Source of the DNA: Leptolinea tardivitalis
GTDB lineage: Bacteria; Chloroflexota; Anaerolineae; Anaerolineales; Anaerolineaceae
NCBI RefSeq assembly: GCF_001050275.1
Contig: NZ_BBYA01000011.1
Span: 124,001 to 188,000, forward strand
Direction: 5' to 3'
Length of the DNA: 64,000 nt
Of the stretch, positions 1 through 64,000 are shown one piece after another; within the stretch, counting starts at the first letter, position 1; every line of letters begins with the position of its first letter. The position numbers were made by a program, and so were the translations under genes. Below the pieces are notes generated by a model. It saw nothing but the letters and a program-made list of their open reading frames with translations, did no database searches and had not been told where the DNA came from.

Positions 1-270
1 CGCAATCAGATCAATGATGATTCGCTGCCATCCGGCTTCAATATTAAACCCCAAAAAAACAGTTGGGATAGTGAAAAAGTATTTGTACACAATAATGCTG
101 AAGAAAAAGATCACAGCATTGAGTGAGAATGTTATTGAGGCTTCACGCCGAGGGAAAAGAAATTGAAGTGGTTTGACTTTTTGCAGTTGTGGGCTTAATC
201 CGGCCAGCATTCCCAGGGCAACTATGCCGATCCATTCGGCGGCAATGAGCAAGAGTGTATCGGTAGTCAT
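1..270 (-). CDS. Integral membrane protein, C-terminus cut by window edge
   Basis: The reading frame starts at ATG 270-268 and stays open for 90 codons to the window edge, so its C-terminus is missing. The visible part shows a hydrophobic N-terminal helix (about residues 5-25), a basic loop around FPRREAS, and a second strongly hydrophobic stretch (about 48-75). Its start overlaps the bactofilin stop by four bases (ATGA), so the two are translationally coupled and it is the fifth gene of the minus-strand operon beginning at 2996. I do not recognise the family from this fragment. A multi-pass CPBP-like protease is one possibility but no motif is visible. Confidence 0.7.
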   Translation of the reverse strand, partial: MTTDTLLLIAAEWIGIVALGMLAGLSPQLQKVKPLQFLFPRREASITFSLNAVIFFFSIIVYKYFFTIPTVFLGFNIEAGWQRIIIDLIA

Positions 271-731
271 GATGATCCTTTGATGGGGGCTTTCTTTTCA
301 GGCGCCGGGGGAGGTGGTTCGGTCGGTTGGGTTTCACCTTCAGGCTCCAGATTCAACTCCACTCGTTCTTCCATGCGAACCTGACCGCGAAGGAATGCGC
401 CTTCTTCTGTGGAAAATGACACTGTGACCACATCTCCCCAAACCCGGCCAGTGGCGCGAATTTCGATCTTTTCAGCGGTGATATTTCCCCGTACCGCTCC
501 GGCTACGATGACGGTGTTGGCTCTGAGATTTTCACAGGTGACCCGTCCGGTTTCACCAACTACAACCAGCCCGTGAATGCTGATTTCGCCTTCCATCGGA
601 CCTTCAATCCGCACACCGCCTGTTCCACGCATGCTGCCATTCCATCGTATACCGGGGCCTAGAACGGTGGTAACCCGTTCTACGGGGGCAGATGGTGTGG
701 GACCTGGAGTGGAAGGTTGTTTGCGAAACAT
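267..731 (-). CDS. Bactofilin (polymer-forming cytoskeletal protein)
   Basis: A 154-residue protein with the bactofilin plan: a disordered Pro-rich N-terminus (about 1-20), a central beta-helix core of short repeating V/I-G-x-V/I turns (about 25-125, for example GLVVVGETGRVTCENL), and a Pro/Glu/Lys-rich tail. Bactofilins self-assemble without nucleotides into filaments near the membrane that position cell-wall or envelope machinery. The start has a good AAAGGA ribosome site seven bases upstream. It lies 9 bp after the NeuD-like gene and overlaps the next membrane-protein gene by four bases. Being in an operon with envelope-sugar genes suggests a scaffold for surface assembly, which is inference. 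Confidence 0.88.
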   Translation of the reverse strand: MFRKQPSTPGPTPSAPVERVTTVLGPGIRWNGSMRGTGGVRIEGPMEGEISIHGLVVVGETGRVTCENLRANTVIVAGAVRGNITAEKIEIRATGRVWGDVVTVSFSTEEGAFLRGQVRMEERVELNLEPEGETQPTEPPPPAPEKKAPIKGSS

Positions 732-740
732 GCGTATCCT

Positions 741-1439
741 TTAGCTGCTGGTTGATCGTTCAGGCCAGATCTGACCGGCGTAGACACGTCCACCGGGCGG
801 GACATCCGCCTTGATCGTTGCACCGTTGCCGATCCGGGCTTCCGCGCCGATGGTCAGATTTAAATTGATGGTAACACCCATTCCGATCTGGGCACGGTCA
901 TCGATTTTAACACCACCTGCGAGAGTTGCACCAGGAGAAAGATTAACATATTCGCCAATGTAACAATCATGTGAAACTACGACGTGCGAATTAAGCAGAC
1001 TGCCGAACCCTATCCGTGAGTCAGTACCTACATAAGTCAGGGGGAGAATCTGTACCGCAGGTTCAAGAATTGCCGATGGTTCGATCCATGCTGTCGGATG
1101 CACAAGTATGGGGAAGGAAAAGCCGACTTTTTTTAACTTTTCAAAGACCAAAACCCGGGCCTGTACGTTTCCAATTCCCCCTACACTGTTGGCTGCCTGG
1201 CGGAATCCGACATTATATAGATCTTCCAGAATGTCACTTCCGCCAAAAACCGGGAGATCCATGACATGACTTCCCGGTTCCAGATTGTCATCCACAATGC
1301 CGCCAATTTGATAGGCGTCCAGTTCTCTGGTCAGGTCTATCAGGGTTTTGCCGTGGCCGCCGCCGCCAAATAACAAAACAGTGGTCTCGTCGATCCACGG
1401 GGGGATAAGAGATTTCCAATTGATGTTTGTATTACTCAT
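741..1439 (-). CDS. NeuD/PglD-like sugar O/N-acyltransferase
   Basis: A 232-residue protein. The N-terminal half (about 20-100) is a Rossmann-like sugar-binding domain opening with LLFGGGGHGKT, typical of the NeuD/PglD family. The C-terminal half (about 105-225) is a left-handed beta helix of hexapeptide repeats (IGFGSLLNSHVVVSHDCYIG and onwards), with the His in SHD as the usual catalytic base. Family members acetylate amino-sugars or sialic-acid-like nonulosonates on UDP- or CMP-linked precursors using acetyl-CoA. It sits between a DNA glycosylase gene and bactofilin in a five-gene minus-strand operon headed by a nucleotide-sugar epimerase. The exact sugar cannot be read from the sequence. 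No strong ribosome site is visible at this ATG. Confidence 0.85.
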   Translation of the reverse strand: MSNTNINWKSLIPPWIDETTVLLFGGGGHGKTLIDLTRELDAYQIGGIVDDNLEPGSHVMDLPVFGGSDILEDLYNVGFRQAANSVGGIGNVQARVLVFEKLKKVGFSFPILVHPTAWIEPSAILEPAVQILPLTYVGTDSRIGFGSLLNSHVVVSHDCYIGEYVNLSPGATLAGGVKIDDRAQIGMGVTINLNLTIGAEARIGNGATIKADVPPGGRVYAGQIWPERSTSS

Positions 1440-1458
1440 GGGGATTCACTCTCTGTTC

Positions 1459-2061
1459 TTAGGTACTTTCCTGGAGAACAAAGCGCCAGGGCATATTGAC
1501 CCACGGCTCGCCGGCATATTGTATTCCAATTCGTGGAGTGCGGTGAATACGGTCTTCTGTGATGGAGTTGCTTTCTTCAATGAATAGTCCGCCGGATGTA
1601 CCGGTAAGGTCCACTTCATTGCATTCCCGTCCAATGGCCAATGCCCGAGTCAACCGCGCCGGCCCGCTGCACCAGTCACGTTGGGAAATGCCTTGCCGTT
1701 TACAGGCAATGAAGTCCAGACCTTCATCCGGAATCAGACTTCTGATCAACACGGCAGCGGGGTAACCTTCGGGTCCGCAAACACAATTTAGCATCCAGTG
1801 CATGCCATATGTAAAGTATACATAGGCTCGTCCCGGTCTGCCATACATGACGTAATTTCGGGCGGTTTTTCCTGATTTTGCATGGCAGGCCTGATCCTGC
1901 TCGCCGTCATAAGCCTCAGTCTCGTTGATTATCCCGCTGATTCTCTGCCCATTAATCACCCTGACGAGGCGTTTTCCCAGCAAATCATGGGCTACATCAA
2001 CTACAGACCGATCGTAAAAAGCTGCTGGAAGAATTTGACCTGTTGTCACAGTTTTCTGCAT
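1459..2061 (-). CDS. mpg: 3-methyladenine DNA glycosylase (AAG/MPG family)
   Basis: A 200-residue protein of typical length for bacterial AAG-type glycosylases. It shows the DLLGK opening, the catalytic-site segment ETEAYDGEQDQACHA (Glu acts in base excision), GRPGRAYVYFTYGMH and the GPARLTRAL element. It removes alkylated purines from DNA, starting base-excision repair. Its ATG overlaps the epimerase stop by one base (TGATG), so it is translated from the envelope-sugar operon. A repair gene there has no obvious functional link to its neighbours. Confidence 0.93.
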   Translation of the reverse strand: MQKTVTTGQILPAAFYDRSVVDVAHDLLGKRLVRVINGQRISGIINETEAYDGEQDQACHAKSGKTARNYVMYGRPGRAYVYFTYGMHWMLNCVCGPEGYPAAVLIRSLIPDEGLDFIACKRQGISQRDWCSGPARLTRALAIGRECNEVDLTGTSGGLFIEESNSITEDRIHRTPRIGIQYAGEPWVNMPWRFVLQEST

Positions 2062-2996
2062 CAGGTGTTTTTTTGCATCAAACGTGGATCGTTTTCATAT
2101 GTAAGACGAAGCCCAGCATCAATTGTCACTTTGGGTTCGTATTTCAAAAGATCCCTGGCAGAAGAAATATCGGCACACATTCTTAATGTGCTGACTTCAT
2201 TATGTGGGTTATATACGATTTCGGGCCGGCCGCCGGTTATTTCAATGATGGATTGTGCCAGTTCTTTTACACTGGTTTCTCTGCCTGAACCCACATTAAT
2301 GGTTTTCTGATCTATTCCATCTGTCGTTGCCGCAGCCACCATGACATTGATCACATCATCTACATAAACGTAATCGCGAGTCTGGTTGCCGTCACCATGA
2401 ATAACCAGAGTGCCGTTTTGTGATGCCTGCCGAATGAAATAAGGGATAACAGGGGCATGTACAGGGGGGAAATGCTGGCCTGGCCCATAGGCATTAAATA
2501 TGCGCAGACATACCGTTTCAATTCCCCATAATGCCCCGATAGTCTTGATGTAATACTCTGCGGCCAATTTGGATACGGCATAGGGGGACCGCGGATTGGG
2601 TATTGTATTTTCAGAAATCGGTTGTGATTCCTGATCGCCGTAAACGGCGCCGGAAGAAGCAAATACCACCCGGCGGACGCCAACATCGCGCATGGCTTCC
2701 ATCAATGTGACTGTGCCGCCAACATTTACCTGGTTGTATTCCCGAGGGTACAAGATGGATTCGGGTACCAGCACGCGGGCTGCCATGTGATACACACAAT
2801 CCACATCCTGAAGCAGCGTCCAGAGTTTAGGCCTGTCATTAACATCACCCCGGGTGAAATGGACCTCCGGCAGAAGAACCATCGGATCCCCGGTGGAACA
2901 ATCATCGACACCCCGAACTGAATGACCTTCGCGTGCCAGAGTGTTTGCCAGTGATGAACCTAGAAAGCCGGCTGCGCCGGTGATGAGAAATCGCAT
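2061..2996 (-). CDS. NAD-dependent nucleotide-sugar epimerase/dehydratase
   Basis: A 311-residue extended short-chain dehydrogenase. The dinucleotide-binding motif TGAAGFLG is at residues 6-13, the serine pair of VFASSG at 114-115, and the Y-x3-K catalytic pair at Tyr139/Lys143 (SPYAVSK). The family interconverts nucleotide-activated hexoses, for example UDP-glucose/UDP-galactose, or makes dTDP-/GDP-deoxysugars; the length fits a GalE-like enzyme. I chose ATG 2996 because the Rossmann beta strand begins there. The frame is open to 3221 but the extra 75 residues are unlike the family and run into the rubrerythrin promoter region. It heads the minus-strand operon with mpg, neuD-like and bactofilin. 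Confidence 0.9.
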   Translation of the reverse strand: MRFLITGAAGFLGSSLANTLAREGHSVRGVDDCSTGDPMVLLPEVHFTRGDVNDRPKLWTLLQDVDCVYHMAARVLVPESILYPREYNQVNVGGTVTLMEAMRDVGVRRVVFASSGAVYGDQESQPISENTIPNPRSPYAVSKLAAEYYIKTIGALWGIETVCLRIFNAYGPGQHFPPVHAPVIPYFIRQASQNGTLVIHGDGNQTRDYVYVDDVINVMVAAATTDGIDQKTINVGSGRETSVKELAQSIIEITGGRPEIVYNPHNEVSTLRMCADISSARDLLKYEPKVTIDAGLRLTYENDPRLMQKNT

Positions 2997-3214
2997 GCTG
3001 GTTTTTCCAAGTAGTTCGATGGGAGTTGTAAATGGATTATAGCATGGAGTCAAGTAGGGGCTGATAATCTCAATAAAGCTCAAAAATCCATTAATATGCC
3101 AATAAAGGTTTGATACATGAACATTGCCTGAAAATCCATTGTGGATTATGATTGTTGACGTCAGTCTTTGCCTGATGTAATCTATAATCACTTCATATCT
3201 TTCGGGAGGAAACC
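2997..3214. promoter_or_regulatory. Divergent promoter region, epimerase operon / rbr, with palindrome
   Basis: This spacer separates the divergent epimerase and rubrerythrin genes. It contains a perfect palindrome, AATCCA-TTG-TGGATT (3133-3147), and another AATCCATT half about 50 bp upstream (near 3085). A TATAAT hexamer at 3183-3188 lies about 25 bp before the rubrerythrin ribosome site (GGGAGG), but no good -35 sits at the normal distance; TTGACG at 3155-3160 is 22 bp away. The palindrome could be an operator for an oxidative-stress regulator. It does not match a PerR box. Confidence 0.4.
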
Positions 3215-3712
3215 ATGTCAAAAACGATCGACGATTTAAAAGCAGCCTTTGCAGGTGAATCTCAAGCCAACCGTAAATATCTGGCTTTTGCCAAGAAAGC
3301 AGATGAAGAAGGATTCCCTCAGGCGGCTAAACTCTTCCGGGCGGCTGCCGAAGCTGAGACTGTACATGCTCACAATCACCTTCGTGCCATGAACGGTGTG
3401 GGATCAACGCTGGATAACTTAAAAGAAGCTGTCGGTGGCGAAACATACGAATATGAATCTATGTATCCACCCATGGTAAAAGAAGCTGAAGCAGAAGGCA
3501 ACAAAAATGCCCTGAGAAGCTTCAATTATGCCCTGGAAGTTGAGAAAATCCATGCTTCTTTATACAAGGAAGCCATTGATAACATCAATAAAAAAGAAGA
3601 AGTGTACGATTATTTCGTCTGCCCCGTTTGCGGGTTTACAGCCCCGAAATATGCCCCGGAAAAATGCCCGATCTGCGGGGCGTCTGGAACAAAGTTTATC
3701 AAAGTTGTCTAA
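3215..3712 (+). CDS. rbr: Rubrerythrin
   Basis: A 165-residue non-haem iron protein that reduces hydrogen peroxide in anaerobes. The N-terminal ferritin-like four-helix domain (about 1-130) carries the di-iron glutamates in AGESQANRKY, AAEAETVHAHNH and ALEVEKIHASLY. The C-terminal rubredoxin-like domain has two CxxC knuckles, CPVCGF and CPICGA, which bind one iron for electron entry. It has a strong GGGAGG ribosome site six bases before ATG 3215 and is followed by an intrinsic terminator, so it is probably a single-gene unit. The protein supports an anaerobic or microaerophilic host. Confidence 0.96.
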   Translation: MSKTIDDLKAAFAGESQANRKYLAFAKKADEEGFPQAAKLFRAAAEAETVHAHNHLRAMNGVGSTLDNLKEAVGGETYEYESMYPPMVKEAEAEGNKNALRSFNYALEVEKIHASLYKEAIDNINKKEEVYDYFVCPVCGFTAPKYAPEKCPICGASGTKFIKVV

Positions 3713-3733
3713 TATATCAATATAGGGTAAAAT
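3705..3733 (+). promoter_or_regulatory. Candidate sigma-A promoter for lactate permease
   Basis: TTGTCT (3705-3710), a 17-bp spacer, then TAAAAT (3728-3733). Transcription would start near 3740, inside the terminator stem that ends rbr. Messages from this promoter would lack the full left arm and so escape termination, while rbr transcripts are stopped. Confidence 0.42.
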
Positions 3734-3734
3734 T

Positions 3735-3759
3735 AGTCCGGTTTATACCGGACTTTTTT
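3735..3759 (+). terminator. Intrinsic terminator of rbr
   Basis: A perfect 8-bp stem AGTCCGGT/ACCGGACT (3735-3742 and 3747-3754), four-base loop, followed directly by a run of six T. It lies 22 bp after the rubrerythrin stop and ends 18 bp before the lactate permease start. Confidence 0.88.
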
Positions 3760-3777
3760 ATATAAGGATAAAACAAC

Positions 3778-5421
3778 ATGCCCTGGCAGCAAACATATGA
3801 TCCTCTTCACAACATGGCATTAACAACACTGGCCGCCCTTGCCCCGGTGGTCATTTTACTCGGATGCCTGGCATTATTTCATATTAAAGCCCATTATGCC
3901 GCTTTACTCGGGTTAGCGTCGGCTCTGATTGTTGCACTGTTTGTGTTTCAGATGCCTGCTCCGCAGGCAGCCGCTGCGGCAATATATGGAGCGGCATACG
4001 GATTGCTGCCGATTGGGTGGATCATCGTCAATGTTATTTTCCTGTATCAGTTGGCTAACCGTAAGGGAGCCTTTGCCATTCTGCAAGAAAATTTAACAGC
4101 CATTACCCAGGATAGACGGTTGCAATTGCTGTTGGTATCATTTTGTTTTGGTGCATTTTTCGAGGGTGCAGCCGGTTTTGGAACACCGGTGGCTATAACG
4201 GCTTCCATGTTGATTGGGCTTGGCTTTGGGCCGTTGCAGGCTTCCGGTCTTTCACTGATAGCGAATACGGCGCCTGTCCCTTTTGCTGCTCTCGGTACTC
4301 CCATTCTGGCATTGCAGGCCGTCACCGGGTTTGACTTACGCACTCTCAGTTCGGTCATTGCCTGGCAATTATTGATCTTTGATATCATCATCCCCTTCTG
4401 GTTGATCTGGGCATTTGCCGGATGGAAACGGATGCTTGAGATCTGGCCAGCTTTGCTTGTCTCCGGTATTTCTTTTGGCCTTTCTCAGATTGTGATTGCC
4501 ACTCTACACGGCCCCTGGTTGGTGACAATCGTTGGTTCACTGGTCTCAATTATTTCACTCGTAGTATTTTTACGGTATTGGAAACCAAAAACGATCTACC
4601 GGTTTGAATCGGATTCTGAAGGCGGAAAAACAAAAAGCCAGCATCATTATTCAAGAAAGCAGACACTTCAAGCCTGGCTTCCCTGGGTTGTCCTCTCTGT
4701 GATGATTTTTCTATGGGGACTGCCGAGTATAAAAAGCTGGTTTGACAGCTTTTCCACCATTAAGGTGCCAGTTCCTTATCTCCATGAAATGGTCATGCGT
4801 ATGCCGCCCGTAGTTCCCGAACCCACCAAAGAAGCGGCCGTATTTAATATCAACTTCCTTTCTGCAACAGGAACAGGAATCTTGATTGCTGCCATGATAT
4901 CTGCCCGCATTCTGGGTTATTCTATTCGGGAGACGGTGCATGTCTATGCTGCCACACTCAAACAGGTACGTTTTTCTCTCCTGACCATCATGGCCATGCT
5001 GGCTCTGGGATATGTAACCCGATACTCCGGATTGGATGCATCCCTGGGCTTGACCTTTGCCATGACGGGATGGATGTACCCGTTCTTCGGAACGCTGCTC
5101 GGGTGGCTGGGTGTTGCTCTGACAGGGTCTGATACCTCATCGAACGTATTGTTTGGAAGCCTGCAAAAGTTGACTGCCAGTCAGGTAGGCGTCAATCCGG
5201 TGCTTATGGCTGCGGCCAACAGCTCTGGCGGTGTGATGGGGAAAATGATTGATGCGCAGAGTATTGTCGTCGCCAGCACGGCCACCAAATGGTATGGTCA
5301 TGAAGGCGATATTCTGCGGTATGTATTTTTCCATAGCATTGCATTGGCATTTCTTGTCGGGTTGGTTGTGATGGCTATGGCGTATATCCCCGGTCTTGCA
5401 GTTTTACTTCCGGCTGGCTGA
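3778..5421 (+). CDS. lctP: L-lactate permease (LctP family)
   Basis: A 547-residue polytopic membrane protein with about 13 hydrophobic helices. It begins with the family signature PWQQTYDPLHN and carries conserved membrane motifs such as FFEGAAGFGTPVAITAS and GSDTSSNVLFG. LctP proteins are proton-coupled carriers for lactate and glycolate at the cytoplasmic membrane. The start follows an AAGGA-type ribosome site and lies 65 bp after rbr. With the alcohol dehydrogenase gene next and adhE at 23.5 kb it suggests fermentation-product exchange. Direction of transport is not shown by the sequence. Confidence 0.94.
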   Translation: MPWQQTYDPLHNMALTTLAALAPVVILLGCLALFHIKAHYAALLGLASALIVALFVFQMPAPQAAAAAIYGAAYGLLPIGWIIVNVIFLYQLANRKGAFAILQENLTAITQDRRLQLLLVSFCFGAFFEGAAGFGTPVAITASMLIGLGFGPLQASGLSLIANTAPVPFAALGTPILALQAVTGFDLRTLSSVIAWQLLIFDIIIPFWLIWAFAGWKRMLEIWPALLVSGISFGLSQIVIATLHGPWLVTIVGSLVSIISLVVFLRYWKPKTIYRFESDSEGGKTKSQHHYSRKQTLQAWLPWVVLSVMIFLWGLPSIKSWFDSFSTIKVPVPYLHEMVMRMPPVVPEPTKEAAVFNINFLSATGTGILIAAMISARILGYSIRETVHVYAATLKQVRFSLLTIMAMLALGYVTRYSGLDASLGLTFAMTGWMYPFFGTLLGWLGVALTGSDTSSNVLFGSLQKLTASQVGVNPVLMAAANSSGGVMGKMIDAQSIVVASTATKWYGHEGDILRYVFFHSIALAFLVGLVVMAMAYIPGLAVLLPAG

Positions 5422-5480
5422 TATATTTGATATTAATGACCGAAAAAAACAAATTTAATTTCTGCCTTACGCCTTTTTTA

Positions 5481-5509
5481 TTGGAAAGGCTCTTTACGAT
5501 TTGTATAAT
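5481..5509 (+). promoter_or_regulatory. Sigma-A type promoter for alcohol dehydrogenase
   Basis: TTGGAA (5481-5486), a 17-bp spacer and a perfect TATAAT (5504-5509). Predicted transcription start near 5516, giving a very short leader (14-20 nt) before the GTG 5530 or ATG 5536 start. The weak inverted repeat GCCTTT/AAAGGC (5471-5490) overlaps its upstream side and may terminate lctP. Confidence 0.58.
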
Positions 5510-5529
5510 GGATTCACCGATCTTGATGG

Positions 5530-6705
5530 GTGAAAATGGATTATTCTGGAGCACTTGGTGAGTTACGGAAGTTTGTTGCCCCTGAATTTGTATTTGGTTT
5601 AGGGGCTAGAAAGCTGGCTGGAAGGTATGCCGTTAACTTTGGAATTAATAAAGCGCTGGTTGTATCTGACGATGGCGTGGCGGCTGCCGGATGGCTTGAT
5701 TCTGTTCTAGATTCTCTGAAAGAACAGGGTATCCAGTCGGAGGTTTTTTCGCAGGTTCATTCCAATCCGCGAGATTTCGAGGTGATGGAAGGGGCTGAAC
5801 AGTACCGTGCAAAGAACTGTCAGGCAATTATTGCGGTAGGCGGCGGCAGTCCGATGGATTGTGCAAAGGGCATTGCCATCGTCAGTTCTAACAGGGGGAA
5901 TATATTGGATTTTGAAGGGGTGGACGAAGTGGATAAACCAGGCCCACCATTAATTTGCATTCCAACAACGGCGGGAAGTTCTGCCGATGTTTCACAGTTT
6001 GCCATTATTAATGATATTAAGCGGCATGTAAAAATTGCGATCATCAGTAAGGCAGTTGTACCCGACGCTGCCCTTATCGATCCAGAAACTACCCTCACTA
6101 TGGATCCATACCTTACCGCCTGCACCGGATTGGATGCTTTAACCCATGCCATTGAGGCGTATGTGTCCAACGCCCAGTCACCTGTAACAGACTTACATGC
6201 GCTTGAAGCAATTCGGCTTGTATGGAATAACCTGCTTGACGCCATTGATAAGCCCGACGATCTGGATACCCGATGCCGGATGATGTTAGGAAGCCTGGAA
6301 GCCGGATTGGCTTTTTCAAATGCCAGTCTGGGGGCAGTGCATGCCATGGCCCACGCCCTGGGCGGACTGCTCGACCTTCCACATGGGGAATGCAATGCCC
6401 TGTTATTGGAACACGTTGTACGATTCAACTTCCCTTCAACTCCACACCGATATTGTGCGATTGGCCGGGCGATGGGTTTGCCTATGGATGAACAGAATCT
6501 GCCTGGCTCTCTTATGGAACTTGTCTCAGGTATTCATGATTACAGGATTCGCGCCGGTATCAAACGGTCATTGAGCGACAATGGTGTGGAACAAGATGCC
6601 ATCAAAGAGCTGGCTGAGAAAGCTTTTCAAGATCCCTGCCTGGTGACCAATCCTTATCCAGCTTCCAGACAAGATATTGAGCGGATTTACGCTGATGCCT
6701 GTTAA
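5530..6705 (+). CDS. Iron-containing alcohol dehydrogenase (group III)
   Basis: A 391-residue NAD(P)-dependent dehydrogenase of the Fe-ADH family. The N-terminal nucleotide domain has VGGGSPMDCAKG (about 99-110) and PTTAGSSADVSQF. The helical C-terminal domain has the metal ligands: Asp in TGLDALTHAIEA (about 196-207), then His residues in AVHAMAHALGG and LPHGECNALL. It reduces aldehydes to alcohols or the reverse. The start may be GTG 5530 or ATG 5536, two codons apart. It overlaps the HD-GYP gene by 11 bp. Substrate unknown; 1,3-propanediol or butanol-type enzymes are close in plan. Confidence 0.92.
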   Translation: MKMDYSGALGELRKFVAPEFVFGLGARKLAGRYAVNFGINKALVVSDDGVAAAGWLDSVLDSLKEQGIQSEVFSQVHSNPRDFEVMEGAEQYRAKNCQAIIAVGGGSPMDCAKGIAIVSSNRGNILDFEGVDEVDKPGPPLICIPTTAGSSADVSQFAIINDIKRHVKIAIISKAVVPDAALIDPETTLTMDPYLTACTGLDALTHAIEAYVSNAQSPVTDLHALEAIRLVWNNLLDAIDKPDDLDTRCRMMLGSLEAGLAFSNASLGAVHAMAHALGGLLDLPHGECNALLLEHVVRFNFPSTPHRYCAIGRAMGLPMDEQNLPGSLMELVSGIHDYRIRAGIKRSLSDNGVEQDAIKELAEKAFQDPCLVTNPYPASRQDIERIYADAC

Positions 6706-8251
6706 AAAAGCCGATTCAGAATCTTTACGTAACCGGATCATCGGTTTGGGGGAGAAATCGATCCATAAAAGCTATTACCCTGAACTTCAAAACCGCCTTG
6801 CAGAATTGGAACGTTTCCGGTCTATGCTGGATCAAAGCTCGGATATCATTTTTCTTCTAAATTTCCCTGATCTGCTGATCTATGATGTTACTACACCGGT
6901 TGTTACCCATCTTGGATGGACTCAGGAAGAACTTGTCGGTTCCAGTTTTTTGAATATTCTGGATGAAGAAACCAGTCAGTGTTTTCAGAAAAAGATGGAT
7001 ACTGCCTGGCATGATCGCCAGGAGCGGGAAGTTTTTACAGCACTTATTCGCGGGAAAATCCCCATGGAATTTGTCTGTTCGCCGGTAGTTTTTGAGGGGA
7101 ATCGTTTTCTGATCATCGTAGGGCAGGAGATCAGTCAGCGTTTAGCCGCAGAGCAACAAATCCGACGGCAGTTATTTCAATTGGATACACTGCACCATAT
7201 TGATAACCTGATCACGGCCAATTTGTCACTATCAGATCTACTGACGGGTGTCTTATCTGAGGTACGCATGGCATTAAGGGCGAATGCTGCCGCGATATAC
7301 ATATTTGATTCTCCCACCAAGATGAAACGTATTGCCTGGTCGGCCGACGAAATTGGAGTGGATGGTGACACAATTTTACTCACAACCCGGCACTTGCCGA
7401 CTCTTGAATATGGAGAGCAAATCCTCCTCAATGGAAATGATGGATACGATGAAGCATATTCGATGATCCTGCAGCGAATCCAGCAATATGGTTTTTGCGC
7501 TTATGGAGCCGAGCCACTCTCAACCCGCGGGCAAATTAAAGGTATTCTGGAAGTCTATTTCCGATCTCCGCAGGAGTTTAATGATGATTGGAAGACATTA
7601 TTGACCCGTGTGTCTGCCCAGGTGACGGTTGCTGTGGAAAAAAGCCAGATGTTCAAACATCTGGAACAGGCGTACGCCGATTTGAATCAGGCGTATGATG
7701 AGACGCTTGAAGGTTGGGCGGCTGCACTTGATCTGCGGGAAAAGGAGACGGCCAATCACAGCCAGAAGGTTGTTGAAATGACCATTCGCCTGGCACATGC
7801 GGCTGGAATTCGGGCAGATGATTTGATCCATGTGCGCCGGGGAGCATTCTTGCATGATATTGGAAAGATCGCCGTACCAGATTCAATTTTATTAAAGCCA
7901 GGGCCATTATCAGAAGATGAATGGGTGATTATGAGACAGCACCCCGTATACGCCTATCAGATGCTTTCAAAGATTAACTATCTAAAACCTGCTATCGAAA
8001 TTCCATACTGTCATCATGAAAAATGGGATGGAAGCGGCTATCCCCAGGGGCTGGCAGGAGATGCCATCCCTCTGGCTGCCCGGGTTTTTGCCGTAGTAGA
8101 CGTCTGGCAGGCACTGACATCAGATCGTGTGTATCGCAGAGCCTGGCCGGAATCAAATGCTAGAAAATATATAATAGATCATTCCGGTACACATTTTGAT
8201 CCGAAAATTGTGGAAGCATTTTTGAAATTGGTAATAGCGGATGTCAAATAA
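6695..8251 (+). CDS. PAS-GAF-HD-GYP cyclic-di-GMP phosphodiesterase
   Basis: A 518-residue cytoplasmic signalling protein. A PAS fold (about 40-145; LGWTQEELVGSSFLNIL) is followed by a GAF domain (about 165-325) and a C-terminal HD-GYP domain (about 335-515). That domain has the metal-binding HDIGK near residue 386 and HHEKWDGSGYP ending near 448, the full signature of enzymes that hydrolyse cyclic di-GMP. It has no membrane segments, so it senses an internal signal. A TTG 6677 start is possible, but ATG 6695 is the better choice; it overlaps the alcohol dehydrogenase stop by 11 bp, so the two are cotranscribed. It may tune motility, which is inference. Confidence 0.93.
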   Translation: MPVKKADSESLRNRIIGLGEKSIHKSYYPELQNRLAELERFRSMLDQSSDIIFLLNFPDLLIYDVTTPVVTHLGWTQEELVGSSFLNILDEETSQCFQKKMDTAWHDRQEREVFTALIRGKIPMEFVCSPVVFEGNRFLIIVGQEISQRLAAEQQIRRQLFQLDTLHHIDNLITANLSLSDLLTGVLSEVRMALRANAAAIYIFDSPTKMKRIAWSADEIGVDGDTILLTTRHLPTLEYGEQILLNGNDGYDEAYSMILQRIQQYGFCAYGAEPLSTRGQIKGILEVYFRSPQEFNDDWKTLLTRVSAQVTVAVEKSQMFKHLEQAYADLNQAYDETLEGWAAALDLREKETANHSQKVVEMTIRLAHAAGIRADDLIHVRRGAFLHDIGKIAVPDSILLKPGPLSEDEWVIMRQHPVYAYQMLSKINYLKPAIEIPYCHHEKWDGSGYPQGLAGDAIPLAARVFAVVDVWQALTSDRVYRRAWPESNARKYIIDHSGTHFDPKIVEAFLKLVIADVK

Positions 8252-8290
8252 GTGGTATTTTGGGGGAATAGCATATTAGAATAGACCCTG

Positions 8291-8317
8291 CCGATCACTA
8301 TTGTGATCTGGATTTTT
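8291..8317 (+). terminator. Intrinsic terminator after HD-GYP gene
   Basis: GATCAC-TATT-GTGATC (8293-8308), extended by CC/GG around a one-base bulge, followed by ATTTTT (8312-8317). It lies about 40 bp after the HD-GYP stop. Confidence 0.5.
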
Positions 8318-8384
8318 ATCAGTCATTTGGGATGTAATTTACATACTCCGGGTGAACACTGCCCGAATTTATTGGATGATTTAT

Positions 8385-9203
8385 ATGGATAACTCAAAAC
8401 AATTGCCTGTGATTGCCTTTGATATGGATGGCACTCTGATGACGCACCAGGATGCCATTCACCCTAAAGATATTGAACTACTCACCATGGCTGACCCGCC
8501 TGCGATATTTGTTCCTACTACCGGACGATCTTTATATGCCATCCGTCGGATTTTTTCGGAATTTAAGATTTGTAATGGCAGTCCATTATCCTTCCCGATG
8601 GTCTTACAGAATGGATCTCTCATTTACAACCCCGGAGAAAAATTACTTCGTTACACCCCCCTTGAATTAAGTACACAAAACGAATTGATCCGTTTATTCA
8701 AGACTCAACCGGATGTTGCCTTTCTGTTGTTTTCTGAAGACCGGCTGCGTCTTTTGAATGCAACTGAATTTGGACTGTCTGAAACCCGCCGCTATATGTT
8801 TGATCCTGAAATTTATGATGATGATGCTCCTGCCGTAGCCTGCAGCAAAATCTTGTGTATTGGTCAGGATCCAGAGAAAGTGCGGGAAATACGAGAGATG
8901 GTTAGAGATTTCAACCTTGAAGTGGCTCTGAGCAAACCGACGATCCTGGAATTCAATGCACCGGGAGTCAATAAAGGTTCTGGATTGGAATATCTGGTTG
9001 AAGCCAATGGATGGGATAAGCACCGGGTGTTTTGTGCCGGTGATGGTGACAATGACCTGGAAATGTTCCGCCGGTTTGATATTTCGTTTACTCCTTCCAC
9101 CAGCTCTGAAGAAATAAAGAAACGGGTGACCCATGTGATTGATACACATCGGGATGGGTTGTTATCATCCATCCTTCATACCATCGAAAGAGAGAAGATT
9201 TAA
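8385..9203 (+). CDS. HAD-superfamily phosphatase, Cof type (IIB)
   Basis: About 272 residues. Motif I is FDMDGTL near the N-terminus (nucleophile and general-acid Asp), a Cof-type cap follows, a Lys sits in the NKGSGLEYL region, and motif IV is GDGDNDLEMF (Mg-binding Asp pair). Cof-type HADs dephosphorylate sugar phosphates, FMN/PLP or similar metabolites; the substrate cannot be told. I chose ATG 8385 because the core strand begins soon after. GTG 8352 or ATG 8376 would add up to 11 residues. The stop lies 7 bp before the EamA gene, so the two are likely cotranscribed. Confidence 0.88.
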   Translation: MDNSKQLPVIAFDMDGTLMTHQDAIHPKDIELLTMADPPAIFVPTTGRSLYAIRRIFSEFKICNGSPLSFPMVLQNGSLIYNPGEKLLRYTPLELSTQNELIRLFKTQPDVAFLLFSEDRLRLLNATEFGLSETRRYMFDPEIYDDDAPAVACSKILCIGQDPEKVREIREMVRDFNLEVALSKPTILEFNAPGVNKGSGLEYLVEANGWDKHRVFCAGDGDNDLEMFRRFDISFTPSTSSEEIKKRVTHVIDTHRDGLLSSILHTIEREKI

Positions 9204-9210
9204 TCTTTTA

Positions 9211-10104
9211 ATGTCAAATCGAGCCCGATCCATCATTGAAGCGATTTTCGCTGTTATTGTGTGGGGTGGCACATTTGTAGCCACTAAAGTTGCCCTTCAA
9301 CAGGTTCAACCCGACACGGTTGTTTTCCTGCGTTTTGGGATGGGTGTAATCATTCTCGCGGCTGGTGTTCAATTGCGCCGGCAATGGATTCCATTGACAC
9401 GCAGAGATATCCTATCTTTGATTGGACTGGGATTCCTTGGGATCAGTTTTCACCAGTGGCTGCAATCGACCGGCATGGTGACATCGGCAGCATCAACAAC
9501 TGCCTGGATAGTGGCAACATCACCTGTTTTTATTGCGATTCTGGGCTGGATACTATTAAAAGAAAAGGCGGGTTGGCTGCAGATAGCCGGAACAGTGCTG
9601 GCTTTTTTTGGTGTATTGCTGGTTGTTACCCGCGGTGACCTTCAACTTTCAACTATTGGTCATATTGGAACAATTGGAGATGCCTTGATACTCATCAGCG
9701 CCATCAACTGGGCTGTTTTCTCTGTTTTATCACGGGGTATGTTAAAACGGCTGCCTTCGGCGCTGATGATGTTTTATGTAATGCTATTTGGCTTTATTTT
9801 TTCGAGCCTTTTCTTTTTTATCAAGACCGGACCGGCGGATATTCTGCGGCTTAATATGAGCGGATGGGCGGCAGTTCTGGTTCTGGGGATTTTCGGTTCG
9901 GGTCTGGCTTATATCGCCTGGTATGATGCCCTGCAAAATCTATCTGCCAATCAATCTGGTGTGTTCCTTAATATCGAACCACTGGTGACCATGCTGGTGG
10001 CATACGTTGTTCTGGGAGAACCGATTACCTGGGCTTCTATACTGGGCGGCGCTGTAATCATTCTGGGTGTCTGGCTGGTAAACCGAAAACCGGCAGTCAG
10101 CTAA
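9211..10104 (+). CDS. EamA/DMT-family transporter
   Basis: A 297-residue protein made of two EamA repeats with about ten transmembrane helices. The first repeat opens with AVIVWGGTFVATK and the second ends with GEPITWASILGGAVIILGVW, both family signatures. Drug/metabolite exporters of this type move amino acids, purines or other small metabolites across the cytoplasmic membrane; the substrate is unknown. An in-frame TTG 9139 start would overlap the HAD gene by 65 bp and add non-membrane sequence, so ATG 9211 is preferred. It converges with the VOC gene, the two stop codons overlapping by four bases. Confidence 0.92.
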   Translation: MSNRARSIIEAIFAVIVWGGTFVATKVALQQVQPDTVVFLRFGMGVIILAAGVQLRRQWIPLTRRDILSLIGLGFLGISFHQWLQSTGMVTSAASTTAWIVATSPVFIAILGWILLKEKAGWLQIAGTVLAFFGVLLVVTRGDLQLSTIGHIGTIGDALILISAINWAVFSVLSRGMLKRLPSALMMFYVMLFGFIFSSLFFFIKTGPADILRLNMSGWAAVLVLGIFGSGLAYIAWYDALQNLSANQSGVFLNIEPLVTMLVAYVVLGEPITWASILGGAVIILGVWLVNRKPAVS

Positions 10105-10505
10105 CCGCCTTTATTCCACGATCCGATTTCGATCAGATTGCCTTCCGGGTCCATAATCATGGATGAGCGCATTCCCCAGGGTTCATCTCTAGGTGCGTAA
10201 ACTTCGCGTCCACCGGCAGCAATCACCCGCGCAAATTCCCGGTCAACGTCTGCCGAAGTGGGCAGGTCGATAGCCAGTTCAAATGTGCCGTTGATGCCGG
10301 TAGTGAAACCGGGAGTTTTCCCGCCGAAGAGGGTAGGCAGCTGTTTGCGTTCGTACATGGCAAATCGCACACCGTCATTCTTAAATTCGGCATAAGGTCC
10401 CTGTCCATCCCAGTCGATTTCAAATCCAAGAACGTCACGGTAAAAGGCCACCATTTCCGCCAGATTCTCCGGAAAGATACCAATCAAATCGATCCGAGTT
10501 GCCAT
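10101..10505 (-). CDS. VOC-family (glyoxalase-like) protein
   Basis: 134 residues with the paired beta-alpha-beta-beta-beta modules of the vicinal-oxygen-chelate fold. Features are FPENLAEMVAFYRDVLGFE at the start and SSMIMDPEGNLIEIGSW at the end, with the final Glu as probable metal ligand. Members include glyoxalases, fosfomycin-type resistance proteins and dioxygenases; no specific reaction is evident. ATG 10505 follows a strong AAGGAGGAGA site and overlaps the RecQ stop by one base (TAATG). The 12-residue extension in the open frame (to 10538) lies inside recQ and is rejected. Confidence 0.88.
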   Translation of the reverse strand: MATRIDLIGIFPENLAEMVAFYRDVLGFEIDWDGQGPYAEFKNDGVRFAMYERKQLPTLFGGKTPGFTTGINGTFELAIDLPTSADVDREFARVIAAGGREVYAPRDEPWGMRSSMIMDPEGNLIEIGSWNKGG

Positions 10506-12748
10506 TATTCTCCTCCTTCTTTGTTCTTTTGTTTGCAAAGGTAGTAGAGCTTTAAGACATGAAGCTCGTTGTAATCCACGGATTCATTCAAGTGAAGAAA
10601 AACTGGCTTCAACAAATCCGATCCAAGGGAATCAAAGGCATCCATCACTTTTCGCCGTATAGCAGGAGATGAATGGGAGTAAGACAAAAATTGCTCGGGG
10701 TTGGGAATGGAATTTCCGGCGCTTACATATTTAATAAGGTGGTTGATAATTGTATAGGCAATAACTGAATGCTTTGCGGCAAGATCTTCAATTGAGGCTC
10801 CTGAAAGAAATTCTTCTGCAATTTCATCGGTTTTCGATCTTTTTTCCACATTTTTTCCGGCAGGATGTACTGATTCTCTCTTTACCGGAATGATCTCTTT
10901 AAGATTATGGTTCCGGCAATACTCCTTAATGGTTGTAAGAAATCTATCTCCAAAAGTCTTACTTTTTACAGAACCAACACCGTGAATCATCCGCAATGTC
11001 ACCAGACTGAGTGGATGATAGGCTGCCATTTCAGCCAATGTTCTGTCTGAAAAGATCATATAAGGGGGAATGCCCTTTTCATCTGCAATTTTCTTACGAA
11101 GCTGGCGCAATAAATCATACAACTCCGTATCGATTTCTGGCATGCGTGTGCGGCGGGCGGCCTGTTTGGATGGTTCCGCGGGGTTTTGACGGGCAGACGG
11201 TTGATTCTCTTCAAAAAGGGAACGCTGTGGACGCGGTTTTACTGTTGTGATCGTCTGGCGGGTGCGCAGCATCTCCACGGCAGAGTCTGTCAGTTTTAGA
11301 GAATTAAACTCACCAACCTTTTCAATGAGATTAAGGTCAATCAACTGATCGGAAAGCTTCAGCCAGTCATTCTTCTGGCGGTCTTTCCCGATCCCGAATG
11401 TGGAGAGCTCCTGATGTTTGTGCGAGAGAACCTTTTCTGTTCGGGCTCCCATCAGAATATCTGCGATATGGGCCGCCCCGAACACCTCACCACTGCGTTT
11501 GATACAAGACATAAACTTCTGGGCAGGGATGGTAATATCGATGATTTTCTCCTGCGAAGCCAGGCACCAATCGCACATGCCGCAGGACTTTTGTAAATAG
11601 CTTTCACCAAAATAGGCCAACAGGGGCCTGCGGCGGCAGCCGCGTGTTTCAATGTACTTAATCAGAGCGTCCAGTTGTTCTTCAGCTGCAGCCTGCTCTT
11701 TACCAGACTTCTGGCGAATGAGATATTCGATTTTATTTTTATCACCATAACTGAAAAGCAAACGGCAGACAGAGGGCTGACCGTCTCGCCCGGCCCGGCC
11801 AATTTCCTGATAATACCCTTCCAGGCTTTTGGGCAGATCATAATGCAGCACATACCGAACATCCGGTTTGTTAATACCCATCCCAAATGCCACGGTTGCC
11901 ACAATGATATTTGCATCATCGCGGATGAAAGCTTCCTGGTTTTTGCGGCGGGTGGCATCATCCAGACCGGCATGATAGGGTAGGGCGGAATACCTGCGCC
12001 TGACCAGATCGGCGGTCAATTCATCCACCTGTTTTCGCGAGAAGCAATAAATGATCCCCGGCCGGCCGGGAAATTGTTCGATCAGGTCGATGGTTTGTTT
12101 CAGGGCATCCTGCTTTTTTTCAATTTCAATGATCAGATTCTTACGATCAAAGCTGGAGATGAATTCGTTGTGATCTTGAAATCCCAGCGATTTCTTGATA
12201 TCCGCCCGCACCTTATGTGTGGCTGTGGCAGTGAGCGCCAGACAGGTGACATTTTTCAGCCCTTTACCCACCTTGATGAGTTCCCTGTATTCTGGACGGA
12301 AATCATGCCCCCATTCCGAAATACAATGGGCTTCATCAATTACCAGCAGGTCCACCTGGACAGTCTCCAGCAGACCGGATACTCTGTCAGTCAAAAGGGT
12401 TTCCGGTGCCATATAGATAAGCCGGGTTTTCCCCTTGCGGATCTGTTCAGTGTTCCGGAAATATTCACCGGCATCCAATGAGCTGTTCAATGTGACGGCT
12501 GGTATGCCAAGCTGTTTGAGCTGATCGATCTGATCTTTCATCAGGGCGATCAACGGCGAGACAACAATTGTCAGGCCGGGAAGAAGCAATGCGGGAATCT
12601 GATAACACAGTGACTTGCCCCCACCGGTCGGCATAATTGCCAGTGTGTCTTTCCGCTGCAATATATTTTCAATGACCTCTTTTTGCAGGGGCAAAAAGAG
12701 GTCATATCCGAAGATGTCGTTAAGGATGGTTTCAGGTGATTTCGACAT
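10505..12748 (-). CDS. recQ: ATP-dependent DNA helicase RecQ
   Basis: A 747-residue 3'-5' helicase. Walker A MPTGGGKS is at residues 39-46, the DEAH box follows (VIDEAHCISEWGHDFRPEY), and motif VI is EIGRAGRDG. The RecQ zinc cluster (CRRRPLLAYFGE through CGMCDWC) precedes a winged-helix RQC region, and an HRDC-like domain lies at about 545-620. The C-terminal 120 residues contain a helix-turn-helix-like segment (DEIAEEFLSGASIEDLAAKH) of the type seen in longer RecQs. It acts in recombination and stalled-fork repair. It lies 58 bp after the FNT gene on the same strand and is coupled to the VOC gene downstream. Confidence 0.96.
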   Translation of the reverse strand: MSKSPETILNDIFGYDLFLPLQKEVIENILQRKDTLAIMPTGGGKSLCYQIPALLLPGLTIVVSPLIALMKDQIDQLKQLGIPAVTLNSSLDAGEYFRNTEQIRKGKTRLIYMAPETLLTDRVSGLLETVQVDLLVIDEAHCISEWGHDFRPEYRELIKVGKGLKNVTCLALTATATHKVRADIKKSLGFQDHNEFISSFDRKNLIIEIEKKQDALKQTIDLIEQFPGRPGIIYCFSRKQVDELTADLVRRRYSALPYHAGLDDATRRKNQEAFIRDDANIIVATVAFGMGINKPDVRYVLHYDLPKSLEGYYQEIGRAGRDGQPSVCRLLFSYGDKNKIEYLIRQKSGKEQAAAEEQLDALIKYIETRGCRRRPLLAYFGESYLQKSCGMCDWCLASQEKIIDITIPAQKFMSCIKRSGEVFGAAHIADILMGARTEKVLSHKHQELSTFGIGKDRQKNDWLKLSDQLIDLNLIEKVGEFNSLKLTDSAVEMLRTRQTITTVKPRPQRSLFEENQPSARQNPAEPSKQAARRTRMPEIDTELYDLLRQLRKKIADEKGIPPYMIFSDRTLAEMAAYHPLSLVTLRMIHGVGSVKSKTFGDRFLTTIKEYCRNHNLKEIIPVKRESVHPAGKNVEKRSKTDEIAEEFLSGASIEDLAAKHSVIAYTIINHLIKYVSAGNSIPNPEQFLSYSHSSPAIRRKVMDAFDSLGSDLLKPVFLHLNESVDYNELHVLKLYYLCKQKNKEGGE

Positions 12749-12806
12749 GACAAAAGAAATGGCAGCGAATTCCAGCCGTCGTGTATCCTACCATAGAATA
12801 GTAGTT

Positions 12807-13664
12807 CTATGAAGGTTTCTTTCTCAGATAGGCATACCAGTAAATCAGGCCAACCATTACAACTCCGCCGATGATATTGCCGATCGTCACAGGTAGCAGA
12901 TTGCCAATAAGGAAATTTTCCCAGGTAAGGTGGGGAAAATCCGCCGGTGTTTTTTCTATGGCATCAAAGAAGGCCTGATTCGCACCGTATTTGATAAATA
13001 AAGCAGATGGGATGAAATACATATTGGCCACACTGTGCTCAAAACCTGCGGCGACAAACATGGTGATAGGGAAAATGATCGCCATGATCTTGTCGGTGGT
13101 CGTGCGGGCGCTGTAAGTCAGCCACACGGCCAGACATACGGCCATATTGCAGAGAATCCCCAGGTAGACAGCGGGGAAAAACGCCAGGCTGGTTTTGGTT
13201 TCACCGATGGTAAGCATGTTTATTCCGATTACACCATGCCCGAAAGCATACTGTCCGCTGTAGAAGATCAATCCGGCCATCACGATCGATCCGGCAAAGT
13301 TGGCCAGATAGACGATTAACCAGTTCCGTAGAAGAGCTTTCAGCGTAACCTTGCCGTCTGCCCAGGCCATGATGATAAGCATATTCCCGGTAAATAGTTC
13401 AGCGCCGCCTACCACCACCAGAATCAAGCCCAGACAAAACGTCAGGCCTGAGAGCAGTTTGGTCACACCATAGGAAAGCAGACCATTGGCTCCGCTGGTC
13501 ACAGCTGTGGCGAAAATGGCTCCCATGGCGATATACGCCCCGGCAAGGAAACCCAGAACTGACAATGTGGATACAGGCGAATTGGCTTTTTTTATCCCCA
13601 GTTGTACCGCTTTTTCCGCCATTCCGGCTGGAGGTATGGCATCAAAAGATGGAGTTGAATCCAT
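12807..13664 (-). CDS. Formate/nitrite transporter (FNT) family channel
   Basis: A 285-residue membrane protein with six hydrophobic helices, matching the pentameric FNT channels (FocA, NirC, HSC). Family features are GFLAGAYIAMGA in the first helix, the AELFTGN motif (GGAELFTGNMLI), and GFEHSVANMYFIP with the pore histidine. It passes small monovalent anions such as formate, nitrite or hydrosulphide; the sequence does not decide which. The ribosome site is GGGAGG. It follows the molybdenum hydroxylase genes by 32 bp on the same strand and is likely in their operon. Formate from purine breakdown or AdhE-linked fermentation is a plausible substrate. Confidence 0.93.
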   Translation of the reverse strand: MDSTPSFDAIPPAGMAEKAVQLGIKKANSPVSTLSVLGFLAGAYIAMGAIFATAVTSGANGLLSYGVTKLLSGLTFCLGLILVVVGGAELFTGNMLIIMAWADGKVTLKALLRNWLIVYLANFAGSIVMAGLIFYSGQYAFGHGVIGINMLTIGETKTSLAFFPAVYLGILCNMAVCLAVWLTYSARTTTDKIMAIIFPITMFVAAGFEHSVANMYFIPSALFIKYGANQAFFDAIEKTPADFPHLTWENFLIGNLLPVTIGNIIGGVVMVGLIYWYAYLRKKPS

Positions 13665-13696
13665 GGTTTGTATTCCTCCCTGTGAATGGCGTAATT

Positions 13697-16057
13697 CTAC
13701 ACCTGATGCAGACCAAGTTTGCAGGCAGTGTTGGATCCTTCTTTTCGCAGGTCTTTCCCAATTAAAACCCGTTCAAGGTTAGCCGGAAGATTTTGAATTC
13801 GCCGACCGGTGGCATGGAAGATGGCATTGATGATAGCCGGTGCTGCCGGTACCAGACTGGGTTCGGCAATGTTCTTTGCCCCATACGGGCCGTCAGAAAA
13901 TGGCTTTTCAACAAATGCTCCCACAATCTCCGGAACATCCATAGCGGTGGGGATGATGTATTCATCAAAATTCGTCGCCTGGATAAAACCTTTATCAAAA
14001 TCCACCCGTTCCATGAGAGCGTATCCCAATCCCTGGGTGATGCCGCCGTAAAGTTGACCGAGAATCCCCTGGGGAAAAATAACTGTTCCGGTATTGTGAA
14101 CTCCCCAGTATCCGGTGACTTCTACTTTTCCGGTTCCGGTGTCTACCAGAACTTCAGCGACCTGGGCGCCAAAATGATAGGCAAAGTATGGTTTTCCAGT
14201 TCCGCTTTCAAATGACCAGTGATTTTCGGGAGCATTCCAGCGTCCCTCTGTAGAAAGCGTCAGTCCCATCTGGCGGGCATGATCAACCACCTTATCAAAA
14301 CTGGCTGGTTCTTCATTGGGGCCGATGTAATTCTCCCCGTCCCGCAAAATATCGACAATCTGACAATGAAATAAATCAGCCGCTGCATTTAATAAAATAG
14401 CATCAAGACGCATGGCGGTGACCTGAGTGGCATTTCCGCCCAAAACCGTGGCGCGTGAAGCAACGGTCGGCCCGCTGTCTATGGCGGTATCGGTATCTGG
14501 CCGGAGCATGTGAATACGGGATGGATTAATTCCCAGGGTTTCCGCCGCTATGAGGGTGAAGACGGTTCGTGATCCACTCCCGTAATCAGTGAGACCCGAT
14601 GTCAACGTGAGTGTATTATCATCATTAATGCGGAGAGTTCCAACGGCTGAATCTTTGCCTTCTGCACCCAATGACATCCCATGAAAAACGGCAGCGACTC
14701 CAATGCCTTTACGCAACTCTCCGGGATGGATTCGTGCCGGGTCACCCTGCTCGAATTCTTTTCGTTTGCGATCCCAGTCAGATAGTTTGCGGACCTGCTG
14801 CAGACATTCGGCCAGGGCAACATCATCCCCCAACTTCTGCCCGTGGGATGTGGTATCACCCGGACGCAGACAGTTCTTAAGGCGTAAGTCAATAGGATCC
14901 ATGTTCAAGCGATAGGCAATTTCATCCACCGCCAATTCGCTGGCAAAACACACTTCCGTGTTTCCAAAGCCTCTGAAGGCTCCAGCAAACCCGTTGTTTG
15001 TGTAAACAACATCTGTGTCCACAGAGCAGGCCTGGTACCGGTATGGTCCCATGGCATGTATGGTAGACCGCCAGGCAGTAAAGGGAGTGATGGCCGCATA
15101 GGCGCCGCTGTCTACAATCCCATGAAATTGACAGGCCATTAAAGTGCCGTCTTTTTTCGCCCCGATCTTATAGTGCATGATCATGGCATCGCGTTTATAC
15201 GAAGAGATCATCGACTCTTCACGAGAAAAAACCATTTTTACCGGCCGGCCTGAAATCAGAGCCAGTTTGGCTGTCTGGGCAATGGTCTGATACATGGTAT
15301 CGTCTTTGCCGCCGAATGCTCCGCCGACATACGGCTGAATGACCCGGACATCTTCCGAACCCAGGCCTACCGTCTGAATGATATTATTTTTCGCCAGAAA
15401 CGGACTCTGACAGCAGGCATAGACTGTAACACCACTGGATTTTGGCCAGGGAACCGCCAGACTGGCTTCTGTTTCGATATAGGCATGTTCCTGGTGCATG
15501 GTGGTGTACTCTTTATCCAACACCAGATCGCACTCTTTCCAAACAGCATCCGGATCGTTTTGCCGGACAATGTAATCAATCAACAAGTTCCCATGGGGAT
15601 ATCCTTCTGCATCCCTGGGTTTCTCACCAACCAGCGGGGCATCCGGTGAAAGAGCCTGGCGCGGGTCAAACAGACCGGGAAGCGGTTCTAATTCCACTTT
15701 TATCGCCTTGAGAGCGGCTTGCAGGCTTTCTTCATTCTCGGCGGCTACGGCTGCAATCGGATCTCCCACATAACGAACCCGCTGATAAGCCAGCATATAC
15801 ATATCCACAATCGGAAAACCGAACCGACCGTGATCGATGAAATCATCACATGTGATGACCGCATGAACCCCTGGAATTTGCCTGGCTTCTGATGTGTCGA
15901 TGGAGATTATCCGGGCATGGGGAACCTTACTGCGCAGGCAGCGCGAGATAAGCATACCTGGCAGGTAGTAATCTGCCGTATATCGGGCGGTTCCCATCAC
16001 TTTTTCGAGCGCATCCACCCGGTTGGTTGGTTTGCCAATAAATTGTCGGTCAGTCAC
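13697..16057 (-). CDS. xdhA: Xanthine dehydrogenase-family molybdenum-binding subunit
   Basis: A 786-residue large subunit of a molybdenum hydroxylase. It opens with GKPTNRVDALEKVMGTARYT, has the cofactor-binding YVGGAFGGKDD, the FRGFGNTEV segment characteristic of xanthine dehydrogenases rather than CO dehydrogenases, and the catalytic Glu in NIAEPSLVPAAPAI near the C-terminus. It hydroxylates purines or other N-heterocycles with water as oxygen source. The start is GTG 16057, overlapping the iron-sulphur subunit gene by 8 bp behind an AGGAG site. The operon is FAD, 2Fe-2S, then Mo subunit. The purine importer upstream supports hypoxanthine/xanthine as substrate, but nicotinate or others are possible. 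No molybdenum-cofactor sulphurase gene is nearby. Confidence 0.92.
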   Translation of the reverse strand: MTDRQFIGKPTNRVDALEKVMGTARYTADYYLPGMLISRCLRSKVPHARIISIDTSEARQIPGVHAVITCDDFIDHGRFGFPIVDMYMLAYQRVRYVGDPIAAVAAENEESLQAALKAIKVELEPLPGLFDPRQALSPDAPLVGEKPRDAEGYPHGNLLIDYIVRQNDPDAVWKECDLVLDKEYTTMHQEHAYIETEASLAVPWPKSSGVTVYACCQSPFLAKNNIIQTVGLGSEDVRVIQPYVGGAFGGKDDTMYQTIAQTAKLALISGRPVKMVFSREESMISSYKRDAMIMHYKIGAKKDGTLMACQFHGIVDSGAYAAITPFTAWRSTIHAMGPYRYQACSVDTDVVYTNNGFAGAFRGFGNTEVCFASELAVDEIAYRLNMDPIDLRLKNCLRPGDTTSHGQKLGDDVALAECLQQVRKLSDWDRKRKEFEQGDPARIHPGELRKGIGVAAVFHGMSLGAEGKDSAVGTLRINDDNTLTLTSGLTDYGSGSRTVFTLIAAETLGINPSRIHMLRPDTDTAIDSGPTVASRATVLGGNATQVTAMRLDAILLNAAADLFHCQIVDILRDGENYIGPNEEPASFDKVVDHARQMGLTLSTEGRWNAPENHWSFESGTGKPYFAYHFGAQVAEVLVDTGTGKVEVTGYWGVHNTGTVIFPQGILGQLYGGITQGLGYALMERVDFDKGFIQATNFDEYIIPTAMDVPEIVGAFVEKPFSDGPYGAKNIAEPSLVPAAPAIINAIFHATGRRIQNLPANLERVLIGKDLRKEGSNTACKLGLHQV

Positions 16058-16532
16058 GGCGGCCTTTCTCCTGTCGTTTCAAGGCGGTTGCCTGAATGGC
16101 ATCTACAATCTGCTGATAACCGGTACAGCGGCACAGGTTGCCAGCAATGGCTTCCCGAATTTCTGCCCGGGTTGGATTGATATTACTGTTCAGTAGAGCC
16201 TCACCGGCCAGCACCATACCAGGAATACAAAATCCGCATTGAACAGCTCCATATTCAATAAACGCCTGTTGTAGATCATTGGGACCGCCGTCTTCAGCAT
16301 GGATTCCTTCAATGGTTACCACACGGCGTCCATTAGCCTGAGCGGCCAAAATCAGACACGAATTGACCAGTTTGCCATCGAGCAACACAGAACAGGCTCC
16401 GCATTCTCCCACATTGCAGCCTTCCTTGGTTCCGGTCAATTTAAGATGATCACGAAGGAAATGCAACAAAGAAATATCAGCCGGCGCTTCTGTATGGATT
16501 GGCTCTTCGTTGACAATCAGATCAAAAATCAT
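16050..16532 (-). CDS. xdhC: Xanthine dehydrogenase-family 2Fe-2S subunit
   Basis: A 160-residue small subunit with two iron-sulphur domains. The plant-ferredoxin-type cluster ligands are Cys39, Cys44, Cys47 and Cys59 (GCNVGECGACSV and NSCL). The helical second domain carries QCGFCIPGM and NLCRCTGYQQ. It passes electrons from the molybdenum centre to the FAD subunit. Its ATG overlaps the FAD-subunit stop by four bases (ATGA) and its stop overlaps the Mo-subunit start, so the three are translationally coupled in roughly equal amounts. The symbol follows the E. coli style; the name xdhC is used for another protein elsewhere. Confidence 0.94.
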   Translation of the reverse strand: MIFDLIVNEEPIHTEAPADISLLHFLRDHLKLTGTKEGCNVGECGACSVLLDGKLVNSCLILAAQANGRRVVTIEGIHAEDGGPNDLQQAFIEYGAVQCGFCIPGMVLAGEALLNSNINPTRAEIREAIAGNLCRCTGYQQIVDAIQATALKRQEKGRRD

Positions 16533-17410
16533 ACTACCTCTCCTGATGGCTCGCGAACCTGGAATACACGAGACAGGGCACGCGATGTCATTGCGGCCAG
16601 GGCGGGAACTTTATATTCTGATGACCAGCGGTATCCCGATAGTCTGATCATCTCTTCTGTCGCAAGTTTTCCGGCTGCCAGCATTAATGCTGGTGTGGGG
16701 ACCTGTCCCAGCAGGCTGGTTTCCACATCTTTGAATCGGCAGATTTGCGGCGCGGCCGACCCGGTGACAAAGCGGGCATCGGCAATCCGGCCGTTTTCAT
16801 CCAACCGCCCCAGGGCTGCCACAGTCAACCGGCTGATGGCCATGGCATTGCGGCGGCCCAGTTTAAGAAATACACCGCGTGTACCGGATGGAGGTATGGT
16901 ATACCGCAGGGACACCAGCAGCCCACCGGCCGGTATGCGTGTTTTATTCGGACTGATGACCAGCTCACTAACCGTCCAATTGAACTCTTCTGAAGGGGTT
17001 AGAACACGGGCCATAGCATCGAGGCAGACCAGCGCTGGAAGTGAATCGGCGCAGGCCGCTGCATTGGCTACATTTCCACCGATGGTTCCCATATTGCGGA
17101 TCTGGGTAGCCCCCACCGTCTTGCAGGCTTCAACCAGTATGGGACCTGTCTCCCTAATAATTGGATTGGAAATAATTTCTGAAAAGGAAGCTGATGCACC
17201 GATAATCACATCGTTTCCTGTCTTTTCAATCGTGTGCATCTCAGGTATCAAGGAGATGTCTACCACCCGGTCGCAGAGGTCCGGGTTTCTTCGTAGAAGT
17301 AAAACAAGATCGGTGCTCCCGGCAAGGGGACGATTCTTATAACCAGGCTGGTTCAGAAAGGTTAGGGCTTCTGAAATGGTGGCTGCCCTGACATATCCAA
17401 ATCGTTCCAT
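16529..17410 (-). CDS. xdhB: Xanthine dehydrogenase-family FAD-binding subunit
   Basis: A 293-residue medium subunit of the FAD-binding CoxM/XdhB family. It has the FAD pyrophosphate loop AGSTDLVLLLRR (about 31-42), the second glycine-rich contact TIGGNVANAAACADSLPAL, and a C-terminal CO-dehydrogenase flavoprotein-like domain (about 180-285). It takes electrons from the 2Fe-2S subunit and passes them to NAD or another acceptor. It begins 27 bp after the ABC ATPase gene behind a GGAGT site, so the oxidation genes appear to be one transcript with the importer. Confidence 0.92.
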   Translation of the reverse strand: MERFGYVRAATISEALTFLNQPGYKNRPLAGSTDLVLLLRRNPDLCDRVVDISLIPEMHTIEKTGNDVIIGASASFSEIISNPIIRETGPILVEACKTVGATQIRNMGTIGGNVANAAACADSLPALVCLDAMARVLTPSEEFNWTVSELVISPNKTRIPAGGLLVSLRYTIPPSGTRGVFLKLGRRNAMAISRLTVAALGRLDENGRIADARFVTGSAAPQICRFKDVETSLLGQVPTPALMLAAGKLATEEMIRLSGYRWSSEYKVPALAAMTSRALSRVFQVREPSGEVV

Positions 17411-17436
17411 TCGGACTCCGTCAAAGTTAAATTTGA

Positions 17437-18999
17437 TCAGGCTGAATGATGTACAGCCTCTTCCATGGAAATACCGGCCATCATCAAACCAATCTGTTCA
17501 ACGGTGGCTTCATTCCGATCAACGATACCGATGATATTTCCTTCGTAGATGATAGCAATCCGGTCAGATAACGTGCGGATTTCATCGAGATCTTCTGAAA
17601 TCAAAAGAATGGCTGTTCCGGCGTCACGCTGCATCAACAGCCGTTCATGGATATATTCCGTGGCTCCGATGTCCACTCCGCGGGTCGGCTGGGCGGCAAT
17701 CAATACCTTGGGATGCCGGGCAAGTTCGCGTGCCATGATAAGTTTCTGGATATTCCCGCCGGAAAGATTCTTCACCGGAGTATCCAGACTCGGCGTTTTT
17801 ACGGTAAATTCCCTGATCATTTTGGAAGCAAACGCTTCCATGCGTGGAAAATCCAGGAATATCCCCCGGGTGAATTGCGGCGAAGCGTGGTCTTGCAGGA
17901 ATAGATTTTCCTGAACAGAAAATTCACGAATGGCGCCATCTCGCATGCGTTCTTCGGGAATGTATGAAAGACCAGATTCGACCCGATTTTTCAACGGAAG
18001 CGACGTGATATCCATTTGATCAAGTTCAATCCGGCCGGCAGTCACTTTGCGCAGCCCGGAGAGGCACTCCGCCAGTTCACGCTGGCCGTTGCCGGATACT
18101 CCAGCCAGGCCGACGATTTCACCGCCGTGAATATCCAGGTTGATGCCGCGGAGCATTTCTGTTCCGCGATCACCCATGGTGTGCAGGTTTTCGATTTTCA
18201 GCCGCACCGGTCCTGACCGGATAGGCTGCGGAGCAATCTGTTTCATTTCGCGTCCCACCATCATTTTGACCAGATCGTTGCGAGTCATTTCTTTTGCCGG
18301 ACGTGTGCCGATCACCTGGCCATCGCGTAAAACCGTCACCCGGTCGCTGATCTCCATCACTTCGTGCAGTTTATGGGAAATAAAGACCAGCGCGTGACCT
18401 TCTTTGACCATGTGCTTAAGCGTGGCGAAAAGATCGGTTACTTCTTGAGGAGTAAGAACGGCAGTCGGTTCGTCTAGAATGATCAGGCTGGCTCCACGGT
18501 AAAGCGCTTTGATGATCTCCACACGCTGCTGTTCGCCTACCGAGAGCTGCCAGACAAAAGCCGCCGGATCTACTTTTAACCCATAAGAACGGGAAAGTTC
18601 CAGAATTTTCTGCGATACAGTATCAAGATCTAATATCGGCTCATGTTTTGATGTCAAACCCAGGATTACGTTCTCCGCCACTGTCAATGTGGGGACCAGC
18701 ATGAAATGCTGGTGGATCATGCCAATGCCCGCCCTGATGGCATCGGCTGGTGAGTGAAACACCACGGGGTTTCCGTCAATAATAATTTCACCTTCGTCGG
18801 GTTTGTACAGGCCGTAGAGCTGGCGCATCAGGGTACTTTTCCCGGCGCCATTTTCCCCCAGCAGAGCATGGACTTCTCCGGCTCTGACATCAAAATCCAC
18901 TTTTGAATTTGCCAGAACTCCGGGAAATCGTTTGACGATCTGGCGCATTTCAACATGTTCCAACCTGTGCTTACTTTGCGCTTTCGTTTCAACTGGCAT
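17437..18999 (-). CDS. ABC transporter ATP-binding protein, BMP/nucleoside type (two domains)
   Basis: A 520-residue protein with two fused nucleotide-binding domains. The first (about 15-260) has Walker A GENGAGKST, signature LSVGEQQRVE and Walker B LIILDEPTAVL. The second (about 265-510) has the altered P-loop GVSGNGQREL and signature LSGGNIQKL, the usual asymmetric arrangement of NupA/YufO-type and ribose-type importers. It powers the two permeases encoded just upstream. The start follows GAGGTAGAT. A strong hairpin separates it from the BMP gene. Its place between importer and purine hydroxylase genes supports nucleoside import. Confidence 0.94.
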   Translation of the reverse strand: MPVETKAQSKHRLEHVEMRQIVKRFPGVLANSKVDFDVRAGEVHALLGENGAGKSTLMRQLYGLYKPDEGEIIIDGNPVVFHSPADAIRAGIGMIHQHFMLVPTLTVAENVILGLTSKHEPILDLDTVSQKILELSRSYGLKVDPAAFVWQLSVGEQQRVEIIKALYRGASLIILDEPTAVLTPQEVTDLFATLKHMVKEGHALVFISHKLHEVMEISDRVTVLRDGQVIGTRPAKEMTRNDLVKMMVGREMKQIAPQPIRSGPVRLKIENLHTMGDRGTEMLRGINLDIHGGEIVGLAGVSGNGQRELAECLSGLRKVTAGRIELDQMDITSLPLKNRVESGLSYIPEERMRDGAIREFSVQENLFLQDHASPQFTRGIFLDFPRMEAFASKMIREFTVKTPSLDTPVKNLSGGNIQKLIMARELARHPKVLIAAQPTRGVDIGATEYIHERLLMQRDAGTAILLISEDLDEIRTLSDRIAIIYEGNIIGIVDRNEATVEQIGLMMAGISMEEAVHHSA

Positions 19000-19038
19000 A
19001 TCTACCTCGAAGATGAATTTATGATTGATAAAAACCTG

Positions 19039-19069
19039 CTCCCTCCCCCGAGACCAATGGGGGAGGGAG
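19039..19069 (-). terminator. GC-rich intercistronic hairpin between BMP and ATPase genes
   Basis: Perfect 11-bp arms (19039-19049 and 19059-19069), loop of nine bases. Read on the minus strand it is followed by GGTTTTTATC, so it resembles an intrinsic terminator. As genes for the same importer lie on both sides, partial termination or protection of the abundant BMP message from 3' decay is likely. Confidence 0.65.
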
Positions 19070-19088
19070 ACATAACGATCAAGAAACC

Positions 19089-20189
19089 TTACGGTTCTAC
19101 CTTGATTGAGCCGTCTTTGATGCCGTCGATAGCCTTCTGGGCGGCAGCTTTAACATCATCGGGCAGTTTGTAATCAGGGTTGAAGGCAATCTTCAAACCA
19201 TCATTCTTCAACTGGAGAACGTATTTATCTCCGCCAAGTTTGCCTTCTGCACGTTTGGCGATGATCTCTTTCAACATACCAGTCCAATCATAGACCTGGC
19301 TGGCAACCACAAGTTCAGGAGCCAGAGAAGCCTGATCAGCCTGGGTGCCAAACCAGAGGACACCACCTTTTTCCTTGGCTGCACCAATGGAACCGACTAC
19401 CGATTGTGATGAACCGGTCAAAGCATCAGCGCCGGCAGCAATATGAGTTTTTGCCGCTTCAGTCATCAAGGCGACATCCGAGAAGGAACCGGTCCAGGTT
19501 TTGGAGATTTCGATTTTAGGATCAACAGAGGCAACACCCTGGCTGAAACCATCAATATAGGTCTTGGCATCGCCAACTTCGATGGGGCCGGTCACGCCGA
19601 TTTTCTTGCTCTTGGTCAGCATGGCAGCCATGACACCGTTGATATAACCACCTTCCTCAGCGGCGGCCGTGTAGGCGTATACGTTCTTGAGGCCGAAGGT
19701 GTTGACATCGGTTCCCCAGGCAAATGTGGTATCCGGGAAGTCAGGAGCAATTTCCTGAACCGATGCACCGTATTGTGAACCGTGGGCGATCACGATATCA
19801 AATCCCTGTGACGCATAATCGCGGATGGCAGCAGCGGCATCGGGCACATTGAACATATTCTCGGTGTATTTCAATTCCATAGCCTTTTCGCCGCCCATTT
19901 CGGTCTGGATGGCTTTCAAAGCGGAATACATAGACTGGCTGAAGGCTAGATCGGTAGTGGCACTCGGCATAATCACAGCGATTTTGATTGTTTTGGCTTC
20001 GGCGGCCGGTTTTTCAGCCGGAGCGGCGGCAGCGGGTTCTGTCGGTTTGGCTGGTTCTGGTGCTTTGGTTGGTTCGGCTGCGGCAGGCTTTTCAGCCGGG
20101 GCAGCAGGAGCCGGGGCAGGTGCGGGTGCACAGGCGGCGGCCAGCATGCAGATTAATAATCCGACGAAAAACATACGTTTGATACTCAT
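19089..20189 (-). CDS. BMP-family substrate-binding lipoprotein (nucleoside importer)
   Basis: About 366 residues. A type II signal peptide ends at Cys20 (MLAAAC), followed by an Ala/Pro/Lys/Glu-rich flexible linker to about residue 70, then the BMP (PnrA/TmpC-like) domain with IKIAVIMPSATTDLAFSQSM and GYINGVMAAMLTKSKKIGV. BMP lipoproteins bind purine nucleosides or related compounds outside the membrane and deliver them to ABC permeases. AAGGAGGAA precedes two adjacent ATGs; 20189 has the better spacing than 20192. The permease genes end 31 bp upstream. Confidence 0.93.
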   Translation of the reverse strand: MSIKRMFFVGLLICMLAAACAPAPAPAPAAPAEKPAAAEPTKAPEPAKPTEPAAAAPAEKPAAEAKTIKIAVIMPSATTDLAFSQSMYSALKAIQTEMGGEKAMELKYTENMFNVPDAAAAIRDYASQGFDIVIAHGSQYGASVQEIAPDFPDTTFAWGTDVNTFGLKNVYAYTAAAEEGGYINGVMAAMLTKSKKIGVTGPIEVGDAKTYIDGFSQGVASVDPKIEISKTWTGSFSDVALMTEAAKTHIAAGADALTGSSQSVVGSIGAAKEKGGVLWFGTQADQASLAPELVVASQVYDWTGMLKEIIAKRAEGKLGGDKYVLQLKNDGLKIAFNPDYKLPDDVKAAAQKAIDGIKDGSIKVEP

Positions 20190-20222
20190 CATTTCCTCCT
20201 TAAGTGAATTGCCTGAGTAGGG

Positions 20223-21155
20223 TTAACTCTCGCCTCTTTCAAAAGGCTTGTTCAATGCGGCGGGCTGACGGGCCCGATTTACCGTCACAGCCAGTGCCGC
20301 GATTGTCAAAAGGTAGGGCAGCATGACTGCCACATCAGAGGGGATATTAACGCCCAGAACCTGCATCCAGAGCTGGAAGGCGTTAACGGTGCTGAAGAGT
20401 AAAGCCCCTCCCATAATCCCCAATGGTTTCCATCCACCGAAGTAGACCAGAGCAACGGCAATGAATCCCATTCCGGCGGTCAGATTATCCTGGAACAGGT
20501 CCAGCAAAGATATAGAAAGGGACGCACCAGCCACACCGGCCAGCATTGCGCCGATGCACACGCTGATGTAGCGGGTGCGATCCACGCTGACACCCAGAGA
20601 ATCGGCTGCGGCGGGGTTTTGTCCAACGGATTTAATACGCAATCCCCAGCTTGTTTTATCCAGTATCCACCAGGCGACCGGAACAAGGAGAAAAGCACCA
20701 TAGACCAGAATGCTGTGGTTGAAGAATATTTCTCCTACTATGGGAATATCTCCCAGCAACGGTATTTTGATGGAAGGGAACCCAGTAATGGTTTTAACGG
20801 TTCCAACCAGAACATTGAACAACAGACTGGAGAGTCCCAGCCCAAACATGTGCAGACCGATGCCGCTGATTCCCTGTTCCGCTTTCAGAGTCACACTGAT
20901 CAATGACATCAGCAATCCCATTACCAGGCCGACCAGAATGGCTGTCAACAGTCCGAGCCATAAATTACCGGTATTCAACACAACATAGAAAGCAGAAAAA
21001 GCACTGATCAGCATAATACCGTCAACGCCCAGATTGACCACACCCGAAGATTGGGCAAAAGCTTCCCCGATTCCAGCATACAGATACGGTGTCGCCAGAC
21101 GAATGGCGGAGGTCAAGATCCCAACGATGGCACCTAATGTAAATACCTGGTTCAT
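20223..21155 (-). CDS. ABC permease, BMP/nucleoside type (second)
   Basis: A 310-residue permease of the BPD_transp_2 family with about eight to ten hydrophobic helices. Family features are VVNLGVDGIMLISAF near residue 40 and SVGQNPAAADSLGVSV in the cytoplasmic loop that contacts the ATPase. It pairs with the product of 21152-22285 as a heterodimeric membrane channel (NupC/YufQ-like). I chose ATG 21155, which overlaps the preceding permease stop by four bases (ATGA). The open frame to 21206 would add 17 non-homologous residues. Confidence 0.92.
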   Translation of the reverse strand: MNQVFTLGAIVGILTSAIRLATPYLYAGIGEAFAQSSGVVNLGVDGIMLISAFSAFYVVLNTGNLWLGLLTAILVGLVMGLLMSLISVTLKAEQGISGIGLHMFGLGLSSLLFNVLVGTVKTITGFPSIKIPLLGDIPIVGEIFFNHSILVYGAFLLVPVAWWILDKTSWGLRIKSVGQNPAAADSLGVSVDRTRYISVCIGAMLAGVAGASLSISLLDLFQDNLTAGMGFIAVALVYFGGWKPLGIMGGALLFSTVNAFQLWMQVLGVNIPSDVAVMLPYLLTIAALAVTVNRARQPAALNKPFERGES

Positions 21156-22285
21156 CCGGCTGCCTCCGATTCTTTGACGGCTTCGATTTTTCGGCGGGCA
21201 GCCCACCGTTTGGACCAGATGGAAGAACCGACGACAAATAGAACGACCAGGCCTAGAATGGCTGTGATCAAAGATGAAGGCACCTGGACAGCCCGCTGCA
21301 TTTTATCGGCACCTACCAGCAGACCGCCAAATAATATGGAAGCCGGTATGGCGCCCAGAGGATGCAAGCCTCCGAACAGGGCAGCCACAATGCCGGTGAA
21401 TCCGTATCCGCCGGTGATTCCCTCCAGCAGACGGTGCTGCACACCCAACACTTCCACTACACCGGCCAGACCGGCAAAACCGCCTGCCAGAGTGAGGGAA
21501 AGCGCCTGATAAAAGGGGACATTGATACCGGCATACCGTGAAGCATCTGGATTAAGACCGACAGCCCGGATCCGGTAACCGATGGTAGTGCGCCAGAGAA
21601 AGATATAAACAACAACGGCCAGAATGACTGCCACAATCGCCCCGGCATTCAACAGGGTTTGCGGCACTAATCTTGGAAGCCAGGCATTGGCCGGCAGGCG
21701 TTCAGATTGCGCCAGGTACGTCCCCGCGGCCACTCCGGCCGGGTCAATCAAAGGTCCCCGGATGAGCAGGTTCATCAGTTGCGCCGCGATTGAATTCATC
21801 ATCACAGTGCTGAGGATTTCGTTCACTTTCAACCTGGCTTTTAACAGGCCGGGAATGAACCCCCATATGCTGCCAGCCAGAAATCCCATGATCAGCGTAG
21901 TGGAGATCAAAAGCCAGCCCGGCCAGCTCCGAAATTGCAGCGGCCACCAGGCAGCCATCAGAGCGCCTGCAATGATTTGACCCTCACCGCCAATGTTGAT
22001 CACACTGGCGCGAAAGGCGATGCAAATACCCAGACCAACCAGCAACAGGGGAGTGGCTTTTACCAGTGCCTGTGCTAACCCTGTCCAGCTTCCAAATGCG
22101 CCGCCCATTAAAACAGCATACGCATCAAATGGATTGACGTTAAGAAAAACCAGCAATATCGCGCCAATTGTCAGGGCAATTAACATACCAGCCAATGGAA
22201 TGGCAATATTGACTACCACCGTGCGCCAGTCAATGGAAGAGCTTCTGGCTGCCCTGCCTTTTGGAGCAGCGTCATTAGAAGGCAA
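21152..22285 (-). CDS. ABC permease, BMP/nucleoside type (first)
   Basis: A 377-residue permease of the NupB/YufP type with about eight to ten membrane helices. It has the typical NIGGEGQIIAGALMAAWWP segment, a KARLKVNEILSTVMMNSIA loop that contacts the ATPase, and AVGLNPDASRYAGINV. It is the first gene after the GntR regulator (88 bp gap), behind a GGAGGTGA ribosome site, and starts the importer genes. The N-terminus is short and basic before the first helix, as usual. Confidence 0.92.
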   Translation of the reverse strand: MPSNDAAPKGRAARSSSIDWRTVVVNIAIPLAGMLIALTIGAILLVFLNVNPFDAYAVLMGGAFGSWTGLAQALVKATPLLLVGLGICIAFRASVINIGGEGQIIAGALMAAWWPLQFRSWPGWLLISTTLIMGFLAGSIWGFIPGLLKARLKVNEILSTVMMNSIAAQLMNLLIRGPLIDPAGVAAGTYLAQSERLPANAWLPRLVPQTLLNAGAIVAVILAVVVYIFLWRTTIGYRIRAVGLNPDASRYAGINVPFYQALSLTLAGGFAGLAGVVEVLGVQHRLLEGITGGYGFTGIVAALFGGLHPLGAIPASILFGGLLVGADKMQRAVQVPSSLITAILGLVVLFVVGSSIWSKRWAARRKIEAVKESEAAG

Positions 22286-22373
22286 TGGTCACCTCCAGGA
22301 TATTGGGTACGAACTCAGATACACGGGATAATGCAAGGAAAACCAATTCACATTATTCCGCCAATTCATACGC

Positions 22374-23129
22374 CTAATTTCCTATCCGGCGTACGACATG
22401 AAAGTCAAAATATCCGGGAACAAAATGACTGATTGAATAATCTACCACCTGGTTCCCCTGAGAGAATAAGCGGGCTTCCAGGCGCATCAAGGGAGTATGA
22501 GGCGGAATACCCAGCAATACCGCCAGTGTTGGATCGGCTGTCACAGCTGCCAGTTTAGTCAGGGAATAGGCCAGAGGCGGTTTGCCGAGTTTCAGGAGTA
22601 GATCAAGTACAGAGCCATGGAAGGATGTTTTCAAATCTTCCATGCAGAGATACTCTACCGGCAGAACATCTTTCAAATACGCTACAGGTTTATCATCAAC
22701 AAGGATTGCCCGGCTTGCCGAGAGGATCTGGATGGGCGTATCCACGCCCAGTTCATCCATTTCAGACCAGGTGGATGGACGTTCTTCGATGTTGGCTTCC
22801 CCCATGCTTGTCTTTAACCCGATACGGCTGGCTATTCGTTCAATGCTCTCCAGTACTTCCAATCCGCTTTCCAGACGTTTCCCGTAGGTTGGTGAAATGA
22901 AAGTTCCTACCCCATGTTTGCATATGATGACACCTTCCAATTCCAGACTGTGAAGGGCTTCGCGCAGGGTGGGGCGTGAGATGCCAAGCTGGCGGGCGAA
23001 ATCGCCCTCGGGAGGAAGTTGCTGCCCGGGTTGGTATTCACCGTTTTCGATGAGCTCTCGAATATATTGGGATGTTTGATTGGGGAGAGAGACCTTAACG
23101 GCCTTGAGCGGCCTCATGCTGGTAGTCAT
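22374..23129 (-). CDS. GntR-family regulator with UTRA ligand domain (HutC subfamily)
   Basis: About 251 residues. An N-terminal winged helix (about 15-80; YIRELIENGEYQPGQQLP and GISRPTLREALHSLELEG) is joined to a UTRA-type effector domain (about 100-245), which has the closing VVDYSISHFVPGYFDFHV pattern. HutC/UTRA regulators are usually repressors released by a small metabolite related to the genes they control. I chose ATG 23129, a few bases after GGAGGT; the open frame to 23171 has no ribosome site. It is the first gene of the importer/xanthine-dehydrogenase run, so it is the likely local regulator of that unit. Confidence 0.92.
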   Translation of the reverse strand: MTTSMRPLKAVKVSLPNQTSQYIRELIENGEYQPGQQLPPEGDFARQLGISRPTLREALHSLELEGVIICKHGVGTFISPTYGKRLESGLEVLESIERIASRIGLKTSMGEANIEERPSTWSEMDELGVDTPIQILSASRAILVDDKPVAYLKDVLPVEYLCMEDLKTSFHGSVLDLLLKLGKPPLAYSLTKLAAVTADPTLAVLLGIPPHTPLMRLEARLFSQGNQVVDYSISHFVPGYFDFHVVRRIGN

Positions 23130-23196
23130 GCTACCTCCGATGTAAAACATCTGAAGCCAGACTTCTGACAACTATGATAGAAGATTTAACAAATTA

Positions 23197-23225
23197 ATTA
23201 TATATGTCATTTGTCATTGTGAAAA
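23197..23225 (-). promoter_or_regulatory. Candidate promoter for GntR regulator
   Basis: On the minus strand TTTTCA (23225-23220), a 17-bp spacer, then TATAAT (23202-23197). The spacer holds a direct repeat AATGACA-AATGACA, a possible site of autoregulation. The leader to ATG 23129 is about 60 nt. Confidence 0.4.
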
Positions 23226-23463
23226 ACGAATAAGGTACCTCTTTGGGTACTTTTCTGTATTTTCATAAATATCCCAATATAGACACAATATATCCAATAT
23301 CAATAGATATGTCGAGGCAATATCACCCTTTTTTATGATGGATGGGATCGTCTTTTCCGGTAATATGTGATAAATTTCACAAATGAAATAAATTGCAATA
23401 TGTGAAATAAAAAACGAGGTTCCTGTCCAAAACAGTTGTCTAGTTTTCCAAAGGAGGATCATC
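23226..23463. other. AT-rich divergent spacer, GntR / adhE
   Basis: No open frame here looks real. The stretch is AT-rich and carries several TGTGA half-sites, including the complete palindrome annotated separately, a half-site near 23401 (TGTGAAATAA) and TTGTGAA-like sequence near 23218. The adhE ribosome site is AAAGGAGGAT just before ATG 23464. I see no convincing -35/-10 pair for adhE. Confidence 0.5.
23366..23381 (+). promoter_or_regulatory. TGTGA-N6-TCACA operator (Rex- or CRP/FNR-like) upstream of adhE
   Basis: A perfect palindrome TGTGA-TAAATT-TCACA followed by A, so the right half reads TTTCACAA. This matches both the CRP-type palindrome and much of the Rex consensus (TTGTGAA-N4-TTCACAA). 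Rex, a sensor of the NADH/NAD ratio, commonly represses adhE, so Rex control is the leading idea. Confidence 0.55.
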
Positions 23464-26112
23464 ATGACAGCGGGAAAAAGTTCCAGTAAATCAGCAGGCC
23501 ATAGCGAAATTATTGAAAATCATAGCGGTGCTACTACGATCGAAGAATTGGATGCTTTGATCTTGAAGGTACAGGAGGCCCAGCGGATTTTCAGTACGTT
23601 CTCACAGGAAAAGGTTGATGCCATTTTCCGGGCGGCATCCATAGCCGCCAATGAAGAACGCATCCAGCTGGCAAAGGAAGCTGTGGAAGAAACCGGAATG
23701 GGGATTGTGGAAGACAAAGTCATCAAGAACCATTTTGCAGCGGAATATATCTATAACAAATACCGGAACACCCAGACCTGCGGGGTGATCGAATATGACC
23801 CTACTTTTGGGATCCAGAAGGTAGCAGAACCGGTTGGAGTGATCTGCGGCATCATTCCAACAACCAATCCAACCTCCACTACCATCTTCAAGGCATTAAT
23901 TGCCCTGAAAACACGCAATGCCATCATCTTTTCTCCTCACCCGCGAGCCAAACTGTGCACCGCACATGCCGCCCGGATCGTCCTCGAGGCGGCTGTGCGG
24001 GCGGGTGCCCCGGAGGGGATCATCGGATGGATTGAAACACCGAAATTAGAGCTGACCAGTCACCTGATGTCTCACAAGGGGATTAACCTGATTCTGGCTA
24101 CGGGTGGTCCCGGCATGGTTAAAGCGGCTTATTCCTCCGGTGTACCAGCCATTGGCGTGGGTGCCGGTAATACCCCGGCTCTGATTGACGAGACAGCGGA
24201 TGTTCGTATGGCTGTCAATTCCATTGTGATGAGCAAGACGTTTGACAACGGTGTGGTATGCGCGTCTGAACAGACCGTGATTGTTCACAAAGATGTTTAT
24301 GCTGAAGTGGTAGATGAATTCAAGCGCCGGGATGCTTATATCCTGTCTCCCGAAGAAAAGGAAAAGCTCTGCCAGATTCTGTTGGAACCCAAGAGCTGCT
24401 CGGTAAATCCGCAGATTGTCGGCCAGCCGGCAGTCAAAATTGCCGCGATGGCCGGATTGGATGTTCCAGCAGAAACCAAGATGTTGATTGGTGAGATGAC
24501 CGAAATTCGAGAGGATGAGCCATTTGCCCATGAAAAACTATCACCATTGCTTGGTTTGATCCAATGCAAGGATTTCGATGAAGGTATACGAATGGCTCAA
24601 CATCTGGTGGAATTGGGCGGCATCGGTCACACGTCGGTACTTTACACCGACAAGTTGAACCATGACCGCTTGAACAAATTCGCCAGCCAGGTTAAGACCG
24701 GGCGGGTGCTTTCCAACATGCCCTCTTCCCAGGGTGCCATCGGTGATATCTACAACTTCCGGCTTGAACCGTCACTCACTCTGGGGTGTGGAAGCTGGGG
24801 AGGCAACTCTGTCAGTGAAAACGTAGGCGTCAAACATCTGATGAACATTAAAACAATTGCAGAAAGACGGGATAACATGCTTTGGTTCCGGGTACCTCCG
24901 AAAATCTACCTCAAGATGGGCTGTCTGCCGGTTGCTTTGCAGGAACTGGCCGGCAAGAAACGGGCTTTCATCGTGACCGATTCGGCGTTGTTCAACCTCG
25001 GATTTGCCGAAAAAGTCACCTCTGTGCTGGAGCCGCTCGGAATTGAGTGCGAAGTCTTTCATCAGGTTAAACCAGATCCAACCCTGCAAACCATCCGCCA
25101 GGGCGTGAATCTGATCAATGCGTTCAAACCTGATGTCATTATTGCCCTGGGTGGCGGTTCTCCTATGGATGCCGCCAAGATCATCTGGCTCCTGTATGAA
25201 AATCCGGATGTGGAATTTGAAGGACTGGCTCTGCGGTTTATGGATATTCGGAAACGTATTTATTCCTTCCCGAAAATCGGCCAGAAAGCCCTGTTTGTGG
25301 CCATCCCCACCACCTCAGGTACTGGCTCTGAAGTGACACCTTTTGCGGTGATCACAGATGACCGAACCGGCATGAAATACCCGATTGCCGATTATGCCCT
25401 TACACCCGATATGGCGATTGTGGATGCCGAATTAACCATGGGGATGCCAAAAGGGTTGGCTGCTTCCTCAGGTATTGATGCCGTTACTCATGCTCTGGAA
25501 GCCATAGTGTCTGTGGCAGCCACCGATTATTCCACCGGACTTGCGCTGGAATCATTGCGGGTGATGTTCAAATATCTGCTGCGGGCCTATGAAAATGGTG
25601 ACAAAGATCTGCGTGCCCGCGAGAAAGTGTTAAATGCTTCCACCATGGCCGGCATGGCGTTCGCCAACGCTTTTCTGGGATTGAACCATTCCATGGCCCA
25701 CAAATTGGGTGCTGCCTTTCATATTCCACACGGTATTGCCAATGCATTACTGATCTCGCATGTGATTCGTTTCAATGCCACGGATAACCCCACCAAACAG
25801 GCAGCTTTTCCGCAATATCGGTATCCTGGTGCAGTACCCCGGTATGTGCGCATCAGCGAATACCTCGGATTGAGAGGTAATACCGATGAAGAAAAGATCG
25901 AGCATTTGATAGCTGCACTAGAGGATATGAAAGCCCGGCTGGATATTCCAAAGACTATCAAGGAATATGGTGTTCCTGAAAAGGAATTCCTGGCTCAATT
26001 GGATCAATTATCTGAGCAGGCATTTGATGACCAATGCACGGGTACGAATCCAAGGTACCCATTGATCAGTGAGATTCGCGAACTGTATCTGAAAGCGTAT
26101 TACGGAAGTTAA
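23464..26112 (+). CDS. adhE: Bifunctional aldehyde-alcohol dehydrogenase AdhE
   Basis: An 882-residue fusion. The N-terminal acetylating aldehyde dehydrogenase (about 1-450) has IIPTTNPTSTTIFKAL, VGAGNTPALI and the catalytic Cys near 266 (GVVCASEQ). The C-terminal iron-dependent alcohol dehydrogenase (about 480-880) has GGGSPMDAAK, SGIDAVTHALEA, HSMAHKLGAAFHIPHG and the terminal DDQCTGTNPRYP. It converts acetyl-CoA to ethanol with two NADH and usually forms spirosomes. Length is normal. The strong AAAGGAGGAT site and the upstream operator suggest high, redox-controlled expression. It ends before a hairpin shared with a convergent gene. Confidence 0.97.
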   Translation: MTAGKSSSKSAGHSEIIENHSGATTIEELDALILKVQEAQRIFSTFSQEKVDAIFRAASIAANEERIQLAKEAVEETGMGIVEDKVIKNHFAAEYIYNKYRNTQTCGVIEYDPTFGIQKVAEPVGVICGIIPTTNPTSTTIFKALIALKTRNAIIFSPHPRAKLCTAHAARIVLEAAVRAGAPEGIIGWIETPKLELTSHLMSHKGINLILATGGPGMVKAAYSSGVPAIGVGAGNTPALIDETADVRMAVNSIVMSKTFDNGVVCASEQTVIVHKDVYAEVVDEFKRRDAYILSPEEKEKLCQILLEPKSCSVNPQIVGQPAVKIAAMAGLDVPAETKMLIGEMTEIREDEPFAHEKLSPLLGLIQCKDFDEGIRMAQHLVELGGIGHTSVLYTDKLNHDRLNKFASQVKTGRVLSNMPSSQGAIGDIYNFRLEPSLTLGCGSWGGNSVSENVGVKHLMNIKTIAERRDNMLWFRVPPKIYLKMGCLPVALQELAGKKRAFIVTDSALFNLGFAEKVTSVLEPLGIECEVFHQVKPDPTLQTIRQGVNLINAFKPDVIIALGGGSPMDAAKIIWLLYENPDVEFEGLALRFMDIRKRIYSFPKIGQKALFVAIPTTSGTGSEVTPFAVITDDRTGMKYPIADYALTPDMAIVDAELTMGMPKGLAASSGIDAVTHALEAIVSVAATDYSTGLALESLRVMFKYLLRAYENGDKDLRAREKVLNASTMAGMAFANAFLGLNHSMAHKLGAAFHIPHGIANALLISHVIRFNATDNPTKQAAFPQYRYPGAVPRYVRISEYLGLRGNTDEEKIEHLIAALEDMKARLDIPKTIKEYGVPEKEFLAQLDQLSEQAFDDQCTGTNPRYPLISEIRELYLKAYYGS

Positions 26113-26132
26113 TCCTCACCTCTTCCAAAACA

Positions 26133-26163
26133 AGAAGGGTAGCTCATCATGGGCTGCCCTTCT
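26133..26163. terminator. Hairpin between convergent adhE and HEAT-repeat gene
   Basis: An 11-bp stem with one G-U pair (26133-26143 and 26153-26163), loop of nine bases, then CTCGTTAATTCTTTT on the plus strand. It lies 20 bp after the adhE stop and 20 bp after the convergent gene's stop, so it may serve both directions. The T-run is imperfect. Confidence 0.55.
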
Positions 26164-26182
26164 CTCGTTAATTCTTTTGTAC

Positions 26183-26938
26183 TTATTTTTTCCAACGGTT
26201 TACCCATGCCTCATCCAATCGAATGAGACGGTTCTTTTTTAAGTTTTCCTGCATTACCCATCTGACGTCTTTATCCGTTGATAAGAGCCATTTCTCCATC
26301 AGATCCCTGCCATAACGAAGATCGGCTGCTGCGGCCACACTCCACCCGTAAGCCAGTCCTTTCTTTAGAGCGATGAATCCTTCATCTTTTCTGTTGGAAT
26401 ACCCTGAGAAAGACCGGGTGATCTGATCCAATAATTGAAGGGCAAACCGTTTGACAGCCGGTTCCTGGAGTAATACCGGTTCGCAAATGGCAGCCACGGC
26501 ACACCGTTGTTCGTACGGATTTCCTCCAGCCAGACGAGGAAGGATTTCTACTAATCTTTGAATATCATGTTTCCCTATAAGTTGCAGAGCCGTGGCGGCA
26601 GCTTCACGAGTCCGCCAACGGGGATCGCTGGCCGCATATACTATTCTTTCCAGAGCCTGTGAATCGCCTTCATTAAATAATCGGCCTTGACCGAGAACGC
26701 CGCAAAATGACAGGTATTCAAGGGCGGTATTCACAGGTGCATCTTCGGCATTCAAATAGGTCCAATCGGTCAACAGATCAGCAGAGACCTCCGCAGCGGC
26801 GGCATACGCCAATTCCAGATTTCCACGGGGACCGGGGAGATTGGAATTTTCAAGCAGGAAGAAATGAATTTCTGCCGGATTGGATATATTTTTCAATGTA
26901 TTGCGGTAATCATCTATTTTGCTCATCGAGTTATCCAT
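26183..26938 (-). CDS. HEAT-like repeat protein, function unknown
   Basis: A 251-residue, largely alpha-helical soluble protein. Repeating helix pairs such as DPRWRTREAAATALQLIG, NPYEQRCAVAAICEP and DKDVRWVMQENLKKN resemble HEAT repeats of the kind found in PBS-lyase and DNA-alkylation-repair-like scaffolds. No catalytic motif is visible, and a binding or scaffold role is inferred from the fold only. The start may be ATG 26938 or ATG 26926; AAGGGA directly abuts the former, so the second is quite possible. It follows the beta-propeller lipoprotein gene by 23 bp. Confidence 0.75.
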   Translation of the reverse strand: MDNSMSKIDDYRNTLKNISNPAEIHFFLLENSNLPGPRGNLELAYAAAAEVSADLLTDWTYLNAEDAPVNTALEYLSFCGVLGQGRLFNEGDSQALERIVYAASDPRWRTREAAATALQLIGKHDIQRLVEILPRLAGGNPYEQRCAVAAICEPVLLQEPAVKRFALQLLDQITRSFSGYSNRKDEGFIALKKGLAYGWSVAAAADLRYGRDLMEKWLLSTDKDVRWVMQENLKKNRLIRLDEAWVNRWKK

Positions 26939-26961
26939 TCCCTTAAAAAGATTGATGAGTA

Positions 26962-28056
26962 TTACTTTACTTTAAATACCGCGACTTCAGTTTCACTGGA
27001 TGCCGCCAGGAGAGTACCGTCAACAGAAAATGCGACGCTCGTAAACCGTTGATCCGTCGGAGCCAGTTCAGCTACCTGTTTTCCTGTGGATGCATCCCAG
27101 AGAAATAATCCGCTGCCTGCTGAAGCTAAAAGCGTTCCATCCGGAGAAAAAGCCAGTCCCATGGCAGGTGAATCTTTTAGAGGAATGATTGATCTCTTTT
27201 CACCAGTGGCGGCATCATATAAAAAAATCAACGGCTGGAACTCACCATTTAATGTACCGCCGGTCGAAGTAGCCAGGATTGTTTCATCAGATGAGAAAGT
27301 ATGAGACATGATGAAATCTTCGTGACCAATATGTGCGGCAAAAGTACAGTCAGGCAGATGGTTGAGCTGGATGGTCGCCCGGGCTGTCCAGACCAGCCAT
27401 TTGCCTGAAGGAGACGGAAAGGCGGCGTAGACTGGAGCAGCAGTTTCAAACCCACCGCATTCCCCCGATTTCTTCCCTGTTTTGACATCATATGAGACAG
27501 CCTTGAACTCTTCCATGGAAGACAGCCAGATGGTCTGTCCCCCCGGTGCAAAGGTGGCAGAACCAAATCCGCCCGAAGGATGGAAAGTCTGTAGTGTTTT
27601 TCCATCCCAATCCATAATTTTCAACGACATCCTGTCTTCCGTTAATGCCATGTATTGACTGATGGGATCAAAATCAAGAAGGCTGGTATTATCCGGCACT
27701 TTGTATTGCTTAATAATGGAAAGATCATGCCCGTTCAATAAAGTGAGACTGTTCAATGTGACGGCCGCCAGTGTTTGGGAACCAGCCAGCCAGACCAGGC
27801 GATTGGCGTTTTCAATGGCTGATTTTGCCTGGATCTGAAAATTTGATGCTGCAGATTTGGGAACCTTGATATTGGCAGGAGTGGGAGTGGATATTGGAAT
27901 CGGAGATGGTGAAATCGCTATGGTGGAAGCGGGTGTACTTGCGGATACATCAGTGGGAGTGATGGTATCGGGTGGATTGGCAGTTATCTGACCTGATGGC
28001 ACAGAACATGCTGCAGAAAACATGATAATCAGACAGGCAATCCATTTATTCTTCAT
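26962..28056 (-). CDS. WD40-like beta-propeller lipoprotein
   Basis: 364 residues. A hydrophobic signal peptide ends in FSAAC (lipidation Cys about 17, with Ser at -3, a less common lipobox), followed by a Thr/Pro/Ser-rich linker to about residue 70. Repeated beta-propeller blades follow, the clearest being LAFSPDGTLLASAG with SGLFLWDASTGKQVAEL and VAFSVDGTLLAAS. It is probably anchored on the outer face of the cytoplasmic membrane, with a binding role of unknown target. It is divergent from the two-component regulator gene. Confidence 0.85.
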   Translation of the reverse strand: MKNKWIACLIIMFSAACSVPSGQITANPPDTITPTDVSASTPASTIAISPSPIPISTPTPANIKVPKSAASNFQIQAKSAIENANRLVWLAGSQTLAAVTLNSLTLLNGHDLSIIKQYKVPDNTSLLDFDPISQYMALTEDRMSLKIMDWDGKTLQTFHPSGGFGSATFAPGGQTIWLSSMEEFKAVSYDVKTGKKSGECGGFETAAPVYAAFPSPSGKWLVWTARATIQLNHLPDCTFAAHIGHEDFIMSHTFSSDETILATSTGGTLNGEFQPLIFLYDAATGEKRSIIPLKDSPAMGLAFSPDGTLLASAGSGLFLWDASTGKQVAELAPTDQRFTSVAFSVDGTLLAASSETEVAVFKVK

Positions 28057-28097
28057 AATTCAGCTTCTCCTGGTATGAAAAATGCACCAAACCATTA

Positions 28098-28103
28098 TAT
28101 AAT
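28098..28103 (+). promoter_or_regulatory. Possible -10 hexamer for the response regulator
   Basis: TATAAT lies 24 bp before ATG 28127 and 14 bp before its GGAGGT site, in the 70-bp divergent spacer. No matching -35 is visible, so an activator may be needed. Confidence 0.35.
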
Positions 28104-28126
28104 CTTATTGTTCCGCGGAGGTAAGT

Positions 28127-28915
28127 ATGAGCACCGTCAACATCCTGGTTGTTGAGGATGATGAGATTGTAGCGCGAACTGTAGAACGCAGTCTGCGCGG
28201 CCATGAATTCCGCGTGACCATTGCCAACAGCGGCGTGGAAGGATTAAAAGTAGCCCGCCGGCAGGCAACAGACCTGATCATTCTCGATGTGATCATGCCG
28301 GGGATGGATGGTTATGCCGTATGCCGTGAAGTTCGGGCAGATCCGCTACTGGCCAACATCCCGATCCTTTTCCTCACAGCCAAAGCCAAAGATGAAGACC
28401 GCATCGCCGGATTCCTGGCCGGTGCAGATGATTATCTGACGAAACCATTCAATATTGATGAATTGATTCTTCGGATTCGGGCCATTATGCGCCGGTCAAA
28501 ATCACATCCCCGGTTGGAAGGGGATCCGACCATAGAAACCAGCTCTCGTGTTGTTCCAGTTTCTCAAGACGATATGGAAACCAGAGAAGCAGGCGGAAAA
28601 CATCAAATTGCTATTCGTGATTATGTATTGAATGTGAAAAGCTATGAATTGAAAACACATTCGCGCGGCAAAGTTCGATTGACGCCTGTTCAATTTGATC
28701 TGCTTTATCATCTTATGAGTCATCCCGGCGAGATATTTTCACCAAGTCGTCTACTGGATGAAGTCTGGGATTACCCGTCAGATGCCGGCAGTCCAGATCT
28801 CGTTCGAGTACATATTAAAAACCTCAGAGAGAGAATTGAACCGGACCCGCATGATCCGCAATTCATCCAGACGGTTGCCGGTTATGGATATACCATCCGT
28901 GCTGACGAAGAATAA
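28127..28915 (+). CDS. OmpR/PhoB-family response regulator
   Basis: 262 residues. The receiver domain (about 1-125) has the acidic pair Asp11-Asp12, phosphorylation site Asp54 (IILDVIMPGMDG) and the conserved Lys in TKPFN. A 35-residue linker leads to a winged-helix DNA-binding domain (about 160-260), with LTPVQFDLLYHLMSHPGE and the recognition region VRVHIKNLRERIE. GGAGGT lies 7 bp before the ATG. The next gene, 39 bp on, encodes a histidine kinase, its likely partner. As the flagellar operon follows directly, motility genes are candidate targets. Confidence 0.94.
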   Translation: MSTVNILVVEDDEIVARTVERSLRGHEFRVTIANSGVEGLKVARRQATDLIILDVIMPGMDGYAVCREVRADPLLANIPILFLTAKAKDEDRIAGFLAGADDYLTKPFNIDELILRIRAIMRRSKSHPRLEGDPTIETSSRVVPVSQDDMETREAGGKHQIAIRDYVLNVKSYELKTHSRGKVRLTPVQFDLLYHLMSHPGEIFSPSRLLDEVWDYPSDAGSPDLVRVHIKNLRERIEPDPHDPQFIQTVAGYGYTIRADEE

Positions 28916-28954
28916 TATTCTCTGTAGACAAAGAAGAAACACCGAGTCATTTTT

Positions 28955-31030
28955 ATGACAACTGTACAGAGACCGGAAAAAGACCGATCATGGGAAGAGT
29001 CTGTTGAAGCTCTCGCCGGATTACTGGCAGGCCAGGAGCAATTAAAGCCGGCTTTGCATTCCGGGCTTTCTTTTGTTCTGGATAAACTGCAATTAACCAG
29101 TGGATTGATTCTGGCTCCTGAATGGAACAAGGGTGATCCGCTCATTACTGTAGGGGTTGGTAACACCAAGCACTGGGAAAACCAGATGCACTCCACCGAG
29201 AGTTTCTTAAACACCCTGTTGAAAAAAGCATCCGAAACTCCGGGTGGTGAAATTGTTTCCGATTCGGCCGGAAAACTCATCATTTTTCCCTTAATATCGG
29301 CCGATGGCAGCCAGGGTTTGATGCTGATCAACCTGCGTAGTTTTATCAAAGAGGAAAAAGATTTCCTTGAAGCGGCCAGCTTTTTACTCGGCCAACGGAT
29401 TTCTACGTATTACAACCAGCTTGGTATGGTGCAATACCGTAAAGGAATGGACCTGATCAGCCAGATATTTGCCGGGTTGAACAGCATGACAGCTGGCGAA
29501 GAATTGGAAACCCGTCTCGTACGTAATTTACGCGATATTTTTGATTGTCAGGCGGCATCCATTGCCCTGATCAGTGAGAATTCAGATTCCCTGCTGATCA
29601 AGAAATCACTGGCCGATGGAGATGACTGGATCTATCAGGTCAGCATTAAACCCGGCAAAGGACTGCTGGGCGCCTGCATGCAGGAACATAAACCGTTCAT
29701 TATCAATCAACCGGTGCTTGATACCCGGTTTGATCCCGAGATTGACTCGATTCCCGGAATTGATGCCACCTCATTAGCATTGGTTCCTCTCACATCGTCA
29801 GATCAAGTTAGTGGAGTGGTGGAATTGATCAATCACCGTGAAGGTGGATTTACGCGTGGTGACCTGGATTTGTTGGAAAAGCTGGGCGAATCGATTGCTC
29901 ATCTGCTCCGGAATATCCAGATGACCGAACAATTAAAGGTCATGAATGCCCATCTGGAAGCCAGCCGCTGGGAACTGGTCCGTTCCAGAAATACACTCAG
30001 AAGCCTCTTTGATAACCTGCCTGATTCACTGTATATTATTGATCGAAAATACCGTCTGGTAGCTGTAAACATGGCACGGGCTAACCGCGTGAATGCAGAA
30101 CCCCGTCAGATCATCAATCATTTATGTTACGAAGCCTTATATAAACGCTCAGAGCCCTGCACAAATTGCCTGGTGGCTGAGACTTTTTACAACCATATCA
30201 TTACCAACCGCACCGAACGTGTATGGGATGGCAGCGATCATCCGCTTGAATGGGATATCACAGCCTATCCCATCCTGGAAGAAGAAGACGAAGTTCCCCA
30301 GGTGATTATTTTCGAGCGCGACGTCACGGAAAAGAACATGATGGGTGCCATCTTGATTCAGTCAGAGAAGATGGCGGCTGTAGGGCAACTGGCTGCGGGC
30401 ATCGCTCATGAAATTAATAATCCCCTGACGGTTGTATTGGCCAATGCCCAGCTTCTGGAACGTTCCCTCCCCAAAGATAGTGATGATGCCGAAGCTGTGG
30501 ACCTGATTTCCCGTGCAGGCACTCGGGCATTGCAGGTTGTGCGTAATTTGTTAAATTTCGCCCGCAAAGAGCAGTCTGAGGTCAAGCCGACGGATATCAA
30601 CCAGTCCATTCAATCTGCTCTTGATATGCTGCGGCATGAATTTTTGGAACGATCCATTGAATTCACCTTTGAGCCGGGAAATAACCTCTCAATGATTATG
30701 GCATCTCCAGAGAATCTTTCTGGTGTATGGGTGAATATCTTGATCAACGCCATGGATGCCATGGTGGGCATTCAGGGAAAAATTCGTATAGTGACCCAGC
30801 AGAACGGAAATGAAATTCGTGTCATCATCAACGACAACGGGCATGGTATTGAGCCCGAAAAACTTAAACGAATTTTTGAACCTTTTTACACCACCAAGGA
30901 AGTCGGTAAGGGTACCGGGTTGGGACTTTCGATCTGCCACAGGGTAATAAAGCAGCACGGTGGCAATATTCTCGTTGACAGTCAGGTTGGTGTAGGAACT
31001 ACATTCACCATAATTCTTCCGGCGTATTGA
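28955..31030 (+). CDS. Soluble sensor histidine kinase (GAF-GAF-PAS-HisKA-HATPase)
   Basis: 691 residues with no transmembrane helix. Two GAF-like domains (about 15-150 and 165-325) precede a PAS domain (about 350-460), which contains three cysteines (NHLCYEALYKRSEPCTNC) that might bind metal or sense redox. The dimerisation/phosphoacceptor helix has AAGIAHEINNPLTVV with His near 485. The ATPase domain (about 575-690) has DNGHGI and GTGLGLSICHRV. It phosphorylates a response regulator, most simply the one encoded just upstream. It has only a weak ribosome site. Confidence 0.93.
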   Translation: MTTVQRPEKDRSWEESVEALAGLLAGQEQLKPALHSGLSFVLDKLQLTSGLILAPEWNKGDPLITVGVGNTKHWENQMHSTESFLNTLLKKASETPGGEIVSDSAGKLIIFPLISADGSQGLMLINLRSFIKEEKDFLEAASFLLGQRISTYYNQLGMVQYRKGMDLISQIFAGLNSMTAGEELETRLVRNLRDIFDCQAASIALISENSDSLLIKKSLADGDDWIYQVSIKPGKGLLGACMQEHKPFIINQPVLDTRFDPEIDSIPGIDATSLALVPLTSSDQVSGVVELINHREGGFTRGDLDLLEKLGESIAHLLRNIQMTEQLKVMNAHLEASRWELVRSRNTLRSLFDNLPDSLYIIDRKYRLVAVNMARANRVNAEPRQIINHLCYEALYKRSEPCTNCLVAETFYNHIITNRTERVWDGSDHPLEWDITAYPILEEEDEVPQVIIFERDVTEKNMMGAILIQSEKMAAVGQLAAGIAHEINNPLTVVLANAQLLERSLPKDSDDAEAVDLISRAGTRALQVVRNLLNFARKEQSEVKPTDINQSIQSALDMLRHEFLERSIEFTFEPGNNLSMIMASPENLSGVWVNILINAMDAMVGIQGKIRIVTQQNGNEIRVIINDNGHGIEPEKLKRIFEPFYTTKEVGKGTGLGLSICHRVIKQHGGNILVDSQVGVGTTFTIILPAY

Positions 31031-31139
31031 TTTTACGTTTCGTTTATCCTGCTTTTACAGGGGTTTTATCAAAACGTGATGGGAAGGATGGTACAAAAGA
31101 ACCAGGCGAAAACTTGGTTCAATTTTGGATTTAATGAGA

Positions 31140-31349
31140 ATGATTGCACTTACTCGACTTAACGGAACGAAATATTACCTGAATGCCGATTTGATCGTGA
31201 CGGTGGAAGGAACCCCGGACACTGTAATTTCGTTAACTAACGGGACGAAATTTGTCGTGAAAGATCGGCCAGAAGAAGTGGTTCATCTGATCATCGAATA
31301 CCAAAAATTGGTCCATAACACGGCAAAAGAATTGGTACGAGGAGAATAA
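31140..31349 (+). CDS. flbD: Flagellar protein FlbD
   Basis: A 69-residue protein of the short FlbD family found just before motA in many Gram-positive-type flagellar operons. It opens with MIALTRLNGTKYYLNADLI and contains TPDTVISLTNGTKFVVKD. Its exact role is unclear; it is not the Caulobacter transcription factor of the same name. In-frame starts at TTG 31125, ATG 31134 and ATG 31140 are possible; the family usually begins at the last. It is the first gene of the flagellar run, one base from motA. The 109-bp gap upstream shows no convincing promoter. Confidence 0.85.
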   Translation: MIALTRLNGTKYYLNADLIVTVEGTPDTVISLTNGTKFVVKDRPEEVVHLIIEYQKLVHNTAKELVRGE

Positions 31350-31350
31350 T

Positions 31351-32163
31351 ATGGATCTTGCTACAGTAATGGGGATCGGCCTCAGCCTGGTTATTGTTAT
31401 CATCGTCATGATTCTGGATGGCGGATCTCCCGTTGAACTTCTGGCACATCCATCGGCAATTTTGCTTACCCTGGTTGGTTCCATGGTGGCCACAATTGGT
31501 ACCATGCCATTTGAAGGTGTATTAAGAATCCCGAAATTCATTCAGAAAGCATTTTTCACCAAAAAAGTAGACCTGCCAGCCATTATTAATACGCTGGCGA
31601 TTATGGCCGATAAAGCCAGACGCGAAGGCCTTTTGGCATTGGAAGAAGAAAGTAAAAAAATCCCTGATCCATTTCTTCGGCAGGGAATTATGCTGGTTGT
31701 AGATGGAACTGATCCAGCTCAGGTTCGTGCGATTCTGGAACTTGAGATCAAAAACATGGAAGAACGCCATGAACTGGGGATCAATTTCTTCAATACAGCC
31801 GGTGGTTTCAGCCCGACCTTCGGTATTATCGGTACGGTTATGGGCCTTATTTCAGTGTTGAAACAATTGGATGATCCGGGCAAACTGGCCAAATCCATTG
31901 CGGCTGCTTTTCTGGCTACCCTGTGGGGCTTGCTTTCCGCCAACCTGATCTGGATTCCCATTGGCGGTAAGCTGGCGTTACGCAGCCGTGAAGAAGTGGC
32001 TTATAGAAAAATGTTATTAGAAGGGGTTCTTGCCCTGCAGGCTGGTGAAAACCCCCGCATTATCAAAGAGAAATTGAGTGCCTTTATTCCGCCTTCAGAA
32101 CGAAGCGGCGTTGAGGCTAAAGGCGGCGCCGGCGCCCAGGCCGGAGCACGGCAGGGAGCTTAA
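31351..32163 (+). CDS. motA: Flagellar motor stator protein MotA
   Basis: 270 residues, four membrane helices. Family hallmarks are AILLTLVGSMVATI in helix 2, the cytoplasmic ALEEESKKIPDPFLRQG loop whose charged residues contact the rotor, and GGFSPTFGIIGTVMGL with the conserved prolines in helices 3 and 4. With MotB it forms the ion-conducting stator. The ribosome site is GAGGAG. The C-terminus has an unusual Gly/Ala-rich tail (GGAGAQAGARQGA). It lies 8 bp before motB. Confidence 0.96.
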   Translation: MDLATVMGIGLSLVIVIIVMILDGGSPVELLAHPSAILLTLVGSMVATIGTMPFEGVLRIPKFIQKAFFTKKVDLPAIINTLAIMADKARREGLLALEEESKKIPDPFLRQGIMLVVDGTDPAQVRAILELEIKNMEERHELGINFFNTAGGFSPTFGIIGTVMGLISVLKQLDDPGKLAKSIAAAFLATLWGLLSANLIWIPIGGKLALRSREEVAYRKMLLEGVLALQAGENPRIIKEKLSAFIPPSERSGVEAKGGAGAQAGARQGA

Positions 32164-32171
32164 GGAGACGT

Positions 32172-32987
32172 ATGAGCAGTCATGGCGGTGGAAACGACCG
32201 TTGGTTGGTCAGTTACTCTGACTTCATCACCCTCCTGATGGTGTTGTTTGTGGTTTTATATTCAATGGGTCAAATCGATGTTCAAAAATATAAAGCGCTG
32301 GCACAAAACCTCAAAGCAGCCTTTACAGTAGGCGGTGCCCCTCCTAAAGTGGTTGATCCAAATATTGACCAATCCGGCGGTTTGAACAATAACATGTCAG
32401 CCCAGCCAATTGTGGTAGAAGGGCTGCCAGTTATTTCATCGGTTGGTAATGAAGTGGCAGGAAAACTGACTGATCTGTTGAAGGAAAATGGATTGAGCAG
32501 TGAAGTCAGCGTGCAAAACAATGTTGAAGGTGTGTTGATTTCATTAAGTCAGGAGATCACATTTATCGAAGGCAGGGCAGAGCTGCAACCAACAGCTTAC
32601 CCGGTGCTTGATACAATCGCCGCCATGGTTCAGGAAATACCCAATGATGTTCGTGTAATCGGACATACGGATAATACTGTACCACTTGACCCGCGCTACG
32701 CGGATAATTGGGCGCTTTCCCTTGCTCGCGCAAATGAGATTGTACGGTATCTTCAGGTAAAGGGAATTTCTCCCGATCGCATGATTCCTTCTGGACGTGG
32801 TGAATACCAACCCCTCTTTCCTAACGATACTCCTGAACACCGCAATCTGAACAGCCGGGCTGAGATTGTGGTTGTTTACCCGATCAGTACAGATGTAGCC
32901 CAATTGGACATCAGGAATTTACCCGGAGATACAACAAACCAACAGGTTCCTGAGCCCACCAAGGAGGTAACCACAAATGAGCACTGA
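32172..32987 (+). CDS. motB: Flagellar motor stator protein MotB
   Basis: 271 residues. A single N-terminal membrane helix carries the ion-binding Asp17 (SYSDFITLLMVLFVVLYS). A linker (about 40-110) leads to the OmpA-like peptidoglycan-binding domain (about 135-240), with IGHTDNTVP, NWALSLARANEIVRYL and NLNSRAEIVV. It anchors the stator to the wall. Whether protons or sodium are used cannot be decided safely. Its end overlaps the fliL start by 11 bp. Confidence 0.95.
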   Translation: MSSHGGGNDRWLVSYSDFITLLMVLFVVLYSMGQIDVQKYKALAQNLKAAFTVGGAPPKVVDPNIDQSGGLNNNMSAQPIVVEGLPVISSVGNEVAGKLTDLLKENGLSSEVSVQNNVEGVLISLSQEITFIEGRAELQPTAYPVLDTIAAMVQEIPNDVRVIGHTDNTVPLDPRYADNWALSLARANEIVRYLQVKGISPDRMIPSGRGEYQPLFPNDTPEHRNLNSRAEIVVVYPISTDVAQLDIRNLPGDTTNQQVPEPTKEVTTNEH

Positions 32988-33696
32988 TGCTCCTGCCAAA
33001 CCCAAGGCAAAAACCAATGTTTTTAAGATCATAATCTACTTTGTTGCCGGTGTTATTCTCATGACAACCGCGGTAACCAATTTGCTGGTTGTCTATGTGC
33101 TTTTTGCCCCGGATACCTTCCCAAAACCCATCTATCTGGTCTATCAGCTGCCAGTTGGAGTAACGCAGCCGGCGGTTGAAGGTGCGGCTCCGGCTGCAGG
33201 AGAGCAGGTGGTAAATGGCGGCAGCGCCAACCCGATAGCCATCATCACCGGAAGGCCTGCTGCTGCAGAGCCTTCTCAACCAGCAAAAGCAAATTCATCT
33301 TCCAACAAGAAGAATTCCAACTCATCAGGCGATGTACAGCCTGGTCAGGGAATTATGATCGACACTGGAACCAAGATTGTCAACCTGGCCGAGCCAGGTG
33401 GTAAGAAATTTATCCGTGTGACGGCTACTCTTGAATTTGCTCCACCCGAAGATTATGCAAATCTTAAGGAAGAAGAAAAAACAACGGCACTGGCTACTTT
33501 CACAACGGAACTCAACTCTAAACTTCCGATTCTCGATGACATCATTGTGACCATACTCTCTTCGAAAGATTTCCAGTCTGTATATACTGCAGAGGGCAAG
33601 GAAGCCCTTCGACAGGAAATCATGGATACCGTCAACAACCAGTTGCCAGATTACCGTGTGATCCGTGTCTATTTCAAAGAATTTGTAATGCAATAA
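32977..33696 (+). CDS. fliL: Flagellar basal-body-associated protein FliL
   Basis: 239 residues. One membrane helix lies near the N-terminus (about 15-42), a long low-complexity Ala/Pro/Ser/Asn linker follows (about 60-125), and then the FliL domain (about 130-239) with VRVTATLEFAPPED, LPILDDIIVTILSSKDF and RVYFKEFVMQ at the extreme C-terminus. FliL rings surround stators and aid torque. It is longer than the usual 140-180 residues because of the linker. The start overlaps motB by 11 bp behind an AAGGAGGT site. Confidence 0.92.
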   Translation: MSTDAPAKPKAKTNVFKIIIYFVAGVILMTTAVTNLLVVYVLFAPDTFPKPIYLVYQLPVGVTQPAVEGAAPAAGEQVVNGGSANPIAIITGRPAAAEPSQPAKANSSSNKKNSNSSGDVQPGQGIMIDTGTKIVNLAEPGGKKFIRVTATLEFAPPEDYANLKEEEKTTALATFTTELNSKLPILDDIIVTILSSKDFQSVYTAEGKEALRQEIMDTVNNQLPDYRVIRVYFKEFVMQ

Positions 33697-33709
33697 AAGA
33701 AGGTGCGTT

Positions 33710-34747
33710 ATGTTAACTCAGGCAGAGATTGATGCCCTTCTTAATGGGGCAATAGAAATCGAAGGAACCGAAAATCAGGAGAATGTCAATCTTGCCGATA
33801 TGATGGGCAAGACCGGGCAACCAAAAGAAACGGCTTCTTCTGAGAAAAATGTTCGCCCGTACAATTTCTGGTCACCTGACCGGTTTTCGAAAGAACAGAT
33901 CAGAGCTATTGAATTGGTCCATGAAGAATTAGGCGAACGGTTGACCAACAGCCTGCCTTCCTTCATTCGTACCAACTTACGTCCTCGGGTTGTGCATACA
34001 GAGCAGGGCAGATTCCATGATTTCATGGCTGACCTGGCCCCGACCACGCTATATCATCTTGTCTCTCTGGCTCCTCTGCCTGGCCAGATCGTTGTGGTAT
34101 TCAGCGATGATGTAAATTTTGTTATTCTGGAACAACGCCTGGGAGGTGCTTCAGACAGCCGCGGACGCAGTCACTCGCTGACTGAAATTGACCAGAACCT
34201 GTTGCAGGATCTGGTTGAGAATATGCTAAATGACGTAAAAGCATCCTGGGGAAAAGTGGTGAGTGTTGAACCTAAACTGATCGACAGTACCGTCAACCAG
34301 CATTGGGTTCAGATGATGATGGGCAATGAGCGTGTGTTGATGGTCACATTTGAAATGATGATCAAAGACACAACCGGAACCATGAGTTTTTATATTCCTT
34401 ATTCTATGTTGAAGCCGGTAATCAACGAACTCAATCCCCATGTGATTATTACAGGCAAGAAAGAACAGGTGGTAGATTACAGTGCACGGCAGACCAACCT
34501 GGAAAGCCTGTATCGCACAGTAGTCCCATTGAAAGCCATACTTGGGACTGTACAACTTTCTATAAAAGAAATGTCCAACCTTGCTGTTGGTGATGTATTG
34601 GTCCTGGATTCATCCATAAATCAGGACGTAATGATCCAGGTCGCCGGGACAACCCGGTTCAAAGGTCGCATCGGAAAACAGGCCAACCATCTTGCCGTGC
34701 AGATCAGTGGGCCTGTGAATATACCGAAAGTCGCCCCGGGAAAATAG
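33710..34747 (+). CDS. fliM: Flagellar motor switch protein FliM
   Basis: 345 residues. The N-terminal MLTQAEIDALLNG is the conserved CheY-P docking peptide. The middle CheC-like domain (about 60-250) has RPYNFWSPDRFSKEQIRAIE, and the C-terminal SpoA domain (about 265-335) forms part of the C-ring. Phosphorylated CheY binding changes rotation direction, so a chemotaxis system probably exists elsewhere; no che genes are in this window. The ribosome site is AGAAGGT. It is followed by fliN after 11 bp. Confidence 0.95.
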   Translation: MLTQAEIDALLNGAIEIEGTENQENVNLADMMGKTGQPKETASSEKNVRPYNFWSPDRFSKEQIRAIELVHEELGERLTNSLPSFIRTNLRPRVVHTEQGRFHDFMADLAPTTLYHLVSLAPLPGQIVVVFSDDVNFVILEQRLGGASDSRGRSHSLTEIDQNLLQDLVENMLNDVKASWGKVVSVEPKLIDSTVNQHWVQMMMGNERVLMVTFEMMIKDTTGTMSFYIPYSMLKPVINELNPHVIITGKKEQVVDYSARQTNLESLYRTVVPLKAILGTVQLSIKEMSNLAVGDVLVLDSSINQDVMIQVAGTTRFKGRIGKQANHLAVQISGPVNIPKVAPGK

Positions 34748-34758
34748 GAGAAATTGAT

Positions 34759-35172
34759 ATGACGGATGAAATTCTGCAACCTACGGAGTCCACGGATGGA
34801 CAGAACCAAAGCATGGAAGCATTACAGGAAAGTATTAATGCGATGCTTGGAGGGGATTCTGCTGCCGCCAGTGGTCAACCGGCTGCAGAAGTAGCCGAAG
34901 AAAAACCGGCTGGAATCTCCGGAAATTCAGCCATCAATATGTTGATGGACGTCAACCTGCTTTTCACGGTTGAACTGGGAAGAACGCAGATGTCTATCAA
35001 ACATGTGCTGGAGCTGCAAAAGGGGTCGGTTGTAGAACTTGACCGTATTGCCGGTGAACCTGTTGATATTTTTGTCAACGAGCACCTGATGGCTCGCGGC
35101 GAAGTAGTGGTGGTTGATGACAAATTTGGAGTGCGTATCACCGAATTGATCGCACCCGAGACGAAAGAATAA
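34759..35172 (+). CDS. fliN: Flagellar motor switch protein FliN
   Basis: 137 residues. An acidic N-terminal extension (about 1-55) leads to the SpoA domain (about 58-135), with MDVNLLFTVELGRTQMSIKH, VVELDRIAGEPVDIFVN and a typical end at RITELI. With FliM and FliG it forms the C-ring. This is the short FliN type, not the long FliY phosphatase of Bacillus. The ribosome site is TAGGAGA. Confidence 0.95.
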   Translation: MTDEILQPTESTDGQNQSMEALQESINAMLGGDSAAASGQPAAEVAEEKPAGISGNSAINMLMDVNLLFTVELGRTQMSIKHVLELQKGSVVELDRIAGEPVDIFVNEHLMARGEVVVVDDKFGVRITELIAPETKE

Positions 35173-35176
35173 TCTC

Positions 35177-35689
35177 ATGCTGGATCAATTGAAACAGGCC
35201 TGGGAACGTCTTCGTTCAGTGAAGGGGTTCACAACCTGGCTGTGGATTGTGATTCTGTTTGTTGTTCTATCTGTGGGATTGCTGCTCAGCGAACCTGTGC
35301 CGGCTGTTCCCGGTGAAACTCCATCAAGCCCATTCGGAAGTACCGGACTGGCGCTTTCCGTATTCTTTCGTTGGATGGCTGTCATTGGTCTTGTGTATGT
35401 AGCCTTCATTTTTTATAGAAAGTGGCAATCGGGAAAAACAGGAACAACCCAGCGCAGAATTACCGTCGTGGAACGCTTTCATCTCTCGCCGAAACAATCA
35501 CTGCTGCTCATTAAAACAGATGACCGCGAATTCCTTGTAGGGGCAACGGATGCTTCCATCCAGTTGATCGCAGAATTGGAAACTTCAGGGATGGAACCTG
35601 CAACACCACAGATTTCATCGAATGAATTTGAATCTCTGCTTTCCAAACGGAAAGGGGATTCTTTGGAAAACCATGATAGACAAGAATAA
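35177..35689 (+). CDS. fliO: Flagellar export-apparatus assembly protein FliO
   Basis: 170 residues. Two hydrophobic segments (about 14-34 and 52-76) are followed by a cytoplasmic domain with RRITVVERFHLSPKQSLLLI, the typical FliO pattern. FliO stabilises FliP during assembly of the export gate. Most FliO proteins have one membrane helix; the first segment here may be a signal sequence. It overlaps the fliP start by 17 bp, so the two are coupled, in line with the FliO-FliP partnership. Confidence 0.87.
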   Translation: MLDQLKQAWERLRSVKGFTTWLWIVILFVVLSVGLLLSEPVPAVPGETPSSPFGSTGLALSVFFRWMAVIGLVYVAFIFYRKWQSGKTGTTQRRITVVERFHLSPKQSLLLIKTDDREFLVGATDASIQLIAELETSGMEPATPQISSNEFESLLSKRKGDSLENHDRQE

Positions 35690-36488
35690 ATTATCTACAA
35701 TAACAAAAAAAGAACCGGACCGCCGGGTGGCAAATCGGTTTTTCTGGGCAGCCATAGCTCTGATGGTATTAACCGTATTTCTTTCCGGGTGCGCCGGCAT
35801 TTCAGAATCCACTACAGCTCCCGGTGTTTCTCTAACTCTTAATCCCACCGGCCAACCGAAAGAAATAACCAGTGGTGTTCAACTCCTGGTTCTGTTGACC
35901 GTATTGAGCCTGGCGCCCTCCATCCTGATCCTGGCTACCTCATTTACTCGTATTGTGATTGTGCTATCTATGTTGCGAAATGCCATCGGCACTCCGACAG
36001 CACCTCCTAACCAGGTCATTATCGGGCTGGCGCTGTTGCTTACATTTTTCAGCATGTCACCCATTATTAATAAAGTTAATAATGATGCGATCAAACCGTA
36101 TTCTGCCAATCAGATTGATCAGGAGACATTTCTGAAAAAGGCAGTTGATCCTTTCCGAGAATTCATGTTCAAGAACACTCGCGAAAAAGACATAGAACTC
36201 TTTCTTGCCATGAGTAATTCTCCACGTCCAAATTCGTTGCAGGATATTGATACGGTTGTTTTGATGCCTGCCTTTGTGATTAGTGAATTAAAGACCGCCT
36301 TCACGATGGGATTTGTGATCTATGTGCCATTCCTGATTATTGATATGGTGGTATCCAGTATCCTGCTATCCATGGGTATGATGATGATGCCGCCTTCCCT
36401 TGTTTCACTGCCCTTTAAACTGTTATTATTTGTTATGGTAGATGGTTGGTATTTGATTACCCGCTCCTTACTCTTGAGCTTCAAGTAA
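35673..36488 (+). CDS. fliP: Flagellar export gate protein FliP with lipobox-like signal
   Basis: 271 residues from ATG 35673. Family motifs include SFTRIVIVLSMLRNAIGTP, FFSMSPIINK and FVIYVPFLIIDMVVSSILLS with GMMMMPP. FliP forms the core five-subunit ring of the flagellar type III export gate. FliP normally has a cleaved signal sequence; here the N-terminal 42 residues end in FLSGC (Cys40), a perfect lipobox, so it may be lipid-modified. A longer open frame reaches 35622, but the 17-bp overlap with fliO and the GGAAAACC site favour 35673. Confidence 0.93.
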   Translation: MIDKNKLSTITKKEPDRRVANRFFWAAIALMVLTVFLSGCAGISESTTAPGVSLTLNPTGQPKEITSGVQLLVLLTVLSLAPSILILATSFTRIVIVLSMLRNAIGTPTAPPNQVIIGLALLLTFFSMSPIINKVNNDAIKPYSANQIDQETFLKKAVDPFREFMFKNTREKDIELFLAMSNSPRPNSLQDIDTVVLMPAFVISELKTAFTMGFVIYVPFLIIDMVVSSILLSMGMMMMPPSLVSLPFKLLLFVMVDGWYLITRSLLLSFK

Positions 36489-36493
36489 CGACA

Positions 36494-36763
36494 ATGACCG
36501 AAGCCTATCTTATTTCCTTTGCACAGAACTCATTAACCGTAGCGATCATGATCGCCGGGCCAGTGCTGATTGTCAGCCTTGTCATTGGCAGTCTGGTTTC
36601 ATTGATTCAGGCAGCCACTCAAATCAACGAAGCCACAATGACATTTGTCCCAAAAATCATTGCCATCATACTGGTACTCACTCTTTTAGGTGGATGGATG
36701 GGGCAGCAAATAATCAGCTATACATCTGGTATATTTAATGATCTCCCAAATTTAGTAAAATAA
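36494..36763 (+). CDS. fliQ: Flagellar export gate protein FliQ
   Basis: 89 residues, two membrane helices, with the family signatures SLTVAIMIAGPVLIVSL and SLIQAATQINEATMTFVPKI. Four copies pack around FliP and FliR in the export gate. ATG 36494 is the conserved start; the longer frame to 36446 is fliP sequence. It is unusual that fliR does not follow at once: HDOD and receiver genes lie between. Confidence 0.95.
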   Translation: MTEAYLISFAQNSLTVAIMIAGPVLIVSLVIGSLVSLIQAATQINEATMTFVPKIIAIILVLTLLGGWMGQQIISYTSGIFNDLPNLVK

Positions 36764-36779
36764 CTGTATCAGGAGATAG

Positions 36780-37655
36780 ATGGTAGCACCGCAGCCCGAT
36801 GAAGCATTGATTGTTGACCGGCGAGTAAAGAAGATTCTTCACTCGATAGAATTAATGCGTCCTATTCCTATGGTGATCACCCGGATTCTGCGAAGTCTGG
36901 ATGAACCTGGTTCGAGTGCCGGTTATGTGTCAGAAATTGTTGGATTAGATCAAGCCCTGGCAGCCAATGTGCTTCAGGCAGCCAATTCCGCATTTCTTGG
37001 ATACGGACCTTCATGTGCAACATTGAAAGAAGCCGTGATGCGGTTGGGATATAAACGCATCCGTACCCTGGTTTTGGCTGTGGCAGCCAGCCGCGGTATG
37101 GATGGTTCTCTGGCAGGTTACAACATGGCAGCCGGTGACATGTGGTCCCATTCGGTGGCCACCGCGGTCGCCGCACAATGGTTTGCCCGGGCAATTAATT
37201 ACACTGAGCCGGAAGAAGCCTATGCAGCCGGTCTGCTTCATGATATCGGGAAAATTGTGTTGAATAAATTCGCCGAAGAAGAATACAAATGGGTTTTCAA
37301 TTCGAAGAAGAAAACCAGTTCCACCATCTGGGAAACAGAACGGAAAACCTTTGGCATTGACCATGCTTATATCGGCAGCCTGATGGCCCAGAAATGGACT
37401 TTCCCGATGATCCTGATCAGCGGGATCCAATACCATCACGATCCTGCCAATGCCGGTGAATATAGAACCCTGGCTGCCATCACGAATCTTGCCAATGCTC
37501 TTACACCGGTTGATTCCGAAACACTGACACGACTCGGCCCGAGAAAAGTGGATGATAAGACGTATGAGATACTCCATCTGTCGCCGGAGCAAGTGGCAAA
37601 TATGAACCAGCAGATGGTGTCATACTACAAAATGAATTTTGGCACCGGGAGATAA
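36780..37655 (+). CDS. HDOD-domain signalling protein inserted in flagellar operon
   Basis: 291 residues. The HDOD domain covers most of the length (about 15-225), with GLDQALAANVLQAANSAFLG and, unlike many HDOD proteins, an intact HD motif in AAGLLHDIGKIVLN, so metal binding is possible. HDOD proteins act in regulation, often of motility or cyclic-di-GMP signalling, without a defined enzyme reaction. AGGAGAT precedes ATG 36780. It lies between fliQ and the receiver-domain gene (8 bp downstream), which probably works with it. Confidence 0.9.
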   Translation: MVAPQPDEALIVDRRVKKILHSIELMRPIPMVITRILRSLDEPGSSAGYVSEIVGLDQALAANVLQAANSAFLGYGPSCATLKEAVMRLGYKRIRTLVLAVAASRGMDGSLAGYNMAAGDMWSHSVATAVAAQWFARAINYTEPEEAYAAGLLHDIGKIVLNKFAEEEYKWVFNSKKKTSSTIWETERKTFGIDHAYIGSLMAQKWTFPMILISGIQYHHDPANAGEYRTLAAITNLANALTPVDSETLTRLGPRKVDDKTYEILHLSPEQVANMNQQMVSYYKMNFGTGR

Positions 37656-37663
37656 CCCAACCA

Positions 37664-38047
37664 TTGCCGGTTAATCGTTCCAACAGGGTTTTGATCGCAG
37701 AAGAAGACAAATGTGTCGCAGACCTGCTTTCGCTAAGCCTGCGGGAGCTGGGGTGTCAGGTGAAGATCACCTGTCAACAAAATGAAATCCGCGAAGGGGT
37801 AATCCGGTGGAAACCGGATATGCTTTTATTGGATCTTATCCTGCCCGGATGCAGCGGCCTTGATTTGCTCCGAGAGTTCCACCAGCTTGGCAACCGTTTA
37901 GGCCGGCCGTTCCCGATTCTGGTGGTTTCTGCATTAGGGTTCCGTGAAGTGGTGCAGCAGGCAAAAGCTCTGGGTGCGGTTGACTTTATCCTTAAGCCGA
38001 TTGATCTGGATAACTTCAGACAAAAAGTTCTTATGTATCTTCCATAA
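37664..38047 (+). CDS. Single-domain response regulator (receiver only)
   Basis: 127 residues from a TTG start, with GGGAGAT about 8 bp upstream. It is a stand-alone receiver domain: acidic Glu14-Asp15, phosphoacceptor Asp57 (MLLLDLILPGCSG), Ser in VVSALG and Lys in ILKPIDLDN. No output domain follows, so it would act by protein contact like CheY, probably on the neighbouring HDOD protein or the motor. It is not a standard CheY by sequence. It lies between fliQ and fliR, where extra genes are rare. The 113-bp gap to fliR contains a sigma-28-like promoter pointing back over this gene. Confidence 0.87.
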   Translation: MPVNRSNRVLIAEEDKCVADLLSLSLRELGCQVKITCQQNEIREGVIRWKPDMLLLDLILPGCSGLDLLREFHQLGNRLGRPFPILVVSALGFREVVQQAKALGAVDFILKPIDLDNFRQKVLMYLP

Positions 38048-38055
38048 AGAAAATC

Positions 38056-38082
38056 TTATCGGCATTTTTTACGCGTTCTTTA
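38056..38082 (-). promoter_or_regulatory. Sigma-28-like promoter antisense to receiver/HDOD genes
   Basis: Read on the minus strand: TAAA (38082-38079), 15 bp, then GCCGATAA (38063-38056), an exact match to the sigma-28 core. Transcription would start near 38049, right at the receiver gene's stop codon, and run antisense through that gene and the HDOD gene. No coding gene on the minus strand would use it. Confidence 0.5.
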
Positions 38083-38160
38083 GACCTGCTTCACATTCAA
38101 TTTACTGTTCAAAAAAAACGTATCCGGTATCCTAATCACAGAGCGAATCGGATATTTCCA

Positions 38161-38922
38161 ATGATTGTATCTATTGCACAGACACAACTTTTCTTTCTGG
38201 CGTTAACACGTGTGTTAGCGATCCTGGTTCAGGTTCCAGTTTTCGGATCAGAAATTGTGCCCAATCAGGTCAAACTCGGATTGGGCGTAATTCTTGCCAT
38301 GATCGTTATCCCGTGGAATCCATTGCCGGAAAATGCCGCCGCCATACCCTGGCTGGCGTATGCCGGGTTGATCTTGCGCGAGCTGATTATTGGTTTTCTG
38401 GCCGGTTTTGCTGCAGCACTCACCTTTGGTGCTTTTCAAATCACAGGAAAATTGATCGATATGTCCAGCGGCTTCGGCGCGGGGCAGGTATTCAACCCGG
38501 CCATGAGTGATGCCGGTGGAACGATTGATCAGTTCTTTGTTCTGGTGGTGATGCTTTATTTTCTTGTGACAAATGGGCATCATATCTTTTTGATTGGGTT
38601 GCAGGACACATTCAAATTGCTTCCGTTGAACCAGCCGCTTCCCGAGATAAACCCGGAAGCCCTTTTGACTATTTCATCAGGATTGATCATGTCAGGGGTG
38701 CAAATGGCACTCCCGGTTGTGGGGGCGCTTTTCCTTACTGACCTGACTCTGGGGTTACTGGCCAAGGTCGCTCCCCAGGTCAATGTGTTTTTCCTTGGTT
38801 TGCCGATCAAAGTATGGGTCGGTCTTTTTGCTCTTTCCCTCCTGTTTGGTCTTTTAGTGCCATCCCTTGACCGGGCATTCAAGAACATCGGTCCTCGGAT
38901 GTTGCAAATTCTGGGTGCATAA
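38161..38922 (+). CDS. fliR: Flagellar export gate protein FliR
   Basis: 253 residues with about six membrane helices. Motifs include FFLALTRVLAILVQVPVFGS, RELIIGFLAGFAA and MSSGFGAGQVFNPAMS. It is the single-copy core of the FliPQR gate. No clear ribosome site precedes ATG 38161. The gene is separated from fliQ by the HDOD/receiver pair, but is 3 bp from flhB as usual. Confidence 0.93.
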   Translation: MIVSIAQTQLFFLALTRVLAILVQVPVFGSEIVPNQVKLGLGVILAMIVIPWNPLPENAAAIPWLAYAGLILRELIIGFLAGFAAALTFGAFQITGKLIDMSSGFGAGQVFNPAMSDAGGTIDQFFVLVVMLYFLVTNGHHIFLIGLQDTFKLLPLNQPLPEINPEALLTISSGLIMSGVQMALPVVGALFLTDLTLGLLAKVAPQVNVFFLGLPIKVWVGLFALSLLFGLLVPSLDRAFKNIGPRMLQILGA

Positions 38923-38925
38923 ATA

Positions 38926-39999
38926 ATGGCTGATAAGACTGAAGCCCCAACTTCTGGACGTATTCGGGAAGCCCGCGAGCGTGGGCAGGTAGCCCGCAGC
39001 ATTGAAATGAATGCAGCGGTCAGCCTGATGGTTGGTATCTGGTTGATTACAGGAGTTGGCAAGAACCTGGTAACTGGCCTTCAAGGGCTGCTTCGTTATA
39101 CCGTCACAAACCTGCCAACAACAGAAATATCAGATATCTGGCTCCGGCAAATGGTTTACAGAAATTTCTCATTTTTTATTGTTCCTCTTGGTGAAATCAT
39201 CCTGGTTTTGCTCGTTGTTGGGGCGGGTACGACACTGATTCAAACAAATTTTCTCTGGGCTTCAAAACGCCCCTTCTTTGATGGTTCGCGTTTGAATCCT
39301 ATTAATGGTTTCAAACGTATCTTCTCAATGCAGGGTGTTGTGGAAACTCTTAAATCACTCCTGAAATTACTGGTGGTCGGATGGCCGGTCTACAGCTTTC
39401 TGATGGCCAATTTTGGTCCCATCATCCAGATGATCCAGATGCCGCTTGACCAGGAGATCAGTCAGTGGATGGGACTGGCTACCAGTTTGATGTGGCGGGT
39501 GGCTGGATCTTTTCTCATTCTGGCAGCGGCTGATTATGCTTACCAGCGTTGGAATTACATGAAGCAGTTGCGCATGTCCAAACAGGAGGTGATGGATGAC
39601 CTTAAAAAGACCGAAGGTGATCCCTTCCTGCGTGGTCGCATCCGCCAGCAGCAGCGTCGCATGGCGCAATCCAGGATGATGTCTCGCGTGCCCAAAGCTG
39701 ATGTGATTGTCACCAACCCTACGCACTATGCCGTGGCGATCATTTATGAATCGGGCAAAATGAATGCCCCCATTGTTGTGGCCAAAGGGGCTTTCTATGT
39801 GGCCCAACGTATTGTTGAAATTGCCCGAGAAAACAACGTTCCGGTGGTACAAAATGTGCCCCTGGCGCGGGCAATGTACAAGATGGTGGAATTGGAGCAC
39901 CCTATTCCGCCGGAGTTATATGTGGCTATGGCGGAAGTGCTCGCCTATGTTTACCGCTTGAAGAACAAGAATATGCAGCCTGCGGCTGCCGAGGCATAA
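38926..39999 (+). CDS. flhB: Flagellar export switch protein FlhB
   Basis: 357 residues. It opens with the typical KTEAPTSGRIREARERGQVA, has four membrane helices (about 30-210) and a cytoplasmic domain with the self-cleaving NPTH at 264-267 (VTNPTHYAVAI). FlhB switches export from rod/hook to filament substrates. It starts 3 bp after fliR with no ribosome site of its own, so translation is probably coupled. Confidence 0.96.
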   Translation: MADKTEAPTSGRIREARERGQVARSIEMNAAVSLMVGIWLITGVGKNLVTGLQGLLRYTVTNLPTTEISDIWLRQMVYRNFSFFIVPLGEIILVLLVVGAGTTLIQTNFLWASKRPFFDGSRLNPINGFKRIFSMQGVVETLKSLLKLLVVGWPVYSFLMANFGPIIQMIQMPLDQEISQWMGLATSLMWRVAGSFLILAAADYAYQRWNYMKQLRMSKQEVMDDLKKTEGDPFLRGRIRQQQRRMAQSRMMSRVPKADVIVTNPTHYAVAIIYESGKMNAPIVVAKGAFYVAQRIVEIARENNVPVVQNVPLARAMYKMVELEHPIPPELYVAMAEVLAYVYRLKNKNMQPAAAEA

Positions 40000-40011
40000 G
40001 GAATACACAGT

Positions 40012-42111
40012 ATGGCAACTGCTAAAACAACTGTCAACCGGTTTGACTGGAGAACATTACTGCAATCCAACGACCTTGTAATGGCCTTTGGAGTGGTCAT
40101 TCTGGTCGCTTTAATGATTGTTCCCATTCCCAGCGGTTTTGTAGATGTTTTGGTGATCCTCAATCTCGCCATGTCTCTTGGAACGATGTTCTTAAGTCTG
40201 TATATCACCCGGCCTATGGATTTTTCCATTTTTCCATCCATGCTTCTGGTGATCACCCTTTTCCGTCTTGGATTAAATATTTCCATCAGCCGGTTGATTC
40301 TCATTGATGGCGATGCCGGTGAAGTGGTGAAAGTATTTGGTAATCTGGTGATTGGCGGAAATTATGTGGTGGGTGTGGTCATTTTCCTGATGTTAATGAT
40401 CATCCAGTTTGCGGTTATCACCAACGGCGCCGGACGTGTGGCAGAAGTGGCCGCCCGCTTTACGTTGGATGCCATGCCTGGCAAACAACTTTCCATTGAT
40501 GCTGATCTAAATGCTGGAATTATCAACGAAGAACAGGCACGTGCCCGTCGCAAGGAAATTCAGACGGAAGCTGATTTTTACGGCTCAATGGACGGTGCCA
40601 GCAAGTTTGTGCGCGGTGATGCCATTGCCGCTGTGATCGTGATCATTGTCAATATTATCGGTGGTTTTGTCATCGGTATGTTCCAGCGGAATCTCAGCCT
40701 GATGGATGCTCTGAAGACCTATACTCTTCTGACCGTCGGTTCCGGATTGGCCGTTCAGATCCCATCCTTGCTGGTTTCAACGGCCGCTGGTTTGATCATT
40801 ACCCGCAACGCCAATGAAGGCGCCCTGGGCGCTTCTGTGACCAAGCAGCTTTCGAACTACAATGCTCTGCTGGCTTCGGCTGTGGTGGTAGGTTTGATGA
40901 TGTTCATCCCTGGCTTGCCGAAGCTGCCATTTATTCTGGTGGCTGGTGTGCTGGGCGGCGGGGCGTATTATGTCCGCCGGATGGAAAAGAAGGCAGCTGC
41001 GCTCGAAGCTGCTCCTGCAGAAGAAGCTCCCACCGCACCGTTGGAATCTCCGGAAGAAATGATGGGTATGGTGGTCATTGACCCGTTGGAACTGGAAGTG
41101 GGTTACGGGCTTATCCCTCTGGTGGATGAAGAACGGGCAGATAATCTGCTGCATCAGATCACCAACATACGGCGTCAGATGCTTAGTGAACTTGGATTTG
41201 TATTACCAGTGGTACGTATTCGCGATAATCTGCGCCTCCCGCCGCAAACGTACCGCCTGAAGATCCGCGGAGAAGAAGTGGCTCGCGGTGAATTGATGAT
41301 TGATCGTTTCCTGGCCATCCCTGGATCACAATCGGAAGAAAACCTGCAGGGAATTGCCACAACAGAACCGGCTTTCGGTTTACCTGCATATTGGATCAGC
41401 GATGCCGAAAAGGGCAGAGCCGAATTGATGAATTACACTGTGGTATCTCCGTTGGCTGTGCTTTCCACGCACCTGACTGAGGTCATTCGATCGCATGCTT
41501 CTGACCTGCTCAGCCGTCAGATGGTACAGGAAATGTTGAATCAATTGAAAGAGAAAACACCTGCAGCGGTTGAAGGCGTTATTCCCGATATTATCCGTCT
41601 CGGTGATGTTCAGGATGTCTTAAAGAACCTTTTGAAAGAACGGGTACCCATTCGCGACCTGAGCGGAATTATTGAAGTCCTCGGCAAACATGCCGCTTCT
41701 ACGCGTGACCCGGCTATTCTGGCAGAGGCTGTGCGCCAGACCATGGCCCGTACATTATCCAATCTTTACCGCGAAGAAGACGGCTTCCTGCATGTGTTCA
41801 CCCTGTCTCCCCAGTTGGAGATGACACTTAAGGAATCCCTCAGCGCCACTGACAGCGGTTTAGGCTTCTCTATCGATACTGTTACCGCACAATCCATTCT
41901 GAATGCCACGGGTGAACGTATGGAGGCATTGGCTCAGGAAGGTCATCCGCCGGTATTATTGTGCCCGCGCGAGTTGAGACTGGCGTTCCGGCGGTTGGTG
42001 GAACAGGCTTTTCCAAATCTGGTGGTTCTGGCTTTTTCAGAAATCAGCTCTGGAACCCGTGTTCAGGCACATGGTATGGTCGATCTGACCTTTGAAAAGG
42101 CTGTGGCATAA
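40012..42111 (+). CDS. flhA: Flagellar export gate protein FlhA
   Basis: 699 residues. Eight membrane helices fill the N-terminal half (to about 325) with the FHIPEP-type loop, for example RFTLDAMPGKQLSIDADLNA, which carries the essential ion-coupling Asp. The C-terminal cytoplasmic domain (about 365-699) receives chaperone-substrate complexes. FlhA forms the nonameric export ring. The ribosome site is AAGGAA. The order flhB-flhA-flhF is standard. Confidence 0.97.
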   Translation: MATAKTTVNRFDWRTLLQSNDLVMAFGVVILVALMIVPIPSGFVDVLVILNLAMSLGTMFLSLYITRPMDFSIFPSMLLVITLFRLGLNISISRLILIDGDAGEVVKVFGNLVIGGNYVVGVVIFLMLMIIQFAVITNGAGRVAEVAARFTLDAMPGKQLSIDADLNAGIINEEQARARRKEIQTEADFYGSMDGASKFVRGDAIAAVIVIIVNIIGGFVIGMFQRNLSLMDALKTYTLLTVGSGLAVQIPSLLVSTAAGLIITRNANEGALGASVTKQLSNYNALLASAVVVGLMMFIPGLPKLPFILVAGVLGGGAYYVRRMEKKAAALEAAPAEEAPTAPLESPEEMMGMVVIDPLELEVGYGLIPLVDEERADNLLHQITNIRRQMLSELGFVLPVVRIRDNLRLPPQTYRLKIRGEEVARGELMIDRFLAIPGSQSEENLQGIATTEPAFGLPAYWISDAEKGRAELMNYTVVSPLAVLSTHLTEVIRSHASDLLSRQMVQEMLNQLKEKTPAAVEGVIPDIIRLGDVQDVLKNLLKERVPIRDLSGIIEVLGKHAASTRDPAILAEAVRQTMARTLSNLYREEDGFLHVFTLSPQLEMTLKESLSATDSGLGFSIDTVTAQSILNATGERMEALAQEGHPPVLLCPRELRLAFRRLVEQAFPNLVVLAFSEISSGTRVQAHGMVDLTFEKAVA

Positions 42112-42125
42112 GGTAAGGAATCAAG

Positions 42126-43589
42126 ATGATTACCCGGACATTTCGCGCAGAAACCATGATGGAGGCTCTCGAACAGGTCAAAAAAGACCTGGGTGCTGAA
42201 GCTCTGGTCGTTTCTGCCCGCCAAATCCCCGGCGGTCAGCCGTGGCAGGTATGGCGTAAACCTCTGGTTGAAGTTGTGGCAGTGCGCCTGGAACCGGGAG
42301 AAGAAGTCTCAACCACGGCACAAACATCGGAAAAACCATCTTCAACGACTCAAAAGAAGGTTTCTCCTGATTTGACCCGTAAAGATACGGTTCTTCCCAA
42401 AAAAATACACCCGGCTGGAACTCAAAAGACCAGGAAAACCGAAATTCAGACTCCAGATATGCGAACTTCCCCTGCTCCAGCCAGACAGACGGATCAAGCC
42501 GATATTTCTGTTTCTCGTCCGGTTTCAGCCGAATTATCCAAAGAAACCGATAAATCCGAAACTGAAATTAACCAGGATAAATCTGCCCTTACAGATGTGG
42601 TGGAAATCAAGGGGAAGAAGATTGCTTCTAAACCGGTTACTGAAGCAACGATCGATCTTCTCCAGCAGCTTGGTCGAGATGAAACATTGGAAGATGTGCG
42701 CATCGTTCAAGTTCCTTCTGCTCATCAGAAGCTGCCCCCGTTGAATTTGCCACAGGTGCCGTGGGCTCCGATTCCGGAAGTTCCCCAAACCATTGAAGGC
42801 GCCTGGCCTGTTCTACAAAAGATGTACGACCAGTTGATCCGTCAGGGTGTTGAGGTTGGTCTGGTTAAGCGGATCTGCCAGCTCAGTGCCGATACTCTCG
42901 GATACCAGACGGCCATGGATGACAGGAAGCTGGTGGAGCACCTGCGCCGTCAATTAGAAGCCTATATTAAAGTTCAACGAGAATTAACGACCCGTGAACG
43001 GGTTGTCTGCATGGTTGGCACCAGTGGAGCTGGTAAAACCAGTTTCGCTGCAAAACTGGCCGTCCGATATAAAAAAGAATTGAAACGTTCTGTCGCCTGG
43101 GTATGTGCAGATACCGTTCGTACCGGTGGGATTGCGGAAGCCCGAGCTTTTACAGAAGCCATCAACATCCCCATGCAGATAGCCTATACTCCCCAGGAAT
43201 GTGCCGCCATCATCGACTCGTTTCATGGAAATGACCTGATTATTGTAGATACCCAGGCCTGTAACCCACGGAGTGAAGAATCTCTAGTGGAAATTGGCGC
43301 CTTCCTGACAGCTATACCTGACCGCTCAACCTGGGTAGTGGTACCGGCCATAGCGAAAGAAAATGATCTGATGAATACAACCAGTGCCTTTTCTGTATTC
43401 AATCCCCGTGCATTGGTCGTTACCAAATTGGATGAAACAAATTCTTTCGGTGCTGTCTATAACCTGGGTTGGCGTTCACAATTACCTTTCGCTTATTTCA
43501 GTTGCGGCGCCCGGGTTCTCGATGACCTGATCCCAGCTGCGAGCGCACGGTTGGTGCAATCATTGTTTACTGAGAGGTTTGATCGATGA
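42126..43589 (+). CDS. flhF: Flagellar SRP-type GTPase FlhF with altered G3 motif
   Basis: 487 residues. The N-terminal basic B region (about 1-45; FRAETMMEALEQVKKDLG) is followed by a long Ser/Thr/Lys/Pro-rich linker (about 60-180), a helical N domain (about 215-285), and the G domain. G1 is GTSGAGKTS near 297-305 and G4 is TKLDE near 433, but the G3 position reads DTQAC where SRP GTPases have DTAGR, so hydrolysis may be changed. FlhF sets flagellar position and number, usually with FlhG; no flhG follows here. Four-base overlap (ATGA) with the next gene. Confidence 0.9.
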   Translation: MITRTFRAETMMEALEQVKKDLGAEALVVSARQIPGGQPWQVWRKPLVEVVAVRLEPGEEVSTTAQTSEKPSSTTQKKVSPDLTRKDTVLPKKIHPAGTQKTRKTEIQTPDMRTSPAPARQTDQADISVSRPVSAELSKETDKSETEINQDKSALTDVVEIKGKKIASKPVTEATIDLLQQLGRDETLEDVRIVQVPSAHQKLPPLNLPQVPWAPIPEVPQTIEGAWPVLQKMYDQLIRQGVEVGLVKRICQLSADTLGYQTAMDDRKLVEHLRRQLEAYIKVQRELTTRERVVCMVGTSGAGKTSFAAKLAVRYKKELKRSVAWVCADTVRTGGIAEARAFTEAINIPMQIAYTPQECAAIIDSFHGNDLIIVDTQACNPRSEESLVEIGAFLTAIPDRSTWVVVPAIAKENDLMNTTSAFSVFNPRALVVTKLDETNSFGAVYNLGWRSQLPFAYFSCGARVLDDLIPAASARLVQSLFTERFDR

Positions 43590-43945
43590 GGGCTGATAAA
43601 GATATCATCTCCAACCTGCCTGGACCAGCCAGCAGCGCAAATCGTTTGCCATTGCTGGTGGACATCTTCATGAACCTCTCACAAATTTTCGTGTTGGTTG
43701 TGGCCATTATCACTGCAGTTCTGTCCGTTCTGGCAAATGTGGAACCTTTGATTGTCATTTTACGAACGGCTGTGGCAATTTTGGCTGTTGGCATTCCGAT
43801 TTATGTTTTAAATTTCCTTCTTGGCCGGTACTTTGTCAAAGCCACATTGGAAGAGATGATAGAGAAATTGCCGGAAAAAGATATCGACAAACCAGCCGGA
43901 ACTACTTCGGAAGAACCGGTTGGCGAATTGGAAAAAGAAGCCTGA
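43586..43945 (+). CDS. Small membrane protein in the flhG position, unknown
   Basis: 119 residues. A short cytoplasmic lead is followed by two hydrophobic helices (about 28-52 and 55-83) and a charged, acidic Lys/Glu-rich tail (about 88-119). I do not recognise a family. Its start overlaps the flhF stop by four bases and its end is 8 bp from fliA, the place where flhG (MinD-like ATPase) or ylxH normally sits. Translational coupling to flhF suggests a partner role in flagellar placement, which is inference only. Confidence 0.8.
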   Translation: MRADKDIISNLPGPASSANRLPLLVDIFMNLSQIFVLVVAIITAVLSVLANVEPLIVILRTAVAILAVGIPIYVLNFLLGRYFVKATLEEMIEKLPEKDIDKPAGTTSEEPVGELEKEA

Positions 43946-43953
43946 AGTGACGT

Positions 43954-44823
43954 ATGGAAGATCCCAAAGCTGAAGCTGAAATGATTGAAACATTTCTCAC
44001 GACCCGCAATCCGGAGCTGCGAGAAGAATTGATCATGCGGTATGTATCGCTGATTCATTTTGTGCTTGGCCGGTTGGGATTTAATCCCTATGGCGGGGTT
44101 GAATATGAAGATCTGGCCAGTCAGGGAATGCTTGGGTTGATAGAAGCCGTAGACCATTTTGATCCGGCTTACGGCACCCGTTTATCCACCTATGCCACGT
44201 TGAAAATTCGCAGCAAGGTGCTTGACTATCTGCGTGACCTGGATTGGCTTCCCCGGATCGCCCGACAAAAAGTAAGGGCGATGCAAAATGCCATGGTAGA
44301 CCTTGAACATAAACTGCATCGGCTTCCCACTGATGAAGAATTGGCCGGCTATCTGAATTTGAATCTGGAAGAACTTTCACAAATCCAGGTGGATTCAAGC
44401 CGTGTAATCATTTCACTGGATGAAACCACCAACAAAATGAACAGCGAAGATGGTGAATCATCCATGCATGAATGGTTGATGGATGAACAGCAGGAAAATC
44501 CATCTGACATGTATGAAGAGAAGGATATGCAGGCGAAACTGGTTGAAGCGATTAAGGCTCTTCCAGAACGTGAGCAGATGGTCCTTTCTCTATATTATTT
44601 TGACGAACTCACATTCAAAGAAATTGGAAAAACCCTGGATATTTCTGAATCCCGCGTGTGTCAGATACATGGACGGGCAGTTGTTAGCCTGCAGTCGCTC
44701 CTGAATGGAGAGGTTAATTCCAAACGACGCGGCCGCCCTTCGAAACAAGAACAGGCAAAACAGAAGAAGAATTCTGAATTATCCCAACCGCCGGCGCATT
44801 CCATGTTGGACCGTTACCGGTAG
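43954..44823 (+). CDS. fliA: RNA polymerase sigma-28 factor FliA with AT-hook-like tail
   Basis: 289 residues. Region 2 (about 20-95; YEDLASQGMLGLIEAVDHFD, YGTRLSTYATLKIRSKVLDY), region 3 with LPTDEELAGYL, and region 4 (about 185-240; LPEREQMVLSLYYFDELTFK, DISESRVCQIHGRAV) fit FliA/SigD. It transcribes late flagellar genes from TAAA-N15-GCCGATAA promoters, two clear examples of which are in this window. After region 4 comes an extra 40-residue basic tail with KRRGRPSK, an AT-hook-like motif. FlgM, its inhibitor, is encoded at 46840. Confidence 0.95.
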   Translation: MEDPKAEAEMIETFLTTRNPELREELIMRYVSLIHFVLGRLGFNPYGGVEYEDLASQGMLGLIEAVDHFDPAYGTRLSTYATLKIRSKVLDYLRDLDWLPRIARQKVRAMQNAMVDLEHKLHRLPTDEELAGYLNLNLEELSQIQVDSSRVIISLDETTNKMNSEDGESSMHEWLMDEQQENPSDMYEEKDMQAKLVEAIKALPEREQMVLSLYYFDELTFKEIGKTLDISESRVCQIHGRAVVSLQSLLNGEVNSKRRGRPSKQEQAKQKKNSELSQPPAHSMLDRYR

Positions 44824-44835
44824 GAGGAGAGGAAT

Positions 44836-45228
44836 ATGGATGGTATTCAAAACAATCTGCTCAGTGACACACTGAATCTCGTGCAATTGGCTCGTGAGAC
44901 TGCCCGAATTCGAGGCAGCCAAAAGCAGGCTGATAAGTTAACTCCTGTTGTAAGCCAGTTGAAAACCCTGGTTACCCAGCAAAGAGAAACAGCCCCGGCT
45001 GAAGCTACCGGCATTCTGGCACAGGATGATTTTCAAAGCCTGTTATCTGCCTCAAAAAGAACCACGGCCGGTTCTACGGGTGATGCCAGAGAACGCAATC
45101 AGGTGATTGTGGCGATGGCGTCTGGCGGTATGACTGATGTGGATATTGCCCGTCAGATGGGTATGCCCCGTGATGAAGTTCGTATGGTGGTGAACCTTGC
45201 CAATTCCACCAGCAGGAGGATCTCATGA
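44836..45228 (+). CDS. Small HTH-like protein next to fliA, unknown
   Basis: 130 residues, no membrane segment. The N-terminal two-thirds is helical and polar. The C-terminal 45 residues (RNQVIVAMASGGMTDVDIAR, then QMGMPRDEVRMVVNLA) look like a helix-turn-helix of the kind that ends DUF6115/SwrB-like proteins. It lies 12 bp after fliA, where swrB (ylxL) follows sigD in Bacillus, but lacks the membrane anchor of SwrB. Good AGGAGAGG ribosome site. Four-base overlap with flgF. Function unknown; a role in flagellar assembly or late-gene control is plausible. Confidence 0.78.
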   Translation: MDGIQNNLLSDTLNLVQLARETARIRGSQKQADKLTPVVSQLKTLVTQQRETAPAEATGILAQDDFQSLLSASKRTTAGSTGDARERNQVIVAMASGGMTDVDIARQMGMPRDEVRMVVNLANSTSRRIS

Positions 45229-46016
45229 TCAAGGGATTTTATGCGGCTGCCTCAGCCATGGTTACTGGTATGCAACGTCAAATGGTGCTTACACATAATA
45301 TTGATAACCTTGACACACCGGGTTTCAAACAAATTTTGACATCCATGGATGAATTTATCACCACTCCTGTGTCAAATACCAGTCCATTTGCAAGTAATCC
45401 GGAATTGCCGGCCATCCTGCAAAGCCGGGGATTTAATAAAATCTCCCGATTGGGTGACCTTGGATTGGGTGTGATGACTGGAGAAGAAACGACCGATTTT
45501 ACCGAAGGTGCGGTGCAGGTTACCAATCGTGAACTGGATGTGGCAGTTCTAGGGAATGGTTTTTTTCGGATTCAAACAGCTGCCGGTGAACGATATACAA
45601 AAGACGGTCGGTTTATTAAAGATGGCAACGGTGTATTGAAAACTGCGGATGGTAATGAGGTCCTGGCTGAAGGTGGAGGAACCATCACCCTGCCAAAAGG
45701 TGATATTTCCATTGATGAGCAAGGACAAATCTCTGTTAATGGGAAAAATGTGGCCAAACTGGGTATTGCATATTTCGCTGATCCATCAACTTCGCTCACG
45801 CGCGACGGAGAAAATACATTTACTGGTACGGGTGCATCAACCGACCTGAGCAAAGTCACTGTGAGGCAGTATGCTCTGGAATCCAGTAATGTTGACCTTA
45901 CCCAGGTGATGACCCAGATGATTCAAACATCGCGGGCGTATGAAGCAGCTCAAAGATTAGTTCAACAGCAAGACAGCCTGTTGGGGCAGTCAATCAATAC
46001 TCTGGGTAAGTTTTAG
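45225..46016 (+). CDS. flgF: Flagellar rod/hook-basal-body protein, FlgF-like
   Basis: 263 residues of the FlgF/FlgG family. It has the N-terminal rod motif (HNIDNLDTPGFKQ, the usual ANNxANxxTxG variant), a middle domain with LGNGFFRIQTAAGERYTKDG, and the C-terminal helix with NVDLTQVMTQMIQTSRAYEA. Such proteins form the rod. In single-membrane bacteria the two proximal-distal rod paralogues are named FlhO/FlhP, so flgF versus flgG is assigned by order only. Start overlaps the preceding gene by four bases with GGAGGAT ahead. Confidence 0.85.
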   Translation: MIKGFYAAASAMVTGMQRQMVLTHNIDNLDTPGFKQILTSMDEFITTPVSNTSPFASNPELPAILQSRGFNKISRLGDLGLGVMTGEETTDFTEGAVQVTNRELDVAVLGNGFFRIQTAAGERYTKDGRFIKDGNGVLKTADGNEVLAEGGGTITLPKGDISIDEQGQISVNGKNVAKLGIAYFADPSTSLTRDGENTFTGTGASTDLSKVTVRQYALESSNVDLTQVMTQMIQTSRAYEAAQRLVQQQDSLLGQSINTLGKF

Positions 46017-46033
46017 GATAAAAGGAGGATAAG

Positions 46034-46774
46034 ATGCCTTTGTCATTTGGTGGTTTATATCATCTGGCAACCAACGGTTTGATAGCCCGGCAGTTGGATA
46101 TGGATAGTATTAGCAACAATATCGCCAATATTCATACAGCCGGTTATAAACAAAGCCGGATAAATTTTCAGGAGCTTTTAAACAATAAAGAGATCAGCGG
46201 CACATACGCCGCCTGCACACAGTCAGGTACGGCGCAGGGTGTTCTATCGATTACCAATAATCCGATGGATTGGGGAATTGAAGGCGCCGGTTTCTTTGGA
46301 ATAAAACTTCCTGATGGCACTCTCGGCTACACCCGGGATGGAACATTCAGCCTCGATAAAAATGGGAATATCGTAAATTCTTCTGGATATAAACTGGATT
46401 GGACGGGAACCATACCGGCTGATGCTGATATGGTAAATGTGGATACCGATGGAACCATTCGGGCGCGTGTAAATGGTGAATGGCATGATGCTGGCAGTGT
46501 AAAACTCAGTATCTTCAATAATCCCACAGGTCTTGAAAGCGCCGGATCGAATATCTGGAAAGCGTCAGACGCCTCTGGCGCCGCCCAGACTGGTGTTCCA
46601 GGAAGTGAGAATTTTGGGAAGATACGTGGGTATACTATTGAATCATCCACTGTGAATGTTTCGGAAGAAATTACCCACCTAATCCGTACCCAGCGCGGAT
46701 TTCAATCTATCGCAAGGGCATTGGAAAAGACAGATAATATGATTTCCCAGGCAATTCATATGCGCCAGGGATAA
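46034..46774 (+). CDS. flgG: Flagellar distal rod protein, FlgG-like
   Basis: 246 residues. It has the canonical N-terminal SISNNIANIHTAGYKQSR, the middle IEGAGFFGIKLPDGTLGYTR and the C-terminal NVSEEITHLIRTQRGFQSIA, the last typical of FlgG. It forms the distal rod below the hook. The ribosome site is AAAGGAGG. The stop codon lies inside the -35 element of the sigma-28 promoter for the next operon. Confidence 0.87.
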   Translation: MPLSFGGLYHLATNGLIARQLDMDSISNNIANIHTAGYKQSRINFQELLNNKEISGTYAACTQSGTAQGVLSITNNPMDWGIEGAGFFGIKLPDGTLGYTRDGTFSLDKNGNIVNSSGYKLDWTGTIPADADMVNVDTDGTIRARVNGEWHDAGSVKLSIFNNPTGLESAGSNIWKASDASGAAQTGVPGSENFGKIRGYTIESSTVNVSEEITHLIRTQRGFQSIARALEKTDNMISQAIHMRQG

Positions 46775-46798
46775 AGTTTTTACCACCGGTGCCGATAA
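46772..46798 (+). promoter_or_regulatory. Consensus sigma-28 promoter for flgM-flgN-flgK-flgL
   Basis: TAAAGTTT (46772-46779), 11 bp, GCCGATAA (46791-46798): identical at all sixteen defined positions to the enterobacterial FliA consensus. Start near 46805, 35 bases before flgM. The first TAA of the -35 is the flgG stop codon. Confidence 0.95.
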
Positions 46799-46839
46799 TA
46801 AGAGCAGCCGAATAAGCAATACCGGAGGTAAAGGATCCT

Positions 46840-47145
46840 ATGAAAATCGAAAACAATCCTGCATCAAATATAATTCCGCAAAAAACTGAGAACATCAGCT
46901 CAGTTGAGCGTTCACAGCTGCAGAAAACCACGTCCGCTCCGGCTGCCCGGACAACCGAAAAAGACCATGCAATCCTTTCGGATCAGGCGCAATTGCTTTC
47001 CAAGGCATTGTCAAAAATGGAAGGTACTCCGGAAGTCCGCATGGAAAAAGTGGAAGCTTTACGTAGCCAGATTCTGGAAGGTCAGTACCAGGTGAACTAC
47101 GAAGGGCTTGCCAAGAAAATGAGCGGCCTGCCGGGCTTGAAGTAA
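46840..47145 (+). CDS. flgM: Anti-sigma-28 factor FlgM
   Basis: 101 residues. The N-terminal half is polar and probably disordered. The C-terminal half (about 45-98) has the FlgM pattern AILSDQAQLLSKALSKM followed by RMEKVEALRSQILEGQYQVN. FlgM holds sigma-28 inactive until the hook is complete and FlgM is exported. It is the first gene behind a perfect sigma-28 promoter, so it forms a negative feedback loop. The ribosome site is AAAGGAT. Confidence 0.92.
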   Translation: MKIENNPASNIIPQKTENISSVERSQLQKTTSAPAARTTEKDHAILSDQAQLLSKALSKMEGTPEVRMEKVEALRSQILEGQYQVNYEGLAKKMSGLPGLK

Positions 47146-47206
47146 CTCTCTGCCATCACAGCAGAAGAGGAGGATTCATACCGGGCGGCCTGAGAGTGGA
47201 GGAACG

Positions 47207-47740
47207 ATGGTAGTTCAGGCACCCAAAGAAACCCCGCAAGAAATCATGAGCGCTATTGAAGCGGTCATGGTGAATGAATTTCGTGTTTGTCAGTCATTAT
47301 TGACTGTCTTGCAGCAAGAACGTCAGGCATTGGTACAGAAGGATGTCAATGCTCTGTCTCATCTGGTTGAACAGAAAGAAACCCTTCTAGATGAGCTTGG
47401 CAGTGATGAGGAATCGCGGCGATCTCAACTAGAAAAATTGGCTCAGAATTGTGGACTTAAGAATGAAGTCTTAAGTTTGAATGAATTATTGTTGAGATTA
47501 CAATTGACAGCTTCTGAGCGGGTTTACAGACTTCAAGAAGGTATTGTGGCGTTGCAAAGCAAAATCCGGGAATTGAACCGGGCCAATCTGGCACTGGCTG
47601 AGATGAACATGGAACGGATTACAGCTCTCCAGAATTACCTGGTTGGCTTGTTCTCATCTCCAAGCTACTACGAAGCTTCAGGAGCTGCCACCAAAGCTGG
47701 ACTTCCACCTGCCAGTTATGGCATGGATCACCGGGGATAA
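47207..47740 (+). CDS. flgN: Flagellar export chaperone FlgN
   Basis: 177 residues, helical, with the FlgN pattern: LTVLQQERQALVQKDVNALS followed by LVEQKETLLDELG in the first helices. It binds FlgK and FlgL in the cytoplasm and brings them to the export gate; both clients are encoded directly downstream. The ribosome site is GGAGGAA. The 61-bp gap after flgM has no separate promoter that I can see. Confidence 0.9.
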   Translation: MVVQAPKETPQEIMSAIEAVMVNEFRVCQSLLTVLQQERQALVQKDVNALSHLVEQKETLLDELGSDEESRRSQLEKLAQNCGLKNEVLSLNELLLRLQLTASERVYRLQEGIVALQSKIRELNRANLALAEMNMERITALQNYLVGLFSSPSYYEASGAATKAGLPPASYGMDHRG

Positions 47741-47751
47741 GGAGACGCACG

Positions 47752-49254
47752 ATGTCAAGCTTTTCAGGGATTAATGTTGCTCTCCAAAATTTACTGGCTC
47801 AACAAGCGGCGCTTGAAATTACCCAGAATAATGTGGCCAATGCAAACACAGAAGGGTATCATCGCCAGCAAGCTGTGATGAAAGCAGGCTTCCCTGCCCG
47901 CAGCATGTCGCTTACCAATTCTGCCGGTGTTCAGAATATCGGAACCGGTGTTTACATTAGTAACATCAAACGCTATTCTCTGGATTTTTATGACACACAA
48001 TATCGCAGCCAGCTTTCACAAAATTCGCGTTATTCCATGCTTACGGATATGCTATCTGAGATTGAGACTAACCTGGCGGATTCTTCATCAGACAGTCTGA
48101 CCAATCGGATAAACAATTTCTTTGCCGGGTGGCAGACTGTGGCGACCGATCCGGATATTGCTGCCAATCGCCAGGATTTACTTGAGACCACTCAGACATT
48201 GGTCGAAGGATTTCAAAATAGGGCACTCAGTTTGATCCAGATTCAAAAAGACCAGAATCTGGCGATTACCCAGCGGGTGGACGATGTCAACTCGATTGCC
48301 AAACAACTTGCTGAGCTAAATGCTGAAATCGGACGTTCTCAAACGGATACAAGTGATCCGAACGCACTGCTGGATGAACGAGATAGATTGCTGGATAAAC
48401 TGGCAACCAATATTGGTACTACCGTTCATATTCAGGATGATGGCCAGGTTTTGGTTTCTATACAGGGGCATGCCCTGGTTATTGGAAGTCGAACTTTTAA
48501 ATTGGAAGCGACACCTGTGGCGGCAAATGGAAATCTGGTAAAGATCAACTGGGCGGATGATCCTGACAAAAACGCTTTGACGATAGAAAATGGTGAAATC
48601 GGCGGCATCATGTATGCGCGAGATACTGTGATCGGGGATCAACTAAAGAGGCTCGATAACACAGCCACATCCTTGATGAACCGCGTTAATGCCATCCACC
48701 AATCAGGTTATGATTTGAACGGCAATGCCGGTCTGCCTTTCTTTGTTTTCTCTGATGGATCGACCAATCCGGTTCATGCATCGCTTTCGATTTCACTAAA
48801 TACGAATATCACCAGTTACACACAGATTGCCGCCGCCACTCAAGTGACAGCACCTGGTGTGGGCGCTCCTGGTGATGGAAATAATGCGCTGGATATTGCC
48901 AATTGCATTAACACAACCACGTTTCCAACCCGGGTTCCACCAATTACAGCATTGACAAATGCACAAGACCCGGTAATGGCGGCAGGTGAACAATCCATTG
49001 GACATTACAACACCTCCCGCATCACCCAACTGGCACTTGAACAACGCCATGCCGAGACGGGAGTAAAGGATACCAAGAGTATCATGACCGCCATGGATGA
49101 GCAGCGTGAATCTGTCGCCGGGGTAAACCTGGATGAAGAAGCTGCCAACATGCTCAAATATCAGAGAGCATACCAGGCTGCTGCCAGATTAATGAATACA
49201 TTTGATCAAATGCTTGAACTGGTTGTCACCAACCTTGGTCTGGCTGGAAGATAA
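47752..49254 (+). CDS. flgK: Flagellar hook-filament junction protein FlgK
   Basis: 500 residues. The N-terminus has FSGINVALQNLLAQQAALEI and NNVANANTEGYHRQQA. The C-terminal helix has GVNLDEEAANMLKYQRAYQA, both strongly conserved. It forms the first junction ring between hook and filament. Length is normal to slightly short. AAGGAGA lies just upstream of the ATG. 12 bp after flgN and 15 bp before flgL. Confidence 0.96.
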   Translation: MSSFSGINVALQNLLAQQAALEITQNNVANANTEGYHRQQAVMKAGFPARSMSLTNSAGVQNIGTGVYISNIKRYSLDFYDTQYRSQLSQNSRYSMLTDMLSEIETNLADSSSDSLTNRINNFFAGWQTVATDPDIAANRQDLLETTQTLVEGFQNRALSLIQIQKDQNLAITQRVDDVNSIAKQLAELNAEIGRSQTDTSDPNALLDERDRLLDKLATNIGTTVHIQDDGQVLVSIQGHALVIGSRTFKLEATPVAANGNLVKINWADDPDKNALTIENGEIGGIMYARDTVIGDQLKRLDNTATSLMNRVNAIHQSGYDLNGNAGLPFFVFSDGSTNPVHASLSISLNTNITSYTQIAAATQVTAPGVGAPGDGNNALDIANCINTTTFPTRVPPITALTNAQDPVMAAGEQSIGHYNTSRITQLALEQRHAETGVKDTKSIMTAMDEQRESVAGVNLDEEAANMLKYQRAYQAAARLMNTFDQMLELVVTNLGLAGR

Positions 49255-49268
49255 CCGGGAGGTGTATT

Positions 49269-50180
49269 ATGCGGATAACAAACAGAATGGTTGTCAACAA
49301 CAATATCAACAATATGACAGATGCCATGGATAAACTCTATGACCTGCAGAAACAGTCTGCAACTCATAAGAAATACTTGAAAGCGTCAGACAACCCGAGC
49401 AATAATGCCAGTGTATTAACCCTCAAATCCGCTCTTCAAACCTCACAGGTTTATGAAGCCACTGCTCAGAGTACAAAGGACTGGATGGATGCCACTGATT
49501 TTGCGCTGCAACAGGCTGGTGATATCACTCAGCGGGCTATTTCTGCGGTGATGCGCGGGCTTTCTGATACATCAGGGGCAGATACCCGCAAGACAATCGC
49601 CGAAGAAATTGATGGCATGATCAAAGAAGCCATGGATGTGGCCAATACCAAACACTTGGACCGATATATTTTCTCCGGATTTACGACCAACACTGTACCA
49701 TTTACCATGGGAACAGATCCAGCTGATCCCACAAAGGATATGGCTATTTATAAAACCGGTCTGCCCCAGGATTTTCAAGCCATACGTCGGGATATTGGGC
49801 CGGGGGAAACAATAACAGTAAATATTGACGGCAAAACCACATTTGAACATATGATTAATACCCTGATCAAAACGCGGGATGCCCTTAAGGACAACAATAC
49901 GACTGAACTGAGAGTCCAGGCCGCTCAGTTGGATATTTCACTGGATGAAGTCACACTGGCTACCACTATTAATGGATCGCGAATTCGGGCTCTTGAAGCT
50001 GCCCAGGATCGGATCAGTGAAAGCAATAAAGAAATAAAAGCCCTGATTTCTCAAAAGGAAGAGGCCAATATGGCTGAAGTGACGGCAGAGCTGGCCAATC
50101 AGGAAAATATTTACCAAACGGTGATTACCATCAGCTCAAGAACTCAATCAATGGTGAATTTGTTCGAGTCATTGGGTTAA
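49269..50180 (+). CDS. flgL: Flagellar hook-filament junction protein FlgL
   Basis: 303 residues of the flagellin-like family. The N-terminus has MRITNRMVVNNNINNM and KYLKASDNPSNNASVLTL. The C-terminus has ELANQENIYQTVITISSRTQ. It forms the second junction ring. GGGAGGT ribosome site. csrA follows after 70 bp. Confidence 0.95.
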   Translation: MRITNRMVVNNNINNMTDAMDKLYDLQKQSATHKKYLKASDNPSNNASVLTLKSALQTSQVYEATAQSTKDWMDATDFALQQAGDITQRAISAVMRGLSDTSGADTRKTIAEEIDGMIKEAMDVANTKHLDRYIFSGFTTNTVPFTMGTDPADPTKDMAIYKTGLPQDFQAIRRDIGPGETITVNIDGKTTFEHMINTLIKTRDALKDNNTTELRVQAAQLDISLDEVTLATTINGSRIRALEAAQDRISESNKEIKALISQKEEANMAEVTAELANQENIYQTVITISSRTQSMVNLFESLG

Positions 50181-50189
50181 GCGTATAAT
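50160..50189 (+). promoter_or_regulatory. Candidate sigma-A promoter for csrA
   Basis: TTGTTC (50160-50165), 18-bp spacer, TATAAT (50184-50189), overlapping the flgL stop region. It would give a leader of about 55 bases carrying the GGA-loop hairpin. It would let csrA be made independently of sigma-28. Confidence 0.4.
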
Positions 50190-50217
50190 TCAACTACATA
50201 GTCAGAACCTTGAGACA

Positions 50218-50230
50218 CAATGGAAAATTG
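50218..50230 (+). promoter_or_regulatory. Possible CsrA self-binding hairpin in csrA leader
   Basis: CAAT-GGAAA-ATTG places GGA in a five-base loop on a short 4-bp stem. A second GGA forms the ribosome site (50242-50244), 12 bases further. Two GGA sites, one at the ribosome site, is the layout used for CsrA autorepression. Confidence 0.35.
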
Positions 50231-50250
50231 CGTTCTGAAAAGGATTCCCA

Positions 50251-50538
50251 ATGCTCGTTCTCACGCGAAAACTGGAAGAAAGTATTGTTATTGGTAAAGA
50301 TATCACCATAACAATTCTCGCCATTGATAAAGAAAAAGTGAAAATTGGGATTAATGCACCTCGAGACATCCCGGTGGTTCGAAAAGAGCTGTTTCAGGCT
50401 ATTCAGGAACAGAGTGCTGTGGCAGAACAACTGGCTGCCCAGAATAAAGTTGACCATTTTGAAAGTCTGAGGGATTTATTACTCCAACAGACTCCTTCTG
50501 AGGAAGAAACTGAAAAGGACTTTGATCAGGGAAAATAA
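50251..50538 (+). CDS. csrA: Carbon storage regulator CsrA (translational repressor)
   Basis: 95 residues. The first 60 form the CsrA fold: [39 protein letters not shown], with the RNA-binding Leu4, Arg6 and the Arg of VVRKEL. CsrA dimers bind GGA motifs near ribosome sites. The 30-residue acidic C-terminal tail ([13 protein letters not shown]) is longer than in most members. In Bacillus, csrA follows fliW, its protein antagonist; here it follows flgL directly and no fliW is seen. Flagellin, whose leader has a fitting hairpin, is the likely target. Confidence 0.95.
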
Positions 50539-50655
50539 CAACCTGGCATCTTTATAGATTTTTACGCAGGTTTCATCCCTGATTTACGGAAGCACAAAAG
50601 ACTATAGGATACAGTAATCTGGAACGAAAATCATTCATCCGGATTTACATATCAT

Positions 50656-52353
50656 ATGGTTATTAACGAGCCTGCAGAAAATCTTACCAATCTCACCGAA
50701 CTGACGCGATTACGCGATCTGGGGCGATACTATTTACAGCGCGACATGGTTGCCCGGGCATTGGAGACATATGCATCATTATTGGAGAAATTTCCGGATG
50801 ATGTATCTACAATGGTAATCATCGGGGATGCATACTTGATGGCCGGTGATACTCAGGCGGCGGGAATAATCTACAGGTTGGCCGCAAAGACCGAGCCACA
50901 ACGTATCGATATTCAACAGCGGTTATCCCTGGCAGATACTGCCACGGCAGATCATGTCAGTATTGCCGGAGGATTTCCTCCATTGCATCCACAGGCGATC
51001 AACCGTCTGGCAGAGAGTTTAACCGGGCATTCTCTGGAGATCGATGAGGGACAGGTCAAACGGGCGGCAGATCTCCTGGAAAAGACCATGCATAGCGACT
51101 CACCGGCAGAAAGTGTTTCGGAACATCTCGATGAAATTGATGCTCTGCTGCCGGCTATTTTGGAATTGAATATTCGTCAGGCCCGGTCTCAGGGTAGAGT
51201 TGACCTGGCCGCAGAGTTAATTGATTTGCAGCGTACATTAATCTCCAATACCGAACAAAATGCAGAAATCATTTCAAATGATTCAACTGAAAATTCCATA
51301 ACTGTTTCGCAGGAACAAAAAGCGGTTCGTGCAATTCTGATTGGTGAACCTTCCATGTTCTCCCCTTTGCGTCTGCCGGTGATGCAGTCTGCCCTGGAAC
51401 AGAGCGGTACTATCATCGAAACTCGCTGGGAAAACATCTCACTCCCCTGGGAAGGTTATGACCTGGTCATCGCTCATAATCCTCATGGTAACCCGGTTTT
51501 TATGAAAGCTCTGGCTGCCTGGGCAGGGTCGGGGAATCCGGTGGTTATGGATTTGGACACCGATTTTCGGATTCTTCCATCCGGACATCCGGCCTCACGG
51601 TCTTTGAATAACACCAATCTGGCTGATCCGCGCACTTTTACAGCGGCGCTTCAGCTCTCCGATATCCTGGTTTTTCCATCCAGTCAGGCGGCGTTGAAGT
51701 TCTCTGACGAGGGATACCAGGCTTACACCATACCTGATGGCTGGTCCATGAAAAACAGCCTTTGGACAAAAACCACAACTCCCTCGGCGCGGGTTAACCT
51801 GGGTATTTTCACCGAACCAGGAAACCTGGAAAACGTTGCCTCCATACGACGTGTGGTGATTCGGATATTACGTGAATTTCCTCAGACTCGTCTGGTTGTC
51901 AGCGGGGATCCCGAAGCATATCAATTATTTGATTCCATTCCAGATACCAGGCGAATATACCTTCCACCAACAGAACCCGAAGATCATCCTTTCCTTCTCG
52001 CGCAGGCTGATATTCATTTATTCCCCATTCAAACAATGGATGAGGTAACCCGGTTGGAAGGAGATCGAAAATACCTGGAAGCGGGTGTACGCAAGGCTGC
52101 CTGGGTAGGGTCACCTTTGCCTGCTGCAGAAGAATGGCATGCCGGCGGGCTCATCGCCAGATCTGTGGACGATTGGTATAGTCATTTGAAAACGCTGATC
52201 ACCGATACAGAACTTCGATCCAAATTGGCAATGGATGGTTTTGAGAAGGCAGGCAAACGGGAAGCCCGGCAAATGGCTGCCCAGTGGAGTGCGATCATTC
52301 AAAAGGCTATCCATGCCACCCAGTCAAAGCCTTTCCCCAAGGAGGGTAAATGA
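50656..52353 (+). CDS. TPR plus GT-B glycosyltransferase-like protein
   Basis: 565 residues. The N-terminal part (about 10-90) has TPR-like helices (RDMVARALETYASLLEKFPD). A linker follows, and from about residue 220 a GT-B-like region: VIAHNPHGNPVFMKALAAW, VVMDLDTDFRILPSGH and, near the C-terminus, the glycosyltransferase-like LEAGVRKAAWVGSPLPAAEE. It probably transfers sugar from a nucleotide donor. No clear promoter appears in the 117-bp gap after csrA. Its stop overlaps the next gene's start by four bases. Its location beside flagellar genes suggests flagellin or surface glycosylation. Confidence 0.75.
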   Translation: MVINEPAENLTNLTELTRLRDLGRYYLQRDMVARALETYASLLEKFPDDVSTMVIIGDAYLMAGDTQAAGIIYRLAAKTEPQRIDIQQRLSLADTATADHVSIAGGFPPLHPQAINRLAESLTGHSLEIDEGQVKRAADLLEKTMHSDSPAESVSEHLDEIDALLPAILELNIRQARSQGRVDLAAELIDLQRTLISNTEQNAEIISNDSTENSITVSQEQKAVRAILIGEPSMFSPLRLPVMQSALEQSGTIIETRWENISLPWEGYDLVIAHNPHGNPVFMKALAAWAGSGNPVVMDLDTDFRILPSGHPASRSLNNTNLADPRTFTAALQLSDILVFPSSQAALKFSDEGYQAYTIPDGWSMKNSLWTKTTTPSARVNLGIFTEPGNLENVASIRRVVIRILREFPQTRLVVSGDPEAYQLFDSIPDTRRIYLPPTEPEDHPFLLAQADIHLFPIQTMDEVTRLEGDRKYLEAGVRKAAWVGSPLPAAEEWHAGGLIARSVDDWYSHLKTLITDTELRSKLAMDGFEKAGKREARQMAAQWSAIIQKAIHATQSKPFPKEGK

Positions 52354-53498
52354 ATTTTGTATTTGTTTGCCCTGAATCTGAAGAATTAAGATGTTCTGTC
52401 GAAAGACGCTGCGTAGCACCGGCCAGGGTGATTAACCGCACCGGTCGTTATTCTGCCGACCTGATCAGCTGGCATGATTTCGCCGTCAATACAACGGAAG
52501 TCAATGATCTGCTCGAAAACAGCGACTATATTATCATTCACCGGGGATTATGGCCTGAACTCCTTCCCCGAATTCAGCATTGGAAAGCCCGTGATAAAAC
52601 CATCATTGCAGATTTTGTGGATGCCTATCAACTGATGAATGAAGATGAACTGGCCGATGTCCATGACATGGAGATTAATGGCGGTCCACAGGCAGGTAAA
52701 GCGGCTGATAACCAGACAGCTTTATTAACACAATTGAAATGGACACTTCAGTCAACTCATGGGGCGACCACACCATCACAACGCCTGTGTGATGATTGGA
52801 ATGCCTATACACGAACCCTGGTGCTTCCTGATTTTCTCGATTTGGAACGTCTGAGTTTGATAGCGCCGCAGTCGCACAAAGGGATTACCCTTGGCTGGAG
52901 GGGCACCGTACGCCGCCTTCAATCCATGAAACAGAGTGGTGTATTAATGGCTCTGGAAGCTTTGTGCCAGATGCGCCCGAATGCCCGCATCATCTTTTCT
53001 GTTGACCATCCAGAAGCGGTAGGGGCATTAAATCTACCCACCGGTCAGGTGGAACTTGTTGATTGGAATTCATCCGGTGGATGGTACCGGCTGCTCAGTC
53101 AGATAGATATTGGCCTAATTCCATATGTAACTGATTTAGAGCAACGGAACTCCTGCAGTGCGATCCTGGAGTACATGGCGTTAAAAATTCCATGGATAGC
53201 GAGCCAGGGTGCTGCTGTATACGATCTGCAGAGCTATGGATGGATTGTGGAAAATACCGCCGAGGGATGGCTAAAGGCGGTTGTAGAGACTGTGGATTAC
53301 CTGGCGGATTATCAGGCGGAAGCATCTGGTGCACCGTATTTGTATGCCCTATCCAGAAGTCTGGAGGAGAATATTCAGACTATTGTAGACACGTATGTGC
53401 GTCTCGGCAGCCTGTATTCCACCCGCCCGCTGGGAGCTCCTCCTTTAAATAACAGCAGCCGGCTGCTGTTGACATCGCAATGGGAAAACGAATTATGA
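52350..53498 (+). CDS. Glycosyltransferase, GT-B/GT1-like
   Basis: 382 residues with GT-B-like organisation. The first half has IIIHRGLWPELLPRIQHW and TTPSQRLCDDWNAYT. The second half has ITLGWRGTVRRLQSMKQSG (donor-side glycine-rich turn) and a donor-site segment QIDIGLIPYVTDLEQRN followed by SCSAILEYMALKIPWIAS, resembling the ExxxKxxEYMA element of family 1/4 enzymes. AAGGAGGG precedes the ATG, which overlaps the upstream stop (ATGA). Substrate unknown. Confidence 0.8.
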   Translation: MNFVFVCPESEELRCSVERRCVAPARVINRTGRYSADLISWHDFAVNTTEVNDLLENSDYIIIHRGLWPELLPRIQHWKARDKTIIADFVDAYQLMNEDELADVHDMEINGGPQAGKAADNQTALLTQLKWTLQSTHGATTPSQRLCDDWNAYTRTLVLPDFLDLERLSLIAPQSHKGITLGWRGTVRRLQSMKQSGVLMALEALCQMRPNARIIFSVDHPEAVGALNLPTGQVELVDWNSSGGWYRLLSQIDIGLIPYVTDLEQRNSCSAILEYMALKIPWIASQGAAVYDLQSYGWIVENTAEGWLKAVVETVDYLADYQAEASGAPYLYALSRSLEENIQTIVDTYVRLGSLYSTRPLGAPPLNNSSRLLLTSQWENEL

Positions 53499-54067
53499 AG
53501 AATCAAGATTATATAGCTACCATGAAACAAATCCAATCATTGATTGATAAACGTGAATGGCAGGCTGCCTGGGAAAAATTATGCATGGCTGATTCGAGAT
53601 TCCCGAATACACCGGCCATCCTCACCGCCATGGGAGACTGTCAAATTCACCTTGAAAAACCGGAAGGCGCTGTTGCCCGGTTTATCCGAGTTACAGAATT
53701 AGAACCCGAATCGGTGGAGGCGTATAACAATCTCGGTGTAGCTTATATGTTTTCCGGTGATTTCCATCAGGCTGAAATTGCCTATCTTCAGGCTTTGCAA
53801 TTCAAGCCCAATCATGAACAAACTGTCAAAAATCTGGCTTTTTTATACTTTCAACAGCAGGACCGATTGGGTGATGCTGCCACATTGCTGGCTGGTATTG
53901 TGAGAAGCAATCCGTCTGATTGTGAAGCCCTGTATCTTATGGGGAAATGTTATGAAATGGGCGGGGATTTGGCTTCTGCCAAACTATGCTTTGAACGTAT
54001 ATTAATGTATCAATCTGATTCCCAAATGGCTATCGATGCCCTTAACCAGCTACAAAGTGTGAATTAA
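53495..54067 (+). CDS. TPR-repeat protein
   Basis: 190 residues, probably entirely TPR repeats, for example LEPESVEAYNNLGVAYMFSG, FHQAEIAYLQALQFKPN and DCEALYLMGKCYEMGG. TPR arrays mediate protein contacts; in sugar-transfer gene sets they often guide the acceptor protein. I chose ATG 53495, overlapping the glycosyltransferase stop by four bases. A longer start at 53480 adds only MGKRI. It is the third gene of a coupled three-gene set. Confidence 0.85.
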   Translation: MKNQDYIATMKQIQSLIDKREWQAAWEKLCMADSRFPNTPAILTAMGDCQIHLEKPEGAVARFIRVTELEPESVEAYNNLGVAYMFSGDFHQAEIAYLQALQFKPNHEQTVKNLAFLYFQQQDRLGDAATLLAGIVRSNPSDCEALYLMGKCYEMGGDLASAKLCFERILMYQSDSQMAIDALNQLQSVN

Positions 54068-54118
54068 TTTTTTCTGCTGGTTTATAATTTAATTAAAATT
54101 AGAAATTAAGGTTAAAAA

Positions 54119-54943
54119 ATGTCGCCCATCCCCCGGATGCATCCTTCACAATCATCAAAAAATGGCAGCGTTGGTACGGCCAAAAGCAATGCTTTTGAGC
54201 CTAAAATGGTCTATGTACCGGCAGGACCTTTTTGGATGGGAAGTTCTGAAGACCATGTGATGCTCCTTGTTCAAAATGAAGATTGGGCGCATGAATGGTA
54301 TGAAGACGGACTCTTCCGTATAGAACAACCCTGTACCCAGGTGATTGGTAAGGAATTTGAGATCGGGATGACCCCCGTTACCAATCTTGAGTATTTTTCG
54401 TTTGTCTGGAAGACCGGCTACAAAGTACCCAAAGGTTGGCAGGGATTTAAATATCCCGAAGGAACGGAATTTCTACCTGTGGTGAATGTTAGTAAAAAGG
54501 ATGCAGAAGCTTACTGTGCCTGGTTAAGTGAAGTTACTGGTAAGCATTACCGACTTCCCACAGAAGGGGAGTGGGAACGGGCGGCATCTGGCACCGACGG
54601 CCGTATCTATCCCTGGGGAGATGATTTTGATCCCTGGCGGTGCAATACACAGGATAGCGGAAAAGGCGGCCCAACTCCGGTTGGATCGTATTCTCCGGCA
54701 GGCGACAGCCCGGTTGGTGCCGTGGATATGGCTGGAAATGTATATGAATGGACCAGCGATCTGCTTCTCCCTTATCCGTACGGAGAAGTTCCGCCGACAC
54801 CGCCAAAAGATCCGAAATACGTAGTTCGTGGTGGGGCGTGGTACTACAGCCATCGGCTGGCGCGCTGCCAGAGCCGCGAAGGTCAAATGGCTGATCATAT
54901 CTCCTTTGCTGTAGGTTTCAGAATAGCCCGATCTTTGGATTGA
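54119..54943 (+). CDS. FGE/SUMF1-fold protein, probably non-catalytic
   Basis: 274 residues with the formylglycine-generating-enzyme fold: FEIGMTPVTNLEYFSFV, VVNVSKKDAEAYCAWLSEVT, YRLPTEGEWERAASG, VDMAGNVYEWTSDL and VVRGGAWYYSHRLAR. Active oxygen-dependent FGEs use a Cys pair five residues apart near the C-terminus; here only the second is kept (ARCQSREG) and the first position is His. It is therefore probably a binding or structural member of the family, not a sulphatase activator. A TATAAT at 54083-54088 in the AT-rich 51-bp gap may be its own -10. AAGG ribosome site. Confidence 0.85.
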   Translation: MSPIPRMHPSQSSKNGSVGTAKSNAFEPKMVYVPAGPFWMGSSEDHVMLLVQNEDWAHEWYEDGLFRIEQPCTQVIGKEFEIGMTPVTNLEYFSFVWKTGYKVPKGWQGFKYPEGTEFLPVVNVSKKDAEAYCAWLSEVTGKHYRLPTEGEWERAASGTDGRIYPWGDDFDPWRCNTQDSGKGGPTPVGSYSPAGDSPVGAVDMAGNVYEWTSDLLLPYPYGEVPPTPPKDPKYVVRGGAWYYSHRLARCQSREGQMADHISFAVGFRIARSLD

Positions 54944-54991
54944 TCTGTGAAGTACGGAAAATGAGACCCGGTGGATTAATCATTCACTGGA

Positions 54992-55975
54992 TCAGTTATT
55001 GTTAAGATTCATTGTGGTGAGCATGGCCGCACCCAGGAGCGTTTCTGTTCCATCGAAAAATGAATGAACCAGCTTGACCCGTTGTTGAAAGAGCGGAGAT
55101 AGGTATTTCTGTGTTGCTTTTATTATCAAAGGATACATAACGTCCCAGGATCGGGTAACGCCGCCTCCCAGTACGATCAACTGTGGATCAATCAACTCAA
55201 CTACATAGCTGATCCCCAACCCAAGTGCATCGATTCCCCGTTCAACGATTTTCACAGCTTGAATATCACCTTCACGACAGGCCTCAAATAAGAGTTGAGC
55301 ATCGATCTTGCCAAGATTATTATTCCCCAGGCGGTACAGTGGACTGTCCATTTCGGCATTCTGGTAGGCTTCAGTTCCGTATTTACTGAACGCCCATCCT
55401 GAGGTGAGAGTTTCAACACAACCATACTTTCCGCAGGCGCATAACGGACCATCCGGTTCAACCGTCATATGGCCGAATTCACCGGCCATGCCCTGTCCTT
55501 TGAAAAGCCGGTTGGAAAGGATCAGTCCAGAACCCACCCCTGTGGATATTTGGATGTAGAGCATATCTGATACGCCTTTACCGGCACCAAATATCCATTC
55601 TCCGATGGCGGCTGCGTTGCCATCGTTTTCCATGTACGTTGGCAAATTGAACAATGATGAAATCTTTTCAGGAAGCGGAAAGTTGTTCCAGTTTTTTACA
55701 TGCATTGATTTCACCACAGATTTGCCATCATCACTGATAATCCCTCCAAAGCTGATACCGATCCCCTTGATTTCTTCTCTGGGTATGGCGCATGAATCCA
55801 AAATTGTCGAACCGGTTTTTACCATCGCCTGAAAACAGGCATCAGCTCCCTGTTCAGCGGGAGCCGGAAGACGGATGAGATTGGATATGGTACCTGTGGC
55901 TGTATTTATCAGACTGGCGGCCAGTTTTGTTCCACCAAAATCAAATGCCAGTGCAAAGTTGGCTGTGTTTGTCAT
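54992..55975 (-). CDS. ROK-family sugar kinase (glucokinase-like)
   Basis: 327 residues. The ATP-binding start is ALAFDFGGTKLAASLI. The ROK signature and zinc-binding CxCGxxGC (CACGKYGC) are present, as is GEFGHMTVEPDG with the His/Glu used in sugar binding. There is no N-terminal DNA-binding helix, so it is a kinase rather than a repressor. It phosphorylates glucose, N-acetylmannosamine or a similar sugar. GAGGTGA ribosome site and a good promoter just upstream. It is convergent with the FGE-fold gene. Confidence 0.92.
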   Translation of the reverse strand: MTNTANFALAFDFGGTKLAASLINTATGTISNLIRLPAPAEQGADACFQAMVKTGSTILDSCAIPREEIKGIGISFGGIISDDGKSVVKSMHVKNWNNFPLPEKISSLFNLPTYMENDGNAAAIGEWIFGAGKGVSDMLYIQISTGVGSGLILSNRLFKGQGMAGEFGHMTVEPDGPLCACGKYGCVETLTSGWAFSKYGTEAYQNAEMDSPLYRLGNNNLGKIDAQLLFEACREGDIQAVKIVERGIDALGLGISYVVELIDPQLIVLGGGVTRSWDVMYPLIIKATQKYLSPLFQQRVKLVHSFFDGTETLLGAAMLTTMNLNNN

Positions 55976-56300
55976 GTTGTCACCTCAATATTGCCCAGTA
56001 TAGATATTTCTAATTAGTTTGTCGAATGGATGATATTGCATACAATGACAAAATAAAATCTTTTTTTCCGGTGTAAATTTCCTGATGTATCGAAATCCTT
56101 TGTTCACACCAAACGTTGGCGATCTTGTATTCCAGAGATATACGGGATTAAAAAAGACTAAAAAAGGAAAATTTTCAGATAAGATTAACAGATTCTTGTG
56201 CTAAATGCTGATAGAGTAATAAAGTTACAATTGTTCGTGAGATGACCAAACAAACCGGAATTTTGAACACTTCTTTTTATAAAAGGTAAGGCGACCTTCT
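55976..56300. other. 325-bp AT-rich divergent spacer, ROK kinase / GT2
   Basis: No coding frame. It holds the minus-strand ROK promoter (annotated separately). On the plus strand TTGTCG-N16-TACAAT (56019-56046) overlaps that promoter and could drive the GT2 gene with a long leader of about 250 bases. A TAAAGTTA at about 56220 resembles a sigma-28 -35, but no matching -10 follows. AAGGTAAGG precedes ATG 56301. Confidence 0.4.
55997..56025 (-). promoter_or_regulatory. Sigma-A promoter for ROK kinase
   Basis: On the minus strand TCGACA (56025-56020), exactly 17 bp, then TATACT (56002-55997); five of six match at each hexamer. The start would be near 55990, about 15 bases before the ATG, leaving just room for the GAGGTGA ribosome site. 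Confidence 0.6.
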
Positions 56301-57944
56301 ATGGCTAAAAACAGAGAGAATACGAGTAATAAATCATCGAGTGGAAACGCCCCCAAAAAAAGTGCATTGAATTCAGGAACTGACAAAGTTCATCCAAAAG
56401 GAATGCCGATAAGCCCTTCTGAAGAGGGAATTTACGAAATCAATACAGATGGGCAGGTGAATACTCCCCCAGAAGAGTCTCTGGAAAAGACCCGGCAAAA
56501 CCGGGTGACAGCCATACTGGGAGACCGGTCAGAGCTTGTGACCCTTTTTGTCCAGGCGTATAACCGGCTTGACAAGACAAAAACATGCCTCGAAAGCATA
56601 TTGAATTACACCAAAGGTATTGATTTTGAATTGATCCTGTTGGATAACGGATCCACGGATGGCACACTGGATTTCTTCAAGCAGGTGCCGTATGACAGGA
56701 AGAAAATCTATCACATATCTCAGAATGTTGGCAGTTTAGCTCCTGCTCCCCATATTGAATGGTCTGGCCGGTATATTGTTTATATTCCTGCTGATACGTA
56801 TGTCACAAAGAACTGGTTGACGAATTTACTCACCTGTGTGCGAAGTGATCCCAAAATCGGTGTGGCGGCTCCAATAATTTTTAATGTGGACCATAATGAA
56901 ACGCCGACTTTTACCTTTTCTTCTTATGAAGAAATGCAGGAAAAAGCGGCAAAACATAATATCTCGGATCCGCGCCTCTGGTATGAGCGTCTCATCATGG
57001 AACCGTCTGGTGGTGTGTACAAACGTGAAGCGCTGGATATTGCCGGAAAGATCAGTGATTATGGTTTCTTCCATTCTAGCTCAGACTATGATCTGGCGTT
57101 TCGTATCCGCCGGGCCGGGTACAAAACCATTCTCTGCCAGGACACGTATGTTCACCACGACCATCCCCGCACGAATCTTCAGGGAAAAGATCTTGAAGAC
57201 CGTTCCAGAGATTTACGGGCGGCCGCACGCGATTTTGAACAAAAGTACTTTGGCATTAATGGCTGGATTGATGGTAGTAACTTTGAAACGATCCTGTTAT
57301 CCACGGTGGATATCGAACAGTACAATGGAAGAAATAAGCTCGAAATTCTGGGGATTGATGTTCGGTGCGGCGCACCCATTCTTGAATTAAAAAATAAACT
57401 GCAAATGGGCGATCATTTTGATACGCGCCTATCTGCATTTACAACCGATCCAAAGTACTGGCTTGACCTGAAAACCATCTGCGTCGGTGAAGTCACCTCA
57501 GACAGGATTGAATACCTGAGTGAGCATTTCACCGATACATTGTTTGATTTTATTTTGCTGGGCAGGCCGATCAATACATATGCGGTTCGGCCTGTTGATT
57601 TATTAAACATCCTTTTGAAAAAAATAAAACCCGATGGGCATCTACTTATAAAATTACGGAATACATTCGATGTGGTCACCACACTCAAATCACTGGGAGC
57701 CAACCTCAATGTTGGTGAAGCCGCAGATTTGCCAGCCTGGCAAATAAATATTGAGGATTTCAACAGACATGTGAATACTCTTGGTTATCAAATCAAGAAA
57801 ATCTCTGTTGAAAATTGGCCAATGGATGCCAATATTCAGGATGTTGTGAAAAGAATAGTGAATTCAGACAGCTTCTCTGACAATAAGAACGAAGTATTAA
57901 CCCGCATACTGACCAGAGATTATGTCCTGAACCTGGCGCGGTAA
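56301..57944 (+). CDS. GT2 glycosyltransferase with methyltransferase-like C-terminal domain (copy A)
   Basis: 547 residues. A polar N-terminal extension (about 1-60) leads to a GT2 domain (about 75-310): LVTLFVQAYNRLDKTKTCLE, LILLDNGSTDGTLDFF, VYIPADTYVTKNWL and DYDLAFRIRRAGYKT. The C-terminal part (about 340-545) has the outline of a class I SAM methyltransferase (LFDFILLGRPINTY, IKPDGHLLIKLRNTF), but the SAM-binding glycine loop is replaced by IDVRCGAPILEL and the acidic ribose ligand is not evident. It has a full-length paralogue at 57991-59640 on the other strand. Probably sugar transfer for flagellin or cell surface. Confidence 0.87.
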   Translation: MAKNRENTSNKSSSGNAPKKSALNSGTDKVHPKGMPISPSEEGIYEINTDGQVNTPPEESLEKTRQNRVTAILGDRSELVTLFVQAYNRLDKTKTCLESILNYTKGIDFELILLDNGSTDGTLDFFKQVPYDRKKIYHISQNVGSLAPAPHIEWSGRYIVYIPADTYVTKNWLTNLLTCVRSDPKIGVAAPIIFNVDHNETPTFTFSSYEEMQEKAAKHNISDPRLWYERLIMEPSGGVYKREALDIAGKISDYGFFHSSSDYDLAFRIRRAGYKTILCQDTYVHHDHPRTNLQGKDLEDRSRDLRAAARDFEQKYFGINGWIDGSNFETILLSTVDIEQYNGRNKLEILGIDVRCGAPILELKNKLQMGDHFDTRLSAFTTDPKYWLDLKTICVGEVTSDRIEYLSEHFTDTLFDFILLGRPINTYAVRPVDLLNILLKKIKPDGHLLIKLRNTFDVVTTLKSLGANLNVGEAADLPAWQINIEDFNRHVNTLGYQIKKISVENWPMDANIQDVVKRIVNSDSFSDNKNEVLTRILTRDYVLNLAR

Positions 57945-57984
57945 AACCGGTCAAACTGATATTGACAATTATTTGGTTTTGGCC

Positions 57985-58009
57985 CGAAGTCTATTTCTTA
58001 CAGACTTCG
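57985..58009. repeat. Inverted repeat between the convergent GT2 copies
   Basis: Perfect 8-bp arms CGAAGTCT/AGACTTCG (57985-57992, 58002-58009) spanning the stop codon of the minus-strand copy. It may stop transcription from either side, but neither side has a T-run, so its function is uncertain. Confidence 0.35.
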
Positions 58010-59640
58010 ATGACATAATCTCGGATTAATGCCCTTGTAAAAGCTTCTTCCGGGTTAATTCCCACGCCTGATGCCATGATTGTTCTTTTTAATACATCCC
58101 GGATATTGCCATCCAATGGCCAATTATCAACCAGAAATTTGCGGGGATAACATCCGGAGTCTTCCATGAGTCTGACAAACTCATCTATATGTACCTGTGC
58201 AAATCTTTCATCTGGATTGGTATTCAAAGTTGAGAGTTGAAGATTGGCACCACACGTCTGGAGGACGGCGAATACATCGTATGAGTTGTGCAACTTTAGT
58301 AACAGACTACCATTTTTGTCTAGTAGCGGCAACAAACTTCGGAAAAGAGCAAATGGATTGGGAAATGCGTTTATTGGTTTGCCCAGTAAAACATAATCAA
58401 AGGTCTGATTTTTGAATTGCGCACTCAGCGTTTCGATGGGATCACAGACAACCTGCCCGTCACAAATTGTATGTAGGTCCAACCAATACCTGGGATCGCT
58501 GGAAAATGCATTTAATTGACAAGTTTTCCCCCCATATTCACGGATTTTATTTTTTAATTCAAGCAGGGGAGTGCCACACAAAACGTCTATTCCAAGAGCA
58601 GAGAGTGGATTCTTTGATGAGATTTTCTCCGGGGAAATCAAAGATATCAGGGAACTTTCAAAATTATTGACATCATCAAATGCATCAATACCGAAATACT
58701 TCTTCCGAAACTCTTTTCTCCCGGTTTCAAAAGATACATTTTTTTCTGTCTGATTTTTCTCCTGTGGATTATTTCGATCATGATCATGGTGGACAAATGT
58801 ATCTTTACATAAGATCAATTTGAATCCGGCCCGGCGAATGCGAAAGGAAAAATCATTATCTGCAAGATAATGGTGAAATCCTGTGTCTCCGAGGCCGCCC
58901 AATTCGAGAGCTTCCCGTCTATACAGACCAACAGCCGGAAAGAGAGCCAGTCTTTCTTGCCAGAGAGCAGGATTCGACGTATTGAAAGCGGCAGCTTTTT
59001 CCTGCATCTCTTCTAGTGTATTGAATTTTAAATCGACTGTTTGCAGGCTGACATTGGATGCCACTGGTGATACCATCCCGATGGTGTCATCACTTTTCAT
59101 GCAGGTGAGCAGATTCTTCAACCAGTTCTTCGTGACATAAACATCGCCCATAATGTAGGCAAGATAACGCCCGGAATAGTGGTTGAAGACGATATTGACA
59201 ATCCCGCCGAGGTTTTTTGTTACCCGGATGATCTTTTTTCGCGGATGGTTAATCGATTTGAAGTAATCCAATGTGCCATCCGTTGATCCATTATCAAACA
59301 GGATGAGTTCATAATCAAAATCATTCGTCCACCGCAATATGGAGTCAATACATATTTTTGTTTTCTCAAGCCTGTTGAACGCCTGCACGGCTATGCTGAC
59401 CATGTCTGCTCGATCTCCCAGAGCCGCGATGACCTTTTCTCTTCTCGCTGTCAACATGTCGTCGTCTGGCTGGGATGGACGGTTATGATCTGTGTTGATG
59501 ATGATGATTTCATTCGATGGGCCTGCCAACTCTCTGACGTGGTTAATTTCACTAATTCCTGCTACTGTCAAATTGGCTGCTGAATCATTCTGTTGAAATT
59601 CTTTTTTATTCGGTGATTTTCTATTTGATAGTTCACTCAT
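57991..59640 (-). CDS. GT2 glycosyltransferase with methyltransferase-like C-terminal domain (copy B)
   Basis: 549 residues, same plan as copy A: polar N-terminus (about 1-75), GT2 domain with MVSIAVQAFNRLEKTKICID, LILFDNGSTDGTLDYF, YIMGDVYVTKNWL and DNDFSFRIRRAGFKL, then a methyltransferase-like tail with LGIDVLCGTPLLELKNKI and FDYVLLGKPINAF. The DxD position reads MGD here and PAD in copy A. The pair is clearly duplicated and now convergent. GGAAGGAGC ribosome site. Likely the last gene of the minus-strand run from 63597. Confidence 0.87.
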   Translation of the reverse strand: MSELSNRKSPNKKEFQQNDSAANLTVAGISEINHVRELAGPSNEIIIINTDHNRPSQPDDDMLTARREKVIAALGDRADMVSIAVQAFNRLEKTKICIDSILRWTNDFDYELILFDNGSTDGTLDYFKSINHPRKKIIRVTKNLGGIVNIVFNHYSGRYLAYIMGDVYVTKNWLKNLLTCMKSDDTIGMVSPVASNVSLQTVDLKFNTLEEMQEKAAAFNTSNPALWQERLALFPAVGLYRREALELGGLGDTGFHHYLADNDFSFRIRRAGFKLILCKDTFVHHDHDRNNPQEKNQTEKNVSFETGRKEFRKKYFGIDAFDDVNNFESSLISLISPEKISSKNPLSALGIDVLCGTPLLELKNKIREYGGKTCQLNAFSSDPRYWLDLHTICDGQVVCDPIETLSAQFKNQTFDYVLLGKPINAFPNPFALFRSLLPLLDKNGSLLLKLHNSYDVFAVLQTCGANLQLSTLNTNPDERFAQVHIDEFVRLMEDSGCYPRKFLVDNWPLDGNIRDVLKRTIMASGVGINPEEAFTRALIRDYVIEVCKK

Positions 59641-59701
59641 TGCATTGCTCCTTCCATGTTCAACAGTGATTCCAGGAATTTACGACACAGGCTGACGATT
59701 T

Positions 59702-61081
59702 TTAATTTGTCTGATTGATCAGTGACAAAATTTCTGAAATATATGGATTTTTATTGATTCGCTGATCTGCATATTTCATTAATGGTTCTGCAGACGATAT
59801 GGCTTCCTTGATTTTTCCCTGTTTCCATTGAGATAGCGCCAGAATGGCTATGGCATTCGGCTCCAGATCACCTTGAGATGCTGCCAGCAGGCTGGTTTTT
59901 TCTGCCTGGGCAAAATTACCAATCGCATAGAAATAATCGGTCATACAAAGCAAAACATACAGCGATTTCGGCGCAATCCGCCAGGCTTCGGCCAGAGCCG
60001 GCCAGGCAGTCTGAAGATCACCCATCTGGATGCACACAGCGGCGAAATTCGTGTAGCGGGTTACATCAAATGGGAATCGGGATATCTCGTTTGCATAGAA
60101 TTGACGGGCTTCCATCAGCTGGCCTGAATTCAAAAAACTTATGCCCTGTTCGGACGTTCGGAAATAATCAACCAGCTCTTGACGGGGATGTATGTCATTC
60201 TGGTTTTCATTTTCGATTGACGGCAATTCAGGAACAGGCACGTGAGCTGCCACTTCATGGAGGATTTGTGGCAGGTCCCCTTCAAAATCATCCGAAGCAG
60301 GCAGGTGTTCTCTGTAATGATTTTGGATAATGCTTTTTATTAACTCTATTGCCCGGTTGTCTTCAACGGTGGAAAACCTGTTGACATTGGCCCAATGATC
60401 TTCTGAGTACTGGATTCCTGCTCCACCTCCCCTCGCCATTTTTATTTTCCATTCTTCTTCAGAGCGGGTAAAGTAATGATTGATATGAATTGAATCGGCA
60501 TGGCAGGGAAATTCTTGTGCATCGACACGCAGTTTTTTCTCATTAACACAATATGCACCTTCCTTAAAGAGGAAGGAATGAGGAGAGATAGGGTAGATCA
60601 CTTTTTCGGGTTGGACGATCATTTTCACGAAACGATTCCGGGAAAATCTTTCAGGGGTTCGTTTTCGATACCCGGCGATCTGTCCGGCAGGTGGACTGTG
60701 TTTGTGACCGTTATCGCCAAAGAAAAGTGAGCTAATGGCGAATCCGCCGTATTGTTCAAAATCTCTTAAGTAAGTACTTAAGAGATTGGGAGTGTGAGGA
60801 ACGATAAACTCGTCTGTATCGAGAAAACCAATCCATTTACTGAGGCGGCCGTATGTCTGAATGCAGTGATCATAGGCATACATCTGCACTACCCGGCCTT
60901 CAATATGGTGGACGGTCACCCAACCCGACTGGATATAAGTTTTAAGTGTATTCTCAACCGGAATGGTACTTTCGTTATCATATATCCAAAAATGCTCAAC
61001 ACCCAGGAGAATATGATAATCAATCCATTCCTGGAGGTAGTTGTTTTCATTTTTTACGATCAGACACAGGGAGAGGTACAT
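59702..61081 (-). CDS. GT92 (DUF23) glycosyltransferase with TPR tail (copy 2)
   Basis: 459 residues. The GT92 domain (about 1-250) has MYLSLCLIVKNENNYLQEW, FWIYDNESTIPVENTL and GFLDTDEFIVPH (the DxD metal site), then INHYFTRSEEEWKIKMARG. The C-terminal part (about 300-455) is TPR-like (FAAVCIQMGDLQTAWPALAE). GT92 enzymes include galactosyltransferases acting on N-glycans or core sugars. Paralogue at 62191-63597. GAGGATAT precedes the ATG. Confidence 0.87.
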   Translation of the reverse strand: MYLSLCLIVKNENNYLQEWIDYHILLGVEHFWIYDNESTIPVENTLKTYIQSGWVTVHHIEGRVVQMYAYDHCIQTYGRLSKWIGFLDTDEFIVPHTPNLLSTYLRDFEQYGGFAISSLFFGDNGHKHSPPAGQIAGYRKRTPERFSRNRFVKMIVQPEKVIYPISPHSFLFKEGAYCVNEKKLRVDAQEFPCHADSIHINHYFTRSEEEWKIKMARGGGAGIQYSEDHWANVNRFSTVEDNRAIELIKSIIQNHYREHLPASDDFEGDLPQILHEVAAHVPVPELPSIENENQNDIHPRQELVDYFRTSEQGISFLNSGQLMEARQFYANEISRFPFDVTRYTNFAAVCIQMGDLQTAWPALAEAWRIAPKSLYVLLCMTDYFYAIGNFAQAEKTSLLAASQGDLEPNAIAILALSQWKQGKIKEAISSAEPLMKYADQRINKNPYISEILSLINQTN

Positions 61082-61136
61082 ATATCCTCATGAAGGGATA
61101 AGGAGTCTTTCACGCGGTGCCTATCAAGAAAGAAAT

Positions 61137-62204
61137 TCATACTGAGCCCAGATCTTCGCGGAATCGATTTTGCCATTGTCTGGCGATTACTGGCCAATCA
61201 TAATATTTAACGACATCCAGATTGTGCAATGCCAGACGTTCGTATTCATTGTCATCTGAAAGAATTTTTATCAGGGCTTTTTCCCAGATTCTGAGCCAGT
61301 CATTCCCTGGAGCAATAAGCGGATTTTGCCAGGCGGTCTCAATTAATGCACCCACGCTGGTGCTCACCACAACGCACCCGGCGGCCATAGCTTCCATGGC
61401 CGCAATACATGATGTCTCTGGGAATGTGCATGGATAGGCAAGGGCACGGCAAGATTCTGCGGTTTCACGCAATTCTTTTTGCCCGACCACTCCACGATAA
61501 TTTATTCCCGGCAGGTTTCGGGCTTTTTCGAAAAGCTGCAAAAATTCGATGTTATCTTCTGCATTGTAGACTTTCATGGATGAAAAGATATGCAGTTGAG
61601 CACGGGGTACCGCCTGACGGATAGCCGGCCAGGATTGCAATAACAGATGAAGCCCTCTGAATGGTGTAGAAGCATAGTAGCACCAGGGTTTACGCTGACG
61701 TAATGTGGTTGGATTCACATGGAATTTTTCCATTGGAATCCCATTGGTTGTCGGGATGATCTTTTCAACCGCAAGGTGCAGTGATTTAATCCACCGTACC
61801 TGTTGATAGGTTGAGAGCAAGAAAAGGCCGGTCAGCCGTTTATAAATCGGTAAAGCGACTTCCGGTTTATGAAGGTCTTCCACCAGTTTCTGGTCAACAT
61901 CATCTTGGCACCAGAGATAGTTAACCTTACCCGGATATAAACCCAGCTGGAAAACTTGCCACACGCGTAGAGAAACAAATACATCGCAAGTCAGGCCATT
62001 AAGTAGATCCGCATCTGTAATAATCCGTACCTGGTTGCCCATTTGCCTGAGGGTATCTGCCAGCCGCAGGGCGGCTGTCTCACTGCCACCCAGCGGATTG
62101 AGTTCGGGATAGTCGGGTTCGTGAAGGCGTTCTCCGTGGGAAGAGAGGATATAAAAGACGATATCCAGCGGCCTGTCTTGATGGGTGTGTCTATTTCTGG
62201 TCAT
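61137..62204 (-). CDS. Glycosyltransferase family 4-like
   Basis: 355 residues with GT-B fold. The N-terminal domain has LDIVFYILSSHGERLHEPD, NPLGGSETAALRLADTLRQM (acceptor-side glycine turn) and DVFVSLRVWQVFQ. The C-terminal donor domain has CYYASTPFRGLHLLLQSWPA, YRGVVGQKELRETAESC and the donor-site PCTFPETSCIAAMEAMAAGC. It transfers a sugar from a nucleotide donor. The start overlaps the upstream GT92 gene end by 14 bp, so the two are coupled. GGAAAGG ribosome site. Confidence 0.9.
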   Translation of the reverse strand: MTRNRHTHQDRPLDIVFYILSSHGERLHEPDYPELNPLGGSETAALRLADTLRQMGNQVRIITDADLLNGLTCDVFVSLRVWQVFQLGLYPGKVNYLWCQDDVDQKLVEDLHKPEVALPIYKRLTGLFLLSTYQQVRWIKSLHLAVEKIIPTTNGIPMEKFHVNPTTLRQRKPWCYYASTPFRGLHLLLQSWPAIRQAVPRAQLHIFSSMKVYNAEDNIEFLQLFEKARNLPGINYRGVVGQKELRETAESCRALAYPCTFPETSCIAAMEAMAAGCVVVSTSVGALIETAWQNPLIAPGNDWLRIWEKALIKILSDDNEYERLALHNLDVVKYYDWPVIARQWQNRFREDLGSV

Positions 62205-63597
62205 GACCGACCTTTCCTTCCAGATTCATCAGGGATACCATTTCCTGGAACAACACATGGCTGGATGCCAGTTCGGGTGTCAGCTGTGGAAGTAATAACC
62301 GGGCTGTTTCCATAGCCTGCTCCTTCTTCCCCTGTTTCCATTGTGAGAGCGCCAGGGCGGCAACGCCCAGCGGTTCCAGGTTGCCATAACTCTGGATCAG
62401 GTAGGAACATTTTTCCGCCTGGGCATAGTCACCGATGGCATAAAAGTAATCCACCATGCAAAACAGAAGTGTCCAATTTCTCGGTGACATCCGCCAGCCC
62501 TGTGCCAGAGCTTCCCAGGCGGCTGGGAAATCTTTCATTTCAATACAGGCAGAGGCAAAATTGCCGTAAAAATTCAGATCATGGGGGAACTGCCGAATCA
62601 GTCGGCTGTATAACTGCCGGGCTTCCAGAAATCGGCCAGAACCCATATAGTCCATGCCGTCTAGAAGATCCTTAATAAGGTCTACCATTTCTTTGCGATC
62701 AGTGATTTCCTCCACCGGCGCTGCGTTACATGGGGGAGGAAGGACTGATTCGGCTGCCGTAGACATCAGGCCAAGGAACTGTGTGGATGTCGGGTCGGTG
62801 AGGGCAGCGAAATTTCTGGCTCTGGCTGGCGGAAGTTTAAGATGATGTATGATTGCCCATGGCGCGGCTTCGTCACGAACTGTGCTGTTTTTCGAGATAT
62901 CAATCCAGCGCTGGTTGGAATAGGCGTCACCCATGTCTCCCCGGCCGCGGGATAGTTTATCTTTCCATTCCTGCGCCGAGCGGGTATAGTAATGGTTCAA
63001 CTGGATTTTCTGTACACTGCAGGGAAAATACTGTGTATCCACCCGGCTGCCCTGTTCATTTACGCAATAGTATCCTTCACGAAACATGAAGGAATGCGGC
63101 GAAACCGGAAACATCACTTTTTCCGGCTGGATGATGGCTTTCACCGATCGGTTTTTGGATAGCTCTTCCGGGGTTCGCATCAGATAACCGGCTACCTGCC
63201 CGCAGCGGGGACGGTTCTGGTTGCCGCCAGGCCCGAAGAAAAGCGAACTTAAAGCCAATCCGCCGTATTGTTCAAAATCTCTAAGGAATTCGGGGATGTC
63301 TTTCCCTGTTTTGGGCAGAATAAATTCATCGGTGTCGATAAAACCGATCCAGCGGGAGTAATGGCCGTAGGTTTGCAGGCAGTGATCATAAGCAAAAAGC
63401 TGCCTGCCTTTGCCATGGATGGTATTGCAGGTTACCCAACCTTTCTGGATGTAGTCACTGATAGATTCAGCCAAAGGAACAGTGGAATCGTTGTCATATA
63501 TCCAGAAATGTTCCACCCCGAATAAGATATGGTAATCAAGCCATTCCTTGAGGTACGTATTCTCATCTTTGGCGATCAAACATAATGAAAGGTACAT
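62191..63597 (-). CDS. GT92 (DUF23) glycosyltransferase with TPR tail (copy 1)
   Basis: 468 residues, the same plan as 59702-61081: MYLSLCLIAKDENTYLKEW, FWIYDNDSTVPLAE, WIGFIDTDEFILPK (DxD site) and LNHYYTRSAQEWKDKLSRG, then a TPR tail with SGRFLEARQLYSRLIRQFPH. It is the first gene of the minus-strand glycan run and divergent from flagellin. No ribosome site is evident. A TATACT/TACAAT-like -10 lies about 10 bp before the ATG, so the mRNA may be nearly leaderless. Confidence 0.87.
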   Translation of the reverse strand: MYLSLCLIAKDENTYLKEWLDYHILFGVEHFWIYDNDSTVPLAESISDYIQKGWVTCNTIHGKGRQLFAYDHCLQTYGHYSRWIGFIDTDEFILPKTGKDIPEFLRDFEQYGGLALSSLFFGPGGNQNRPRCGQVAGYLMRTPEELSKNRSVKAIIQPEKVMFPVSPHSFMFREGYYCVNEQGSRVDTQYFPCSVQKIQLNHYYTRSAQEWKDKLSRGRGDMGDAYSNQRWIDISKNSTVRDEAAPWAIIHHLKLPPARARNFAALTDPTSTQFLGLMSTAAESVLPPPCNAAPVEEITDRKEMVDLIKDLLDGMDYMGSGRFLEARQLYSRLIRQFPHDLNFYGNFASACIEMKDFPAAWEALAQGWRMSPRNWTLLFCMVDYFYAIGDYAQAEKCSYLIQSYGNLEPLGVAALALSQWKQGKKEQAMETARLLLPQLTPELASSHVLFQEMVSLMNLEGKVGHDQK

Positions 63598-63684
63598 AGA
63601 ATTATTGTAGTATATGTGCTTCAGCCGGTTGTGGTTTTAGTCCCCAATATTTATGCAATATTCACGCCGAAATTCAAAAAGGGC
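63598..63684. other. Divergent spacer between GT92 gene and flagellin promoter
   Basis: No open frame. It is AT-rich next to the GT92 start, where a TATACT-like hexamer could serve the minus strand. Nothing else recognisable. Confidence 0.4.
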
Positions 63685-63711
63685 TTAAGTTTTCAGGCTG
63701 ATCTACGATAA
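63685..63711 (+). promoter_or_regulatory. Sigma-28 type promoter for flagellin
   Basis: TTAAGTTT (63685-63692), 11 bp, TACGATAA (63704-63711). It differs from the consensus seen at flgM by one base in the -35 and two in the -10. Start near 63718 gives a leader of about 185 bases. An 11-bp inverted copy of the -10 area (ATTATCGTAGA, 63750-63760) lies downstream. Confidence 0.8.
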
Positions 63712-63717
63712 TCTTCT

Positions 63718-63903
63718 ATAGATTGATCAAAGGATACACTGAAGGAGGCATTATCGTAGAGATACCTGCCAGAAAATAGTGAAGGAACGCGAACCGGTTA
63801 TCAGGGTTCCAGACCGGAAGCGGAAAATAAAAAAAAAAGGAACCCAAATTCCCAAATGCTGGGGGAAGGAACCCCCGGCGAACCACAAACATGGAGGTTT
63901 GAA
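63718..63903 (+). promoter_or_regulatory. Long structured flagellin leader
   Basis: About 185 untranslated bases with many GGA triplets, a run of A (about 63829-63838), GGGTTCC at 63804-63810 and two copies of its complement GGAACCC at 63839-63845 and 63868-63874. The first copy could form a 7-bp stem with a 28-base loop; pairing with the second would break the hairpin at 63858-63879. GGAGG at 63893-63897 is the ribosome site. Confidence 0.6.
63858..63879 (+). promoter_or_regulatory. Hairpin with AAGGAA loop, probable CsrA binding site
   Basis: An 8-bp stem GCTGGGGG/CCCCCGGC with one G-U pair and a six-base loop AAGGAA (63866-63871). GGA in a hairpin hexaloop is the canonical CsrA target. 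The second GGA, in the ribosome site (63893), is about 25 bases away, a spacing fit for binding by one CsrA dimer. Confidence 0.68.
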
Positions 63904-64000
63904 ATGGCTAATCAAGATGTAACTCGTATTGCTTCAAATATCGGCGCTTTGAATTCCCTGTGGGCTTTGACCTCTGTTAACAAACAGTTAGGCGTTGCCC
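63904..64000 (+). CDS. fliC: Flagellin, N-terminus only
   Basis: The first 32 residues before the window ends: MANQDVTRIASNIGALNSLW and then ALTSVNKQLGVA. The SNIGALNSLWALTSVNKQL segment is the conserved D0 start of flagellins (compare INTNVASLNAQRNL). GGAGG is six bases before the ATG. A sigma-28 promoter and structured leader precede it, and flagellin-type junction protein genes lie in the same locus. Another flagellin-like protein cannot be excluded from so little sequence. Confidence 0.88.
   Translation, partial: MANQDVTRIASNIGALNSLWALTSVNKQLGVA

Follow-up and report, generated by a model that had tools for sequence, protein, structure and literature searches.

A probable flagellin glycosylation island with a conserved FGE-fold protein in Leptolinea tardivitalis

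Gene content of the locus

The window analysed, i.e., a stretch of 64,000 nucleotides from the genome of Leptolinea tardivitalis (G000), ends in a flagellar filament locus in which ten genes (A to J) lie between csrA and fliC (order flgL-csrA-[A..J]-fliC; ORFs called mechanically, domains assigned by Pfam). The left flank is formed by flgL (49269..50180, + strand; flagellin-like junction protein, Flagellin_N 7.1e-8, named by position and by eye) and csrA (50251..50538, +; 95-aa ORF, Pfam CsrA 7.2e-24). On the right, the flagellin gene fliC starts at about 63904 (63904..64000, +; start codon set by eye) and continues past the window end, as does its Flagellin_N match (6.5e-30), which begins at window position 63928 (C11:187928-188338). 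The complete FliC has 413 aa and is cysteine-free.

The island ORFs are long and tightly packed, with overlaps of A/B, B/C and I/J; scans for sigma-70 promoters and terminators gave signals at the level of shuffled sequence. Seven of the ten products are transferase-like (A, B, F, G, H, I and J), in agreement with the first-pass annotation, which had predicted at least seven sugar-transfer genes between csrA and flagellin. The kinds it had named (two GT-B-like, one TPR, two GT2 with methyltransferase-like tails, two GT92/TPR and one GT4-like) are borne out by Pfam, structure models and profile homology. Two further genes, for an FGE/SUMF1-fold protein (D) and a ROK-family kinase (E), had been overlooked; E is the sole sugar-supply gene of the island. 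The placement of glycosyltransferase genes inside the flagellar filament locus is as in flagellin glycosylation islands.

Genes A, B and C

The product of gene A (50656..52353, +) consists of an N-terminal TPR part (residues about 15-200), matched by Pfam, and a C-terminal part (about 222-557) without Pfam match, which is a GT-B domain according to its predicted structure (pLDDT 79.5, pTM 0.53; GT-B matches of the model with Z up to 19.0). All listed matches of the gene A profile to solved structures (60 of 161) concern the TPR part. The TPR plus GT-B layout is common to A and O-GlcNAc transferase/SPINDLY (GT41), which rank first in the Foldseek search of the model; however, their TM values are low (0.22-0.28 of the query) and A has no GT41 Pfam match at E up to 0.01.

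Gene B (52350..53498, +; 4-base overlap with A) has a weak Pfam match under the cut-off (Glyco_trans_1_4, 1.2e-4), and its profile yielded 0 matches to solved structures at E up to 0.1. Judged by profile homology to gene A (hhalign, 99.4 %, E 3.1e-21), its product is GT-B-like and a paralogue of the GT-B domain of A. The first glutamate of EX7E, a motif of GT4 enzymes, is absent from the aligned orthologues of A (15/15 rows) as well as from the homologues of B (17/17 rows); thus, catalysis by either protein is not assured. Gene C (53480..54067, +), which overlaps B, encodes a TPR-only protein (TPR_19, 3.8e-17) and occurs as a stand-alone gene at the same place in G001, G002 and G003.

The FGE-fold protein D

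Gene D (54119..54943, +) encodes an FGE/SUMF1-fold protein (PF03781, 9.2e-49). Among solved structures, it matches ToxD (8.2e-51), CalU17 (1.6e-42), FGE (about 2e-32) and PvdO (1.4e-24); ToxD, CalU17 and PvdO are FGE-fold proteins sharing this fold with D. While D has the FGE-sulfatase fold, it lacks the cysteine pair of FGE: chain 8aru of FGE carries Cys at both aligned columns, which we take to be the catalytic pair (Cys336/Cys341 of human FGE), and 31dc carries Ser at the first, whereas D has Tyr243 and Ala248, in 15/15 orthologues (14 orthologues are 48-90 % identical to D). The substrate motif of FGE is C-x-P/A-x-R. It was found in 0/14 flagellins checked (including that of G429, a genome without full-length B), 13 of which are cysteine-free. 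Since both cysteines are replaced and the target motif is missing from these flagellins, the idea that D modifies flagellin as a functional FGE was rejected.

FGE-fold genes in general are present in 75 of 101 relatives, while genes matching D with an E below 1e-80 are restricted to flagellin-positive ones (15/22 vs 0/79). In a tree of the best 30 rows plus the chosen G460 and G470 (tblastn pieces, gaps removed, weaker FGE paralogues left out), D belongs to a clade of 18 rows with a support of 100/100, all from flagellin-positive genomes. The open-access literature searched yielded no paper linking flagellin glycosylation with formylglycine-generating, and none was found there by the names of FGE-fold proteins; SUMF1 and flagellin co-occurred there in two cystic-fibrosis papers only. 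The words "formylglycine" and "sulfatase" are absent from one study of flagellin glycosylation islands (PMC4875605), and "sulfatase" from another (PMC5109656).

The variable genes E to J

Gene E (54992..55975, -) encodes a ROK-family sugar kinase (ROK, 1.1e-61; best NCBIfam match glucokinase-like, under the cut-off). The gene is variable, being present in the same region of G003 (65 %) and not seen in the island of G001.

Genes F (56301..57944, +; Glycos_transf_2 1.5e-13) and G (57991..59640, -; Glycos_transf_2 7.6e-16) are 45 % identical and combine a GT2 domain with a methyltransferase-like tail. Methyltransferase matches of gene G in Pfam are sub-threshold, and its model has a mean pLDDT of 56.8; the tail alone is moderately confident and resembles class I methyltransferases. 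At the expected place of the cofactor motif, usually GxGxG in methyltransferases, the well conserved stretch IDVLCGTP is found. Due to the low-confidence model and this atypical motif the tails may be called methyltransferase-like, but no more, and were rejected as proven enzymes. The best named match of gene G stems from a Chloroflexi MAG (53 %), the nearest relative from another phylum from a Ruminococcus MAG (L007, 41 %). In place of F and G, G001 and G003 (same genus) carry an FkbM-type methyltransferase gene (Pfam on the G001 gene).

Genes H (59702..61081, -; Glyco_transf_92 1.8e-22) and J (62191..63597, -; Glyco_transf_92 4.3e-21) encode GT92 proteins with a C-terminal TPR part, which is well recognizable in J (TPR_19, 9.7e-7) and only TPR-like in H (TPR, 0.0042). 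The H family is present in 6/22 flagellin-positive and 0/79 flagellin-negative relatives; papers on glycosyltransferase family 92 together with flagellin were not found in the open-access literature searched. The GT4 gene I (61137..62204, -; Glyco_trans_1_4 2.1e-13; 14-base overlap with J) has counterparts near fliC in G001, G003 and G460 (68, 73 and 54 % identical, respectively). Overall, the gene content varies among close relatives with the flanking flagellar genes kept, again as in flagellin glycosylation islands.

Occurrence and genomic context in relatives

Among the 101 relatives, gene B was detected in 18/22 flagellin-positive vs 1/79 flagellin-negative genomes (Fisher 3.6e-15, related genomes being treated as independent). 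The flagellin-negative G035 has a weak match (2.6e-9), and four flagellin-positive genomes lack B (G055, G073, G074 and G076). In the class sample, B was found at E below 1e-100 in 5/27 flagellin-positive vs 0/369 flagellin-negative genomes, in the phylum sample at E up to 1e-20 in 3/46 vs 0/344. Since full-length B is missing from many flagellin-positive genomes (22/27 and 43/46, respectively), flagella can generally be formed without it.

A survey of gene neighbours, which the first-pass annotation had proposed as a check, showed that 19 of the 21 carriers have B within a cluster of flagellar or chemotaxis genes. By a hand tally of neighbourhoods, in which many gene names were assigned by BLAST comparison with the genes of the window, 12 carriers have B next to flgL or no more than about 12 kb away from fliC, 7 have it in a motor/chemotaxis cluster, and in 2 the contig shows no flagellar neighbour; reference genes confirmed for the motor/chemotaxis cluster are MotA, MotB, FliM, CheA, CheD, CheB and CheX. 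Counted in the same way, the trio A-B-D (TPR-GT-B / GT-B / FGE-fold) is contiguous in 15 of 21 carriers. A minimal arrangement, flgL-A-B-D-fliC, is found in G016, and a contig of G002 contains A, B and C alone. An island next to non-flagellar genes in relatives, regarded beforehand as speaking against a flagellar role, was encountered in G070 only, where a 13-kb contig shows the trio with MFS, FTR1 and ABC genes as its sole neighbours. The odds are unaltered by this case, since in the congener G095 the same MFS-GT2-D-B-A block is separated from fliC and fliD by about 5 kb.

These G070 neighbours could also be taken to mean that the genes build a polysaccharide of the cell surface, be it capsule, exopolysaccharide or S-layer glycan, and that their position between two flagellar loci is fortuitous. 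GT2, GT4 and GT92 families are found in many kinds of glycan loci, and the L007 relative of gene G is surrounded by sugar-pathway-like genes, none of them recognised by eye as flagellar. Against this, no flippase, polymerase or undecaprenyl-sugar transferase was detected by Pfam among the ten island proteins, and no convincing membrane segment: in a hydrophobic-window scan nine of ten had none at the cut-off used and I had two, both within its GT4 domain (membrane-protein controls, 14 and 85 windows). Furthermore, another cluster in the genome, which contains two NeuB genes, looks like a polysaccharide locus. The linkage of B, D-type and GT92-TPR genes to flagellin and their flagellar context (for B, in all but two carriers) led to rejection of a lone polysaccharide locus, rendering chance placement very unlikely.

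It appears highly improbable that the sugars are attached not to filament flagellin but to a different component of the flagellum (FlgL, FlgK, FliD) or to a regulator of motility. The GT92-TPR genes adjoin fliC in G000, G001, G003, G005, G028, G060 and G460, the GT4 gene also lies by fliC in G000, G001, G003 and G460, and flagellin is considered the acceptor in published islands (PMC4875605, PMC5109656, PMC13317340). Such an acceptor would nevertheless fit the position of A after flgL in seven genomes (G000, G001, G003, G005, G016, G024 and G028) and that of B beside chemotaxis, kinase or motor genes in G004, G006, G014, G033, G041, G460 and G470.

Comparison with known flagellin modification systems

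Flagellin glycosylation islands are described from Enterobacteriaceae, Geobacillus and Clostridium as strain-variable insertions of glycosyltransferase and methyltransferase genes in the flagellin locus, comprising GT2, GT41/SPINDLY-type and FkbM genes as well as transferases with methyltransferase domains; for Clostridium sporogenes, GT2 proteins with TPR are predicted flagellin transferases (PMC4875605, PMC5109656, PMC13317340). Compared with these, the Leptolinea island shares the transferase and methyltransferase-type genes in the flagellin locus and the variable content, but differs in the trio A-B-D recurring across several families of an order, in the GT92-TPR genes and in having no sugar-biosynthesis set inside.

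A published precedent for TPR-guided glycosyltransfer, and the closest known layout, is FlmG of Caulobacter crescentus, where the N-terminal TPR is described to bind flagellin and the C-terminal GT-B part to act in cytoplasmic flagellin O-glycosylation, FlmG being reported sufficient once pseudaminic acid is supplied (PMC7591256). By layout (A according to Pfam and model), FlmG and A agree in N-terminal TPR and C-terminal GT-B, but A is accompanied by the paralogous partner B and the accessory D. This precedent favours the first-pass view of the TPR parts as acceptor-guiding modules.

FlmG also bears on the proposal that the system is not of the pseudaminic-acid type. This holds for the island itself: no Maf, NeuB or CMP-sugar gene was found by Pfam among the ten proteins, and the arrangement of Maf/nonulosonic-acid systems, i.e., Maf and NeuB with the flagellin locus, is absent. 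It does not extend to the whole genome, in which C1 carries two strong NeuB matches as well as one MptE-like gene, whose domain also occurs in Maf, and C9 a weak NeuB match. As an overlapping sub-case of flagellin O-glycosylation, A may therefore act FlmG-like with CMP-sugars (pseudaminic or legionaminic acid) provided by the C1 NeuB cluster, the more so as FlmG, with its TPR plus GT-B layout, is described to use pseudaminic acid in a Maf-less organism (PMC7591256). We consider such a nonulosonic-acid system unlikely, though less so than the alternatives above: besides the missing island genes, the C1 cluster resembles, by eye, a surface-polysaccharide locus, the seven transferases suggest a longer glycan, and rmlC-, rmlA- and rmlD-type genes come after D in G028.

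Proposed flagellin glycosylation

With the transferase genes tracking flagellin in relatives and B residing in flagellar or chemotaxis clusters, the dedicated flagellin-modification island envisaged in the first-pass annotation is upheld: the locus very probably represents a cytoplasmic flagellin O-glycosylation island, whose products attach sugars to the protein of the flagellar filament. The genes present, their predicted folds, their occurrence along with flagella, their conserved order and position and the lack of convincing membrane segments are directly established; the choice of flagellin as acceptor, the kind of sugar, the sequence of steps and the part played by D are inferred from them as follows. 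The TPR modules (A, C, H and J) would catch newly made flagellin in the cytoplasm and thereby choose the acceptor, whose variable middle would be glycosylated at Ser/Thr residues by the transferases, using ready-made nucleotide sugars. The trio A-B-D would form the first protein-sugar link, A working together with its paralogue B, and D being a dedicated accessory protein. The GT92-TPR, GT4 and GT2-methyltransferase genes, swapped between species, would then extend and methylate a short glycan, which the methyltransferase parts may cap. Glycosylated flagellin would subsequently be exported and built into the filament. In G024, which has two flagellins, Ser+Thr make up only 8 % of the middle of one of them, which counts against this mechanism.

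Neighbouring paralogous GT-B proteins are also known from serine-rich-repeat adhesins (GtfA-GtfB), possibly forming a complex, and the pair A-B is analogous in this respect. A-B-D may constitute a flagellin glycosyltransferase complex of a new type, in which A pairs with B, while the repurposed D is either a tailoring enzyme or a dedicated subunit that binds the acceptor or the glycan. If so, this lineage would have its own alternative to Maf and stand-alone FlmG.

Flagellin glycosylation islands as such are already known; new here is the conserved trio, including an unexpected FGE-fold protein, that is found almost only in flagellated relatives. The island would provide a concrete flagellin-modification system in Chloroflexota, for which a 2023 paper limits direct evidence of flagella to Tepidiforma (PMC10284905), and a likely context for a subfamily of FGE-fold proteins and for bacterial GT92-TPR proteins. 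The slot beside flagellin is filled differently within one class: it harbours A-B-D here, and a NeuB gene together with a Maf/MptE-type gene beside fliC in G429 and G467, both without full-length B.

Gene island between csrA and fliC

Ten long ORFs (A to J in order), named by Pfam and further analysis, fill the interval between csrA and fliC in the source genome (15 contigs, 3.69 Mb). The window covers positions 124001-188000 of contig C11. The left border is formed by flgL-csrA (csrA at 50251-50538; CsrA match, 7.2e-24) and the right one by fliC, where the Flagellin_N match begins at 63928. Encoded on the forward strand are (i) a TPR and GT-B protein (A, 50656-52353), (ii) a further GT-B protein (B, 52350-53498), (iii) a TPR protein (C, 53480-54067), (iv) a protein of the FGE/SUMF1 fold (D, 54119-54943), and (v) a GT2 protein with a methyltransferase-like tail (F, 56301-57944). 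The reverse strand encodes a ROK kinase (E, 54992-55975), a second GT2 protein of the same kind as F (G, 57991-59640; 45% identity to F), a GT92 protein with weak TPR (H, 59702-61081), a GT4 protein (I, 61137-62204) and a GT92-TPR protein (J, 62191-63597). The gene list of the first-pass annotation is correct; D and E were absent from it. The overlaps of A/B, B/C and I/J suggest that A-B-C-D form one transcription unit and J-I-H-G another. GC content of the island genes ranges from 42 to 50% (window 47.8%), with G, C and F being lowest.

At 46772, a sigma-28-like site (TAAAGTTT...GCCGATA) precedes the ORF at 46840. A second, looser site was recognized by eye ahead of fliC (63598-63904).

Association with flagellin

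Among 101 genomes of relatives (source genome included), 22 contain flagellin, one of them (G073) below the family cut-off. B (E <= 1e-5) was found in 18 of these 22 versus 1 of the remaining 79 (G035, 2.6e-9), and the GT92-TPR family (E <= 1e-10) in 6 versus none. FGE-fold genes of any kind occur in 75 of the 101 genomes, whereas matches to D at E < 1e-80 were confined to flagellin-positive ones (15/22 versus 0/79). The D group (n = 18, support 100/100) in a phylogeny of 32 FGE-fold rows comprises exclusively flagellin-positive genomes; two other rows, from the flagellin-positive G073 and G065, fall outside. G076, flagellin-positive and lacking B, has a D-clade gene near a CheA-like gene (L119, about 15371-16099).

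In the class sample (396 genomes), B matched at E < 1e-100 in 5 of 27 flagellin-positive genomes versus none of 369 others, and in the phylum sample (390 genomes) at E <= 1e-20 in 3 of 46 versus none of 344. At the looser 1e-5, the B profile matched 79 genomes of the class sample, the remainder at best with 1.6e-16 and mostly partially. These presence patterns mark the cassette as lineage-bound and not required for flagella, while genomes with strong matches have flagellin.

Genomic context was tallied for 21 B carriers, i.e., the 18 flagellin-positive relatives plus G133, G460 and G470 of the class sample. In 12 of them (G000, the source genome, G001, G003, G005, G016, G024, G028, G060, G062, G065, G095, G133), B is located beside flgL or at most ~12 kb from fliC, and in seven (G004, G006, G014, G033, G041, G460, G470) inside a chemotaxis/motor cluster, judged by Pfam-assigned reference genes of the window (MotA, MotB, FliM, CheA, CheD, CheB, CheX; histidine-kinase and response-regulator genes adjoin MotA). 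In the remaining two, the contig with B shows no flagellar neighbour; that of G002 (3.9 kb) carries A-B-C only, and that of G070 (13 kb) also has genes for MFS, GT2, FTR1 and an ABC transporter. In the congener G095, MFS, GT2 and the A, B, D trio recur, with fliC and FliD ~5 kb away. The trio is together in 15 of 21 carriers (interrupted by C after B in the genus of the window), the minimal form being flgL-A-B-D-fliC (G016). It is split in G028 (A and D at flgL, B at fliC); in G002, G041, G062, G065 and G133, a contig end cuts the block or no D adjoins B. The island is real and very probably dedicated to flagellin modification.

Published flagellin glycosylation islands contain genes for GT2, GT41/SPINDLY, FkbM and methyltransferase-domain transferases (PMC4875605, PMC5109656), and GT2-TPR proteins of Clostridium sporogenes appear as predicted flagellin transferases in PMC13317340. 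The open-access literature searched yielded nothing relevant on an FGE-type or GT92 gene linked with flagellin. Thus, the general kind of island is already known, and its conserved core was not found described in that literature.

Predicted properties of the gene products

The predicted model of A (mean pLDDT 79.5, pTM 0.53) suggests TPR-kind helices up to residue ~200 and a GT-B half beyond. SPINDLY and O-GlcNAc transferases ranked top in Foldseek, at low TM-scores (0.22-0.28 of query). VIA-align placed GT-B enzymes on residues 222-557 of A (MshA: Z 19.0, rmsd 9.3, 312 aligned; last domain alone versus PimA: Z 18.3, rmsd 2.7, 169 aligned). B is a paralogue of this half (hhalign 99.4%, E 3.1e-21, 324 columns). 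Of the two glutamates in the EX7E motif of GT4, the final one is retained in 17/17 rows of B and 14/15 of A; the first was not found in the aligned families (17 and 15 rows, respectively), rendering glycosyltransferase activity of A and B putative.

D can be aligned to FGE, and the columns of two cysteines of chain 8aru, which we take to be the catalytic ones, hold Tyr243 and Ala248 in all 15 D orthologues. The C-x-P/A-x-R motif is absent from the 14 flagellins examined, 13 of which are cysteine-free (that of G028 has two cysteines). A working FGE acting on flagellin was therefore rejected for D, which may instead be a tailoring enzyme resembling PvdO, ToxD or CalU17, or else a subunit with a binding role.

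The model of G is weak (mean pLDDT 56.8), and its Foldseek matches are class I methyltransferases (3cc8, E 1.4e-11). Nine of the ten island proteins have no 19-residue Kyte-Doolittle window >= 1.6; I has two around residue 266, within the GT4 match, compared to 14 and 85 in two membrane-protein controls.

Type of sugar

The first-pass annotation proposed multi-step flagellin glycosylation not of the pseudaminic-acid type. None of the ten island genes encodes NeuB, Maf or a nucleotide-sugar set. However, the genome harbours two strong NeuB genes (1.1e-77, 3.1e-71), which share 26 kb of contig C1 with the single MptE-like gene, in a large surface-polysaccharide-like cluster (C1:140001-180000; L125, L126); a weak third NeuB match is on contig C9. 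Moreover, FlmG, which has a layout in common with A, uses pseudaminic acid according to PMC7591256. A non-pseudaminic type is thus presumptive.

Variable genes adjoining fliC

Gene content beside fliC differs between relatives. G001 and G003 have an FkbM-type gene at the position of F and G, the order in G460 is FkbM-type, GT4, GT92, GT92, fliC, and in G028 rmlC-, rmlA- and rmlD-type genes follow D. A Chloroflexi MAG, L006, carries six GT92-TPR-like ORFs in tandem (1-9749; the first truncated at the locus edge), along with a pair of GT2-methyltransferase genes, in a region whose last gene is CheX (1.6e-15); deoxysugar-like genes are close to the GT92-TPR-like ORFs. Giant ORFs, with several GT2-like parts by eye, occupy the same slot beside flagellin in G005 (L039, 8269-12552; 1427 aa) and G028 (L044, 3628-6870; 1080 aa).

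Two genomes of the same class without full-length B, G429 and G467 (A and D being searched by BLAST of the fliC stretch), possess by fliC a NeuB gene (1.9e-83 and 1.5e-81) and an MptE/Maf-type gene (8e-40 and 2.6e-42), at L165, 3180-9059, and L166, 5846-10407, respectively. These loci represent an alternative flagellin-modification locus within the class. NeuB is fused there to a xylose-isomerase-like TIM barrel (639 aa in G429, 630 aa in G467), and a methyltransferase gene accompanies both genes in L165.
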